Source: Paramacrobiotus metropolitanus
Lineage: Eukaryota; Tardigrada; Eutardigrada; Parachela; Macrobiotidae
NCBI RefSeq assembly: GCF_019649055.1
Contig: NW_026570321.1
Location: 310,001 to 374,000, forward strand
Reading direction: 5' to 3'
Length of the DNA stretch: 64,000 bases
Each line of letters starts with the position of its first letter. Position 1 is the first letter of the stretch. Shown in pieces: positions 1 to 64,000 of the stretch. The notes beneath the pieces are model-generated. The model saw only the letters and a list, made by a program, of their open reading frames with translations, did no database searches and was not told the DNA's origin. The position numbers were made by a program, and so were the translations under genes.

Positions 1-1193
1 GACTTAGCAATCGAAATTATGGCGGGCGACTGCCATGTGTGTAACAATGTTAAAAATTCCTCTGAGTTAAAGTTCGCAGTCGGTACAATTTGAATTGTCC
101 TGGTACGGTACTGGTTAGTGGTCACTCGTCTTGCCCCAGATGAAATGGTGTCAGCCCAAAATGATTCCACTCCGTGTACATGTGCCGGGACTTTAGTGTT
201 AGACGCGGCTTTGCGCTTTCCTGCCTGTTTAGCAGGCTGCGACGGCCGGGGTATTCGCCAAACGCCATCAACAAATACCGGCCAAAACTTTTCATCCGGC
301 ATTTCCCATTCTTTAAACGTTTGTTCCGTAAAGAGCTCTGGGTAAGCATTCAACCAGCGGATCGCATCTACCTTTTTCCTTGGATTCCATTTTCTCCATG
401 GAGTCAAAGGCCGGTACATACGCTTGATCGTTTCTGGATGCGGTAATCGCCAGGTGTGAAACTGAAGATTATCTTCACTTGACTTGCCACGTTTCTTGTT
501 TTTCTTTTTCCGTTTTGGAGGGACCACTCCGGTCTTTCGACATAATTTGCTGCCACGATATTTCTCATTAGGACTTGCGCTGGTCATCTGGGTATTGTTG
601 GGTTGTTGACCAGTATATTTCTCTTCAGCAGAACCGGCACTGCTAACGAAATTATCTATATCATCTGCTAGCATTTGCTCCACATCACGCATGTCGTCGC
701 ACCGACTGTCCGTTTTGAAACTTGCGTTAGTCTCTTGAAAACCGGCACCTACAGTATCAATTTTCGGTTGCCGGCCTTTGAGCAGCTTACTGAAAAACGT
801 TGATCCAGTATGCATTGGAACACTGGTTATAGGACTCATTTCTGTGGAAGCTGAGGGACTAAGACGTCGCTTTGGCTCGCTTTCCGGCGTCCGCTCTCGC
901 CAACGGACAATTTTTCGAGAGTGACCACTTCTCCGTGTTGCAGCTTGCTGCGAATCCCGATTATTCATCGTATCTTCCGTCTCAGACTGGGAGCACCATG
1001 TCAAAGATTCTCCGTCGAGCTGGTGATTACGGGTTCCCAGGTTCGTTTCGTCCGCGGAGTTTTGGCTTTCAGATTCTCCGCTTTGCGGGATATTCCCTCC
1101 GGCACACGGTGGTGATGAAGAGGCAGTCGATTCCACTAGCTCTGAGCGACTGGCTGGTGCACGCTCCTGTAACATCATCATTTGGCATTCCAT
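1..1193 (-). CDS. Trp-rich 'EMPDERFWP' module family protein, copy 1 (runs off the window)
   Basis: I do not recognise this family. From the ATG at 1193 the minus strand stays open to the left edge, about 397 codons. Three further in-frame ATGs at 1181-1175 give an MMxLQ start that matches the MMFQ start of the 40.3 kb copy, so the true start may be there. In order it shows a polar acidic region, a conserved T-F-F-S-K-L-L-K motif near 810-785, a Lys/Arg-rich patch (PPKRKKKNKK) near 525-486 that looks like a nuclear localisation signal, and the Trp-rich module at about 410-252 with the core EMPDEKFWPVF. In paralogues this exon ends at a CAG|GT donor soon after the module; here no clear donor is visible, so the last ~100 bases may or may not be coding. 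Downstream exons lie outside the window. It faces away from the other copies. A nuclear role is inference from the basic patch only. Confidence 0.6.
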   Translation of the reverse strand, partial: MECQMMMLQERAPASRSELVESTASSSPPCAGGNIPQSGESESQNSADETNLGTRNHQLDGESLTWCSQSETEDTMNNRDSQQAATRRSGHSRKIVRWRERTPESEPKRRLSPSASTEMSPITSVPMHTGSTFFSKLLKGRQPKIDTVGAGFQETNASFKTDSRCDDMRDVEQMLADDIDNFVSSAGSAEEKYTGQQPNNTQMTSASPNEKYRGSKLCRKTGVVPPKRKKKNKKRGKSSEDNLQFHTWRLPHPETIKRMYRPLTPWRKWNPRKKVDAIRWLNAYPELFTEQTFKEWEMPDEKFWPVFVDGVWRIPRPSQPAKQAGKRKAASNTKVPAHVHGVESFWADTISSGARRVTTNQYRTRTIQIVPTANFNSEEFLTLLHTWQSPAIISIAK

Positions 1194-2927
1194 GATCACA
1201 GAAACATGCGAGATGTCTCGCTTTTTTTCGATTGCACGCACACGCCAGCTGCTTGCCAAAGTAACGCAGCGAATAATATCATATCACAATCAGTAAACCT
1301 TCAAAATCAGAGGAAATACAAAACATCCGTAAATATTGCATACAATTCTAACAAACGTATTGCAATCCAATGCGGCGCGCTAGTGCAATGGCGAACTTAA
1401 GTATTGTCAATGCATCTGATGCTGCCGTAAGAATCCAAGTGGTACGTACAATTGTAGACTCATGCATGTCGGCATGCGCATTGCAAGAACTGCAACTGGA
1501 GGAAATGGAATGTACTTAACAAGATGCATTTGCCACATGCGTTATGATGCATACTCCTATTTTGTCAATTGTGTAGCCCAGTGCCGGTTGCGTTGCCGGT
1601 TAGGCGATCAGTTTCTATAAATAATAGGTGTACGCCGCTCGATTAATAACAGAAGAGATCCTCAGATCGATGATGTGATTATCACATGTGTGCGCTGGAA
1701 GCGTGCTTACGATTTACGATAAATAACAATAATATCATGTACTTATTAGTTATTTTGTTCGTCCAGCACAGTAGACTTCACAAAGGGGGCAAGACCATTA
1801 CCCACCCATACTTCAACTGTGCATGGCGCTATCGGCTGTTCTTTTTACCAGAAAGTCCAGTGCCACCTTTACGAAGTCAATTGTAAACTGCGAATCTTGT
1901 AATAATTTTTGTTTCCAGTGCATTGCTTTTTGAATATTGGTTTCGCTTTTCACTTTTCGAGCAGTAAACTTACAAATTAGAGGCATGAAGTAACGCTAAC
2001 CTTACTCTGTTTCGTCGCCGTGCAGGATTGTAATCGTAGTACCATAACATTTACATTTACATAGTAACTTTGGAAAACTTTCATGTGCAAGGGTTGAAAC
2101 TGCACATCTTTTCAAGTGAATATGTTTTCCAAGCATGTAAGTCTTCTACTTTTTCGGAAGAACGTGTGCTCACTTAACCCGCGCAGTGGACCCCGTAAGT
2201 CATTCATATCTTTTCCACCGGATGTTGGGACCGCAAACCGCATTTATTGCGATCCGTAGAAGTGCCCGCAACAATCAGCTGGTTAGTGGCTATAGAATGC
2301 AAGCTAGTCATCTGATTACAGTATACAAATGATATTAACACTTGTTGTGAGCGACGATGCTCAAAACCACGGGGCTTAACGCAAAGGTCACTTTACCACG
2401 TCACTTCTCACATACTGTAATTTGCCAATGGCGCAGTCATTTTGGCATAAGAACATTTTGTCGTACAAAGAAATTGTGGCCATTTCCGTAACAAACAACA
2501 GACATCCGTACTGCAGGAATGCCAGTGCAGATTCAGGTAACACCAAACGGAGCAACCTTCTGTGGCATCATCGGTGCCCTTCCGTAACAGACAGAGACCC
2601 AGTTTACGTTTTGGATGAGTTAAGATACCTTCGCGCCAATTAAAGTGTTAAGGATGGCATCCAGTTTCTTCCCTTCGATGCAGTTGGAATTTCTATTTTT
2701 CGGTGCATGAAGCGATTATTGCTGTATGTATATGTTTCCAACTTTTATATAAATTGAACAGTGTCAAGAGCCGAGACAGCTTTAGGCTCTTAATACTCAC
2801 TAACACGTCTGCAAACAGATGCGGCGTACTTCTTTAGATGCTCGTGCACCAAGTTCGCCATCGCGCTGCTGCATTATTGTGTATTAAGTATTCATAACGT
2901 TTTCAAGTAACTTAGCTCTGCCACATA
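1194..2927. other. Intergenic, upstream of family copy 1
   Basis: No ORF here resembles a known protein and no RNA gene is evident. It must contain the promoter of the minus-strand copy 1, but no convincing core promoter stands out. Confidence 0.4.
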
Positions 2928-3443
2928 CAATGGACGACAAAAAGAAGTTGAACCGGTCAGTCGGTCCGCGGTTCATTAAATAACCTCGCAACGACACGCC
3001 ACCAGTAAAACTTGGAAGCCTACTCACTTTCTTTGCATGCTACTTTCAGACGCTCGCGCTCCGTGAATATCGAAGTGCAACTACGCTAATTGCATATCAG
3101 AAGGTGAAGAAAAAAATTCTTAACTTTTTGATGCTAAACATGTGGCTGTTTATGGCGAACAGCACAAATTCTAGCCATTTTGCTTTCTCATAGACTTAAG
3201 CATAGCTTGCAAGCCAAACGGTTTTACACACAGATCCTATGCTGTGCCTACGAGAAAGCAAAATGGCTAGAATTTGTGCTGTTCGCCATAAACAGCCACA
3301 TGTTTAGCATCAAATTGAGCGTCTGAAAGTAGCATGCAAAGAAGGTGAGTAAGCGTCCAAGTTTTACTGGTGCCGTGTCGTTGCGAGGTTATTTTTGAAC
3401 CGCGGACCGACTGATCGGTTCAACTTCTTTTTGTCGTCCATTG
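2928..3443. mobile_element. Foldback MITE with TA target duplication
   Basis: The 516-bp segment is almost entirely an inverted repeat. It begins CAATGGACGACAAAAAGAAG and ends with the reverse complement, flanked by TA on both sides (2926-2927 and 3444-3445). The arms match over roughly 200 bp, interrupted by about 70 bp present only in the left arm. TA duplication plus terminal inverted repeats is the Tc1/mariner/pogo pattern; no transposase ORF is present, so it is non-autonomous. The inner arm (around 'CTACGAGAAAGCAAAATGGC') resembles the arm of the element at 28326-28896, so the two may be diverged members of one family. Confidence 0.85.
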
Positions 3444-3600
3444 TATGTATTCATACCGTGCATACGTACAATTTTTTTCCTTGAATTTCGAAGGCCCACT
3501 GATTAGTAATCAGTGATTACTTATGCGCTGATATTACTTATGTAGCAATGTGTCTCTATGTAAAATGCATTTGTTAAGTAGCTAAAATAGCTGGACTGTC

Positions 3601-4746
3601 ATGGAAGCGGTGATTAGTAAACACAAATTATTGATGTTCCAGGACTGCCTGCCATCTAGCCATTCAGATCTACCCGAAATGATTGCTGCTTCCCCACCAC
3701 AGCATATCGCAGAGAATGTACCACAAAGTGGAGAATCTGGTAGCCAAAACTACGCAAATGAAGCGGGCTTGTGTACCCAAGAGCAGCTCAAGAGAGAAAC
3801 GTCACCTTGGTATTCCCGATTTGGATCGGAGGATGTGATTAATAATACTGATTTACAGCAAGATGCGACAAAGCAAAATTCATATTTTCCACCGCCGGAA
3901 TGCACGCCCGAATTGATGCCGGAAGTTGGACGAAACGGAGGTGGAGCTTTTTTAGCTTGCAAAGAGGAAAACTTGGAGACTAGTCTCCCTGTACATAACA
4001 GGACAACCTTTTTCAGCGCTCTTCTCAAAGACCGACAATCGGGAAGTGATTCTGTGGATGCCGATTCTCAACAGTTTAACGAACTTTTCAGAATAAAGGA
4101 TCTGTGCGATTCTGAACGTGATGTGAATCCAATGTTAGCAGATGGCATCGTTAATAATAATGATGGTCGTGAAATAGAATACGCACTGCATACGGAAAAG
4201 CTTAATGATCAACCAAATAACGCCGAATTATTTAGTCCAAATCTTCCAGAAACGGATAGCAAAATCGAAATATCCCGAGAAATATTATGGGTTCCTAAGA
4301 AACGAAAAAGCGTAAGAAAGAGGCATGGAGACTCAACTATTGCAGGGAGTCAACTACTGAGGAATGATGAGTCCACTATTAAGGATCTGGAGTTTTACCC
4401 CGGGCAGTTTAGGTATCCGGAAATGTGTAAGCATCTTCGTCGTCCCACGAGTACATGGAAAAAGTGGGAAATTAAGGAGAAGGTGGATGCGATTCGCTGG
4501 TTGAAAGCGTACCCGGAACACTTTACGGAAGAAACGCTAAAGGAATGGGAAATGCCGGACGAACGGTTTTGGCCGGTTTTTGTTGATGGAATTTGGCAGT
4601 GCCCTCGACAGCCGATATGTGGTAAACCGATAGGAAAGGGCAAAACCGAGTACCAAACTCTGAAAATTGCAGACAGTGTGGACTCAACTTGTAGTGACAC
4701 CAGTTCATCTGACTCTGAAGCAGAACAGGGAGTTGCAGAATTTCAG
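3601..4746 (+). CDS. Trp-rich 'EMPDERFWP' module family protein, copy 2, first coding exon
   Basis: This is an unrecognised family. The ATG opens a 382-codon exon that ends at CAG|GTGTGA. If the donor is not used, the protein stops two codons later (383 aa), so the exon can also encode a complete protein alone. It shows an N-terminal FQDC stretch, a polar region, LCTQEQLKRETSPW (shared almost word for word with the 40.3 kb copy), HNRTTFFSALLKDRQ, an acidic stretch, a basic patch (VPKKRKSVRKRH) and then the Trp-rich module at about 4395-4610 with EMPDERFWPVFVDGIW. The C-terminal tail is Ser/Asp-rich. The next exon copy downstream carries an in-frame stop, so the single-exon product seems more likely today. 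Function is unknown; a nuclear location is inferred from the basic patch. Confidence 0.7.
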
Positions 4747-4914
4747 GTGTGATCCAGCGATTCGTCGTATACTGTACACATAATGTAATTTACATGAGGA
4801 TCTTTACAGTTTTAAATGAAATCGATCATCTTAATTTTCGGAAAGTGTTGTGGCACTCATTGCTGCAATCAGAGTGATATACAGTAATTAAACAGATACT
4901 CCCATTTTTTGTAG

Positions 4915-5498
4915 AATACGAAACCTGTGGCAGGCGAAAAGACAGATCAGCTGCCGGTTTACCGGAAACCAGTCAGTCTCCGGGACGCAGTTCTGTAGCT
5001 GTTCAACAACATAGCGTACATTTCACAACAGGCAGTCGGTGCAAGCGCAACCGTGATGCGGATGAAATGTTAGAAGGTGTACGCCAACATACACCAGCGC
5101 TCCTTAAAAGACAAAAGAGCAAAAAGGAAAACACGCAGGAAACGGAGACTTTTCAATAGTACGCACCGCACCCAGAGCAAAAGCGTTTTCGTCGTTTATC
5201 ACCTACAACTGCATGGCCAAAGTGGACTATGAATATGAAGGTGCTTGCGGTTCGCTGGTTAAAAGCGTTTCCCGAGCAGTTGAGTGACGAGACGGTAAAA
5301 GCGTGGGAAATGCCGGACGAAAGATTCTGGCCGGTTTTTATTAACGGCGGTTGGCAGATTCCTGGTCAGGCGCCGTCTGCTGAACCGACAGAAAAGGATA
5401 ATATCGCGTCTGGAACACCGAAAGACGCGCAACATGCGGAAGCATTTGGGACTTATGTCATTTCCGTTCAAGTTAAGCAGAGTGTTACAAAATTGCAG
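4915..5498 (+). pseudogene. Decayed second module exon of family copy 2
   Basis: The segment starts after a TTTTTTGTAG acceptor and ends at CAG|GTGCGG. One frame reads through a basic region and then the second Trp-rich module (about 5172-5372, EMPDERFWPVFINGGW). That frame has an in-frame TAG at 5157-5159, exactly where the other copies read TGG in an F-Q-W motif, so one G-to-A change explains it. The frame also does not join cleanly to the previous exon, which suggests further indels. From about 5229 an open stretch still covers most of the module. I read this as a broken exon rather than a separate gene. Confidence 0.55.
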
Positions 5499-5777
5499 GT
5501 GCGGTAAATATTGCACTCATGCACACATTTAAGCGGTTCAACGATTATGGGTCAATCCACACAGGGTATATACTTATACGAGTATCGTTGAAAGAAAAAT
5601 TTAATATAAGAGTTAAGAAAAGTTAAGCCGGTTATTCAAGTATCTTAATGCTTCAAAAGCGACGTTGTAGCTTGTACGGACATGCTGTAATATTTGTATT
5701 TAGCACATTCGCTGCAGGAGAATGATGATACTAAGTATCACCATTCTATCTCATCAAAGAAAAGTCTTTTCTTACAG

Positions 5778-5996
5778 AGCAATGAGTCTACGAGCCTTGA
5801 AGATGGACCAGTTGCCAGTTTACCAGAAAACCGTCCGCCTCCAGCCACAACGCAGCTGGCAGATAGTCCTACGTTAATTCGAGTTTGCAATATCTGCGGG
5901 CATGATTTGCATTCTGTACAACAAATATATCGGCATTTGAAAACAGCACATTCTATACGCTTATGGTCGCTACGTATACGGCGAGACGCCAAGTGA
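5778..5996 (+). CDS. C2H2 zinc-finger terminal exon of family copy 2
   Basis: A 73-codon exon (including stop) follows a polypyrimidine tract and CAG acceptor. It encodes a Ser-rich linker and one classical-looking zinc finger, CNICGHDLHSVQQ then HLKTAH (C-x2-C-x12-H-x4-H), followed by a conserved SIRLWSL tail. The same exon occurs at 9867-10085 with the same phase, and both are followed by a conserved 3' segment containing AATAAA (6115-6120 here), so it is the last exon of the gene. It is intact, unlike the exon before it, and could be spliced directly to exon 1 in phase 0. Nucleic-acid binding is inferred from the finger alone. Confidence 0.55.
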   Translation, partial: SNESTSLEDGPVASLPENRPPPATTQLADSPTLIRVCNICGHDLHSVQQIYRHLKTAHSIRLWSLRIRRDAK

Positions 5997-6612
5997 CCTT
6001 TTTCCCGCCTGAGACGATGTTCCGATGTTGAATAAGACGCATAATATGTGGATCAACATGTTCGGAACATGTTGATGTATGCGCTTATGACCTTCGAGTT
6101 TGTTTCGGAGAGGAAATAAATAATAGTTTATTCCAGAGCAGACAAGCTCTTGGGGTACGAGTACTCACGAAGCCAGTCAAAACATCACGCCGTGCACAAT
6201 GCAAGATCTTTGGACCATTCGCCTGCGGAACCGCTTCATACGCAAGGACACCGCTTATTGAAAGGTTATTCGCTATCACGCATTGAATAATTAATGTGAA
6301 CTCGACGGCGTTAACCAACAGGCGGTCAGGCACACAGGTCGCTACAGTTCTGTAGCTTACCATTAGGTTAATTTTTCGTGAGTCTACCAACTGCCGAAAG
6401 CAAGAAAAGCAAGTAAAACTACTGCAGCAACCGCATCGTCATAAACGATTGCGCTTGCAAGACTGTATTCCCGCATGGCGGTTCTAAAAATAAATACGTA
6501 TACACTTTAAACGGCACTTGTACCGCTGTATCGACCGTTCGACGTTTCGCTAGTGTGCAGAAATAGATTATGATCGGCCACAGCACTGAACCGGCAAGTT
6601 GGGAACACACTA
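5997..6612. other. 3' UTR and intergenic spacer
   Basis: It contains the AATAAA signal at 6115-6120 and a short palindrome around 6057-6072 (catgttc/gaacatg). No further gene was recognised. Confidence 0.4.
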
Positions 6613-7107
6613 CAGTGGAACCTCCGATCTTGAACACCCCCGAACCCTGAACAACCCCGAACGTTGAACACTTTTTTTCGTACGCGCAGCTCTCGTAAGC
6701 TATAACATTGGGGGGGACCTCTGAACCCTGAACACCTCCGAATCCTGAACCTTGAACACTTGACTGCGTACCGCAGTACGTTTTCTTAGTAAAACGGACC
6801 TCTAACCGTGAACAGAGAGCGGCTTCACTTGTGTGCGAAACAGCAAAAGCATCCGGAAAGTGGTGAAAGTGTTCACGGTTCTCATGTTATTGTATTAGCA
6901 AGTGTTGATCAACTGAAATATACTTAAGGACAGCATAATATATCCTATTATTTATTGGTATACGCGCTAATTTAATATAAATTACCCCCCCCCCCTACTG
7001 TAATTTTGTGCGCCCCCCCAGGGGCAGTACTTCTGAACCCTGAACACCTCCAAACCTTGAACAAGATATCCCGTACCGAGAGTGTTCAGGGTCGGGAGGT
7101 TCCACTG
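6613..7107. mobile_element. pogo/Tigger-like MITE with internal pentad repeats
   Basis: The 495-bp segment is bounded by CAGTGGAACCTCC at the left and its reverse complement at the right, with TA on both sides (6611-6612, 7108-7109). The ends continue as imperfect inverted repeats. The interior carries many degenerate copies of a 'cctgaacacc(c)cgaa' motif, dense at 6625-6760 and again at 7030-7090, plus runs of G and C. No transposase is present. Termini starting CAGTGGAACCTC with TA duplications are characteristic of pogo/Tigger-type elements. Confidence 0.8.
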
Positions 7108-7529
7108 TATTCATGTGAAAAGTGAAAACGCACATGTATTTTGAAAAACTGATGCACTGCTGTATCTGTGCACGACTACGAATGATGCGACGTTTAAAAC
7201 GTGTAGGTTTCTTGCGTGTTGTACGTTGTAGACTTGCAGTTCGTCGTCGCTGTATATCCAGCTAAAGACGTAAGTAATTGCGCTTTTATTATACAACGTG
7301 CGTAAGTATGTAGCTTAATTCAAATAAGTGATACCATTATAAATTTTCAATTTTGTCATACGAGTAGCTCGTATTTGTGTTTGATCTGAGCGAATCACTG
7401 CGCAGCTGCGCTACTTGCGTTTTTAACAGTTTGTCTTTCGTCACGAGGGCCGAGCCGTCCGCGTAATCGCACATTCGAGATAAACGAAGCATTTCATGGA
7501 TCGCTGTGATTAGGAAGTACGAAATAACC

Positions 7530-10085
7530 ATGTTCCAGAATTGTAACCCATCCAGCCCACCAGAGCCTGGCGAATTGGCTGATTCTCCACCACCCGCCGA
7601 TCCGGTGAACAACAGTATCGTACTAGGGATCCGGGAGCCTGGACGAGCGTTTAAAAGCCACAATTTTCCGGCAGAAGGGGATATAATTATCCTCGATGGG
7701 CAGTTTAACGGCGAATCGGTGGAAGGCGGGCCAAGACGAAACGGAGGCACTTCAGCTTTTAACGAGCGGAATCCGGAAACTGCTTCCCCAGTGCACAACC
7801 AAACAACGTTTTTTAGCAAGCTTCTCAAAAGCCAGCAATCGGAAAGTGAGCCTGGAGGTGCCGATGCTCGACAGCATCACGTAAACGTTACCCCAGGCGG
7901 TTGGTGCGAGCGCAAACGGGTTATGGATCAAATGTTAGACGGTGATGTATGCCAAAATACCCCAGTGGTTTCTAGAAATTAAAAGAAGAAGAAAAACAAG
8001 CAGGTCAGGTTCAATGAAGCGAAGCCTTTCCAGTTACCAAATCCAGAGATCCATAAGAGATTTAGCCGTCCATCGAATTTGACAACTACATGGCCACAGT
8101 GGACTACGAGGCAGAAAGTGGATGCGATTCGCTGGATAAAAGCGTTCCCGGAGCAGATTGCGGATGAGTCGGTAAAAGCATGGGAAATGCCGGACGAAAG
8201 ATTTTGGCCGACTTTTATTAATGGTGGCTGGCACTTTCCCGGGCACAGAACATCTGTCAAGCCACCCAAAAAGGATAATAGAAAGCAATCTGAACACTAC
8301 GAATACGGTTCCGAATACGAATCCCCGCCTATTTTGTGACGTCATAGCCCTATTCGTTTCGTAAACCTTCCGTAAAGCACGAAATTTAAGCTTTGAATCG
8401 TACCGTGTCTCCGGATAGCTGTCGATTCTGCCTGTGTTGATGGAATTCCGTTTGCTTTGGATTTTAAGTAGAGAAAACATTCCTCTATTTTATGAGCCTA
8501 AGAAGTTTTTGAAAACCCTTTCACAAGTTAAAACAAATTTTGACTGACATGAGGTATCACAACTGAAATTACGTTAAAAAATTAAACTTGTACGAGTCGT
8601 ACAGGCAAACGCATCGAGCTCAGCCGACCAATAGGAAAATTCTAAAAGCAGTTGGATCGAGTGGAGCTAGTTAACTTGCAGTCGCCGACTTGGGCGGTTG
8701 AGCGCTTCCGGTCTGAGGCAGTTTTTGCTTAACCACTTCGGCCGCGCTACGTTTCGGCCACATGTTGTCACTTCGGCAACATACAGGTCGCCTTACTCAC
8801 TTCGGTCCGCACTCTGTTCGGCCACCGTTACATGACATTTCGGCTTTTATTTTTCTTGTGTCAAGTTGTTACTTAATATTTGTTGTTGTTAGCACTTTCG
8901 TTTTTTTAAAAGAGAAACTATTTTTTTGTCAGTTTTTTTAGGTTTCTTTGGTATCTTTGGTTTTTTGGAATTTATTATACGTTTTGGTATTCTCCTGTGA
9001 CGAGAATTTTTGAATTATGAGAGGCTGATGGTGAACTGAAACTGCAAGTGAACGTGGGGTAATCTGCGTTCTGTTCCAACAAAATAGTTTGCTTCTTTTT
9101 CTGTGTATCAAGTGATCTGTTCATTCTGTTGTCAAGTAACAGAAAACTTATGTTACACACATTATTGTTGTACGTCATTACGCAACCATAAACATGCATG
9201 GGTTATCGATATTAGCTGTATCTGTTGGCTTTTTTCCTAATAAAAGTAAGTATTAATGAAATTTCATAAACAGATAAAAGTTGGCAACAGTGCATCGACG
9301 CATTCCTGTAACTTCTTACTAGACTGCAAGTTTGCAAATTTTTCAGTTATCAGTAATTTACATTGGTGGACTACAGCCTGAATGTAATGTGGTCGAATGT
9401 CGAATGTGAGTGGTGGCCGAAATTAGCGTAACCGAAGTGTAAATGGACGAAATCATCGGTACCAACCGTGTCGGCATTTGCTTCGGTCCGAATGCATAGT
9501 CAGATCTCGGATGCGCTTACGAAAACGATTTCAATCCGTGTTCGTATTCGGTTCCGTATTCGTAGTGTTCAGATTGCTTTCTAATACCGCGCCTAAAATC
9601 CCGAAAGATGCGAAACATGTGGACATGTCTAATGCCGCAAGTGTGGCAAAGCTGCAGGTGTGGTAAATTACGAGTATATGACACCTACCTTATATATTTA
9701 AGCAGTTTGGCGGTTCAGCATCAATTTACATATAACCAAATGAAAACAAAATATATAAAATTAAGCCGGCCATACGTCTATTAAAAGTATTAAAGTTTTG
9801 TCACTGTACTGGCTTGCTGAAATAGTTAACGGCTTCGAAAAGCGAAGAATTCTCTTCTTTTTACAGAGCAAAAAATCTGCAAGCCTGGACGACCAACCTG
9901 CTGCCAGTCTACCAGAAACCAGTCAGGATCCAGCCAAAACCCATCAAACTGGGAATTACAAGTTAATTCGTATTTGTAATATTTGTGGGCTTGGTTTGCA
10001 TAGCATAAGAGAATTGTACCGGCATTTGAAAACAGCACATTCTATACGGTTATGGTCGCTGGGCAGAGTGCCCAGTTCCGAATGA
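7530..10085 (+). pseudogene. Trp-rich module family, copy 3, broken by a stop codon and an inserted element
   Basis: The ATG at 7530 begins with MFQ as in the other copies; the frame upstream of it opens only with GTG. The reading frame carries HNQTTFFSKLLK, then meets an in-frame TAA at 7980-7982 inside the Lys-rich patch, and continues in the same frame through the complete Trp-rich module (about 8030-8235, EMPDERFWPTFINGGW). The coding sequence is then interrupted at 8281 by a 1.3-kb mobile element. Homology resumes at 9587 and reaches a CAG|GTGTGG donor at 9657. The zinc-finger terminal exon lies at 9867-10085 and is intact (CNICGLGLHSIRE, HLKTAH, stop), followed by AATAAA-rich sequence. 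Two lesions make a full-length product unlikely, although exon fragments could still be transcribed. Confidence 0.65.
8281..9581. mobile_element. 1.3-kb inverted-repeat element with CACTTCGGCC sub-repeats, inserted in family copy 3
   Basis: The first 41 bp (beginning GAAAGCAATCTGAACACTAC) are repeated inverted at the right end with two mismatches. Both ends are flanked by taata (8276-8280, 9582-9586). The site matches the homologous exon in copy 2, where the sequence aaaaggataata runs straight on, which shows the insertion. Inside, 8690-8845 carries scattered 'cacttcggcc' units and 9405-9495 carries inverted equivalents, with T-rich 'ggtttcttt' blocks between. The same unit types build the larger foldback element at 22.6-24.3 kb. 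No transposase ORF was found. Confidence 0.75.
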
Positions 10086-12233
10086 CAGCGTTTTGTTCGG
10101 AGAGTGAAATAAATAATAAATAAACAACAATAAATAAACAATCTTCCCAACGCGACTACACTCTTTTACGGTATTGACCGATGATAATAGGCAATAATTA
10201 TATTATCAGGCATAATAAAATAGCACGCTCGGATACAAATACATTTGCTAACAGTCTAACAATGGAATGAATACTTCCACGCTTAAATATGAAATTCAAT
10301 AACAATGCGAAGGTGATCGCTAAATACGTATAGGCGTTACTTTTTGAATTTAGGCTCCTAATTTGCTGCTACATGATGGCTGATCCCGTAAAAAAGATAT
10401 CGACGACATGTTTTGCAGATGAGGTCATTCTGGAGATACGGCACTACAAGGAGCACCGAGTAACAAACACAACTTAGTATTGCACTTCTACTTAGAAGGT
10501 GCAAATTAAAAGCGTCAACGAAAATAGTTGTAGACTTGTCGTTAAGGAGTCAAGGTGCATCCAGTGAACAAAAAAGAATTTTCGACTACAGCGAAGGGAA
10601 GAAACTGGACGCTATCATTAACCCACTGATCTACCGGACGCAGCGAACGTATACAACTCAGCCAAAATGCAAAATTGATGTTCTAACGCGGGAGCGCACC
10701 GATGATGCCATAGAAGTTATCTCGTTTAGGATCACTTGTCTCTACTCAGGCAATCCTGCAGTACGAATCTCTAATTGTTACGGAAATTATCATTTGTTAC
10801 GGAATGGAGTTATGTACGACAAAATGTTCTTATGCCCATATGATTGCGCTTTCTTAATTTTAATATGTGGGAAGTGATGTGGTAAAGTGATTTTTTGGCA
10901 GGCTGCTTACTGCCTATTACTGCCTAACCGCTCCATCGCGTCGTTGTTCAACGTGTCCAACGGCGGCCATCAAGAGAAAAATCGAGCGCGAGTAGGTTAT
11001 GCCGAAAACAGTTTTTTCGCTCCATAGATACATAAGAAGAAAGCGTGTTAAGTTAACAAGCGGTACTTCGTGTTAGTAGCTACTGGCTGGTGCCGTATTG
11101 ATGAGAAGAAGTTATACGCTATTGTCAGCGACTCAGTATTTATGTAATTCACTCGTCTGCATGACTGGGTATACATGTACAGATAATTTCTTCCCACAAC
11201 GTCCCGATTTATGTGGTAATTTCCGGTAGCCAACGACTTAATTAAAAACGCACTTGCTCGATCCCGATGACCGGATAACGATGACCATGATGCTCGACTG
11301 CTTTCGCCTGCGCGCTAGCATACGGTAACGGTATACACTGCCACGACGAAAGCACAGTCCATACAGCACAGTCTGCTACGTCCCTAAAAAGCATTCGTGC
11401 CTGTGGGGCATGTGCACTCCTGGCTCTATACCTTACTACATCGTACCAAAGCCGTAACCCTTACTACCTCCGGCTAATTAGCTAGTCCTCTGGTAGATCT
11501 TTATCAGCAGTTGTTGTTGTTTATTGAAAATATTGTGTTGTCGTTTAACAAGCCTCATCAAAGTTTTTCACCATCGTGATCAAAAGAAATAAAAAGATAA
11601 ACTAAAGAATACAGATCCTTTAGTAGTTTAGCTGCTAAGAATACGTGTCCGCTAAGCTTTGCCTGCATCACGCTTACTGTTGTTTCTTCTGCATCTTGCA
11701 TAACCAGCACGCAACAGGTACTTGTGCTAATGCTGTACTCGTATGGGTTCTCCGCTTCTTGCTTGTCTCAGTTGTATCATATCTAGGTACTTATTCATTC
11801 GTGGTGCTTGCACACTTAAAAGCATTTCTTAAGTGCGGACTGTGCGACTAACAATTAATGCCTAGCATTGCTGCGTCTTTAATGCTCCAGTTCAGGGCAC
11901 GAAGAGTTTGGCTCGATTCAAATTTCAGTGAACAAATCATCATTACAGTTTTAATACCATAAGCCGCGTTGTAGAACAGAAATCTAAGCATGCGCAATGT
12001 TTCGTTTCCTATTGGTGCTAATGCTCACTGTTATTTGGTCAAATTTTGACGTTATGGTTTGACGTCACGGGAAGCACGTAAACTAAAATACGTACGAAAA
12101 GTGCGTATGGTGTACGCAGAACGATGATCACCCCAACGTACCGAAATACGGCACGCAGTAAATCATTGTAAATTTGGCAACCCAGTTCACAGTACTATAC
12201 ATACACTATGACGAAAGCATAATACAGTACAAC
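10086..12233. other. Non-coding region left of MITE, partly shared with 44.2-44.5 kb
   Basis: The first ~300 bp (AATAAA-rich, then a stretch around 10230-10340 containing 'acatttgctaacag') resembles 44205-44490 and is the ancestral 3' flank of the family genes. Beyond that no gene is recognisable; ORFs such as 10536-10877 have no family resemblance. In duplication unit 2 most of this interval is missing. Confidence 0.4.
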
Positions 12234-12593
12234 CACAGAGACTGGTAATACATAGAGAGGCCATGTCAATCGAATCGCATGTAAAGCCGCGTTCCGCTGT
12301 GCCGTTCAGCTTAAGATCCCCGCTTCGAACACGAATATCATTGGCAGAAGTACCACTTTTGGCCATGCGGATTGGCAGTATTTACGTTAATGCGCAATTG
12401 TGGTTGGTTATCCAAATACAACCAATCCGCACAGTCCTGTTTTGCTGCATGGATTGGCTGTATTCGAGCACATTTTGAGATGCAACCGCCGTTCGTGGAT
12501 GGTAGGCCAACGACAGGGGGTCTTAATCTGCACGGAAAACTGAATCACTTGCAAAGTATTGTGTGTCCTCTCTATGTATTACCAGTCTCTGTG
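12234..12593. mobile_element. 360-bp MITE with 27-bp perfect TIRs
   Basis: The ends are a perfect 27-bp inverted repeat starting CACAGAGACTGGTAATACAT. A direct 7-bp repeat gtacaac flanks it (12227-12233, 12594-12600). No coding capacity for a transposase. Seven-base duplications occur in P-like elements and some others; the superfamily is not settled. Confidence 0.8.
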
Positions 12594-13541
12594 GTACAAC
12601 TGTACAACTACTGCATTTACAACATACAGAAACAGAGAAACAAAGTAACGTTACTTCATGCTTTTAACGAAAACTTTGAAGGTTTAAATTTAAGTACTTG
12701 AACTCGAAAGCAATGCGCTGGAAACAAATATGGTACACGGTGCGCAGTTTACAGTGGACCTTAATAAAGGTGGCAACATTGTAACACCCAGTCACCCACG
12801 GTCATTTCAAAAAACTGATCCTGAACGGTTAGAAACTACGAATATATTATCTGTATGTAATTTAATTTTTGACATCTTATTGTAATTTTTCACTATATTT
12901 ACAGATTTACTTACCAGATTATCGCTACGGTTGCAAAAATCGGGTTTTTCTCTTGATAATTTGAAAATACCGTACTTGTCAATCCCATGCAGCTTGGCAT
13001 TTGATTACAGTACAATTATGAGATTAGGAAATAATGATCGACTCAAAAAGCTGCCACTAATTAAGTTTTGTATTTATGACTGAGCCTTTTTGCTTCATCG
13101 TCTGAAAATTAAACGTCTGGAATTTGAGATGCACACAACATTATATTTTAATTATTTTCTAAAAAAACTTGTGGCATCTGCAAATTGCTTTGTATGCAGT
13201 TACTTTCCGGTTTTTCATACGCTGGTACGTAAAACATTTATTGACAAAGCCCGAAAGCCGGTAGAAAAGCCGGTTAGTGATGGCTCATCGTACGCTCATC
13301 AAAATGGGCAAATACTGTTCAATACCAATCGATGCGTCGGGCCTCAACAACTTGTACGAAAGCTAAAGCACATTGCGTAAAGAATAAACACACTTCCGGA
13401 AGCATACGACGAACCAGTGCATCGCGCAATACACTGGCATTTGCACTTTGGGCGATTATTTCATTTATCATCGAAAAAAATCAAACTTTCTGCTTTTCCA
13501 CCGAATAGAAGTATATATATATACACCGGCCCGGCAGCATT
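12594..13541. other. Upstream region of serpin A, shared with unit 2
   Basis: From about 13090 the sequence is homologous to 28105-29147 (for example the 'gaaaagccggttagtgatgg' stretch at 13264-13283). The intact TA at 13313-13314 is the empty site for the MITE present at 28326-28896. No gene is evident. Confidence 0.5.
13508..13524 (+). promoter_or_regulatory. Candidate TATA box of serpin A
   Basis: A run of alternating TA (gtatatatatatacacc) lies about 20-30 bp before the ATG. The paralogous serpin B has tcgtatataagtaaat at the same place (29119-29134). If used as a TATA box, the leader would be only a few bases long, so this could also be a diverged AT repeat within the 5' UTR. Confidence 0.3.
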
Positions 13542-15231
13542 ATGAGCACACCCGTTACACCAGACACCGACGCAATGGCTGCCGCTGTCATCGCCCCATT
13601 CTCCCTGGCCAACAACCAGTTCTCCCTGGATCTGTACGGGAATTTAATTGCCAGTAAACCCCGCAATGAAAACGGTTTCCTCTCGCCGTTCAGCGTCATG
13701 GCTGCACTGTCGATGGTCAATGTCGGTGCCAAGGGCAAAACCAAGCAGCAGATCCTCAAGGCCACCCATCTAGACAAGATGAACGACACCTTTATCGACA
13801 GTGCCTTCATGTCGTTGTTCACTCGCCTGGAAGTCCATACCGCCCCCTCAACCGCCCCTGCCACACCCCCCGACGAATGGGCACGCCAGACGCCGTATTT
13901 AGCCATCGCCAATCGCGTGTATCTGCAGAAGGGGTTCAGTTTTAAGCAGGAATTCGGGGATGTGCTGAAGAATTTCTATCAGACGACGTTCGGTAAAGCT
14001 TGAAATCATTATGTCAAATCATTGTCTTTCAAATCGCAAATCAAATCACTTTAAAATGGAACTGGCCTTCGAGAATTTGAGAGTTTGAAACAAAAGCAAA
14101 ATATCTGTAATATTATTTAAAATTTAATATTATTTAAAATTTTAAATATTCTGCCATAACAGAAAAAAAAGTAAGTACTCTAAAACCCTTTAAAAAATGT
14201 GTTGTGTAATTTCTGATTTTTTTAATTTCATTTCAAATCATTACAAAAACGGCCTAAAACTGTTTTAATTCCACTCCAACTGTAGGTGAGGCGGATTTTG
14301 CGGGTAATGCACAGCAGGCGACACGCGACGTCAACCAGTGGGTGGAGAGTGTCACCAATCATCGCATTCAGAATCTCTTCAGCCAGATTGAACCGAGCGT
14401 GAAGTTGGCGCTGGTCAGTGCGATTTATTTCAAAGCCGAATGGGAGGACCATTTCCAGAAAGAGATCACCCAGAACGGGGATTTTTTCGGGGAGGGGAAC
14501 ACCTTCAAAAATGTACCGTTTATGAAGCAGACTGATGACGAAGCAAAATTCGCCAAATTGGCGGATGTGGATGCTACCGGCTTAATTAAGCCGTACGCCC
14601 ACGGAGCTGTCCACATGCTGTTCATTCTGCCCAATAAGAAGGACGGGCTGGCCGCGCTGGAGAAGAAGCTCCGCCCCGCTCACTTTGATATCAGCAAGTA
14701 CCAGAGGGCGGAAGTGGAGATCACGTTGCCCCGGTTTAAGATCGAAAGTGATTTCAACCTCAATGCTGCTTTAAAACAAATTGGTATTGTCGATGCCTTC
14801 CAGGATAATGCCGATTTCAGCGGGATTTCCACGCAACCACTGAAGATATCAGAAGTGGTGCATAAGACATTTGTCGGTATGTACAGTAAGAAGAATCGTT
14901 TATGAACATGCAATTGACAAAAATTCTCGTATTTGAAACTGGTTCATTTCAGTATATGTAAAATTAAGAAACTTAAGGCGGAGTCTGTAGAAAATGAAGT
15001 CACGAATTTTTGTTAACTGTACGGTTATGTAATGTTTCAGAGGTCAATGAGAAAGGAACCGAAGCGGCGGCAGCAACCGGCATGAAAATGGTGCCGTTAT
15101 CGGCAGTATTCTTCCCGGAAGATATGAAGAAAGTGTTCAAAGCTGACCATCCTTTCTTGTTCGCCATCCAGCACCGCGAAACCGGCGCTATCTTGTTCAT
15201 CGGACGCGTGTCCAATCCCAGTCCCGCCTAG
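13542..15231 (+). CDS. Serpin A, predicted inhibitory, no signal peptide
   Basis: Three exons join in frame: 13542-13992, 14286-14876 and 15041-15231, giving 410 residues, normal for a serpin. Introns have GT/AG ends and the joins restore codons that are uninterrupted in serpin C. Serpin signatures include [20 protein letters not shown] near the N terminus, ANRVYLQKG, the breach region [15 protein letters not shown], and the C-terminal HPFLFAIQ...ILFIGRV. The last exon holds the hinge [10 protein letters not shown], which small residues mark as inhibitory. Counting P17 at the Glu of EKGTE puts P1-P1' at Leu-Ser, so chymotrypsin- or elastase-like proteases are plausible targets. The N terminus lacks a secretory signal, suggesting an intracellular serpin like vertebrate clade B. 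AATAAA lies at 15548. Target and location are inference. Confidence 0.88.
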
Positions 15232-16155
15232 AGATGGCTGCACTACTTTTGGTGAACGAGTAAGGGCGAACATTCTCGCGAACACTGTCTTTGGCGCAAA
15301 TTATACAGCTTTTTTTATTTGTATCCCCTAAGGAGTTGTTAAGTAATTTTGCCGCAATTAATTCTGCCGCAATTTGACCAAATCATCTTATATTATCACC
15401 TGCCGCGGTCAGTATTTTTTTTCTTTACTGATAGTGAGTAACATCCATAACGCAAACCCGTTACAGATCCATAATCTCGCTTATTGTCATCATTGTAAGC
15501 TACAGTAATCAAGAGTTCATCATTCATTGCTCTCGGATGCGGTGCTGAATAAAATTAAAACACTTTCTCTTAGAGTTAGGTCGTCGAATTGTGCCTAGAA
15601 ACCTTTATGTACTGCACTCACATTGACGTACGCAGAAAAGATATAGGCAGGCAAGTACGTAATTTGTAATTACATATAATTTAGTAACTGGCGTAAACGC
15701 CTAAACGGTAAAAACCTTTCGTTCATCGAAACAAATCTTGTACAACAAGCTTTTGTTCTACATCTTTCCAGTTTGTTACGCACGACTTCTGATGTTAAGC
15801 ATACGATTATGTGTAGGTAAACGATAATTATGCTGTCGCGTTACAACCCTTTGCTTGTAAAAGTTCTCCAAATAATAATTAATAATTTATTTGTATAGGT
15901 ATATATAAAAGCGAAAGCTTTGTTTTAGGAAAAGAGACTGAAAACTTTCATTGGTCATACTGAGATCGTGAAGTTTGCTCATGCATGGTAAAGGGTAATT
16001 TGCAAATCTTTACAATTTTCGTCACATCTTGACGCAATATTCAGTTTAATCAGCGTGCTTCTAGTTTTCGGGTACTGTGATAGTTTTCTGAAACGCTTAG
16101 TTGTAGATACTGTATATACACTGTTACTAATCAGAACGTTTTACGTCCAGTGAAA
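15232..16155. other. Spacer between serpin A and glycosyltransferase 1
   Basis: It includes the serpin 3' UTR with AATAAA at 15548-15553. The rest is AT-rich and homologous in patches to 30772-31716 (for example 'cgcctaaacggtaaaaacct'). No other gene was seen. Confidence 0.5.
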
Positions 16156-17097
16156 ATGCTGACAGTCATCCAGAGGCTCAAACCTTTTACAACAGTCGCA
16201 ACGCTAATTCTGGTGGCAGCATTCCCCTTTAGGCAAAATATATCGGACTTGCTGCGTCATCATCCACTGTTTTTCATCACTAAATCGCAGACGCATTATG
16301 GCCAGTCTGTTGCGAAAAAGGCTGTGCTATCACCGGAAAGTAATGTGCATAGTCTGATTGTATTTGCCTTTAAAGACACTCCGAACGCACGTATTAATCT
16401 GGAGTTTTTCCTCCGGCATGGCCTGCACAATCAAGCCGATTTTGTCTTCATCATCCAAGGCGGATTCAACGGCAGCTACATGCCACCCATTCCTGCAAAG
16501 CCCAACATCAAAGTTATTTTGCGCAGTAATACCTGTCAAGACTTAGGAGCTTACAAAGAAGTCTTGACTCACAATGAACTGTACAAAAACTATTCTCGCT
16601 TCATCCTACTAAATGCCAGTGTCCGTGGACCTTTTTTACCGTTCTGGTCGCAAAACTGTTGGAGCGATATATTTTTCTCACGGCTGGTTGGAAAGGTCAA
16701 GTTGGTGGGTACGACCTTTAGCTGTATTCCGGTACGACATGTTCAGTCGATGGTGCTGGTGACGGATCGTGTTGGTTTGAAAATCATTCTACCTATCTTA
16801 AAATGCTTTAAGAACCACCAAGAAGCTATTCAAAAGGGTGAAATTCGTCTTACTAGCGCAGTGTGGAAAGCGGGGTTTGACGTCGACGTGCTGATGAATG
16901 CATACCGGGTGGGAATGATACAATTCAACTGTTCGTACAATGATCCGAATTGGGAAGGCTGGTATTTCGGAATTAACATCAACCCATATGAAGTCGTATT
17001 TCCCAAGGTTAACCGTAACGTTCAACAGAAGCTGATAAATTTATATACGGATTGGCACTACAAGAGTAATTTCAGTAGTTATACACAATGTTTGTGA
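16156..17097 (+). CDS. RgpF-like glycosyltransferase-family protein 1, type II membrane
   Basis: A single exon of 313 codons starts at the ATG at 16156 (the in-frame codon upstream is GTG, not a likely start). Residues about 12-25 form a hydrophobic segment near the N terminus with no obvious cleavage site, consistent with a type II signal anchor. Conserved blocks include LEFFLRHGL, FVFIIQGG, the DLGAYKEVL motif, FILLNASVRGPFLP, WSDIFFSRL, VKLVGTTFSCIP, HVQSMVL and NDPNWEGWYFG. This order resembles the rhamnan-synthesis-F-like family (Pfam RgpF) found in bacteria and scattered eukaryotes, judged from memory. Likely acts in the Golgi lumen on an unknown glycan. Its paralogue at 31717 is nearly identical through the middle and less so at the N terminus. 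An AATAAA at 17230-17235 directly abuts an inserted LTR element. Confidence 0.65.
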   Translation: MLTVIQRLKPFTTVATLILVAAFPFRQNISDLLRHHPLFFITKSQTHYGQSVAKKAVLSPESNVHSLIVFAFKDTPNARINLEFFLRHGLHNQADFVFIIQGGFNGSYMPPIPAKPNIKVILRSNTCQDLGAYKEVLTHNELYKNYSRFILLNASVRGPFLPFWSQNCWSDIFFSRLVGKVKLVGTTFSCIPVRHVQSMVLVTDRVGLKIILPILKCFKNHQEAIQKGEIRLTSAVWKAGFDVDVLMNAYRVGMIQFNCSYNDPNWEGWYFGININPYEVVFPKVNRNVQQKLINLYTDWHYKSNFSSYTQCL

Positions 17098-17235
17098 TAC
17101 TATGAAGTCTGTGAGTTTCGTATCTGTGAGTTCTGCCGGTTGTGATACTTGAAGTTGGTAGTATATAATTATTATGTAAGTAAAAGTCGGGGCCAGATGC
17201 CCGAAAAGAATTAAATCTATGCTACCAGTAATAAA

Positions 17236-17420
17236 TGTAACGGGGGATTCCTGTCTCATGTATTAGTATGTACGAGTATGTGCTTGGTTGTCCCGCCTCT
17301 TGTATTTCCTATTCCTGTACGAGCGGTTCAGTATATATAGCGTTGTATTTCCTGCGGTATCTTCAGTCGTTGGGTTAGCAATATTTCGAGCAGTATCAGC
17401 CGGTTCCGTTGCCCGTTATA
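17236..17420 (+). repeat. 5' LTR
   Basis: It contains a tatatatag motif around 17333-17340 that could be the promoter TATA box of the element. It differs from the 3' LTR by one G in a G run and one base substitution. Confidence 0.88.
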
Positions 17421-17768
17421 CTTGGAGTCGCATACCGAGAACGGAATTTTTTTAAGTCGACAGTTTCAGTGCCCTTTAACTTTTACCACCGCTACCCCTC
17501 CGCCTCTCTGTTGAACAGTGCCTTTAGCCTTTACCACCGCTACCCCTCCGCCTCCCTGTTTCAACAGGTAAGTCCTTATGTATCACGTCCAATTTTTTTT
17601 CCCAAAAAGAACAATCTTAACTGTTACCGATCCTAATACTATTTTCGAATTCCGTATTAACGCGCCATTTTTCAAAAAAATTTAATTAACGATCGTATAG
17701 TCAACTTTCCGCAGTTGGCAGGCTGTTTGCAATAATTAATAATTACTAATTACCAGCAAGTCAATATC

Positions 17769-18656
17769 ATGGCTCTAGACCCGCAAGCACTGCAGAATAT
17801 TCTTAACACCGTTAATGCCGCTGCCGCTCAGCAGAATGCAGCTTTACAGCAAAGCCTGCAGAATAACGCTACTGCACATCAGAATTTATTAAATTTTTTG
17901 AATAATCAAAATGCCGCTGCAGTTACCCGTATAACATCTCTCGAATTGGGTGATTTGCCGAAGTTTGGTGGTTTTTCTTACGAAGACGCTCAGGACTTTT
18001 TAACACAGTTTGAGACGATGGCCGTTGCTAATAACTTCACACCAGCTAACAGAATCCAACATTTTGCGCTCTGTTTGAGGAACAACGCTCTTAGCTGGTA
18101 TACCGCAGAACCAGTAGGTATCACATGGCCAGACCTTCGATCCCATTTTTTAACAGCTTTTGGAAAAACCCGTTTTGAACTCGATCTCATGAATGAAGGT
18201 TGCCGTGCACTAGCATTTACAGATCCTCGTACTTTTGTCCATCGTGTCCTTGATTACGTGGAAGCCAGTAACCCCGCAGCTACCGAAGCAGAAAAAACAG
18301 TTCGTCTCTTCGAAGCCTTGCCCCTTGAATTTAAACCGGCATTCGTGACTAACAGCCCCAGAACCGTAGCCGATTTTTTCAATCGTTTACGTGATGTGTC
18401 CGTTAAACAACAATACAAGCTCGCGATGCAGAATCAAAATTCGTCATATCAGGCGTCCAATAATGTTGCAGATCAGTCAAATCTTTTGTCGCTATACAGC
18501 CAACCGACAGCGCCCAGCTCTAATCAGATAGAGATTGTCGCTCATAACCTGATGAAAGGTTTGGATGAAAGACTGAAGCATCTTGCTGAACAAATAAAGT
18601 GTTTACAGGAGAATAACGAATCAGAGGGCAGTTACGATCTTCTCAGAATTACTTAA
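17769..18656 (+). CDS. Retrotransposon Gag-like protein (capsid region)
   Basis: The 295-codon ORF starts with a Gln/Asn/Ala-rich segment, then a typical retrotransposon gag core: LPKFGG...ED, FLTQFETMA, W.DLRSHFLTAFG, and a central helical region ending in a second polar segment. A different frame (-1) downstream, about 18662-18981, continues with a Cys-His-Cys stretch that looks like a degraded zinc knuckle with the first Cys missing, then a Gln-rich tail to a stop. A frameshift near 18640 therefore separates capsid from nucleocapsid-like parts; I see no slippery heptamer, so a mutation is more likely than programmed shifting. Domain calls are from memory of Ty3/gypsy Gag families. Confidence 0.75.
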   Translation: MALDPQALQNILNTVNAAAAQQNAALQQSLQNNATAHQNLLNFLNNQNAAAVTRITSLELGDLPKFGGFSYEDAQDFLTQFETMAVANNFTPANRIQHFALCLRNNALSWYTAEPVGITWPDLRSHFLTAFGKTRFELDLMNEGCRALAFTDPRTFVHRVLDYVEASNPAATEAEKTVRLFEALPLEFKPAFVTNSPRTVADFFNRLRDVSVKQQYKLAMQNQNSSYQASNNVADQSNLLSLYSQPTAPSSNQIEIVAHNLMKGLDERLKHLAEQIKCLQENNESEGSYDLLRIT

Positions 18657-18981
18657 CGGGTAATGCGAACCGGTTAACCCTTCGACTCACAGATGCGCCA
18701 GGCCAGGTTAATGGATTTTCTAATTGCGGTAACTATGATCATCTTTCGTATGCTTGCCCGTTTGGAGGTGGCCACTCTACGCAGGCACAGTATGCACAGG
18801 CACAACAAGATTCTGAAGATCGTTATCTGATGTCATTCGGTGTAGCACAGCATCCGCCAACGACGCAGCAACTGGCTTTTAACATACCCGGTAAATCAAC
18901 ATTTCAGGCGCAACAGTTCAGGTCTGCAGAATCTGAGGACACCGGCAGTGCACAATCGGCGTATTCGAGATGGCAGATTTA

Positions 18982-21841
18982 ACTTTTCTGGTCTAATTGT
19001 CATTCGTACGTGAAAATTTGTTTCGGTATTGTAAACTTATGTGCTCTTAAACTTTTTGTTGGTATTTGAATATTGGTTTTTATTAGTGATGCCTGCCCGT
19101 TGTTTTTGAAGGCTGCAGCAGTATTTATTGTTATTGAGAAAAGGGCAGATGAGTGAGAAAATGTTTGAGGTTGACAGCGCTGATTCGCTGAAATATTAGA
19201 TTTGTTTGATGATGGCCAGATGTGAAAAGCCTCGCGATGGTAACGGTAATGGTTAATGTCAATGTAATGTGCAGAAATCGATTTGGGATATATTTAAATT
19301 GTTTTCGCATATGCGCAGCACAGCTTAAATCTTATCTATCATTAATTTTCCGCCGCTGGTTCGGCTAATGACATAAAATGCCAGATGTTGTCGTCTTCTT
19401 TTTGCGCAGTCAGAGGTCGTTAATGTCAACTTAAATTATAAAATTTTCAATAAAATCATCAAATCCAGATGTACCATCATTTAAAGTTAAAAATAAATTT
19501 CAACTCTTCGATTTCAACGAAAATACGATCATAAATCTTAATATCAGCGCGCACAACACATGACGGCATACTTGGCACAAAAACATAAATATTATTATTC
19601 GAAATTCCCATTTACTGGTACGGTTATCTTATGCTACGGCAATATGCGCATTGATTTTGGGTACAGACAATTATGAATGTTCGCATCGACTGTAAAAATA
19701 TAACTGATTGGTTCGATTTTGAGATTGTGCAAAGTGTATGGTAACAATTACGCGCGCTTTAATGTAAAAAATAATTCCGCCGAACAGAAGACGCAGCTTG
19801 ATCACCACTGTATACCACGGCAGCTCAAGTAAGTATTTGTGTTAAATCGAATCACGCTAATTACGCAAAATAAAATTAAAGTAGATCTACGAAATTAAGA
19901 AGATCACTAAAAATTTATGGAAAAGGGCTTTGCACGAGCAAATCTATTTATATTCGCACATATACGGGTGCGTGCTATAAACGCCCATCCTTGTTTTGTT
20001 GCGTCGTAATCTATTTTTTCGATCATATAGACGGGCCACGGCTATAAACGCCTGCCCTTGTCCGTGCCCTCTGTTTCTATTGTAATTGTGTTGTCATCCA
20101 GGTGCGCCTATAAACAGTCCCTGTTGGTCTGATTACAGTAATAAAGCCCTCGAGATCCTAATAATTAAATGCGTAACATGTCAGCAAGTCGTGTGACTCG
20201 AAAAACAAACGATCGCATCATTCAGAACAGTAAACAGCTGTTGGGATTTTGATTACGCAACCGAGCTCGCCTGTTGGTAGACTATCACAACAACTGCTGC
20301 ATAGCGCTTCTGAGTGTAAGTATTTCATTTAGTTCCAATTTAAAAAGTATAATAAAAATTCGTATGTATATATTTTATGCGCATATTGCGGTAAGGAAAA
20401 AGGGGTGTCCCTTCCTTAGTACGGGTATAACAAAATTTTTGTTCTGAAGTCATGCATTGTTTGTTGTTCTGCTGATATTGTTTTGGACTTGACTTTGAGT
20501 CTGCAAATAACTTTTCATAAAACTGCAGATGGCGGCAATATAAGTAATTATCAACGTGCTTTTCAACGTTTTTTTGTACTTGTTTCGTTAATTTATAAGT
20601 CATAGCGTAAAAGCGTACACCTTTTTCAGTAACTGAAGAACAGCAATCTTAACAGATAGTACTGCCACTTCCGTAATATTAACAGTATGCGTCTTTTGTT
20701 ATTTCTTGTCACTCTTTTGTTATTTCTTATTATAATTTTATTAGCGGCCAAACATGTGTCACATCTTGTCACCTATTTTCCTTTTTTTAATCTTGGTTTT
20801 GCCAGTCGATTATCTTTTTCAGCCGGTCGTACTATTCTCAGCAATTCTGTATAGCCAGAACAGGGAAGATCATTGCATTCGCTGGATAATCATTTTCCAT
20901 TTGGCCCGATAAAGCACTTCTCGATTTTATTAGGAAAGTAACTTTGGCCCGATTCTCTCCCCGCTCTATCTTTTTTCTTGTTCACGCCTCACCCGTTCTC
21001 ATGTATCCATGCATATCCGTCGCATCACTTCATACAAACAGAGAGCACCGGTTCTCTCTTACTCCTATCATCCTGTCTGCACTACTGTCTTGCCACTCAT
21101 CACTCGGATTCACCCCATTGTAATGCGCTCGCTTTACGCAGTATTGCTCTCGTGCCTTTGTCTCCCCCATCTCATGCGCATTGTCTTATCTCGCTCCAGT
21201 CATTGTCCATTCATGCGTCATTGTCTCACTATTACGCCATACAATGTTATACACTTCATTGACCGAAAGATTGGCGCAAGGTTTATTTTGAAGGTGGCGT
21301 TTCTGGAATATTTGATTTGTATTTGCGGCAATTTTCAACAACTGAATCGTTAAATTAAATTAGCGCGTTAACTGAAAATTATAAAAACATTTGTAAATAT
21401 AAGTAGGGTTGCGTCAATGTGCGTTCAAGTTTTTCAGAACCAGAAGTTTGTAATGATTTTCAGCTGGTGTACTGACGTCGTGGACATCGATATTACACTT
21501 CCTTTCCCAAGACCATTATGAACCCCGATGTCGCATGTCTGCGTGGACTAAGTGGTCATTCTTTAACGTCGGATGGATCGTCGGACGGATACAACAATTA
21601 ACGTCGTACGTGGAACCGGACGGATACAGCAACTATCGTCCTACGTGGAACGCTTCGGAATTCGGATCATATTTGCCTTATTTACCTATTATTTTATTAT
21701 TAATATTTTCGAACTAAGTCTACGTTTTGTACTCCCAAAAAAATCTGATCGTGATTTCTCTAATGTTTTTGCACGCTTTGAATTTTCTTTTGTATATGTT
21801 TTTGTTTATTTTTCCTGAAAACATTCTGTTTTCAGTTTGGT
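18982..21841. other. Non-coding interior of the LTR element
   Basis: About 2.9 kb with no pol-like reading frame on either strand. It includes three evenly spaced 'ctataaac' boxes (19975, 20042 and 20108; spacing 67 and 66) and a ~35-bp tandem duplication at about 21584-21653 (units starting ggacggatac). Such a long non-coding interior is typical of LARD-type non-autonomous elements. Confidence 0.6.
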
Positions 21842-21850
21842 AAGAGGGAG

Positions 21851-22034
21851 TGTAACGGGGATTCCTGTCTCATGTATTAGTATGTACGAGTATGTGCTTG
21901 GTTGTCCCGCCTCTTGTATTTCCTATTCCAGTACGAGCGGTTCAGTATATATAGCGTTGTATTTCCTGCGGTATCTTCAGTCGTTGGGTTAGCAATATTT
22001 CGAGCAGTATCAGCCGGTTCCGTTGCCCGTTATA
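21851..22034 (+). repeat. 3' LTR
   Basis: It directly follows the purine tract and is followed by the taaa target duplication. Its high similarity to the 5' LTR implies a young insertion. Confidence 0.88.
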
Positions 22035-22529
22035 TAAAGCAAGTTTGTAACTGCACAGTTACAACCTTCAGGTGATTTATACCCTAAATACAGATATATA
22101 CACCCATCTCACACTATATGTCTCAATATTGTACACACTACATACTCGTAGAGAATCAATCGTTTCAACTGGAAGAACAGATCTCTAACATGGCCCATAT
22201 GTAGCAGTACAGAAATTTCTGTACTGTTTAAACAATATTTCAGGAACACATAAAAACTTCAGAAACAATATTTCTTATTATAAGCATATAATTTTTGTAG
22301 TATAAAATGTAGAGCATGTACCGAAGCAAAAAGTATTTTACGGTAAAACAATAGGTTTAGTTACAGTTAAGAACAACAATCAGCATATTGCACAGTACGT
22401 TAAGTAACACTGCTCGCGACGCGTATCAAAGTACGAGTACAATACAACTGAATAATAAATACTTCGCAAGGCACATCTAATTATTGTAAGCACGAGTACG
22501 ACTTAGGTTTCTTTAGATGGTCGTCCAGG

Positions 22530-25056
22530 ATGCATTCCAGTCGAATGCTAATTTCAGCGGGATGGCCGATCAGCGGCTGAATGTCGGCGAAGCGGTTCAT
22601 AAAGCGTTTATTGGTGAAAAATCAGAGATATGGCACTGATTGTTTAGGTTGAAAATACGCGACAGTTTATAGTTACTGTAACTGACGAAACTGTACGGAA
22701 CCTGAAGGAACTTGACGGAACCTGACGGAACCTATTAGAACTCTACAGAACTGTATGGAACCCGACGGAACTTGACGGAACCCAATGGAATTCTACGGAA
22801 CCTAATGGAACCTCATGGAACTCAATGGAACCGTACGGAACCTGACGGAACCTAATGGAACTCTACGGAACCTGACGGAACCTAATGGAACTCTACGGAA
22901 CTGGATGGAACTTGATGGAACTCTACGGAACCTAATGGAACTCTAAGGAACTGTATGGAACTTGATGGAACTCTACGGAACCTAACGGAACCTAATGGAA
23001 ATCTACGGAACCTAATGGAACTCTACGGAACTGGGCGCGTCCACGATCACTTCGGCCGCGTTACATTTCGGCCGCATACGTGCGTTCATTTCGGCCAACG
23101 TTCATTTTCGCCAAGGCTCACTTCAGCACTTTCATTTCGGCCGCCGCTCATTTAATGCATAGGACATTTGGCCATCTTCGGTTTCCCAAGTTTTCCTAAT
23201 TTTTTTGCTATCTTGCTTCGGTTTTCAAAAGGTTTTTAAGTTTTCCAGGTATTTTCTTTAGGTTTCTTAGGTTTCTCAAGTTTCTTAGATTTTTGAGATT
23301 TCTTAGGTTTCTTAGGGTTCTTATGTATTCTTAGACTTCTTAGGTTTCTTAGGTTTCTTAAGGTTCTTAGGTTTTTTTAGGTTTCTTAGATTTCTTAGGT
23401 TTTTTTTAGGTTTCTTAGGTTTTCTAATGGTTTTTTTAGTTTTGTTAGGTTTTGTTAGGTTATTCTTAGATTTCTTCGGTTTTCTTTGGTTATTCTTCGG
23501 TTATTCTTAAGTTAAAATTAGTTTATTCGTAGGTTATTCGAAAAGCTATGGTTCCATTTAGTCGTAGTTTCATCAAAAGTAACGTTTCCTTGCCCAAATT
23601 AGACCAAAGTAATCTTCGGCCGAAATGAGCTGCGGCCAAAGTGAGCTTTGGCCGAAATGAACGGCGGCCGAAAAAGTTTGGCCGAAGTGAACACGGCCGA
23701 AATGAAAACGGCCGAAGTGATCGGTAGCCAAAAACCTAAGGAACCTAAGAAACATAAAAGGCTAAGAAAACTATAAACACTTCAAAACCTAAAAAAGCTA
23801 AATTTTTAAAAAATTTAAGAAAGTCAAAGAAACCTGATAAGACTAAGAAAACCTAAGAAAACCTAAGAAACCTAAAAAACCTAAGAAAACCTAAGAAAAC
23901 CTTAAAAACCTAAGAAAACAAAGAAAACCTAAAAAAGCTAAGAAGACTATGAAAACTTGAGAACTTACAAATTCCAAAAAACCCTAACAAAACCTAAGAA
24001 CGCTAAGTAGACTGAAAACCTAAAAAACCAAGGAAATCTGAGAGAATTAAAGATACTGAAAAAACCTAAGAAATTTAAGTTCCGTTAATTCCATTAGGTT
24101 CCGTCAAATTCCGTTAAGTTTCATTAGGTTCCGTCAGGTTCCGTACTGTTCCATAGAGTTCCGTACAGTTCCGTCAAGTTCCGAACTGTTCCATAGAGTT
24201 CCGTACAGTTCCGTCAAGTTCCATAGAGTTCCATTAGGTTCCGTCTTGTTCCGTAGAGTTCCGTTAGGTACGTGCTCAGATTAACGTTGCCGTTTTTCCG
24301 CCTAAACAATCTGTGCCATATGTGAAAAATCAAGCCTTACGGGTCTACGGCTAACGTTCGTCAACGTACTGCAACTCACTACTCAACATACTTATAGTAC
24401 TCATTACGACTTACAAGGATCTTGTGGTGAACATGCACGCTGTGGCTGTAGTTTATAACCGTACTTTTAGTTCACGTACAGTTGTACTGAATAAATTTTA
24501 TACTGTATACGAGTTGTACTGAACAAATTTCATACGATACTGTACATGTACAAATTTTAGTGCAACTGTATATTTTGTACCGTATATAAATTTTATACGA
24601 GTACTGCATTTTATATTGCTCTATACAATTTGTATGTACCGTACTTTGGTGTAGTTTTATACGATTGTTTGCTAGTACGTACAAAATAACTGGGGTGCAC
24701 GTGAATCAGAGATTTTGATTGTTTGTTCAAATTATTCATCGGGGCTGCTCGTACATCAGAGATTTTCGTTGTTTGTTCACAAAAATTTCTACATACACTC
24801 CAGCAACTTACGGTCTCTATGCCATCACCTAGAATAGGTTTTGCATTTAATTTAAATATTATCTACACAGAGGTGGACGAAAAAGGAACAGAAGCAGCAG
24901 CAGCTACCGGTTTGAAAGTGGTGCCGGTTTCCTTAACGATTTTTCCTGAAGATCTTCAACGCGTTTTCAAAGCCGATCATCCCTTCTTATTCGCTATTCA
25001 GCACGATGAAACCGAACTGTTCTCTTTCTAGGACGAGTAGCAAATCCAGCTGCTTG
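22530..25056 (+). pseudogene. Serpin pseudogene in unit 1 (counterpart of serpin C)
   Basis: About 22530-22613 matches the last ~85 bp of the long first exon of serpin C (34437-34526), and 24870-25056 matches its reactive-loop exon. Everything upstream in serpin C (about 33170-34437, including promoter and most of exon 1) is missing here, so a deletion of about 1.25 kb removed the start. The loop exon keeps the hinge [10 protein letters not shown] but has lost one G in the codon after DET, shifting the frame to a stop within the final strand. The intron is expanded by the foldback element at 22625-24321. It cannot make a serpin. Confidence 0.85.
22625..24321. mobile_element. Three-tier foldback element in the serpin pseudogene intron
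   Basis: Outer ends share an inverted ATATGGCAC(T/A)GATTGTTTAG, and an 11-bp direct repeat gtgaaaaatca flanks the whole (22614-22624, 24322-24332). Going inward the left arm shows three repeat tiers: a 10-bp unit such as ctctacggaa (22680-23030), cacttcggccg-type units (23040-23150), then 'ggtttctta' units (23180-23500). The right arm shows the same three tiers as reverse complements in mirror order: aagaaaccta units (23735-24075), cggccgaaatg units (23610-23735 ahead of them) and ttccgttagg units (24080-24270). The centre near 23530-23600 is unique. Long TIRs made of short sub-repeats define foldback (FB-like) elements, and 9-11-bp duplications fit a MULE-type origin. No transposase is present. 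The paralogous intron in serpin C lacks it. Confidence 0.85.
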
Positions 25057-25639
25057 AATCAACCAGCAAAGGCCGACCTGGGATTTGCGCTTTTCTCAAG
25101 CTTTTCAAGCTTTAACGCTTTTCTAACGCTTTTCTGTTTTCAGTTTCTGCTTTTTCAAGTTTTTCTAACGTCATGCCGGCATGACAGTGTTTGTAACTAG
25201 TTTTTGTTCGCGTATAGATACGCCTGTTTGTTTAATTATTAGTCATGACTGTTTATGTAATTATATCATTCTGTTAAAGCAGGTTGAACAGCACTAAACA
25301 GACGCTGTTCTAGTCACTGCTGTTCTACGTTTTATTATTTCCTACTCTAGTACTGTACTGTCGACGGGTGAACGGCTGATTTACTTCGGCGCTGGTTTAC
25401 GTAGTTGTTTAACATCTAACAGGCGCAACCAGCCCAGCGTAAACAGTTTTACTAAGTACAAAATAAAGCAAAATACAAAATACAATGTTAATCATAAATT
25501 AGTAATGTAAGAAGCTTGAAGGTCGATTCCGCTAAAAACCATACTTGTATCCTTCTAGACTTCAGTGAGGTCACTCCCTTTTGACTGATACATCTGTAGG
25601 TTAACAGACCATACTTCCAGTTCTAAACCAGATCATCCT

Positions 25640-27795
25640 GGATTTTTATTTTCCGTGGTCTTCGATGCTTTCTCGCAGCACCGCAACCCATTCGTCACGA
25701 TTTTCTAGTCGCAACACTTCCTGACCGTGAGGAGAAACTCGAAGTTCATTCAACAACGACTTAGCCGCGCCGGTATTCTTAATCCCCGCCTCATCCAGTA
25801 CTTTCGTAAATTTGTCGGGCGACGCTGTGGCAATGCAGACGCAGGCGGCTGACTTGCGGTTGTTCCAGGGCCTAAAAACTTGTGCTCACATAGCACAAAA
25901 TGTGCTCACATAAAGGTGCGTGTGCTGACATAGATTGGAACTTGTGCTTAAAAACTGTCAATACTCCCCCCTTCTGTGTAATTAACCGGCTTCTAAATTG
26001 ATTTTTACTTTTGAGGGAACAAAATTTCGCAACAAACAAGAAAAAGCTACAAGCCAATGCGTGCAACGTTAAATTTCAGTGGGAGATGTGGCAGTGGGCA
26101 TGTCTTATACATAGTAATCACACTTCTTTCGCTGCAGAACTTTCGTGCACAATAGTGGTCTTGTTGACCGTAGTAACATCACCCGCGCTGTTTCCGTTAG
26201 CACTTATACAGTAAATGTTTTCGTACGCAGTTTGTAGCGTGCATAGGGTCGTATAATACTGAAAGCAATCTTTAATCAGCAAACCCAGAGAAATGGTTAC
26301 GTTGTCTTAGTTGACCTCCAGTTGGCAGGGTCGGGTGGAAAATCTAAAATTTACGCAAGCCGCGCATTTGCTCGCGGTGACTGTGTCATTTCCTGGACAA
26401 GTATCGTATGCTTCAACTTTCACGGGATGATCTTGTAGTCATCTCAGAGAACGACCTTCTGCCAGACATGCGGTATTCTAAGGGTTGCTCCAGCAACAAT
26501 GTGTTCATTTACAGAGAGAGTTTAAGAGGGAATGCCACCTGCGTAATGGAAACTATAGGGATCTTGTTATAGCCACCTTAATTACTACATTTTTCGAAAT
26601 TGCTAATCTACTTTTTTCTCATTTCCGCTGTTGGATTCATCCTACGAAACAGCATTATTAAAAAGTTCAACAAATGCACAGTAGTGCATTTGAGTTATAG
26701 CCAGAAGTATGGTTACTTTAAAACTTGCCCAGTGTCTACTGTATAAATGATAACGTTTAAACGTGGTGGGTAGTGGCTCATATATACAGATATCTACCTG
26801 TCGATAGTTTTACAGCTGCTAGTCGCAGCACTTGGAATGTCAGTCAACCATTAGAATATCTTAACGATCAAGCTCGAGGTTGTTTTAGTTTACTTCCTCT
26901 TTATCAAAGACCCGTTCGCCTGGTCCAAAACGGACACCATTGCTGAATGTCAACCGTAAGGTCATCAATGCAGCCTGGCCCCTGCCATGTTTAGAGTACG
27001 GGATAAAACGAATCGCAACACAAAACCTTCGCTAGTTTTATATATTATATACATCTATTCAACAAATTTGACAAACCGAAATATTTCTGAAAAAGAACGT
27101 AAATTTATTGGATTTCTTGTATTTTCTTGTCAAAAGCACCGTCGGCTTAGCTTCGCGCGAGGCTTTAATGCAGACTCAAAGCATTCACGAAAAATCCATT
27201 GTAGTACTGACAAACCATTTGCACAAAAAACGAACAACTTCGCCTTTTCACAGCTCACTTTTTTTGCAATAACTGTCAGTTTTACTAGATACGCATGTCC
27301 CTAAAATTTTCTGTGAATTTACCAACGCGAATTCTATCTGCATACACACTCGTGCGTCGTGGCTATGTCAGTAAGTATGAGAATACATAGCAAATAATCA
27401 ATACCCCCCTCTTTGCGAAATTAAGTGTGCTCACATAGATTTTGAAGATTTTAGGCTCTGGGTTGTTCGATTGGTTTGCTGAATAATAATGCAAGGCCGT
27501 CACAGTGTGAGGACACACGAGATACTGATGCTGCTCGAAAACGGTTTTAATCGCCTGCTGAATGTCTGCGTTCGATGAAGTGTGGCTATGGAACGTCTGT
27601 TTAACCTGCAGGAATCGTTAAATTATTGCACAAAAATACAGAATACTAAGACGTATTTTCTTGCCTTGGTAGGCAGAGTATCTGCCAAGCGTAAAGGTTT
27701 CCCACCTTCCGCAGCACTAGCGAACTCCTGGGAAAGGCAGTATCGCGGTTCGACAGCACGTGCAGTATCCGTTCAATGTTGCAAGGCATCTACGA
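25640..27795 (-). pseudogene. THNSL2 3'-end fragment in unit 1
   Basis: 25640-25865 and 27461-27605 match the last exon of the intact THNSL2 (35571-35939), split by a hAT-like insertion. About 27650-27795 matches exon 5 (35983-36123). Exons 1-4 are absent; similarity ends about 27795, where sequence resembling the zinc-finger exon begins. There are small indels (for example extra bases after 'cacttcctgac' near 25720). This is the truncated right end of duplication unit 1 and encodes no functional enzyme. Confidence 0.85.
25866..27460. mobile_element. hAT-like non-autonomous element with 8-bp TSD
   Basis: The element starts CAGGGCCTAAAAAC and ends ...TTTTAGGCTCTG, an imperfect terminal inverted repeat beginning CAG(G/A)GCC. 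A perfect 8-bp duplication ggttgttc flanks it (25858-25865, 27461-27468). The paralogous uninterrupted site is ggctgttc at 35795-35802 in the THNSL2 last exon. Subterminal 'tgtgctcacata' motifs recur three times on the left and once on the right. These are hAT superfamily hallmarks. At 1595 bp, no ORF resembles a hAT transposase with its dimerisation domain. Confidence 0.88.
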
Positions 27796-27818
27796 GTAGG
27801 TGATAAGAAATCCATAAA

Positions 27819-27893
27819 ATGTATTGCATAAAACAATTGTACCAGCATTTGAAGACAGCGCATTCTATACGGTTATGGTCATTGCGCAAATAG
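27819..27893 (+). pseudogene. Remnant of the C2H2 terminal exon at the duplication junction
   Basis: The tail of the family zinc-finger exon is recognisable: LYQHLKTAHSIRLWSL-like coding (from 'caattgtaccagcatttgaa') followed by a stop. It matches about 10005-10085. It lies immediately after the THNSL2 fragment, so it marks the start of duplication unit 2. The Cys half of the finger is absent. Confidence 0.7.
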
Positions 27894-28325
27894 ATCGCCG
27901 GATTCCGAGTTAATGCGTTCCTGTTCGAAAACTTGATGGCGAATAACTTTACTAGGTTTCTCATAATCACATTTATACATTTGTTTTCCATATTGAAAAA
28001 TTAGTTACTTAATACTCACTTTAGTATCTTCGCGCTACTGTACGTATTGTACATGCAACACTCTTGTGCAGCCGGAAAATGCCACACTTACTGGAGCACG
28101 GTCTGGAAATTGAACGTCTGGAATTTGAGATGCACATAACATTATGTTTTGATCATTTTTTAAATAAAAAACTTGCGACGTCTGCCAGTTACTTTCTATG
28201 CAGCTCATTTTTCCGATTTATCCATACGCTTCCGTCCAAGTGACATGTTTACTGACAAAGCCGGTGGAAAAGCCGGTTAGTGATGGCTCATCGCCTCATC
28301 GTACGTGCATCAACATGTGCAGATA

Positions 28326-28896
28326 CAGTGGACTTCAAAATTTTGTTACACTTATGTAATCACAAAACGCGCGCAATCAAGGACTTTTCTGTACTTGAAC
28401 AGCCAAATTTTGAACTGGCCATCGGCCTGCTGACATTAACGCTGACATTTTGCGCATCTCCCAACGGAAACCATCGAACGATATCTCAAACGAATAAGAA
28501 AAAAATTTCAAGAATTTTGATACTAAACAAGCTGTGTTTTATGAGATCTAAGAGAAAATCGACGCATCTAAAGTTTCTCGTAGACATAGCATAGGATTTG
28601 AATCCACGGTTTGGTTTCAGTTTTCACACGGAAATCGTATGCTTTGTCTACGACAAACTTAAAATGGCTTGATTTTCTCTTAGATCTCATAAAGGATGAC
28701 CTGTTTGGTATCAAAATTTTCGAAATTCTTTTCTCTTTCGTTTGATATATCGGTTGATGGTTTAGTTGAGAAATGCGCAAGGTGCAGGTGTTCAAAGTCT
28801 TGCACGTTCCTTTTCATTGGTCATTTGGTCCCGGCCATTTATTTTTATTGGTCATTCGGTCCCGGACCGAATGTAACAAAATTTTGAAGTCCACTG
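28326..28896. mobile_element. Foldback MITE with 25-bp perfect ends, TA duplication
   Basis: Ends begin CAGTGGACTTCAAAATTTTG and are perfectly inverted over at least 25 bp, with TA on both sides (28324-28325, 28897-28898). The interior has a second inverted repeat (about 28490-28600 against 28625-28735). The empty TA site is at 13313-13314 in unit 1, so the insertion is private to unit 2. Its inner arm resembles the MITE at 2928-3443. Confidence 0.88.
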
Positions 28897-29147
28897 TACT
28901 GTTCAATACCAATCAATAATGAGTCGGGCCTCAACAACTTGTACGAGTACCAAAGCTAAGGCACACTACGTTTAAAGAATAAACAAGCTTCAGGATGCAT
29001 ACGAGTATACGACGAACCAGTGCATCGTGCAGTAGAGTGGCATTTGCACTTTGGCCGATCATTAATTTTTATCACCTGAAAAAATCAAACTTTTGCTTTT
29101 CCACCGAATAGAAGTACTCGTATATAAGTAAATACACCGGCAGCATT

Positions 29148-30771
29148 ATGAGCACACCAGTTATACCAGACACCGACGCAATGGCTGCCGCTGTCATCGC
29201 CCCATTCTCCCTGGCCAACAACCAGTTCTCCCTGGATCTGTACGGGAATTTAATTGCCAGTAAACCCCGCAATGAAAACGGTTTCCTCTCGCCGTTCAGC
29301 GTCATGGCTGCACTGTCGATGGTCAATGTCGGTGCCAAGGGCAAAACCAAGCAGCAGATCCTCAAGGCCACCCATCTAGACAAGATGAACGACACCTTTA
29401 TCGACAGTGCCTTCATGTCGTTTTTTACCCGCCTGGCAGTCCATACCACCCCCTCAACCGCCCCTGCCATACCCCCCAACGAATGGACACGCCAGACGCC
29501 GTATTTAGCCATCGCCAATCGCGTGTATCTGCAGAAGGGTTTCAGTGTCAAGCAGGAATTTGGAGATGTGCTAAAAAATTTCTATCAGACCACGTTCGGT
29601 AAGGCTTGGTTAATATTTAAAATTTTAAATAACATCTAAATAAATAAATAAATAAATTTTAAATAAAATAAAATTTGTGCCGTAACAGAAAAAAGTACTC
29701 GGAACCAAAAGCTTTACAAAAAGTATTTTGTGAGATTTCATTCTGTTTTCATCGTTTAAATTCATTTCAGATCATTACCAAAACGACCTAAAACTGTTTT
29801 AATTTCAATTTGAGTTTCAATTCCAACTGCAGGTGAGGCGGATTTTGCGGGCAATGCACAGCAGGCGACACGCGACGTCAACCAGTGGGTTGAGAGTGTC
29901 GCCAATCATCGCATTCAGAATCTCTTCAGCCAGATTGAACCAAGCGTGAAATTGGCGCTGGTCAGTGCGATTTATTTCAAAGCCGAATGGGAGGACCATT
30001 TCCAGAAAGAGAGCACCGTGAACGGGGATTTTTTCGGGGAGGGGAACACCTTCAAAAATGTACCGTGTATGAAGCAGACTGATGACGAAGCAAAATTCGC
30101 CAAATTGGCGGATGTGGATGCTACCGGCTTAATTAAGCCGTACGCCCACGGAGCTGTCCACATGCTGTTCATTCTGCCCAATAAGAAGGACGGGCTGGCC
30201 GCGCTGGAGAAGAATCTCAGCCCCGACCACTTTGATATCAGCAAGTACCAGAGGGCGGAAGTGGAGATTTCCTTGCCGAGATTTAAGATCGAGAGTGATT
30301 TTAATCTCAACGCTGCTTTGAAACAAATCGGTATTGTGGATGCCTTCCAGGATAATGCCGATTTCAGCGGGATTTCCACGCAACCACCGCTGAAGATATC
30401 AGAAGTGGTTCATAAAACATTTGTCGGTATGTACACCAAGAAGACTCGTTTAAGAACATGCAATTGACAAAAATGTTTGAAAGTGGTTCACTTCAATATA
30501 AAATTAAGAAACGTAAGGCGGAGGCTGTAGAAAATGAAATTACGATTTTTTGCTAATTGTATGGTTATATGATGTTGCAGAGGTCAATGAGAAAGGAACC
30601 GAAGCGGCTGCTGCAACCGGCATGAAAATGGTGCTGTTGTCGGCAATAGAGTTCCCGGACGATATGAAGAAAGTGTTCAAAGCTGACCATCCTTTTTTGT
30701 TCGCCATCCAGCACCGCGAAACCGGCGCTATCTTGTTCATCGGACGCGTGTCCAATCCCAGTCCGGCATAG
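29148..30771 (+). CDS. Serpin B, predicted inhibitory, paralogue of serpin A
   Basis: Exons 29148-29598, 29833-30426 and 30581-30771 give 411 residues with the same phases as serpin A; exon 2 has one extra Pro codon. The first ~100 residues are almost identical to serpin A, including [18 protein letters not shown]. The hinge [10 protein letters not shown] is intact, and the loop reads [14 protein letters not shown], with predicted P1-P1' Leu-Ser and P2 changed from Pro (serpin A) to Leu. The P3' to P7' side also differs (AIEFPDD against AVFFPED). Differences concentrated in the loop while the scaffold is conserved suggest altered protease preference. No signal peptide is visible, so probably intracellular. 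Confidence 0.88.
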
Positions 30772-31716
30772 AGATGGCTGCACTACTTTAGGTGAACGAG
30801 TAAAGGCGAATAATCTTACAAACACTGTTTTTGGCGCAAATTATACAGCTTTTTTTTGTTTTGTCCTATAAGGGGTTAGTAAGTAAAATGAAAACACTTA
30901 CAACCAAGTGCGGTACGCAATTCGGAGATTAAAAACTTGAGCGATTATTCACAGGAGTTGTTCCGAATTGTCAAGAAGTTGGCCGATCAATAAAATTTGC
31001 GAAATTTCTTGATTTCTTCTTCTTCCATTAGCAGAGCGAAATAAAAGTTGGGTGATCAACAGCTTTCTTGGCTTAGCATTTTAATCGCTCGTGGTTTAGT
31101 CGCTCGTTTTTCATAGCTCACTTGCCTGTTACTCTACGGGTAGGTCGTCGATGTGTGCGTAGAAACCTTTTTGTGCTGCACTCATATATGCATGGAAAAT
31201 ATAGGCAGGCCAGTCGTAATTAGTACTTACATATAATTATTGTGTAATTTAGTAGATTGTAACTGCCCAGGTTAGCGCCTAAACGGTAAAAACCTTTCGC
31301 TCATCGAATCGAAACTTGTATAACAAACTTTGTTCTACATCTTTTCGGTGTTACGCACGACTTCTGACGTTAAACATACGGTTACGTAAGTGATAATTAT
31401 GCTGTCGCGCTACAAGCCTGCGACCCTTTGCTCATAAAATTTGTTTATATATAGAAGCGGAAGCTTTGCTTTGCGAAAAAAGATCGAAAACTTTTATTTT
31501 TTGTCATACTTGGATACCATCGACTGTACAGTAGCGCATGGTAAAGGTTAGTTTAGGCTAGGCTAGTTGCAAATCTCTACTGAGTTTTCGCCACTTGTTG
31601 ACGCAATATTCTGCTCCATCAGCTTGCTTTCAGTTTCGTTCGAGTACTCTGATCGTTTTCTGAAAAGGGTTTTGTTGTAAATATACGCGAGGCACAACGT
31701 TTAAGGTCCGGTGAAA
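30772..31716. other. Spacer between serpin B and glycosyltransferase 2
   Basis: Homologous in patches to 15232-16155, with divergent indels. No gene was recognised. Confidence 0.5.
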
Positions 31717-32658
31717 ATGCTAACTGTTATCCAGAGGGTCAAGCTTTTTATAGCACTGGCAACGCTAATTTTGGTAGCATCACTCCAGTTTAGGAAGAAT
31801 CTGTCGGACTTGTTGCGTCATCATCCACTGTTTTTGATCAGTAAATCGCTGCTGTATCATAGCCAGCCTGTTGCGAAAAGGGCTGTGCTATCACCGGGAA
31901 GTAATATCCCAAGTCTGATTGTGTTTGCCTTTAAAGACACCCCGAACGCACGTATCAATTTGGAGTTTTTCCTCCGGCACGGCCTGCACAATCAGGCCGA
32001 TTTTGTCTTCATCATCCAGGGCGGATTCAAGGGCAGCTACATGCCACCTATTCCTGCAAAGCCCAACATCAAAGTTATTTTGCGCAATAATACCTGTCAA
32101 GACTTAGGAGCTTACAAAGAAGTCTTAACTCACAATGAGTTGTACAAAAACTATTCTCGCTTCATCCTACTGAATGCCAGTGTTCGTGGACCCTTTTTAC
32201 CGTTCTGGTCGCAAAACTGTTGGAGCGATATATTTTTTTCACGGCTGGCTGGAAAGGTCAAGTTGGTGGGTACGACCTTTTGCTGCATTCCGAAACGACA
32301 TGTTCAGTCAATGATGCTAGCGACGGATCGTGTTGGTTTGAAGATCATCCTGCCTACCTTAAAATGCTTTGAGAACCATCAAGAAGCTATTCAAAAGGGA
32401 GAAATACGTCTTACTAACGCAGTGTGGAAAGCGGGGTTTGACGTCGACGTGCTGATGAATGCATATCGGGTGGGAATGATGCGGTTCAACTGTTCGTACA
32501 ATGATCCGAATTGGGAAGGCTGGTATTTCGGAATTAACATCAACCCATATGAAGTCGTATTTCCCAAGGTTAACCGCAACATTCAACAGAAGCTGATAAA
32601 TTTATATACGGATTGGCACTACAAGAGTAATTTCAGTAGTTATACACAATGTTTGTGA
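31717..32658 (+). CDS. RgpF-like glycosyltransferase-family protein 2, type II membrane
   Basis: A single exon of 313 residues, same length as copy 1, starting at ATG 31717 (the upstream in-frame codon is GTG). The motif order is identical (FVFIIQGG, DLGAYKEVL, FILLNASVRGPFLP, VKLVGTTFCCIP, NDPNWEGWYFG). Differences cluster in the N-terminal anchor and stem (residues about 5-60), whereas the lumenal domain is almost unchanged, which suggests the catalytic-like domain is under constraint. An AATAAA is at 32762-32767. The flank after it is the empty site of the LTR element found in unit 1. Function is inferred from family resemblance only. Confidence 0.65.
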   Translation: MLTVIQRVKLFIALATLILVASLQFRKNLSDLLRHHPLFLISKSLLYHSQPVAKRAVLSPGSNIPSLIVFAFKDTPNARINLEFFLRHGLHNQADFVFIIQGGFKGSYMPPIPAKPNIKVILRNNTCQDLGAYKEVLTHNELYKNYSRFILLNASVRGPFLPFWSQNCWSDIFFSRLAGKVKLVGTTFCCIPKRHVQSMMLATDRVGLKIILPTLKCFENHQEAIQKGEIRLTNAVWKAGFDVDVLMNAYRVGMMRFNCSYNDPNWEGWYFGININPYEVVFPKVNRNIQQKLINLYTDWHYKSNFSSYTQCL

Positions 32659-33508
32659 TACTGATACTATGATGTCTGTGAGTTTCGCATCTGTGAGTTC
32701 TGTCGGTTGTGATATTTGAATTTTGAAGTGTATAAGTAAAAGTCGGGGACAGATGCCCGAAAATAAATAAACTGCGAAGTAAGTTTGTAACTGCACAGTT
32801 ACCACTTGCAGTTGATTACCTTAATTAAACGCATCGTTTGCTCAGTATTGTACATACAAGAGAACGAATCGTTTGCCTAATCTGAAAGGACCAATCTCGG
32901 ATATGGCCCATATATAGCAGTATCTTCATAAGCAATATTTCTCTTTGTAATCTTATAATTTTATGGTAAAATATAAAATATGTACTGAGCAGAGTATTTT
33001 ATGGTATTATAATAGGTGGTTTAGACTAAACCGACTAGTTTAGACTACAGTTAGGAACAACATATAGCACAGTATGCCAGTGCAACACTGCTCGGGGCGC
33101 GTATCAAAGTACAATACAACTGTACAATAAACACTTCGCGAGGCATATCTAATTGTAAGACTTCAGTTTCTGAACCGGTTTAAATATGTTGAGAGCACTG
33201 GGACTTACCATTAAGATGCACTGAGCGAGTACGTACAGACTGTACATAATTATTAATCTTTTATTACCCTTTGCAATCAACAAGTAAGGCGTTCCACCTT
33301 CATTTATACACGTTTTTCCAGGCATGTACTGTGCATTGTACGTAAACGATAAAATCAAACAGGTTTGGAAGTAGTTATTTATGCCCCAGACACACACATA
33401 ACTCAACGACAGCAAGCCACGGTTCAAGTTCGCTTCAGAATTTAACACAGCCAAATTACTGGAACTACGGTGGGGCTAATTACAGTAATTCAGGCTACCG
33501 GAAAAATC
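32659..33508. other. Spacer before serpin C
   Basis: Contains the glycosyltransferase 3' UTR. 32780-33165 is homologous to 22040-22515. The promoter of serpin C is expected after 33170; no clear TATA box was identified. Confidence 0.45.
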
Positions 33509-35109
33509 ATGGTCACCAGCAGCATCGCTCTGGCAAATCAGCAGTTTGCCCTGAATTTATACAGCAATTTGGTCTCAGCTAACGCCATCCCATCGGGTGA
33601 GAATGTGTTCTTTTCGCCATTCAGCATTTTGGCAGCCCTTTCCATGCTCAACGTGGGAGCCAAAGGGGCGACGAGGGATCAGCTTCTAACGGCCACGAAA
33701 TTGAAAAACCTTGGAGATGCCAGTAAGATCGACAAGAGCTTCAAGGACTTATTCGGCAAACTGGACATACACACGCAGGGCGCCAAGCCATCGAGTACAG
33801 CCGCCTCCCCGGACGACCAATGGAAGCGCACAACTGCGTATCTCGCGTTGGCCAATCGCGTGTACCTTCAGAAAGGACTGAAGATTCAGAAGGATTTCGA
33901 TTCGACGTTGAAGACATCGTACAACACGACCTTCGGCCAGGTTGACTTTGCGGGCAATCCGGGCGGAGCTAAAAACCAGATCAACCAATGGGTGGAGAGC
34001 GTCACTAATAACCGCATCAAGAATTTATTTTCCGAAATGTCCAGCGATGTCAAACTGGCGCTGGTCAGTGCGATTTACTTCAAAGCTGAATGGGAAGACC
34101 ATTTTAACAACGAAAACACGCAGGAAGGCGACTTCTTCACTGCCAACGGGAACAGATTGAAGACTCGCTTTATGAAAAAGGTGGATCAGGATGTGAATTA
34201 TGCGGAGTTTCCTGAACTAGCTGCCACTGTTCTTAAGAAGTCTTACGCGGGCAATAGTGCCAGTATGCTGATAATTCTGCCCAATAAGAGGGACGGATTG
34301 GCTGATCTTGAGAAGAAGCTGACCGCGTCGGTGTTTGACAAGACCAAATACCAAAACTATGAAGTGGACATTACCCTGCCCAAATTCAGAATCGAGACCG
34401 ATTATCAGCTGATCGAGACGCTGAAAAAGATGGGCGTCAAGGATGCATTCCAATCGAATGCTGATTTCAGCGGGATGGCCGATCAGCGGCTGAATGTCGG
34501 CGAAGTGGTTCATAAGGCGTTCATTGGTAATAAATTAAGCCTTACGGCTAACATTCGATCATTAAAATACTGTATTTGCAGTACTAGTACTGTACTGTAA
34601 TACTCATTACGACTTACAAGGATGCTGTAGTGAACATGTACGATATGACTGTAATTTCTAATCATACTGTAAGTATGTTTGAACTAACGAACAAATATTT
34701 TTATACTCTTTATAATATAGGCTCTATACAGTTTGTATGTACTAATTTGGGTTTTTATACACTGTACGGTTGTTGGCTAGTATGTACGTGCAAATTATTC
34801 ACTGGGGCTGCTCGTACGTCAGAGATTTTTGGTTCACAAAAATTTCTACATACATTAAGCAGCTTGCGGTCTCTGTGCCATCATCTAGGTTTTACATTTA
34901 TTTTATTTGTTACCTATACAGAGGTGGACGAAAAAGGAACAGAAGCAGCAGCAGCCACCGGTTTGAAAGTGGTGCCGGTTTCCTTAACGATTTTTCCTGA
35001 CGATCTTCAGCGCGTTTTCAAAGCCGATCATCCCTTCTTATTCGCTATTCAGCACGATGAAACCGGAACTGTTCTCTTTCTGGGACGAGTAGCAAATCCA
35101 GCTGCTTGA
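33509..35109 (+). CDS. Serpin C, predicted inhibitory, two exons
   Basis: Exon 1 is 33509-34526 and exon 2 is 34922-35109, together 401 residues. I chose ATG 33509 (MVTSSIALANQQF) because the frame upstream opens with GTG. Serpin motifs include [39 protein letters not shown] (the position where serpins A and B have an intron), [15 protein letters not shown] and LFLGRVANP. The hinge is [10 protein letters not shown] and the loop LKVVPVSLTIFPDD, giving predicted P1-P1' Val-Ser, which favours elastase-like proteases. Lack of the first intron separates it from A and B: either intron gain in their ancestor or loss here. No signal peptide. Its unit 1 counterpart is the pseudogene at 22530-25056. 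Confidence 0.88.
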
Positions 35110-35570
35110 ATCAACCAGCAAAGGCCGACCTGGGATTTCCGCTTTTCTCAAGCTTTTCAAGCTTTAACGGTTTTCTGACGCTTTTCTGTTTTCAGTTTCT
35201 GCTTTTTCAAGTTTTTCTAACGTCATGCCGGCATGACAGTGTTCGTAACTTGTTTTCGCTCGTCTGTTTGTTTAGTTATGACTGTTTATATCTGTGACAG
35301 AAGGCCGAACAGCACTAAACAAACGCTTAATAATACCAGTGCTGTTCCACTTTATAATAATTACTGTCTACAGGAAAGTTGTTCAAGTTTTTATTAAAAT
35401 TTAACTGCCGTAACAACCTCAGCGAAATAAATGCACAAAACACGATGTAAGCCCAAAATTAGCTATGTAGGAAGCTTTAAGGTCAAATCCGTTAAAAAAG
35501 CAGACTTCGGTAAGGTCACGCCATGTTGACTGATATCTGTAGGTGAACAGACCATACTTTCAGTTCTGAA
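35110..35570. other. Convergent 3' spacer between serpin C and THNSL2
   Basis: Serpin C (+) and THNSL2 (-) converge here. The sequence is homologous to 25057-25640. The 'caagcttttcaagctttaac' stretch is present in both. No gene. Confidence 0.5.
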
Positions 35571-38268
35571 TCAGATCATCCTGGATTTTAATTTTCGGTG
35601 GTCCTCGATGCTTTTTCGTAGCACCGCAACCCATTCGTCACGATTTTCTAGTCGCAACACTTTCTGAGGAGAAACTCGAAGTTCATTCAACAACGACTTA
35701 GCCGCGCCGGTATTCTTAATCCCCGCCTCATCCAGTACTTCCGTAAATTTGTCGGGCGACGCTGTGGCAATGCAGACGCACGCGGCTGACTTGCGGCTGT
35801 TCGATTGGTTTGCTGAATAATAATGCAAGGCCGTCGCAGTGTGAGGACACACGACGTACTGATGCTGCTCGAAAACGGTTTTAATCGTCTGCTTGATGCC
35901 TGCGTTCGATGAAGTGTGGCTATGGAAAGTTTCTTTAACCTGCAGATTGTTAAAATTATTGCATCAAAATGGAGAATATTACGGGGCATTTTCTTGCCTT
36001 AGTATGCAGAGTGTCTCCCAAGCGCAAAGCTTTCCCACCATCCACAGCATTAGCGAACTCTTTGGAAAGGGCGGTATCCCCGTTCGACAGCACGTGCAGT
36101 ATTCGTTCAATGTTGTAAGGCATCTAGGCGGTCAGAAATCAAAAGTCAAAAACGGCGTTAATTAAACAAAATGCAGAAGGTGGGCTAGTAAAAGCAATAT
36201 CCAAAACTGGAAATACGGTATTAGCATGAATGGCGAAAACAACAATGCAAAACATGCTGCACCCGCTGAGCGCAGAATATGGTGTACATACCTACATAAT
36301 TGTTCTTATTAATAATACGTACGTACATAATTGTTCTTATTAAATTGTAGTGCACGGATCTGATTTTCATAGTCGAATTACACTGTGCAAGTAAAACCCC
36401 AGTTTTAACCAAATCTACAATATACGCATGTAGATGTATTCATCATGTTAGTATTGTAGATATTACAAGAAAATCCTCGAGTTACACGGTTACACTCCAC
36501 AATCCTGCTTAACGATATGCGCTGATGGTCGCTGTCCGATTATAGGGCCATTAGGCCACAAAACGATTTCCTCAACATTAATAGAACATGCAAATAAAAA
36601 TTAATCAAAAACCGCGAAATCAAACTGACTAAACAACCAACTTTCGCTCCTTCTCTTAGCTAAAACAACCTTCGCTCTAAAATAGTGGAAGTCTACGTGT
36701 AGAAATGAAAGTACATATTATGTATACGAAATCGAATTGTCCATCCGCAATGCAGAAAAGCCCTTATTTATCAATACTTCAAGTATATGTATTTATATTT
36801 AACTTATCAATATACCTGGATGTCCATCGCAGATGCCAAGGTCTGCTTAACACTCCCGGTCATCAGTACACCAGTTTGAATCATCTGATGAATCACATCG
36901 TTATCGTTGGTACAGGCGACCAAACGTACCGGAAGTCCCATGGCGCGAGCAATACAGCCACCTAGACGCACGCACAGTGTTCAGGTCGATCAAAAAAGCA
37001 GCCATATACTCGAATTTAAATTTTAATTACATAAGAAAAAGTTTTTATGTATTTATGTCAAAGGTACAGACGTATTCCACTATTATCCTACCGATCAAAT
37101 TCCCAGCTGCACCAGTCGGTACAGCGATCTCTACAACTTGTCCCGGTTTGGCACCTGACTGGAAATACGCGTAGAAATAAGGCGCGATTTGTATAAGGAT
37201 TCGTGACCAGTTGATGGAGTTCACGTTTGACAAATCGTTCCGCTCCGCGAACTCTTTATCAGCAAACAACGCTTTCATAACTTCGTCGCCATCATCGCTT
37301 GTGCCGGTAACTACACAAAATTACTCCTAGCAAATTTATTAATAATTATTCTATAGCTACGAAGGAACGTGAATCGAGTTAAAAACGGCGATAATCCATA
37401 GTCTACCTTATACGATACTTTATAAATACAAATAGAGCAAATATCTCATACACTTTGAAAATTATTAATATTGCTCTGTGTGCGTGCGCGTATGATGACG
37501 TACAATAGTAGGGAATTATGCTCATAGTTCCCAGCCATCAGAACTTATCGTGAATTGGAAAAACGGCTAAAGGGTAAGTGGTTTCTCACTTACGTCCGAA
37601 CAGATGCACATTCTCGGCAGTTGCGGCCATCGTCGTCATCTGCAGTTCCTGGATTTCTGTCACCCGACCCAGCGGATACATAACAAAAACGTCCATGTGC
37701 GGACTGCCGCGAATAGCCTGGATCGCCGCAGCTCCGGTGTCGCCGGACGTGGAGACAATGATGTTCAAATGCCGCTGCCGCTTCTGCAGGAAATAGTCCA
37801 GGAAGCGTGCGGTGCAAGACATGGCCAAGTCTTTAAAGGCCAGCGTACTACCGTGGAACAACTCCAGTACGCTGCAGTCATCGCTTAACCGCTTCGTCGC
37901 AACCAGGTCGGATTGCAGTTGGCTTAAAATTATTTCTACAGCAAACAGGTACTTCAAGCATCTGACATATGTACGATGCACAAGGGCAGAAGTAGCAGAT
38001 CGAGTCTGTGATTGCTTCACAAATGCAATTACCCTTTCAAGATTACTTGTTTACCTCGAAGCTTGTCATGGGGTATTTCTGTTGGGTCGATGAAGATCTT
38101 GCATATCTCCAGCACGATTTCCGGGTATGACAATGTCATCCATGTCGTAAAGTCAACGGAAGGAATGTGCGTTGGCATGAACAGTCCGCCATCCGGAGCG
38201 TAACCCAGCAGTAAGGCCTCTTCAAACGTGAAGGTTTTCTGGTGAGATCGAGTGCTCCAGTATTTCAT
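35571..38268 (-). CDS. THNSL2: Threonine synthase-like 2, PLP-dependent
   Basis: Six exons on the minus strand join in frame: 38055-38268, 37594-37935, 37092-37310, 36816-36961, 35983-36123 and 35571-35939, giving 476 residues (vertebrate THNSL2 is about 480). It begins MKYWSTR with GYAPDGGLFMP. Key features are HGSTLAFKD, whose Lys106 should form the Schiff base with pyridoxal phosphate, the phosphate-binding STSGDTGAA, IQELQMTT, NSINWSRI and VPTGAAGNL. In animals THNSL2 is not a true threonine synthase; it acts as a phospho-lyase on O-phosphohomoserine or phosphothreonine. The last intron uses a weak CCC|GTAATA donor, the least certain junction. The 3' half is duplicated as a fragment at 25640-27795. 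Confidence 0.88.
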
Positions 38269-40336
38269 CTTCGGGTAAATGTTTTTATTCGTACCTGGAA
38301 ATTAATCAGAGACAAGAGCTCTCTGCGTTACCACCTTTGTAAAGTCCACTATACTTGACCAGCAACATAACCACAGCACATGATTAAATCACGTTTTCAG
38401 CGCACAGATTTTCACGTTTTCACGTTTCATCAGTCTCTACGTGCACTTCTACAGAGTACTTCTACTTGTACAGTCTCTACTTCTATCAATCAAGCGGCGT
38501 GCACCGGTAATTTCCTTTCAGAATTAATGCCACTGGCGCTGATAACACTGCCACTGGCAGATTCTAGGTTCAAGTCCAAGGAGAGATCACGATAACACTC
38601 TGCATAGGGACTGGTATAAGAATTCCCACAGTTGTTCCATTTTCAGGCATTTGTGTGATTGCCAGCAGTTGATCGGCATCAATTTCTTGCATTCACACTA
38701 AGCACTGACACCACTACTCACACTCGCACAGACTTGCAGTGCCTTACAAATACTTATTTGCGTACTCATTTATTTACAATTAATTGCGCAGTATAATTAC
38801 ACACCGCATCATACAGTACTTACAGCCATATCTCTACCCAGTACTCAAAGGGCTAAGATATAATAAGATAAGATATAATACAAAAAGATATAATACAAAG
38901 AGATATGGGCTAAGATATAATACAAAGGGCTAAGATATAATACAAAAAGCCCTGTGAGCATTTCTTTGTATATACCTCTGTATATAATATCTTTGTATAT
39001 TATACTTCTAGACAGAAATAAGAAAAACATTGTTTAAGGCCTATCTTTACATTAAAGCGTACGGTTCAAATTTAAGCCTGTAGCATAAGCAACTTCTAAA
39101 AGTAAAGATTATCAAAATATAAACGTAGCCACGTAGGATGCAGTAGTGAATATGCTCGTTGCTGCACAATACGTCTTATAACTGGACAATGTACCTGTAC
39201 CTGCGTGATTTAGCGTTCAATCAATGTTCATTTATGTAACTGGACAATTGGTCATTTTTCGAAATTTTACTCAAACTGTCGGATAAAGAAATGGCAGGGA
39301 GTTACACAGCAACAAAATCAAGGCAGTCGACCGACAAATAACAAAGCATTTCGTCAAAATTCGTCACCGGTTGTAACATATACTTCGCATGTAAAGTTCT
39401 CGCTGTTCTCTTCGCTATAAAGTCTTTTGTGTGCCTTCGCAGCTAGCGTTCTGGATTAACAGATGTCGATGATGAAGGTCACACTTTTTAAAGTATCATT
39501 GTATACCATGTTGCAATGTTGCAGCGGAGACATGGTGCTGTACAATTTACAAATTGTACAGAAACACGAAACATGTACATTAAGTTCTGTGGAACAAAAA
39601 TACACATTTCCCATGCAACCGGCAACAACGGATCGACTATCAGCCCGACAGGCTGCCGTTAAGCCGGCAACACCACCGACTTTTCCAAAAAAAGTCTACT
39701 CGTACCCATCTTTTATGTGTTATAATACAATACAGTGATCGGAATTCGAATTCCTCGCGGACGGTGCTGCCGGAACGGGAATTTGCAGCTGGACAGTTCT
39801 GTTGTTATGCACAACATTGGCAACCGTAAGGTTTCGACGGTTGCATTCGCTCTTTTCTTGATTACGTATTCTCATATAATTACTGTATATACAATACTTC
39901 TAGAACTTTCATAAGCACCCTGCGATCGCGCACATTTCACTCATCTTAATCGACGACGTGAACCTCATTCAATCTACTCAAAGACAAGTTTGAAAACCTG
40001 ATCTGCACCATGTATGTGACAACGCTGCTGAAACACAAATTGCAATTGATTCTCATTACTCCTACAATATGATAATTATTTTATACAAGTATTACTACCG
40101 TAGTATTACTGCACGAGTACAGCTGCAGGCTCTTGACGCTAATACGGGTAGACTCAGTCGCTAGAGCACATGAGGCGCACTTTTTTGCGTGATGTACCTA
40201 GTTCGCCGTAGCACTACTGCTTTGTGTGCAGTGTGCATAACTTTTATAAGTTTAGGTCTGAAATTTTAATTGTATCTATTACTAGTAAATAGTGCGTCAG
40301 GAGCGGTGATCAGGAAATGCAAGATAATAATATATT
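38269..40336. other. Intergenic, THNSL2 upstream side
   Basis: No gene recognised. It contains an AT-rich tandem repeat at 38855-38952 and otherwise unique AT-rich sequence; ORFs such as 39463-39738 resemble nothing known to me. Confidence 0.4.
38855..38952. repeat. Minisatellite, unit about 20 bp (gatataatacaaagggctaa)
   Basis: Four to five imperfect units, each containing 'agatataatacaaa', in tandem. Confidence 0.75.
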
Positions 40337-41410
40337 ATGATGTTCCAAGCTTGCACACCGCCCAACTATTCAGAGCTAGCCGAAGCGGGTGTTTCTTCTG
40401 CACCACAGTCTGTCGCGGAGAGAATACCACAAAGTGGAGGATCTGAAAGCCAGAACTACGCGGATGGAACGGGCTTGTGTACCCAAGAGCAGCTCAAGAG
40501 AGAAACGTCACCTTGGTGTCCTCGATTTGGATGGGAGAATGTGACTACTAATCGGGATCCGCAGCAAGAAGCGACACAAGAAAATTCCTATTTTCCAAAG
40601 CCGGAATGCAAGCCAGAACCAAAATGGATGCCGGAAGTGGGGCAAAACGCAAGTCGACCTTTCTTAGTTTCCGAAAAGCAAAGCCTGGAAACCAGTCTTC
40701 CTGTACATAACAGAACAACATTTTTTAGCAGGCTCCTCAAGGACCGACAACCGGGAAGGGATTTAGAGAAGGACGGTTCTCACCAGTTTAACGAACTTCT
40801 CGTCATAAAGAATCTATGCGATTCTGAACTTGATGGGGACCAAATGTCAGCAGATGGTTTCGCTAACGATGCCGATGTCCAGGAAGGGGCACACACATTG
40901 CACGCCGAGACGCTCAATTGTGAACTAAATGACACCGAAATGCCCAGTCAAGATCTGCCCGAAAAGATTAGCGAGATCGAATTCTGCCAACAAATAATGG
41001 GGGTTCCTAAGAAAAGAAAAAAGAATCGCGGAAAGTCAGTTAATGAGGAGTTTGAGTTTTACCCTGGGCAGTTTAAATACCCGGAAATCTGTCAACGTCT
41101 TAACCGGCCAAGAGCAACATGGAAAGAGTGGCAAATTAAAGAGAAAGTAGATGCAGTTCGCTGGTTGAAAGCATACCCGGAACACTTTACGGAAGAAACG
41201 CTCAAAGAATGGGCAATGCCGGACGAACAGTTTTGGCAGATGTTTATTGATGGAATTCGGCAGTGTCCCCGGCAGCCGCAATCTGTTCAACCGGCACGAG
41301 AAAATAAACCTGCGTATGAAGCTCTGAGAGCTGCAAACGGTGTAAGATCAACTTGGAATGATGCCACATCATCTGACACCGCTGCAAATCAGGAAATTGA
41401 CGAATTTCAG
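40337..41410 (+). CDS. Trp-rich 'EMPDERFWP' module family protein, copy 4, first coding exon
   Basis: An open exon of 358 codons starts MMFQA and ends at CAG|GTAGGA, a good donor; reading through would add only VG before a stop (360 aa). Order of parts is as in copy 2: LCTQEQLKRETSPW, HNRTTFFSRLLKDRQ, acidic region, basic patch (VPKKRKKNRGKS), then the module (about 41060-41270) reading EMPDEQFWQMFIDGIR-like, here with AMPDEQ. Three positions otherwise near-invariant differ (E to A, R to Q, P to Q), and the second conserved Trp is Arg. It is therefore the most diverged intact module. Similarity to copy 2 extends across the whole exon. Function unknown; a nuclear location is inferred. Confidence 0.65.
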
Positions 41411-41606
41411 GTAGGATGAAAAATTGCGCCTATTTATTATTTAAGCAGTTCGGCGTGTACTGCAGGTATCAGTTTTCCAGTTTAGTTTGCGTGAGGGGAC
41501 ATTTTGCTGTTGAGAAAGTTAATTAGGCCGGTCATCTTTATATTCTAAAAGTGTTGTTGCACTGACCTGATGCCTCAGAGTGATATACCGTAGCTTTCTT
41601 TTGTAG

Positions 41607-42478
41607 CATAAGGAAACTGTGAGCGCACTGCAACACGGACCAAGTGATACTCCAGTAGTTTCTAAAAGGCGAAAGAAGAGACAGAGGAAGCGAAACAAGC
41701 TAGACTGGTTGAAGGAAGTGAAGCCTTTTCAATGGTGTTAACCGCACCCAGAACAGTATAAGAATTTTCGCCGTCTATCGCCTACAACTGCATGGCCAAA
41801 CTGGAATATGAGGATGAAAGTAGAAGCGGTTCGCTGGTTAAAAGCGTTTCCCGAGCAGTTGACGGATAATGAGGTCAAAGCGTGGGAAATGCCGGACGAA
41901 AGATTTTGGCCGGTTTTTGTTAATGGCATTTGGCAGATGCCTGGGCAGGCGCCATCTGCTGAACCAAAAGAAAAGATAATATCGCGTCTGGAACCCCAAA
42001 AGATGCGCAGCGTGTGGAAACATCATGGACGAATGCCATTTCAGTCGAGGCAAAACCGAGGGATGCGAAATCGCATGACAGAATGGACGAAGCTAAGCCG
42101 TTTCAATGGTTTGCACCGTACCCAGAGAAATATAGGAGTTTTCGCCGTCTACCGAATTCGGTGCCAACTAAGTGGCCAAAGTGGACTATACGTCAAAAAA
42201 TGGACGCAATTCGCTGGTTAAAAGCGTTCCCCGAGCACCTTACCGATGCGACGGTAAAAGCGTGGGGAATACCGGACGAACGATTTTGGCCGACTTTTGT
42301 TAATGGCGGATGGTAGTTTCCCGGGGAGGCGCCATCTGCTGCACCGACAGAAAAGGGTAATACATGATACCGCACCGGAAACGCCAAAAGATGTGCAGTG
42401 TATGAAAACATCTTGGACCAGTGCCGATTCGGTTGAGGCTCAGCCAAGTGTGGCAAAACTGCACATGTGGTAAATATG
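41607..42478 (+). pseudogene. Two decayed module repeats downstream of family copy 4
   Basis: After a TTTTGTAG acceptor the phase-0 frame reads a basic stretch (RRKKRQRKRNK) and reaches a TAA at 41739-41741 just where an FQW-F-A-P motif is expected. A complete module follows in the same frame (41742-41945, EMPDERFWPVFVNGIW). A missing G near 41974 then shifts the frame, and a third module follows at about 42093-42313 (GIPDERFWPTFVNGGW), ending in TAG. The expected donor at about 42473 is CACATG instead of CAGGTG. No zinc-finger exon follows within 2 kb. This stretch is not translatable as a unit but documents module duplication within the locus. Confidence 0.65.
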
Positions 42479-44204
42479 GAACCTAAGTATGTACTCGTAT
42501 GTCAGCGGTTCGACAGTTTTGCGTAAATTTACACAGGGAACTGTTATAATTGATTGTGAATGAAAATATTCAAATTAAGCCGATCATCGATCGGAGCGCA
42601 GCGAAGGTCCTCTAATTCAGGCGAAATGAAAACGTGTCTGTCTGTCTGTTTGTTACAGAAGTAACGATGACGTCATACGCGGAAATAAAAAATGACGTAA
42701 TAGTTTTGCTTGATGATGTCCCTGGCGAATACGGATTAAGAGTGGATGTACGCTGTTTATGTATATACACTGTTGTATTGAGAAGCATCGAACTACGCCA
42801 TAGGTCATGAATACGACGAAAACGAATGCGTAAAAACAAAGCTTTTTTAAACCCAAAAGCGGACATGTCTGCTGTGATGATCGAGTGGCTACTGGCAATC
42901 CATCACAGCATATTTTAGCTACTGCAACCACAGATCCGTCCCCAATGTTTTCTAAAACTACCAAAGACTGCCGCCAGCCTGCCAAGGCCTTCGCAACACC
43001 AGTACCTGATTTTTGCATACAGTCGAAATTCTGCAATTTTTCTCCAAAATGCGGTCGGCTGAAAAAGTGAACAACCGCACAACGGCCTCTGCGCCTCGCT
43101 GCAAGCATTTGCCTCGCGGCATGCCCGTGTGTATGCATGTGACCGGCAAAAATCGCACTCCCATTCCCTGTCTCGGAAAAATGTTTTGCTGCTGTATACC
43201 CCATGCCAACAACACCAAAGTGGCACTGGCAACCCTTGGCCCTAATGGTGATACCCAGATCCGGCACATTTCAGATAGTAAGCTGATTTTTCAGGTTAAT
43301 CTGCGGCTTTCTAAATGCCGTCAGTGTATTGGTGTTACCGAGGCGGTAACAAGCTAAATTACAAGAACATAATATGAAAAAGTTTGGCCGATTTAGCTTA
43401 AGCTTTGATATGAGGGAATTTATTACCGGGATGTACAAGGGAATTGTCTATCTGAGCCAAATAATTGTCGAAGTGTAATGGTAACTACCTATCCGACAAT
43501 GGTGACCTAACTGCATTAGTAAATTGAACGGCAGCCTGTATAGAAAACATATGTACAGTACGTCGATAGATTGGGGTGCACAACCGCCCTCATACCGGAC
43601 GCCTATTCTAACACTCGAGATCACGCCTCCCTTATCAGCCAAAATTTCAACGCTCCCACTCTAAATATCTCTTTCTGCCTTTGAGCTGAATTTCAGGTGC
43701 AACGCTAGCCACACGCTTGCTGTGGTTTTAAAAGTTCAGAAATTGGATGGGTGGATTGCCCAGAAATCATGCTTTCCATGCTCTAACCTGGTAGGTATTT
43801 TGGCTAACGGGTTCCAGCATTGTGTGACATTCAGGGCACGGAGCAAAATTCTATACCCTCTGCCAGTTACGGACCACTTTTGGGTGACGTGCTTTTGGCC
43901 ACATACGTTTTTGTCGGTTTACCGACTAAACGTCCACCGGATGTCTTTGACGTCCGAAAGTTTTGGTCGGTAACACATGCACATTCGGACATGCTACCAC
44001 ACTAAATCTGCTATGTTATTTTCTGTTCTGCACATTCAAAAACAAACTTTTCCAAAATTAGCCGTTACAGACACTTTCAGTCTTTAACCCTAATAAGAGC
44101 TGCGCTCCGGTCTACCAATGCACAGTTCGGTGCATTTTCCTAGTATGTATATGTGTATCTTAATGGTTTATCGTTCTAATTGGTTGCTGCAGTAGAGTTC
44201 ATAA
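42479..44204. other. Unassigned insertion-like segment within the copy 4 locus
   Basis: In other family loci the zinc-finger exon and 3' flank follow within 300 bp, but here the flank reappears only at 44205. The segment begins near a GTCT microsatellite (42633-42652) and carries ORFs on both strands (for example 42653-43267 minus, 43013-43357 plus) with no family resemblance that I can see. No clear terminal repeats were found, so an insertion is inferred only from displacement of the flank. Confidence 0.35.
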
Positions 44205-44490
44205 TGACTGCGTTTTTCTGGAGAGGTAAATAAATAATAAGGTAATAATAATGACCTTTGCAGCGGGAGAACCGCCTTGTACAACGCATTGGACAATAAT
44301 AAATGAAAAGGAGCACATATAGAAAAGTGACACGGCCGTCTCTACAGATAAACACATTTGCTAACAGCTTAACAAGGAGTCGAGAATTTCTATGTTTATA
44401 ATTCTGTAAATACAAAATTCAGTAACAATGTAAAAGTTATCGGTAAATGTAAGCGTCACGCTCTGAACTAAAGAGTCATAAGCAGATATT
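44205..44490 (+). other. Conserved 3' flank of the module family
   Basis: 'ggagaggtaaataaataata' at 44220-44239 corresponds to the AATAAA-bearing tail after the zinc-finger exon at 10096-10120, and 'acatttgctaacag' near 44350 corresponds to 10230. It places the original end of copy 4 here. Confidence 0.6.
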
Positions 44491-44938
44491 CTACAAATTA
44501 CAATTTACCGTATTTTATTGATGCGGAAACCGTATCACAACCGCCGTCAGCCAGAATGTCCGAAAGGATTCTTTGAAGGCGGTGTTTGACTCTGTACGTA
44601 TGAACAGCAACTTACTAAACAGTGCGCCATATATTCCCTACTGCTGGACAGACGGAAGTTAACAAAACCAGAATTTGACTGAATACTTTATGATTACGCT
44701 GCAGCAAAACATATTTAACACAGACTTAACTGTTCGGTTACACATGCATAATACATTACTGCGCAGTGTTCACTGTGCAGGTAAGAATAAACATAAAAAT
44801 CACAACACTACGCCGAATGCCCATAATCGGACAAAGCAGCTTGCACATCCAAAACATAAAAAGAACGAACAAATTTTCCGAAGCTGACACAGTGAGTTGG
44901 AATTTAAAAAAACAGTGATTGAGCAATCAAAAATGTCG

Positions 44939-46775
44939 CTACTCTAACGGTGCCGTCCGTTCTGAGATCTCGGTGATGGTGGAGCCGCTATCGAAGGATG
45001 TATTGGGATCAGTCGCAGGTGCGATCACGGATTCTGTGGCCGACGACGAGGCGGAGGGAATGTTCGCCGACGGAGCGCCGATAATGTTGGACAATTTCCA
45101 TTCCACATCTTCCACGTTAGCTAATCTACACAGCAAATAAACAGCCTGATTCAATAGCCGGTTGACACAACCACTGCATCAACCCAGTGCTAAATGCTTC
45201 ATAAAATCTTCGAAAGCCACTGAAGCCTAGTCGCCGCAATGTAATCTAACATGGAAACTCCACACTTACGCTTGTTCAATACATTCCTGACTGCAAAAGT
45301 AAACAATCGTTAGAAATGTTAGATCGTTAGAAACGAAACAGTCTGAGATTTTTTATATCTATATTTTCCGTAGCATATGACTTACTGAAGCGCCAGCTGC
45401 TGGGAGATCAGCTCAATTTTTGAGACACTCTAAAAAACAACGGATCACCTGAGCAACTTGATACATGTAATGATCTTGCACAAATGCACAATAGTTATGC
45501 AAAGACAAACTCCAGCATCTTCTCTAGAAGTATCCCTTGCAAAATAGAGGAATATCAAATATGTACAATACATTTACGTGTGCAATACACCGCCAAATGC
45601 CAATACATACAAGAAAGATATCTCTTTGCGTGAAATTCGATACTATGGTTATGAATTACGATTCTGCTGAAGTTTCAAACAATTAACACCTACTAACAAG
45701 AAAACTAGTACTAACTTAATGTAGTTTAAAATTACGTACCAGAGCACAACTTTCAATATTTTGTTCCATACCGGCGAACTGTTTGGCTGTCGTCATCAGC
45801 ACCTGCAAAGAAACAAAATCCTCAGCATATATAACCATGAACTTGAAAAGTATCCCTTTTATTAGTTTTATAGTTGGATTGATAAAGTTTTAAATAGAAA
45901 AGGAGGCGGTAATTCTAGGGATTGGTACAAGTGTAAAATGTACATATTTGGTTCAAATGAATAAGTACTTTGTCCTAATTAAAATGCACTAACACTGCCG
46001 AAGATACGACAGAGAATCTTCACAAGCACCCATAAAACAGCGGAAAATTAATCCAACGACTGGCAAATCCTGCTGACATTATGTATGAAACGAAAATTGC
46101 TACAATAATTCACGATCAAAACCGTGGTTCAATTTACAAAACAAAACCCCGGTAACATGTTCACACAAACTACCCACAGATAACGGGCATTGCTAAAATT
46201 ATTAACCAGACACCGTCGAAAAATTATAACCGAAAACGTTTAAAGCACATTTTAAAAAAATCAGGCAATTACCCAGATTTTTTCACGGTTTTCAAAACTT
46301 TTTCTCATAGATAGCTATTCATGAAAATAACCTGATACGGTATCAAATACTGAAAATTAAAACAACTTACAAGTTAATCAAACATACACTGGTATCTACA
46401 AGACTACAACTACATTGCTACAAGAACAGAATGGCTAAATACGTAACTTGCTTACTACCTAAATGCAAGCATGAATGCATGATATAAAGCAGGAATTGAA
46501 AATTCATATGATATGCTGCAAGCGCCAAACAGGCGAAATTTATAATAAATAATTATTGCAACTTCGTCAGTCGTACTGGCACGGTCACATGAAACAGAAC
46601 TGGAACTGCGCAATGCCACCGACACCCACAACTTTAACGGTCTGTGACCCGTTTCCTGTTTTATGTTTACCTCCTCCGAGCGCGATCCCTTGAGCAGTTC
46701 CCGCGCGATAATTCCGACATCGCGAATACTGGACTGAATGCGCTGTGATGTCTTCTCAATGGTCTCCTCCGTCAT
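44939..46775 (-). CDS. BORCS7: BLOC-1-related complex subunit 7
   Basis: Five small exons on the minus strand join in frame: 46671-46775, 45740-45802, 45386-45429, 45270-45290 (only 21 bp) and 44939-45125, giving 139 residues. I start at ATG 46775 (MTEETIEK) because the upstream in-frame codon is GTG. The signature ARELLKGSRSEE, then a coiled-coil-like AKQFAGMEQNIES...ISQQLALHQECIEQALANVEDVEW, matches the order in vertebrate BORCS7 (about 105 aa); the Ser/Thr-rich C-terminal tail is extra. BORC sits on the lysosome surface and recruits ARL8 for outward transport along microtubules. Divergent from PLPBP, with about 870 bp between start codons. Confidence 0.78.
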
Positions 46776-47642
46776 CTTCAAACACACAATATCACGGTCA
46801 AGACAGTGCCATTACGGATAAGGATCAAGGACTAGAGTAAACACGGGACAGTGGCAATTTGTCGCACAGCACGCAGCCACGATAAGCAATAATTTGATAA
46901 CATACGGGAGACGCGAAGGCCTGCGTGTTGTGGAAGCTGTTAGAAGGATGCAGGCTGCCTGTCGTCAATGCCACGGATGGATTCATTTTCTCGCTCCTTT
47001 AAGGGATAATCTGACACTTTCTATGCCAAAGATGAAGGTGGATCGATCATACGCAGCAGTGGCTTGGTCTGTTTGGGCTGGTGTGCCAATCATACTCCAA
47101 TTACAAATTGCTGCTTTGATTTTGATGGATTTTTCATCCAAGTGCAGCGGACGGGCAGAAATCGTCTGCTGCTTTGCAGCTTTCATCGTGAGAAGTGATG
47201 CCATTTCCGGTGGAAAACGAGAGCATCTAGTTCCAAGTCCATTTGACAAGACCTGCATGGAAATTGGAATGACGGAATGTTGAGAAATTAAATTAAGAAA
47301 AATTTTAAAACGCATTAAAAAGCAAAAATTAGTCAGAAAATTAATTTTTTCATCTAATAATTTTTGATTATACTGCAAGTTACTTATTCACGGAAAAAGC
47401 CTGTTTAGAAGCGGTTCCAGAATCCAAATACCAATCCGTTTGGTAATGGAAATGGTTAGCGGAAATGGTAAGCAGTTTTACAGCTGATCAATCGACTCAA
47501 GCATTTCGCTTTTAAAATTCTATGTTCTAAAGATAATTTTGTAGTTTTAAAATCTGGAAATTCATTGCATTCCGACTGTCGCCACTATATGCTGCGTTGC
47601 AGATGTTTTTGGTGATTTCATACTGCATTCATGCTGCGGAGA
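46776..47642. promoter_or_regulatory. Shared divergent promoter region of BORCS7 and PLPBP
   Basis: The two genes face away from each other across this gap. Open frames in it (for example 46894-47283) begin with non-ATG codons and look non-coding. No core motif was identified. Confidence 0.35.
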
Positions 47643-50143
47643 ATGGCGACGGAGACAGTGGATATCGTTGCGTCGTTGAATAATATCCGGCAGTTGATGA
47701 AGAATGCATGTGCCACCAGAAAGCAGGTACGCCGTACAACAACGATTTCATCGTCGCGTTTCTTATTCTCTATAAGGCACCTCTGCGGCATTGCAGGGAT
47801 TTAAAGAGCCGCTGCTCATTGCTGTTAGCAAAACCAAACCCGTGGAAATGATTGTGGAAGCATACCAGGCAGGACAAAAAGACTTCGGAGAAAACTATGT
47901 AAGCAGTAAGAGTCTACTCTAATACTCTGTACTTTAAAAGTCAAAAGTTTGCTTGCCTGTAGTAACAAGTTGAGCCGTATTATGTTCGGCAGTTTGCTTT
48001 TTGCGATTTGTGATGTTTTAGCACTTTTCGAATTCATCGTTCATTTTAAGCACTGTCGAAAATTTCGCGTTTTCGTAACAGGTCCAGGAGCTGATACAGA
48101 AGGCCTCCGATGAGCAGGTTAGGAATCGGAATTGGAACGGTTTACGATTAATTTGAATCATTTACTGTATTTCACAGTTGAATTTCCGGCGCATATTGGA
48201 GACGTGGTTTTTGATTTTTTATAGCGTAACAGTGTTTAGTTGTCGAATTATAACTTTCTTCGGTGGGGTTTTCACTGTATGACTGCTTGTTTTTATAGAT
48301 CCTTTCCAAATGTCCCGATATACGATGGCATTTTATTGGTCATTTACAGAGAAACAAAGTCACAAAGTTAATAGGTAAGAGACCGAATACAGATAAGCAT
48401 ACTGATACTTCGATAGAAAATCAGTTTTGAAAAAAAAAATCTTTTGTGGTTCGGGAATTTTTAAAAATTATTATAATTTGAATCAGTCTACGTGACGGCG
48501 TCTGGAGATGCTGTTTAACAGTTTACTAAACGGTACAACCGTACAGCGGTAGCGGCTACATACCAGTACATCATGTACATGCCTTTACTCTACGTTTTAT
48601 TACATCTGTGCGAAATATCAACGAACTCACTATTTAATTTTATTAATAATTTTGCATGTACCCGCATACGGCTGCACTGTAGCGTGACAAAATATTATGA
48701 GGACAGTACTTTTCTGCCTACTCGTGAAAGTTGACTGTAGTAAATAACTAAACATGTAAATTCTAATGTGCCGCCGTATTATACTGGTGGTGGCGTATGC
48801 TGTTGAAAGAATAACAGATTGTATATTTGTATAATTGTATTGTTGTTGATGTTTTGCTTATTGATTACTACGAGTATGCGTTTTTTCCAGGTGCTCCCAG
48901 TCTGACCGTAGTAGATACAGTCGACAGCGTGAAACTTGCCGATGCTCTTAATAGTGGCTGGGAAAAACGGCAGTTAGACCGGAAACTGGATGTCATGTTG
49001 GAAATTAATACCAGCAAAGAACCAAGTGAGCACCGTAAAGTTCAAGTATTACAATCTTCATCATTAATGGAACTATGTAAATTTGCAAATCCGCTGCCTG
49101 CAGTGTATTCCAGTCTTCCAGACGTTTGCTACGTGTGATGGCTTCTGTTCTCAGTAGTGCTTTCAGCCTCTGATAATCCTACCACTGAGAATTAAAAACA
49201 ATAGCATTGATAAACGAATACAAAATTAGTGTAATTCTTTTACCTATCTTTTCCATAGTTTTTCCTTGGAATATCATCCCGTTACATCGTTTACAAGTGC
49301 TTAGGTGCTTCTAACGATAAATTCTAATTGTATTGTGTGTTATTCCAATTTCCAGATAAGCATGGTATCCATCCTGATCAGGTTGTTTCCATTGCTGATC
49401 ACATAAATGCCCGCTGTCCCGGCTTGAAGTTAAAAGGCCTTATGACGATCGGTGCAATCGAGCATAGCACCAACATCCGACCCAATCCCGATTTTGTTGT
49501 ACGTATGCTCGGTACACGATTCCCTTACGTTTGTTGCAGTCTGTACCAGGGCGAAAATGATTAATAGTGCCGCTTTCGACCAATAAGTGCATGATTTGGT
49601 CAGTCGTATTTTTGCGTTTTTTTTGTCTTTTTGTGGTTAAAGCGCAAATCACTGATTTGCAGAATCGAATAGTTGCAGACCCTTCTGCATTTACAGCAGT
49701 TAATTCGTTTTTTTATTTAATTCGTATTTGTGGCTGTTGGTTGGCGATGCTGGAAGCAAAATTTCTGAAAAATTACATCTTGTACATAAATCGATTACTT
49801 TTACTTGTTAATAATATTTTACCAAAATTTAATGTATTTCTCGTATGCTTAGATTTAACTATTCTGATGATTATTAATGTATCTCATATCTATATTGTGT
49901 ATTATGCATGTGTATGCGTGCTGTGTGGTATAAAAGTTTCTGTTTCAGAGCCTCTTTGCGTGTCATCAGGCGCTGTGTGAACATTTACGAGTGGATCCCA
50001 GTGAACTGGAGTTGAGCATGGGCATGTCCGAGGATTTTGAACACGCCATCGAAATGGGCAGCTCTCAGGTTCGCGTGGGAAGCAAGATATTCGGCAGTCG
50101 TGTGTATCATACTATTACGGATTCCGGTGACGAAAAAGAGTGA
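47643..50143 (+). CDS. PLPBP: Pyridoxal phosphate homeostasis protein (YggS/PROSC family)
   Basis: Seven exons join in frame: 47643-47726, 47797-47898, 48082-48117, 48299-48374, 48891-49025, 49356-49498 and 49949-50143, giving 256 residues (family about 230-275). Key features are LIAVSKTKP with Lys40, the pyridoxal-phosphate Schiff-base lysine, [28 protein letters not shown]-equivalent [26 protein letters not shown] and the phosphate-binding [29 protein letters not shown]. The protein is a single-domain TIM-barrel that binds PLP without known catalysis and buffers the free cofactor in cytosol and mitochondria. AATAAA at 50512-50517. It converges with the Ral gene. Confidence 0.92.
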
Positions 50144-50985
50144 TATCGGTGGTGATTTTCGAAAGCGACGTCGGTTTAGGATGGGTTTAGGCTTTTAGCG
50201 GTGGCATGGTGGTAAAAAGCTATGGAATTCTTAATTTATTAAGGGCATTTTCATGCTGTGTATAAATCTCGAAAATTTTTTCGCGGTACGCGATAATAAC
50301 GGATGAATTTATTACCGTTTTCTCTTAGAAATGAGGAACAATTGCAAAAGCCTTCGCATGACTATCCCGTGCAAATGCTCGTTTGTTAGTTAAGCGACAA
50401 AAGTATCATTAAGATAAACTGCAGCCAGATTATTCAGTAGCTCGAGCCATTCAACTGTTCTAACACAGCAGTTTCTTCTCACTTTCTTCGTTCCTTTCCT
50501 GTTTTACTGCGAATAAATAAGTAAACCAATCCCAGTATGCACTAATATTTTCAATCTATCGACTATCAAAGCGATTAAACATGAAGCTACTGCACATTTG
50601 ACAGCGTATTATTTATTAAAAAATCGGTAAAAAACATCGAGCTTGGATGAAAACTACGCAAAAAACCTGTCAGGTTTTCAAGCGGAAAGCAAGAGCATCG
50701 CGCAGCAAGATAATAACATACATAGATGCCGAACGCGCTCAGGTACAGTCCAATTACTATGCGGAACAAATCACAGAGAAACGCCTCTAAATTCTATGGA
50801 AAACTACGCAGCCGAGCAAATCGGGATTAAGTGGCCACTACTGATGAGAAGCGACGATCATCAAGCGACTGCGACAGGACAATTTGGTTAAAAAAAGAAA
50901 AACAACCGCATACGCGTACTGACCCCGACGAAATAAAACGAAGACACTATAAAAAATAAGGAATAAATCCGCGCACAATATATAA
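50144..50985. other. Convergent 3' region between PLPBP and Ral
   Basis: Contains the PLPBP 3' UTR with AATAAA at 50512-50517 and the Ral 3' UTR on the other strand. No other gene. Confidence 0.5.
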
Positions 50986-52678
50986 TTACAAAATGCAACA
51001 TTTCTTCTTCTTTCTCCGGTCTGGCTTCTTCGTTGTGGCCGTCTCGCCTTCCTTCCATCGCTTTATTTCACGCAGCAACTCGTAAAACGCCTACAAAACG
51101 TTTTATCTTACAGAAAATTCGATTGGCGTAAGCCGATGCAATTCCTGAAAAACCATTACGGCATAATTCGTACACAGCAGAAAAGCGCTAGTAGCGATGG
51201 AAATTACTGCAAAATTACCGCAAGCATGCGTCAAAAACCCGAAAATCAAAACTAAAAACTACTCGTAACCATAGATTCAAAATTGCAAAAACAATGAGGC
51301 AATACAGTATACCATTTCAAGGACATTCAAAGTTCAAAACTGTCTGGCGGCACAAAACGTTAAATGATCAGCATGTAACATTCAGATAAGAGTCAACTGA
51401 TAACGACAACTTCCGGTACCAATCACAAAATTGCAAATTTTGGGCAAAACATAATCAAATGACAACTTATTCACAAAGCATAGAGAAACAGACGTATATT
51501 CCTGCTGGCCAAGGACTTCAATCACACAGACAATCCAAAATAAATTATTCCAGAACTTACCTTATCGACGTTGAATTTGGTTTTGGCTGACGTCTCAATG
51601 TAAGGAACATTCCACAATCGCGCTTTCTCCTGCAGTGTCGTTATGGACACCTTCCTCTGAGCTTCTAGATCCACTTTATTCCCGACGAGAATCATGGGGA
51701 TTTTAGGCATGTTTTTCACGCGAAAAATCTGGTCTCTGCCGTCACAAAGCACAGTAATTACAACATGTAAAGAAAAAAATGCCAACAATCTACGTAATAC
51801 GAGTGCGTATCATGTATGTTTACACTTTACAGTAGCACTGTACAGTAATGGTACTCGTACTGTACTTCTATGGAATTTTGTAGCCACCCTACGTTTAAAA
51901 AAGCACAAATTTCTGACAAACTCGACGAAAACTCAGAATTCAGACAACGAAACCAATAAATTAAAAACGTAAAAACAATTATATAATTTTAACGGGATAA
52001 ACTGTAAATACATACTCGCACATGGATTACAAAAAAAATTCCAAATAACCAATTCATTAATTTTATCGTCGTCAAAAACGGGCAAAATATTTTAAGAAAG
52101 CGACTTTCGACGACTTCCGAACTACTTTCCTCAATTAAAGCTTAACACGCTCCGTATTTAAAAAATCGCTTTACATGCTTGGTACATACTTCCGCCGAAA
52201 AAACAACAAAGTTGCAAAACAGTCAAATCAGTGAAATCTAGCTTGCACGCAGCCAAATGAGCAAAGACCAAAGATTATACAGTCTCGCAACTTACTTTAA
52301 TTCATCGAGCGCCGCGAATGAATCCGTATCCGTCAGGGCGAATACACACATAAACCCTTCCCCACTGCGAAAGTAATTATCCCGGATGGCCGCGTAGTCC
52401 TCCTGGCCCGCCGTGTCCAGAATATCCACGGAGACCTCCTTGGACTCCAGCACCACCTTCTTGCGGTACGAGTCCGCTTTGGTCGGCTCATAGTCCTCCA
52501 CGAACTAGCCGCACCAGTGCAGAATATCAGCAACACATCAGGGATAACATTGCAATCAAACCGTACCCACCTCATCGTACATAAACTGCAGCGTGATGGC
52601 CGACTTCCCCACACCCCCAGCGCCCACCATAATCACCTTGTGCACCTCCTCCGGGGCGCTCTTCTTATTCTGCGCCAT
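50986..52678 (-). CDS. Ral: Ral small GTPase
   Basis: Four minus-strand exons join in frame: 52571-52678, 52296-52504, 51561-51735 and 50986-51090, giving 198 residues (vertebrate RalA 206). The P-loop is GAGGVGKS (residues 19-26), the effector region [14 protein letters not shown] with Thr44 is the Ral-specific form of switch [23 protein letters not shown] is complete, and NKVD and ETSAK bind guanine. Gln70 of DTAGQ is present, so GTPase activity should be normal. The C terminus is polybasic and ends in the CAAX box CCIL, identical to animal Ral, predicting geranylgeranylation and membrane attachment. Ral acts through the exocyst and RalBP1. The hypervariable tail is shorter than in vertebrates. 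Confidence 0.95.
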
Positions 52679-52929
52679 GGCCGCGGTGCAAGGGGAGGAT
52701 TTCTGGACAGATGATAAATATCACGCTGCAATGGTAATGATTACGCACGGGACAAAGTGGAGGAGTTGGCAGAATGCTGACGGTGTAGGAAACATGCAAG
52801 GGGTTTTTTTAAATGGAGGAGATGATCGCTGACGATATGGTTGATGATAGGCGCACTTTGCAAATTTAACAAATACGCTAGCTGCAGGCGTGTGTGTGTC
52901 ACTGAACCGAAGCGTTGTGAGTCAGAAAA

Positions 52930-53700
52930 ATGTCATTTAAGAATGGCCGGACAGCTTATCCGCCATGTATCGTCCTAGCGCGAAGTTTATATTTCATGCG
53001 CTCCGACCATTGTTATCGATTTCCGGTAGTAGCATTCGAGCGCAGATGCACAGTTTTCTGTTCGGATATGCAGATTGAATGGACTGCGATTTCCGCACGG
53101 ATTATCACTGTTATCTTATCATCGTGATCGGAATTATTTAGCAAACAAAAGTGCTTCTATGGTGTATTTTAAAAGTCTTCTATGGTTTTTATTTTTGTGC
53201 TTGTAAAAGTTGTTTGCACGATTGTGTTAGTTCCGCTGTTTGCCGAGCAATTTAGGCAACACAAACTACAAAGCCGCAAGCCGAAAGGGGCAAGCCGAAA
53301 GTTATCGAAGCACAACTGGCTGATGCCACGATACGATTTTGTTGCGGCGGCGTTTGAGATTCACAGTAGACGGTGGCACTAAGAAACTTGTGGACAAGGT
53401 TGGAAGCTGCCTAATATCTGCCACTGGCCAGAAACGCGCCAAAGAGTTTTTTCGGCAGCGTTTGTCTATACAGATACAGCGCGGGAATGCGATATGCGTT
53501 ATGGGCACGATTCCCGAGCAGGACAGTATAGAAGAGTTTTTCTTGTTGTGATTGGGGTGTATCTGCCGCGGATGATTGTTTCATGCTTGTTGATTTTTGA
53601 GGGTTACGGTGTGTTATAGTGGGTTTTATTGTCAAATCGGAATCTTTTCAATGCCGTTGCAGATGTAAACTACAAAGCAACGCAATAAACGACTACTCCG
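52930..53700 (+). other. Possible small plus-strand gene, unassigned
   Basis: Three short ORFs follow each other: 52930-53127, 53182-53382 (hydrophobic start VFIFVLVKVVCTIVLVPLF) and one ending at 53551 in a different frame. The last reads smoothly from about 53370 (VDGGTKKLVDKVGSCL, then FFRQRLSIQIQRGNAICVMG, ending EEFFLL), which looks like real protein, possibly the final exon after the CAG at 53368-53370. An AATAAA lies near 53682. I could not name the family or find a convincing set of splice sites. It would be head-to-head with Ral. Confidence 0.35.
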
Positions 53701-56700
53701 GCTCACCATTTCCGGTTCGTAAAAACCATGGCAGGCGATTCGTTGCAGTTGACGTGATGCAAAGTGACCGGTGAGCGCCTTGACAGCAGTCACGTTGTAT
53801 ATTTTGGAAAATAATGGAGGCCTTAAAAGCTTGGAATATTAATCAAAGAAAAATGTCAAACGCTGTTTGAGATTGAAAAAGCGATTAGGTATTGCAGGCA
53901 AAATGTAATCATTAAAGGAGGCGGCATATAATACACGCTGTTGACTCGGACAACTGGACGGATGGCGAGTGGTGTTGCCGTGTATGAAAGAGAATTCATA
54001 TCGCAGAAACCGGTAAAGTGAAGCAGGTTTCATTGCCTACTTGAATTTGATGGATATGTGATTTACTTGTTATTCTTGTGCCGTAATAAAAGGCTTTGCC
54101 GAATTTCTTCGCGCGTACGGCGTCCGAACTATTTTGTTCGGCGCGGTTGCAGTTAATAATAATTCTAAACGCCGATAATTGCTTTTTTCACATAACCGTG
54201 CACCTTCTGAAAGGGTCAGATTAAAAATAGTGTTATTTCCAACTGCAGAAGTCGAATTGCTATAATCTCGATAACTGTCAACTGGGTTTATAATATCGCA
54301 TGCATAAATTAAACCGGTATTATAGGGGCTGTGGGTGTATACTTCAGTCTTCACATATATAAATCATGCGCGAAAATATTTTTGTCTGTTATGTATAACG
54401 AAGCAAATTTGTGCTTAACTGTACCAAAGCTGCAAAAAAATCTAACGCATAATATGTAACCGATTTAGTGCGGAGTCATTAAGCAATAAAGGGTATGTAC
54501 TTTCAATATTTATGTGTAAATTCAAACGTCATAAAATCGAGCATAAAATGTTTTATTTCAAGCAATCTTTCGTAACAGCATGCATATGTCGCCTGAATTT
54601 ATCATTTCAAGATAAAAATATTTTACTTTATTGCTAAACTTATGTAAGTGAAATGTTTCTCAGCGGTTTAGTAGCATTATACTTAAATTTCCAAAAGGTC
54701 ACCGGCTATTGCGCGAGGCGTTAATCACTTGTGACGTGAAGCTGTAATAACGCAGCATTACATTGTACCGAACACATGCTCAAGCATTTAAGGATGCAAA
54801 TTGGAAGCGAAGGCGTCCAACAATTTATTAGGCCAAACAGTAAAAATAGTTCCCAGCGTGGTTGCAGATCGCGATCGCCGCGCCGTGTGATGCTGAAGAG
54901 AGATTGCCAGCATCATGCAGGAATATATAAACCGCGCAGCAGATCAAATTAGCACCATATGTGTAATACCAGCGGCTATATTTAATATCGGTACATTATG
55001 CGCTGCCGCGTTAAGACAGTTCACGTTCCAGTAAGGGTAGAAGTTTTTAATGACGGAACTTCCATAAAAGGACAAGACATATTTGGAAATTATAATCCCG
55101 CCCTTAAACTGCCGTTAATCATACACACAGTGCACGCGGCGGACCGGCGTCTTGTGAGGCGGAAAATTAAATTCAAACAGAAGCCAAACCACAGTGTCGT
55201 ATTAACGGAAAGCGAAAAAAAGCTGGCTACGTGGCCACATACATGAATTATATGGTATTAAGTGCTATATATGCATGCAATGCCAAATAAAGCAGCCAAT
55301 CACCATTTCCGGCTGGTTTTTCCGCTGCGGCATATTTGGGACGTGTGTACGTAAATGCACGGTGGAATGGTCGAATCATTAAGATGCAGCGTTTTTCCAC
55401 CGATTCCTTTGACTGCAAATTGAGAGTTTCAGCTGTTTAACATTCTGACCTAAGGCTAACCTGATTGAGAATTCTTCTCCATTAATTTTCTAACGGAATT
55501 CCGCGCTGGTCATTGGAAGCTGGAGATTTTCGTTTTGCGCGTGCGCCGCTTATTTTGTCGGCGCTTTTTACAGGGTAAAAATCTTAATACTCTTGCAACA
55601 GTTTTGGTCAAAATTATTTATCTGGTTAAAACCATGACGCATTGTGGAGCGATGACAATGGTCTGGCGGCAGAATTAATTATTACAAGTGAGCAGAATTC
55701 GTTCGATGATTCATGTGTTTCAGATGAGAGTGCATCGCATTTGATATTCTGCCTGCTTCGGTTGTTGCTAAATTTTTGGCTGTAATTGCTAGTTGGGGCA
55801 AACCAGCTTTTCTAATAATGCGGGGGTTTTTGTTCATCCGAAACTGGTAGAAATATCTTGCAGCTCTGTATAAGTTTTTTATGAGAAGGTTGCCTATGGA
55901 TTATCTTGGTACTGTATATCTTAAATCATTTATGTAAGTTTTTAAGAAGATACTCGAGTGGATTTAACGTTTAACCGAAGACTGAAGTAGAGATACCAAG
56001 GTACTACCGGTACTTACTAGTGAGTTACTACAAGCTATAACAGCTTATTAACTTACTTGTTGTTGCTTTCAGATTAAGGCAAAACCAGAAAAAAATATTT
56101 TACTATCAGTCTGTAACTTGTTTCTGGTTTTTCTACAAAGTTTCTTTTGATAATTTTGTTTTCTGCATGCTTGCATTAAGAAAGTGCTGGAAAATTTCTT
56201 AAACGGTATCTTTCTTGGTAATGGATATTGGATATTAGTGATAAACTGCAACACTAATTAGAACGGTATTAAAATTATTTTTGCAACGTTTGCTAGATCC
56301 TGATAAAGCATGTCTCTTTTGTAGACGGTATTCCGGCATCGACCCTGGACCGGTGCTTATTTGCATATTTCTTTGGCCACAGAACGTGACAACCCGGGAA
56401 AATTACCGAACATTGCTGTGTTATCTCCACAATCGTCCAAAATCCCATATTTGAAAACGGTGAGCAATTGCACTTCAGTCAACAGATTGGTCAATTTGCG
56501 GATCAACACACTCCATTGACTGCCTAAGTGGCCGCACTAGACTAATCAGGCGCAGACGGATCAACACCCTGTTGATACAACGCTTTTTATCGCATTCAAC
56601 CGAATACCCACTCGAAATCCCATTGGCCCATTCAGTATTACCGCGCGGCATTGTACGTACGGATTGTCACCATTCAATCCGAACGTAACGAAACTGCCTA

Positions 56701-59700
56701 CTTACCGAAAAATGTTAGTTTTTCCAATGAGTTTTTGTGTTCCTTGTGTTATTTGATCGGAGCCCATCTGAAATAATTTTTGCTCATTCGGGCTGCTGAA
56801 TACACACTTCGCCGTAAAGGAAGTAGTCCTAACTCAGCCGGCGTAGCACGGCAAGTGTTTACTCGGCGCATTCTGGCAACCTGTTGCGAATTGATTTAAT
56901 CCGGCCCACTCTTGATTATCATCCGATGGGCAAACATGATTCTGATATAAAAGAGGTAGAACGGGATTTTTGCGTCGCTTGTCTGCTGTATCGTGCTGGC
57001 GCATTGAGTGTGGCATGCTGAGCGGCGTTCGGCGGCAAAAAGGTAGGCTATCTTGTCGCATTGTCGTGTAGTGGCCATGTTTGCGCAGAGATTGTCCGTG
57101 TGGACAATTGCCACTGTTTTCCGTTGATGTTGGTTGAATGGTCTTTGACAAGCTGTAGAGTGTAAAGGGCGAAATGAGGCAAATGTATCTTTTCGCTTTT
57201 CAAATAGTAAACTGCTTATTGTTCGTAAAAAGTAAGTAATACTGCTCCCGTGACCGATACCTAGTTGATATTGCTTTTTAAGACTACTCTGTAAGTATTA
57301 CGAATCTACTGACTTTGTTTTCTAAGTTACTGTACGATTTCTAGGGAACTTGAGACGGTTTTTTTTGCAAGTGTACAGCTTAATTTTGATTAGCATCACA
57401 AACGTCTGTGCCAATATTGACGATGCACACATGTGGGTGTATTTACTTTCCACACTTAAAAGGTCACCAGGATTTTGACTGACTTGATTACTGCTCTACA
57501 GTCGTGAAAGTCGAAATCTAAGGGTTATGGTTAGGCTCTGAGCTTAATTTTCGACAAATGAATTCACATTTTACCAATTTTCTTTGTACAGTATGTACTG
57601 TAAAAAGAAAATTGGTTAAAACTCAGGTAATATGTCAGTAGTCTGCACAAGTGCTTGTGCCTTTTTCGTAAATTAATTGCTGTCGAGCTGTCATACAATT
57701 TTTAACAAAACTCAAGCATTTAATGTCATCCGTAATAAGAGTGGAGAAAGTGCAGTTCTGGGCTGTTTTGTTGAGCGCTGAGGATTTGAGAGAAAATAAC
57801 GTTGCATTTGCTTGACCTTTGTTAGATATGCTAGATAACGTGACATGCGAGGTTTAACAGACGGCTGTTTAAGTACTATGCCTTCATAGGTTCCCACTTT
57901 CCTGTAATTAATTCGAAACGCCGTAATTCCAGACTGACACGACAGATGTACATTGTGCGCCATGTGAATCATTCCGCAATAGCAAAACCAAAAATTATGC
58001 ATGACAACAAAGCAGAAGCCCTGACAGCGCATTCTGAGTAGTGGCATTCGTCAGTGCTAGCAATCTGATTAACCGGCGCATTTTGCGTTAATATTGCCAG
58101 TTTCTTATGCATAATTGCATATTGCGTACATTTATCTACTTATAGTTGTTGCAGCATATAAAATCAGAAGCAGGACGCGTACATTGCGTTACAGTTATGG
58201 GTATATAGGAGATTGGTAGTGCAGTGGCCGAAGAAATTAGGAGTTTCGTTTTTGGGAGCCTTATAATTTAAGCAGAAATATTACTGTCGAATGTCTAATG
58301 GTAGAAACACTGGTTGTTGTTAACAGTTTGTAGAAACGTAATGCACATTTTTTTATCACGAATTCAAGAATTCAAGGAAGTTCACCCAATAACCTGACAG
58401 CGCGGTTCGCGTGCCCATGAGGCAGTCAGGTTGGCAGAGTTTGGCACATCTTGATCCTTATCAAGATAACAAATTACCCGTTCACTGCCGATCGGCAGTC
58501 TGCCGAAAACTTTCATATCCATTCCATAAATGAAATAATTGTTATATTGTCAGCTCGGACGAGTTCATCGTTAACCCATTTCTATTCAGCCTTGTGGCCC
58601 CGCGCCACTTGAGTCATAAAATTATATTGATAGCGCTTTTGAAAACTGGTAACTTTATAATGGGACGTTTTGTACCATTTCAGCCGGTGAGTGTGTTTAT
58701 CTCCTACACTACCATGTCATTAATATTCGTCTCCGGAGGCGGCAGACGCGTCAACGATGCGTTCACTCTTCTCGTGGTAGAAGAAAATATATGCGTAATC
58801 CAATAAGAATTCGTTCCTAATTAAGTAATTAAAAACCCATTGATCATAAAAACTTCAAGCATACAGTTTTTGGTAACTTAACAACGACTAATTATAAATT
58901 TTGTACGGTCGGTACGGTAAAAACTTTTTCGGTCACCTTTCGTCGAGAATTTTTGCTGCACCAAGAACTGACGTTTTCGGGCTGTAAGTAGTGCAATTAT
59001 AGCTCAACTCAAATTTATAATGATAAAAATTCGTTTTGTTGCTAATTTACCGGAACGAAACTATGAAAGTTTTGAGTCTATGTATATTTGTGGAAATAAT
59101 AATATACGTATATAGCCGATGTACGTGAGCCACCCTTGCTTACATACGCAAGTTTGGTGCAGTGTTTATAAAAATAAATCGGCACGGTAAATCGTCATGA
59201 GAACACAACAATTTATATTTCTTATCAGGATGGGAATGTTTGTCTTAACTGCCGTTTCCGGCACTAAACCCGATAAGGAACGGTTGAACTGAATTCGAAA
59301 TGCGGGCTGCGCGATAACACATGGCGCGTACGGCGTATTTCCCTGTTACCCCTGTCAACATGCAGAAAAATTAATCCGCGTGTTGAATTTCATTGATGTC
59401 ATTCGCATTGGCAATGATTAGCATAAACGCTGATAAACCAACTTGTCAGTCATGATGGCGCTTCTTCTCGTAAGCGATTTTTTAGATCTCTTCCCCTAAA
59501 TTATGAATCCATCTTACAGATTTATTTCAATCTGGAGCGCTCGATCTGTGCCACACCACGGAGGCGGTATAACACACCGTGCGATCGTTGAAACATAATC
59601 ACTGCGCCAAACCAGTGCACTCAACGTCAGCACGGTCGTCTCCACCCCCGCCGATTTCCCCCCCGCGTTCTCCTTAATGCCAGTCTGATCTCCACACCCA

Positions 59701-59708
59701 GCCTCACC
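53701..59708. other. Long gene-poor interval
   Basis: About 6 kb of AT-rich, mostly unique DNA. ORFs in it (for example 54998-55246, 57712-58047) are short and lack recognisable motifs. One strong hairpin lies at 57573-57616. It may include distal regulatory DNA for SRF. Confidence 0.4.
57573..57616. repeat. Short near-perfect hairpin
   Basis: Two 21-bp arms (left starting accaattttcttt) are reverse complements with one mismatch, separated by 2 bp. The loop is too small for a typical microRNA precursor. Confidence 0.6.
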
Positions 59709-61380
59709 ATGTCCAGTTCCTCGCCGGCCCATCCGGCCAAGAAATCCTCTAATAAAGCCCCGGGTACCCACAGCAGCGCCGCCGTGTCGTCCGCGGGGTC
59801 CGCCGCGTTCCCCTCGGCCCCTGGGGGCTCCCTCATGCGGGTGCCCCTGCCCTCCGTCACAGGCATCGCCCTGCCGAACCCCCACCTCGAGCGCCTGGGG
59901 ATTCCGGAGGGTCTGCCGGGGATCCAGCTGACGGCGTCCACCGCCCCCACGCTGCAGGTAGGCAGCACCCAGGGGAAACTGAAGACGGCGCACGGGAAGA
60001 AGACCAAGGGCCGGGTGAAGATCAAGATGGAGTTTATTGATAATAAACTGCGGCGGTATACCACGTTCAGTAAACGGAAAGCGGGACTGATGAAGAAGGT
60101 GAGTTTGCGTGGTCGCTGCTTTTTATGATTGCGGATGTAGGTTTATGATCGGAATGCTCGATTAGGCTTGGGTAGAGTATTGCGAAGGTGGTGTGTGTTG
60201 TGATTTCCATTGAAGAAGATTTTACCAATCCAGCGCTTGTAGCAGTGCTTTCTTGTTTCTGCCTTCTTGCGTTAGGAGCTAACCTGATAAAATAAAATTA
60301 AAAAGTGCTTATTTACATTAGTACAGACTGTAGTTAGTACTTAGTAAGTACTACATACATCGCGCGCATGTTATAGTATCTATATTGTTATAACATTCTT
60401 TTTTTAATCTTCCTTGCATAAATTCAAGCTTCGCAGTAGTGAATTAGGGATAGTGCGCCTTGAGTAGCCGGTTTTGGTTTGCTCTTTTAAAAGCTACGTT
60501 AAAGTTAACTGCGCAGTAATTAATTTTCTCAGTACATAAAATTAAATTATTTTTATATTGCGTAATGCGTATTATTTCGTAGTTCGTACACAGATCGTAG
60601 ATATTCGTAGTGTGTTGCCTCCACTGATGCCATCTTGTATTGGTGGGCTTGTTATGGTGGGCCTGTATGATTTACTAGCCCGTACAATATGATATTACTT
60701 AGTTAAGATGCAGTTAATTTTGTTCTTTACATGTGAAAATGTTAGTTTGTAATATGTATTTCCTTTTCAAAAATTGCGTGTGCAGGATTCAAGACGAATT
60801 ACGGGGTGCTACTTTTTCTAGAGTGGTATTTTCGCCATAGCTGTTAGCATTTTTCGTGCAGCATGTTCATCCGCAGCACGGAATTTCCTCATTTAAACTG
60901 TAAACGTACCGTATTGTACAGGCGTATGAACTCTCCACACTAACCGGGACGGAGGTGATGCTGCTGGTCGCCTCGGAGACCGGCCACGTGTACACCTTCG
61001 CCACCCGCAAACTGCAGCCGATGATCACCAGCGAGGCCGGGAAGGCGCTCATCCAGACCTGCCTGAATTCGCCCGATCTGCCCAGCGGATCCGACGGGCA
61101 CGCCGACTCCCCGGTGGAGCACCGGATGAACCTCAACGGCACCTTCGACGAGGACCTGGGCATGGGCGGCGCCGATGATTTCGACGATGAGTACATGGAT
61201 TCCGGCGACTCGGACGACGCCGCATCCCCGCAGACAGCGCGCCTCAACGGCGAGCATGTCGGTGGTTATGGACCGCCGGGGAATGTGGATTACGGGAGTC
61301 TCTCGGGGTTCGAGGGCTATGCACATCCGGAGGAGGCGGGATACTACGCCAACGTGCCTAGGGATAATGCTCATCGATGA
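59709..61380 (+). CDS. SRF: Serum response factor, MADS-box transcription factor
   Basis: Two exons, 59709-60098 and 60922-61380, join at the canonical position in the MADS box and encode 282 residues. Residues about 96-130 (GKKTKGRVKIKMEFIDNK, RRYTTFSKRKAGLMKK) continue in exon 2 as AYELSTLTGTEVMLLVASE and then TFATRKLQPMITSEAGKALI, TCLNSPD, the SRF-specific SAM extension that dimerises and contacts cofactors. N- and C-terminal parts are low-complexity (Ser/Ala/Pro; Asp/Gly/Tyr). The protein is much shorter than vertebrate SRF (about 500), lacking most of the transactivation region. SRF binds CArG boxes and controls cytoskeletal and muscle genes. The coding exons are clearly more GC-rich than their surroundings. 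Further 3' exons cannot be excluded. Confidence 0.93.
60099..60921 (+). other. SRF intron 1
   Basis: A GTGAGT donor and TTGTACAG acceptor bound an AT-rich intron of 823 bp. No other feature is seen in it. Confidence 0.8.
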
Positions 61381-62651
61381 GGGAGTTTTTTTCTGGAGAA
61401 AAATGATTCTCTGTGCATTGTAAAGTGGTTTATACTTTTTACAGTCGAATTTGTTCGGTTTTTTCTTTCTTGTGACATTTTTATGTCTTTAATTGTTAAG
61501 GCAGTTAAGCAGATGGGTTTTTCGTGGCGCTAGTCCAAAGATTTTGCTGTAATCTGATTAGCGGAATTTGATTGGATTTGGTGTTTCTTGCTGAAGGTTT
61601 TTCCTGACAGCATTTTCAAAATTCTTGGAGCACGGAATAATTTGATTCGAATTTTATTCTGTAACGTACGAGTCGGTACGACTACGAGTACTTATAAAAC
61701 AGGCAGCATCGTATTGAATTTGAGATTGATTTAATAAGTGCGAAATTAGTTGCCGGCAGCTGAGGAAATAAGTTGAACATGCATTAAATGTATGTAAATT
61801 GAGTGTGGATTGAAACGTACAACAATACAATTTCAAATCCCATAAATCAACGGAAGCTCTCAGCCGATCCCGGTTACTTAAACTTTCTTTTCACAAGGAA
61901 CGGACAATGATAACACTCTGGCACTAAAACGTCAGATGAACGGAAGTATCGTACTGTATGCTCGTACCAATGCTAAAGTAGAGTAAGTAATAGCCAAACG
62001 TACTCACACAAATCAATCACACGTGAGATGTCCCACAATTTTGATCTAACTGGTAAGGTAAGTAAGTACATAGTACAATGTAGGACTAAATGGTCGCATA
62101 TATAGCCCCATACCCAGCATTCTGTACGCAAGCGGTGCAGTGCACTTGTACGAAACGGATATTTTGAACTCAGTCCTACAGTGCACTGCGCTGCATTCGT
62201 ACTGAATGTGGAGATGTTGGGTATGCGACCATTTTGTCCTAAGCTGTAAGTACACATGCAGATATCTTTAAACTAACTGGTAAGTAGAGTATGGTGGTTC
62301 CCGCAACAGAAATTTTTTTTTGTTTTGTAATTAAACAACGGTTTCACTTACAATTAACAGCCGGTAAAACCTGATCAAGGTAAACTACAGTACACCTGAC
62401 AAGGGTTTCCGTGGTCAAACGCATTGAGCGACATACTCTCAAAAGAAATAGACGGAAATATGGAAGATAATCAGGTCAACTTTCCAAACGATCATTCACA
62501 AAAAAATTAGTAGATGCGTTTACCCAGAAAACCATAAGACTAAAATCACCACTTAAAATAAAAATCCCAACGATAAGCAGCACAACAGTCTTCTCAACAC
62601 AAAGGTAAGGATTGCTGTAAACTGAAACCATTCCATGAAACGCCAAACTAT
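61381..62651. other. Convergent spacer between SRF and the BTB gene
   Basis: Holds the 3' UTRs of both genes and the inverted repeat at about 62066-62256. No gene recognised. Confidence 0.45.
62066..62256. repeat. Imperfect 190-bp inverted repeat, possible MITE
   Basis: The left arm (containing 'aaatggtcgcata') and the right arm ('tatgcgaccattt') are imperfect reverse complements, with gtaagtac-like sequence at both outer ends. The direct repeat ctaactggtaag occurs on both sides (about 62046 and 62273), somewhat outside the arms, so a target duplication is possible but not proven. Confidence 0.45.
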
Positions 62652-63803
62652 TTACTCGATCTCCTCCACATGTCGACCAATGAACGCCAGGGCACTGGTT
62701 CGCAGTTTCTTTAGATCATGGTTTTCCGCAAAGCACAGACGCTGAACAACGTTATCTTTCGTCAGCGAAGCAGCCATCATCGTCTCGCATTCCGCACGCA
62801 AATCCACCATATCGTACTTCTCCGCCGCCATCCACAGATCGGTCAGCATGTCGTTTGCTTCCAGCGGCGAGCGGGTGTATGCAAACTGAATCATGGCCTC
62901 CAGTACATCCGGGGAGATATCGTTGATCTCACACTGTCCGGTGTTCTTCTCCTCCATATCGTTCTGGAACATGGCAGCAAACACCGGCGACTGCGCGGCC
63001 ACGATGGCACGATGCACCGCGATATCTTTACCCCCGCAAACCAGTTTGAAATCGGTCAGCATACGGGAATCCAGCAACTGCTTCATATCCTGTCTATGGG
63101 CGATAGCGTCCTCAGCCTTTTTGGCCACGTAGAACGTAAGATTAACAAAGACCACCACTCCTCTCTTCAGTGCATAGTGGGTATATCCGCTCGAGTACGT
63201 GGAGGTGACGAGCTCCATTAGGTTAGTTCCTGAGGCAGTAGGAAGGCGCCATCCAGTTTCTTCGATGCGTATGTCACATGGTCCGTCCGCGGAAGCCCTA
63301 TTTTAAACAACCAAATATTGCAGGACCTAATCTACATAAAAATGGATGATATAGGTTTAATTTACCATCTGGGGAGCAAAACACTGAGTGGACACTCAAG
63401 TAACCTGTACGAACTTTCTATATGGCTAACCATAAAAAGTATGTTAATATCTGTCCAGCAAAAGCCCAGAAGATAAAGTACAGAGTAGAGAGACAAGTGG
63501 CATAATTCTACAAACGCACCGTACTCGGCATTCTACCGAAATCGCGTTGGAAGACTTCACATTTGCTGATGGCTCTTTGGGACACACCGTAGCAGTAACG
63601 GCTGCGCTGTTTTCAGTCACCAACATCGTGACTGTCCAGACGGATGCTGGGATATCGGGATAGGTGGGATCCGCATCGACGCTAATATCAGCCGTATACG
63701 GTATCTGCTTGCTGGTGTTAATTGCTCCGCAGACGAACTGATCCGTAGGGATCTTGTACAGCAGATTCACTGCTGGGGTCTTCGTTGGGGGTAACAGTGG
63801 CAT
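62652..63803 (-). CDS. BTB/POZ-domain protein, probably MATH-BTB (SPOP/TDPOZ-like)
   Basis: Two coding exons on the minus strand, 63520-63803 and 62652-63297, join in frame (phase 2) to give 309 residues. The C-terminal half is a clear BTB domain: LTDFKLVCGGKDIAVHRAI, then AAQSPVFAAMFQNDMEE, INDISPDVLEAMIQFAYT and LWMAAEKYDMVDLRAECE, followed by a short BACK-like stretch. The N-terminal part, ending VNLTFYVA, has the length and position of a MATH domain but its sequence is poorly conserved. Such proteins are substrate adaptors for Cullin-3 ubiquitin ligase. A non-coding first exon with donor gtgagt probably ends at 63904. The donor CG|GTGCGT of the first coding exon is the less certain junction. 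Confidence 0.78.
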
Positions 63804-64000
63804 GGCAGAGAATTACTGCAGAATTTAAAATTAGCTCCAATCTCCAGGAAACAGAAATGCAGTAAAAGTGTAAGTGAACGGACATGTAGTTAGAATACTC
63901 ACCGTCGAACTGGCAGATGAACACAATGGATTACGCACAGCAGGAAGTCACGAAAGTACTACAACTTCGGTAAAATTCTGACTGGATTCAACTGCAAGAA

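Follow-up and report, generated by a model that had tools for sequence, protein, structure and literature searches.

A Trp-rich module under purifying selection in a small, partly decaying gene family of the tardigrade Paramacrobiotus metropolitanus

The window analyzed here is a stretch of 64,000 nucleotides from Paramacrobiotus metropolitanus (contig NW_026570321.1, positions 310,001 to 374,000, forward strand). The assembly of this species started from nanopore reads (PMC8277472). For its genome reads and its RNA data, both hydrated and desiccated, PMC11191345 gives the accessions DRR144969 and DRR146886. A Trp-rich module occurs seven times in the window, at 243-467 on the minus strand and at 4384-4632, 5166-5387, 8022-8261, 41051-41293, 41742-41963 and 42116-42331 on the plus strand. 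A first-pass annotation had claimed these seven copies, and a tblastn search using module 4384-4632 as query locates all of them where they had been placed, with E-values from 1.2e-56 (self) to 4.8e-20. The same search gives two extra copies outside the window: U8, on another contig (C134:98900-99127), and the divergent U9 (C101:284310-284495, E 1.3e-14), which is located 26 kb upstream of the window. The reverse search, with the divergent copy as query, leads to the same nine places. A degenerate-codon pattern of the core, with one mismatch allowed, is found at 11 places (the nine modules and two others), and the reversed control pattern at none. The surroundings of the two others, on C40 and C62, lack the remainder of the module; the C62 frame we take, by eye, to resemble uroporphyrinogen decarboxylase.

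Alignment of the nine module sequences shows 15 invariant columns, five of which are Trp. The module comprises about 45-50 residues and corresponds to W-x2-W-x4-K-x2-A-[IV]-R-W-[LI]-x-A-[YF]-P-E-x9-W-x-[MI]-P-x3-[FW]-W-x2-F-x-[DN]-G, with loose linkers between the conserved positions. The module exon is open in five copies (U1, U2, U5, U8, U9) and decaying in the other four. The U1 gene (1..1193, minus strand; L003 5937-7283 minus, L003 6001-7500 being window 1-1500) runs off the left window edge, its stop lying outside the window, and encodes 418 aa from the first Met, with FFSKLLK at about 777-803, a basic patch PKRKKKNKKR and module 243-467 (E 5.3e-28). Inverted repeats are found between U1 and U2. 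U2, an exon A (3601..4746, plus strand), is a 383-aa frame containing TTFFSALLK (4003-4029), a PKKRKSVRKR patch and module 4384-4632, which spans residues of about 260-345; its paralogue U5, also an exon A (40337..41410, plus strand), is a 360-aa frame containing TTFFSRLLK (about 40715-40741), a PKKRKKNR patch and module 41051-41293. By eye, both end in candidate donors, CAG|GTGTGA (phase 0) in U2 and CAG|GTAGGA in U5. An in-frame stop lies 1-2 codons past each of these donors and an unspliced form would, therefore, terminate soon after the module. U8 has 275 aa from the first Met, with the module near its C-terminus and a patch, found by regular expression, downstream of the module. The share of K+R is 11.4-15.3% in U1, U2, U5 and U8 (15.3% in U8), while the overall pI is acidic in U2 and U5 (4.9) and basic in U1 (9.5) and U8 (9.7).

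The remaining window copies, U3, U4, U6 and U7 (4/7), form a clade of their own, referred to here as the exon B type. In all four, an in-frame stop is found inside or shortly before the module, at differing places; these stops were missing from the first-pass annotation. In U3 (4915..5498, plus strand; second module 5166-5387), a TAG at 5157-5159 directly precedes the module. By eye, a candidate strong acceptor precedes 4915 but does not match the phase of U2; the weaker AATAG|TAC before 5160 does match it, and the 3' end reads CAG|GTGCGG. U6, the paralogue of U3 (41607..42091, plus strand), carries a basic patch, a TAA at 41739-41741 and module 41742-41963. By eye, its candidate strong acceptor ctttcttttgtag is in phase 0, and the exon is one base shorter than U3 in a short homopolymer near 41973, which shifts the frame. 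U7 (42092..42480, plus strand; module 42116-42331) is a tandem repeat of the U6 unit, with a TAG at 42314-42316; its donor is lost, the site reading CACATGTGG. U4 (7530..8339, plus strand) contains an N-terminal part with TTFFSKLLK (7803-7829), a TAA at 7980-7982 and module 8022-8261. Its final bases already belong to an inserted element (8276..9586, unstranded) having 46-nt terminal inverted repeats (TIRs) that are 93% complementary, with a TAATA flank counted within the TIRs on both sides. No long reading frame was seen in this element. The remainder of the split exon is found at 9584-9665. Thus, the initial view of one gene family in two clusters has to be amended: a second clade, in decay, accounts for four of the seven copies seen here, and two more lie outside the window.

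The first-pass annotation had also noted a recurring TFFSxLLK motif and basic patch upstream of the module. TTFFS or STFFS together with LLK is found in the copies at 243 (minus), 4384, 8022 and 41051, and no TFFSxLLK motif was seen upstream of those at 5166, 41742 and 42116. The counterpart in U8 is TSFNQLLQ, and FFSRVLTK is seen by eye upstream of U9. Using the N-terminal region of U2 as query, tblastn returns U1, U2, U4, U5 and U8, and not U9. A basic patch precedes the module in six of the seven window copies (243 (minus), 4384, 5166, 8022, 41051 and 41742), reading KRKKKNK in U1, KKRKSVR in U2 and KKRKKNR in U5; it is weaker in U8 and absent before 42116.

Two loci had been proposed to end in a C2H2 exon. 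Such exons indeed exist at the U2/U3 locus (CNICGHDLHSVQQIYRHLKTAH, 5778..5996, plus strand; acceptor tttcttacag, phase 0) and at the U4 locus (CNICGLGLHSIRELYRHLKTAH, 9867..10085, plus strand; acceptor tctttttacag), and a third one is found on C134. A relic (QLYQHLKTAHSIRLWSLRK, 27819..27890, plus strand) has lost its Cys pair. The pattern C-x2-C-x12-H-x3..5-H is met at 5886 and 9975 of the window and at L001 5488. One more frame that fits it, on the minus strand of L002, is unrelated. The Pfam zf-C2H2_4 profile gives 15.3 bits at 5778, 18.4 bits at 9867 and 19 bits for the third exon, all below the cut-off of 27. Both window exons sit behind a stop-bearing copy (U3, U4) and that of C134 sits behind U8, which by eye ends before its donor. 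It follows that at no locus is it certain that module and finger are joined in a working gene; U2 with U3 skipped would be the best candidate.

Purifying selection is concentrated on the module. In a codon model, the module of the close, open-frame copies U1, U2, U5 and U8 has a dN/dS of 0.28, whereas the ratio is 0.715 in the N-terminal region (U1, U2, U5) and 1.45 in the tails (U1, U2, U5, U8); the module of U3, U4, U6 and U7 gives 0.455 and the three C2H2 exons 0.43. These module values bear out the idea of a real domain, against which a ratio near 1 across all copies had been named as evidence. Pairwise, dS exceeds dN for U2-U5 (p 2.9e-5), U1-U8 (p 1.8e-4) and U3-U6 (p 8.2e-4), and in two of the eight module pairs tested the excess is unclear (U4-U6, p 0.21; U6-U7, p 0.054). 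In the tree, U2 pairs with U5 (support 91) and U3 with U6 (support 90), and exons A and B were therefore probably duplicated together.

Searches in Pfam, PDB, NCBIfam and PHROGs matched the module to no family, in line with the first-pass annotation, which knew no named family of this pattern. None of the nine members has a Pfam-A match above the curated cut-off (best E 0.048, in one member), and PDB sequences gave nothing at E 10 with the profile or at E 1 with U2. Nor did a known domain or a transposase, either of which had been named as an alternative identity, emerge from these libraries and the frames scanned. For U2 and for the member that diverges most, AlphaFold predicts the same helix-helix-hairpin order, both predictions being built on a nearly identical alignment. 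The mean pLDDT is 74.5 and 74.8, respectively, for the best of five models (71.6 to 63.0 and 59.2 to 54.1 for the others), with a core at about 79-87. This modest model has no known counterpart: the best E-values of a fold search in PDB and BFVD are 2.4, 9.1 and 4.1, and in a VIA-align comparison limited to 22 and 4 chains none reached Z 2. A viral or bacterial origin was also considered and rejected, since the 20 viral and 122 prokaryotic stretches fitting the pattern yielded no tblastn confirmation; these collections contain no animals and say nothing on other tardigrades. In the literature, as far as the texts were available, nothing was tied to the module among the matches listed.

There is, in our estimate, an even chance that these genes of Paramacrobiotus sp. 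TYO (P. metropolitanus) constitute a small birth-and-death family organized around an undescribed domain and encoding nuclear transcription or chromatin proteins. The birth-and-death look comes from the decaying clade with stops in all four copies and from the split of U4 by a TIR element. As read from the sequence, the ancestral order would have begun with exon A, carrying FFSxLLK, a basic patch and a module, continued with exon B, carrying a basic patch and the second module, and closed with a C2H2 exon. A nuclear regulator is suggested by the basic patches and by the C2H2 exon, which can be reached in phase 0: with patches of PKKRK type and a zinc finger, the proteins would be nuclear, and the module could be the protein- or DNA-contact part of a transcription or chromatin protein. 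FFSxLLK might be a short motif for docking, and splicing might include or omit the finger.

It is rather doubtful that the exon B copies still function, giving two-module proteins by way of U3 AATAG|TAC, which lies past the stop, and a downstream CAG|TAT in U6. By eye, the phase of both acceptors agrees with that of the exon A donors, and U3-U6 shows dS 0.42 for dN 0.11 (p 8.2e-4). However, every one of the four copies has its stop, at a different place, to which are added the frameshift of U6, the insertion in U4 and the lost donor of U7, and their dN/dS of 0.455 is above the 0.28 of the open-frame copies. Derivation of the family from a transposable element, whether as a transposase or as an accessory protein, domesticated or dying, seems improbable. 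Multiple copies, some of them broken, would agree with it, as would the TIR element within U4 and the inverted repeats between U1 and U2. Proteins of such origin commonly carry just one C2H2 or BED-like finger, and BED reaches 15.9 bits in the C134 C2H2 frame (cut-off 20.6). Nevertheless, the search of 170 Mb gave just nine copies, of which eight lie together in 70 kb on a single contig, Pfam detects no transposase or integrase domain in the frames scanned, the TIR element splits one copy without bounding the family, and the module is under purifying selection.

That the family is TDR1, a DNA-damage protein of tardigrades, or one of its branches, is very unlikely. TDR1 is described as a basic protein that binds DNA, is restricted to tardigrades, measures 146-291 aa and is conserved in its C-terminal part, and a figure legend names a P. 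metropolitanus homologue (PMC11233135). U8, with its size, its basic character and its module near the C-terminus, could fit this portrait. However, the K+R content of He-TDR1 is 20.5% (PMC11233135), higher than in U1, U2, U5 and U8. The comparison uses this description and two printed peptides of TDR1; by eye, neither peptide resembles the family, and a genome search with one of them came back empty, its 15 residues being too short to show much. Still further from credible is a diverged BRK domain of chromatin remodellers (PF07533; CHD7/Brahma type). A short W-L-x3-P-E after a helix suggested this kinship, through a 12-column local similarity (E 0.017 against a single profile), yet the rest of the Trp pattern is without BRK counterpart. 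The same genome has seven BRK places; with a profile from three of them, hhalign gives a probability of 2.7% over 12 of 83 columns, the global run gave nothing useful, none of the nine members matches the Pfam domain at E 10 within the HMMER filters, and no BRK structure is present among 16 and 4 Foldseek rows.

Returning to the birth-and-death family of nuclear proteins, a more far-reaching form of it is put forward as an unlikely proposal: a new domain, restricted to tardigrades and with a small fold peculiar to it (two helices, a short turn and a Trp-capped hairpin), would be the contact module of a nuclear family that turns over fast as copies arise in tandem, exons decay and a single finger is gained or lost, like arms-race families silencing mobile DNA. 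Tardigrade genomes contain many genes without known relatives. In the present family, the part under selection can be delimited, the paralogues are divergent enough for a usable profile and the decaying copies provide an internal contrast to the selected ones. The family thereby offers a compact target for studies of structure and localization and a test case for the origin of new nuclear proteins in Tardigrada. Clustered C2H2-associated families of arthropods and vertebrates, such as the ZAD or KRAB zinc-finger genes, offer a parallel: they too consist of genes in tandem that have a module at the N-terminus and a later exon with zinc finger, and they turn over fast. The Trp-rich family differs in having one finger where those genes have an array, in its different, undescribed module and in the mere nine copies found.

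The first-pass annotation had placed seven copies of a Trp-rich module in the window, and all are present at the positions and on the strands proposed: U1 on the minus strand (243-467), and U2 to U7 at 4384, 5166, 8022, 41051, 41742 and 42116, respectively. The genome is that of the tardigrade Paramacrobiotus sp. TYO, a strain subsequently named P. metropolitanus (PMC11191345). The 18 gene-specific bases of the reverse primer given for the TPS-TPP-2 gene of this strain (PMC8277472) have a single, exact occurrence in it, on contig C84, some 0.9 kb past a trehalose-phosphate synthase match; matches of this type are present on three contigs. Using one copy as a tblastn query against the whole 169.8-Mb genome, nine genomic places were matched, the two others being U8 on contig C134 (locus L001) and U9 (C101:284310, locus L002), 26 kb upstream of the window. 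U9 is the weakest of the nine matches (E 1.3e-14); as a query, it returned the identical nine places, each with E <=2.5e-9. A degenerate-codon search for A-[IV]-R-W-x2-A-[YF]-P-E, allowing at most one mismatch, gave 11 places, corresponding to the nine copies plus one place on each of contigs C40 and C62, and its reversed control gave none. The C40 and C62 places were rejected as module copies because the rest of the module is absent nearby. Given the nine reciprocal matches, the pattern search and the empty reversed control, the repetition of the module pattern far exceeds chance. No tenth copy was found in the genome with the codon pattern or with tblastn, which weak matches may escape.

Alignment of the nine copies reveals 15 invariant columns, which in U2 numbering are P12, W25, W28, K33, A36, R38, W39, A42, P44, E45, W55, P58, W63, F66 and G69. 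U9, 33-43% identical to the other copies in the trimmed alignment, has an ungapped core between the first invariant Trp and the last Trp. No Pfam model reached the cut-off with the modules (the lowest E, 0.048, came from a single copy out of nine), NCBIfam gave no match at E 1, the best PHROGs match had E 0.058 and a profile search of the PDB gave no match at E 10. The earlier view that no named family has this pattern holds for these four libraries at the cut-offs used. The module is a real domain of which these libraries have no description. A resemblance to BRK was put to the test and is not supported: the match, with E 0.017, spans 12 columns and has a probability of 2.7%.

What argues most strongly for a folded and useful domain is that the module is more constrained than its surroundings. 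Using the codon model GY, with a single dN/dS value per sequence set, the module gives 0.28 in four closely related copies whose frames are open (U1, U2, U5 and U8), versus 0.715 in the N-terminal region of U1, U2 and U5 (U8, shorter there, being excluded) and 1.45 in the C-terminal tails of U1, U2, U5 and U8, a rough value from a short and loose alignment. This concentration of constraint on the module supports the first-pass annotation, which had suggested a real folded domain. For the module, dN/dS is 0.455 in U3, U4, U6 and U7, the copies of exon B type (after a second unit, exon B, found behind U2 and U5), and 0.34 over all nine copies, not the value near 1 that had been named as counting against the proposal; it is 0.43 for three C2H2 exons. 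Pairwise dS and dN were compared from rounded counts in eight of the 36 module pairs, the distances being rough since dS is about 1 or above in many pairs. dS exceeds dN for U2-U5 (p 2.9e-5), U1-U2 (p 2.1e-5), U1-U8 (p 1.8e-4), U3-U6 (p 8.2e-4), U3-U4 (p 0.002) and U4-U7 (p 0.0055); U6-U7 and U4-U6 gave p 0.054 and 0.21. The three C2H2 exon pairs gave p 1.3e-6, 0.0047 and 0.013.

Fold prediction, also recommended earlier, was performed with AlphaFold. The best of five U2 models, from the nine-row alignment, shows a helix (30-42), a second helix (49-54) and a hairpin (65-72), with a mean pLDDT of 74.5 and core blocks at 81-87. The best of five U9 models has the same helix-helix-hairpin order (mean pLDDT 74.8, core blocks 79-87). 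The remaining models range from 71.6 to 63.0 for U2 and from 59.2 to 54.1 for U9. Because these are best-of-five models and the alignments behind them are nearly identical, the agreement of the two predictions on fold order is modest evidence. With Foldseek, the best hits had E 2.4 and 9.1 in the PDB and E 4.1 in BFVD, none of them near significance, and VIA-align found no chain with Z >=2 among the 22 and 4 compared; such an absence of structural match does not amount to a new fold.

In U2 and U5, the predicted exon A comprises, in order, an N-terminal region that carries TTFFS[AR]LLK, then a patch of the PKKRK type, the module, and a tail whose final CAG is followed by a candidate splice donor, beyond which an in-frame stop occurs after one codon (U2) or two codons (U5). 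Downstream lie the exon B units, each with a basic patch and module, U3 behind U2 and U6 behind U5, and a phase 0 C2H2 exon is found behind U3 at 5778. All splice sites discussed here are predicted from sequence alone. U6 has a strong-looking candidate acceptor before 41607, which matches the phase of the U5 donor. U3 has another strong-looking candidate, before 4915, which does not match in phase; its in-phase candidate, before 5160, is weaker. The tree pairs U2 with U5 (91) and U3 with U6 (90), and the DNA of the U2/U3 and U5/U6 loci aligns in two stretches, one of 1,129 bases (73%) and one of 334 bases (82%); thus, the two exons were probably copied together as one gene. U3, U4, U6 and U7 form a single clade (88; 99 without U9), U7 repeating U6 in tandem (74% over 351 bases) and U4 combining an exon A-like N-terminus with an exon B-clade module. 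U8 duplicates the U1 locus together with part of the upstream DNA (78.6% over 855 bases, 67.6% over 247 and 71.4% over 133). It has a C2H2 exon at L001 5383 and, by eye, its frame ends ahead of the place matching the donor. At U9, FFSRVLTK was seen by eye in one of the frames upstream, and the module exon is followed by GTGAGT, a candidate donor. The upstream coding is spread across two frames, and a tblastn search using the N-terminal region of U2 as query found U1, U2, U4, U5 and U8 only.

Between the divergent U1 and U2, an inverted repeat (2923-3055 / 3317-3448, 95%) flanks a palindrome (3127-3314, 85%), and related sequence occurs upstream of U8 on C134 (L001 3211-3304). Exon frames adjoining U1 (4406-4878 of L003, the stretch holding U1) contain, by eye, a MYND-type zinc finger as in SMYD proteins.

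The family is a small gene cluster, in part decaying. All four exon B-type copies contain an in-frame stop: TAG 5157 in U3, TAA 7980 in U4, TAA 41739 in U6 and TAG 42314 in U7. Moreover, near 41973, U6 lacks one base relative to U3; the site is a short homopolymer, at which an error of the nanopore-based assembly is possible. The U4 exon is interrupted by an element of about 1.3 kb (8276-9586), in which no long frame was seen, with 46-nt terminal inverted repeats (93% complementary) and TAATA on both sides; the remainder of the exon is at 9584-9665. The U7 donor position reads CACATGTGG. Alternatively, in-phase candidate acceptors farther downstream may rescue U3 and U6. The loss of the exon B-type copies looks recent, because dN is 0.11 and dS 0.42 between U3 and U6.

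As to function, the basic patches, which six of the nine copies (U1-U6) have ahead of the module, together with the zinc finger of a later exon, would point to a nuclear protein. A role in contacting DNA, histones or a partner protein would suit a small Trp-rich helical domain beside such a patch, and FFSxLLK, perhaps retained even in U9, has the appearance of a docking motif. Taken as a whole, this chain of statements, leading to a putative transcription or chromatin protein in which the finger is optional, has roughly an even chance of being right; the existence of the domain is far surer. Identity of the family with TDR1 (PMC11233135) is possible, with a low probability. Among the top-listed papers of the literature searches, none could be linked to the module. 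The family resembles a known kind of gene family, tandem and restricted to one lineage, in which a private module is joined by an additional zinc finger.

The window also contains tandem copies (13313-17215 / 28897-32771; DNA 82-90% identical) of two genes, one a serpin gene (Pfam Serpin) and the other with a match to RgpF that barely exceeds the cut-off. A third, more distant serpin lies downstream of them (33446-34600), and 24725-25865, containing a serpin C-terminal exon, is 80% alike to 34788-35802. An open frame at 17736-18982 is Gag-like by eye, as in retrotransposons; its 17736-18653 part has no Pfam match at E 0.001. The beginning of a gene for a transcription factor of the SRF type (MADS box) is found at 59592-60128 (Pfam SRF-TF E 3.4e-7, 24/48 positions), and a BTB/POZ domain protein, speckle-type by eye, is encoded on the minus strand at 62652-63302 (Pfam BTB E 5e-23).
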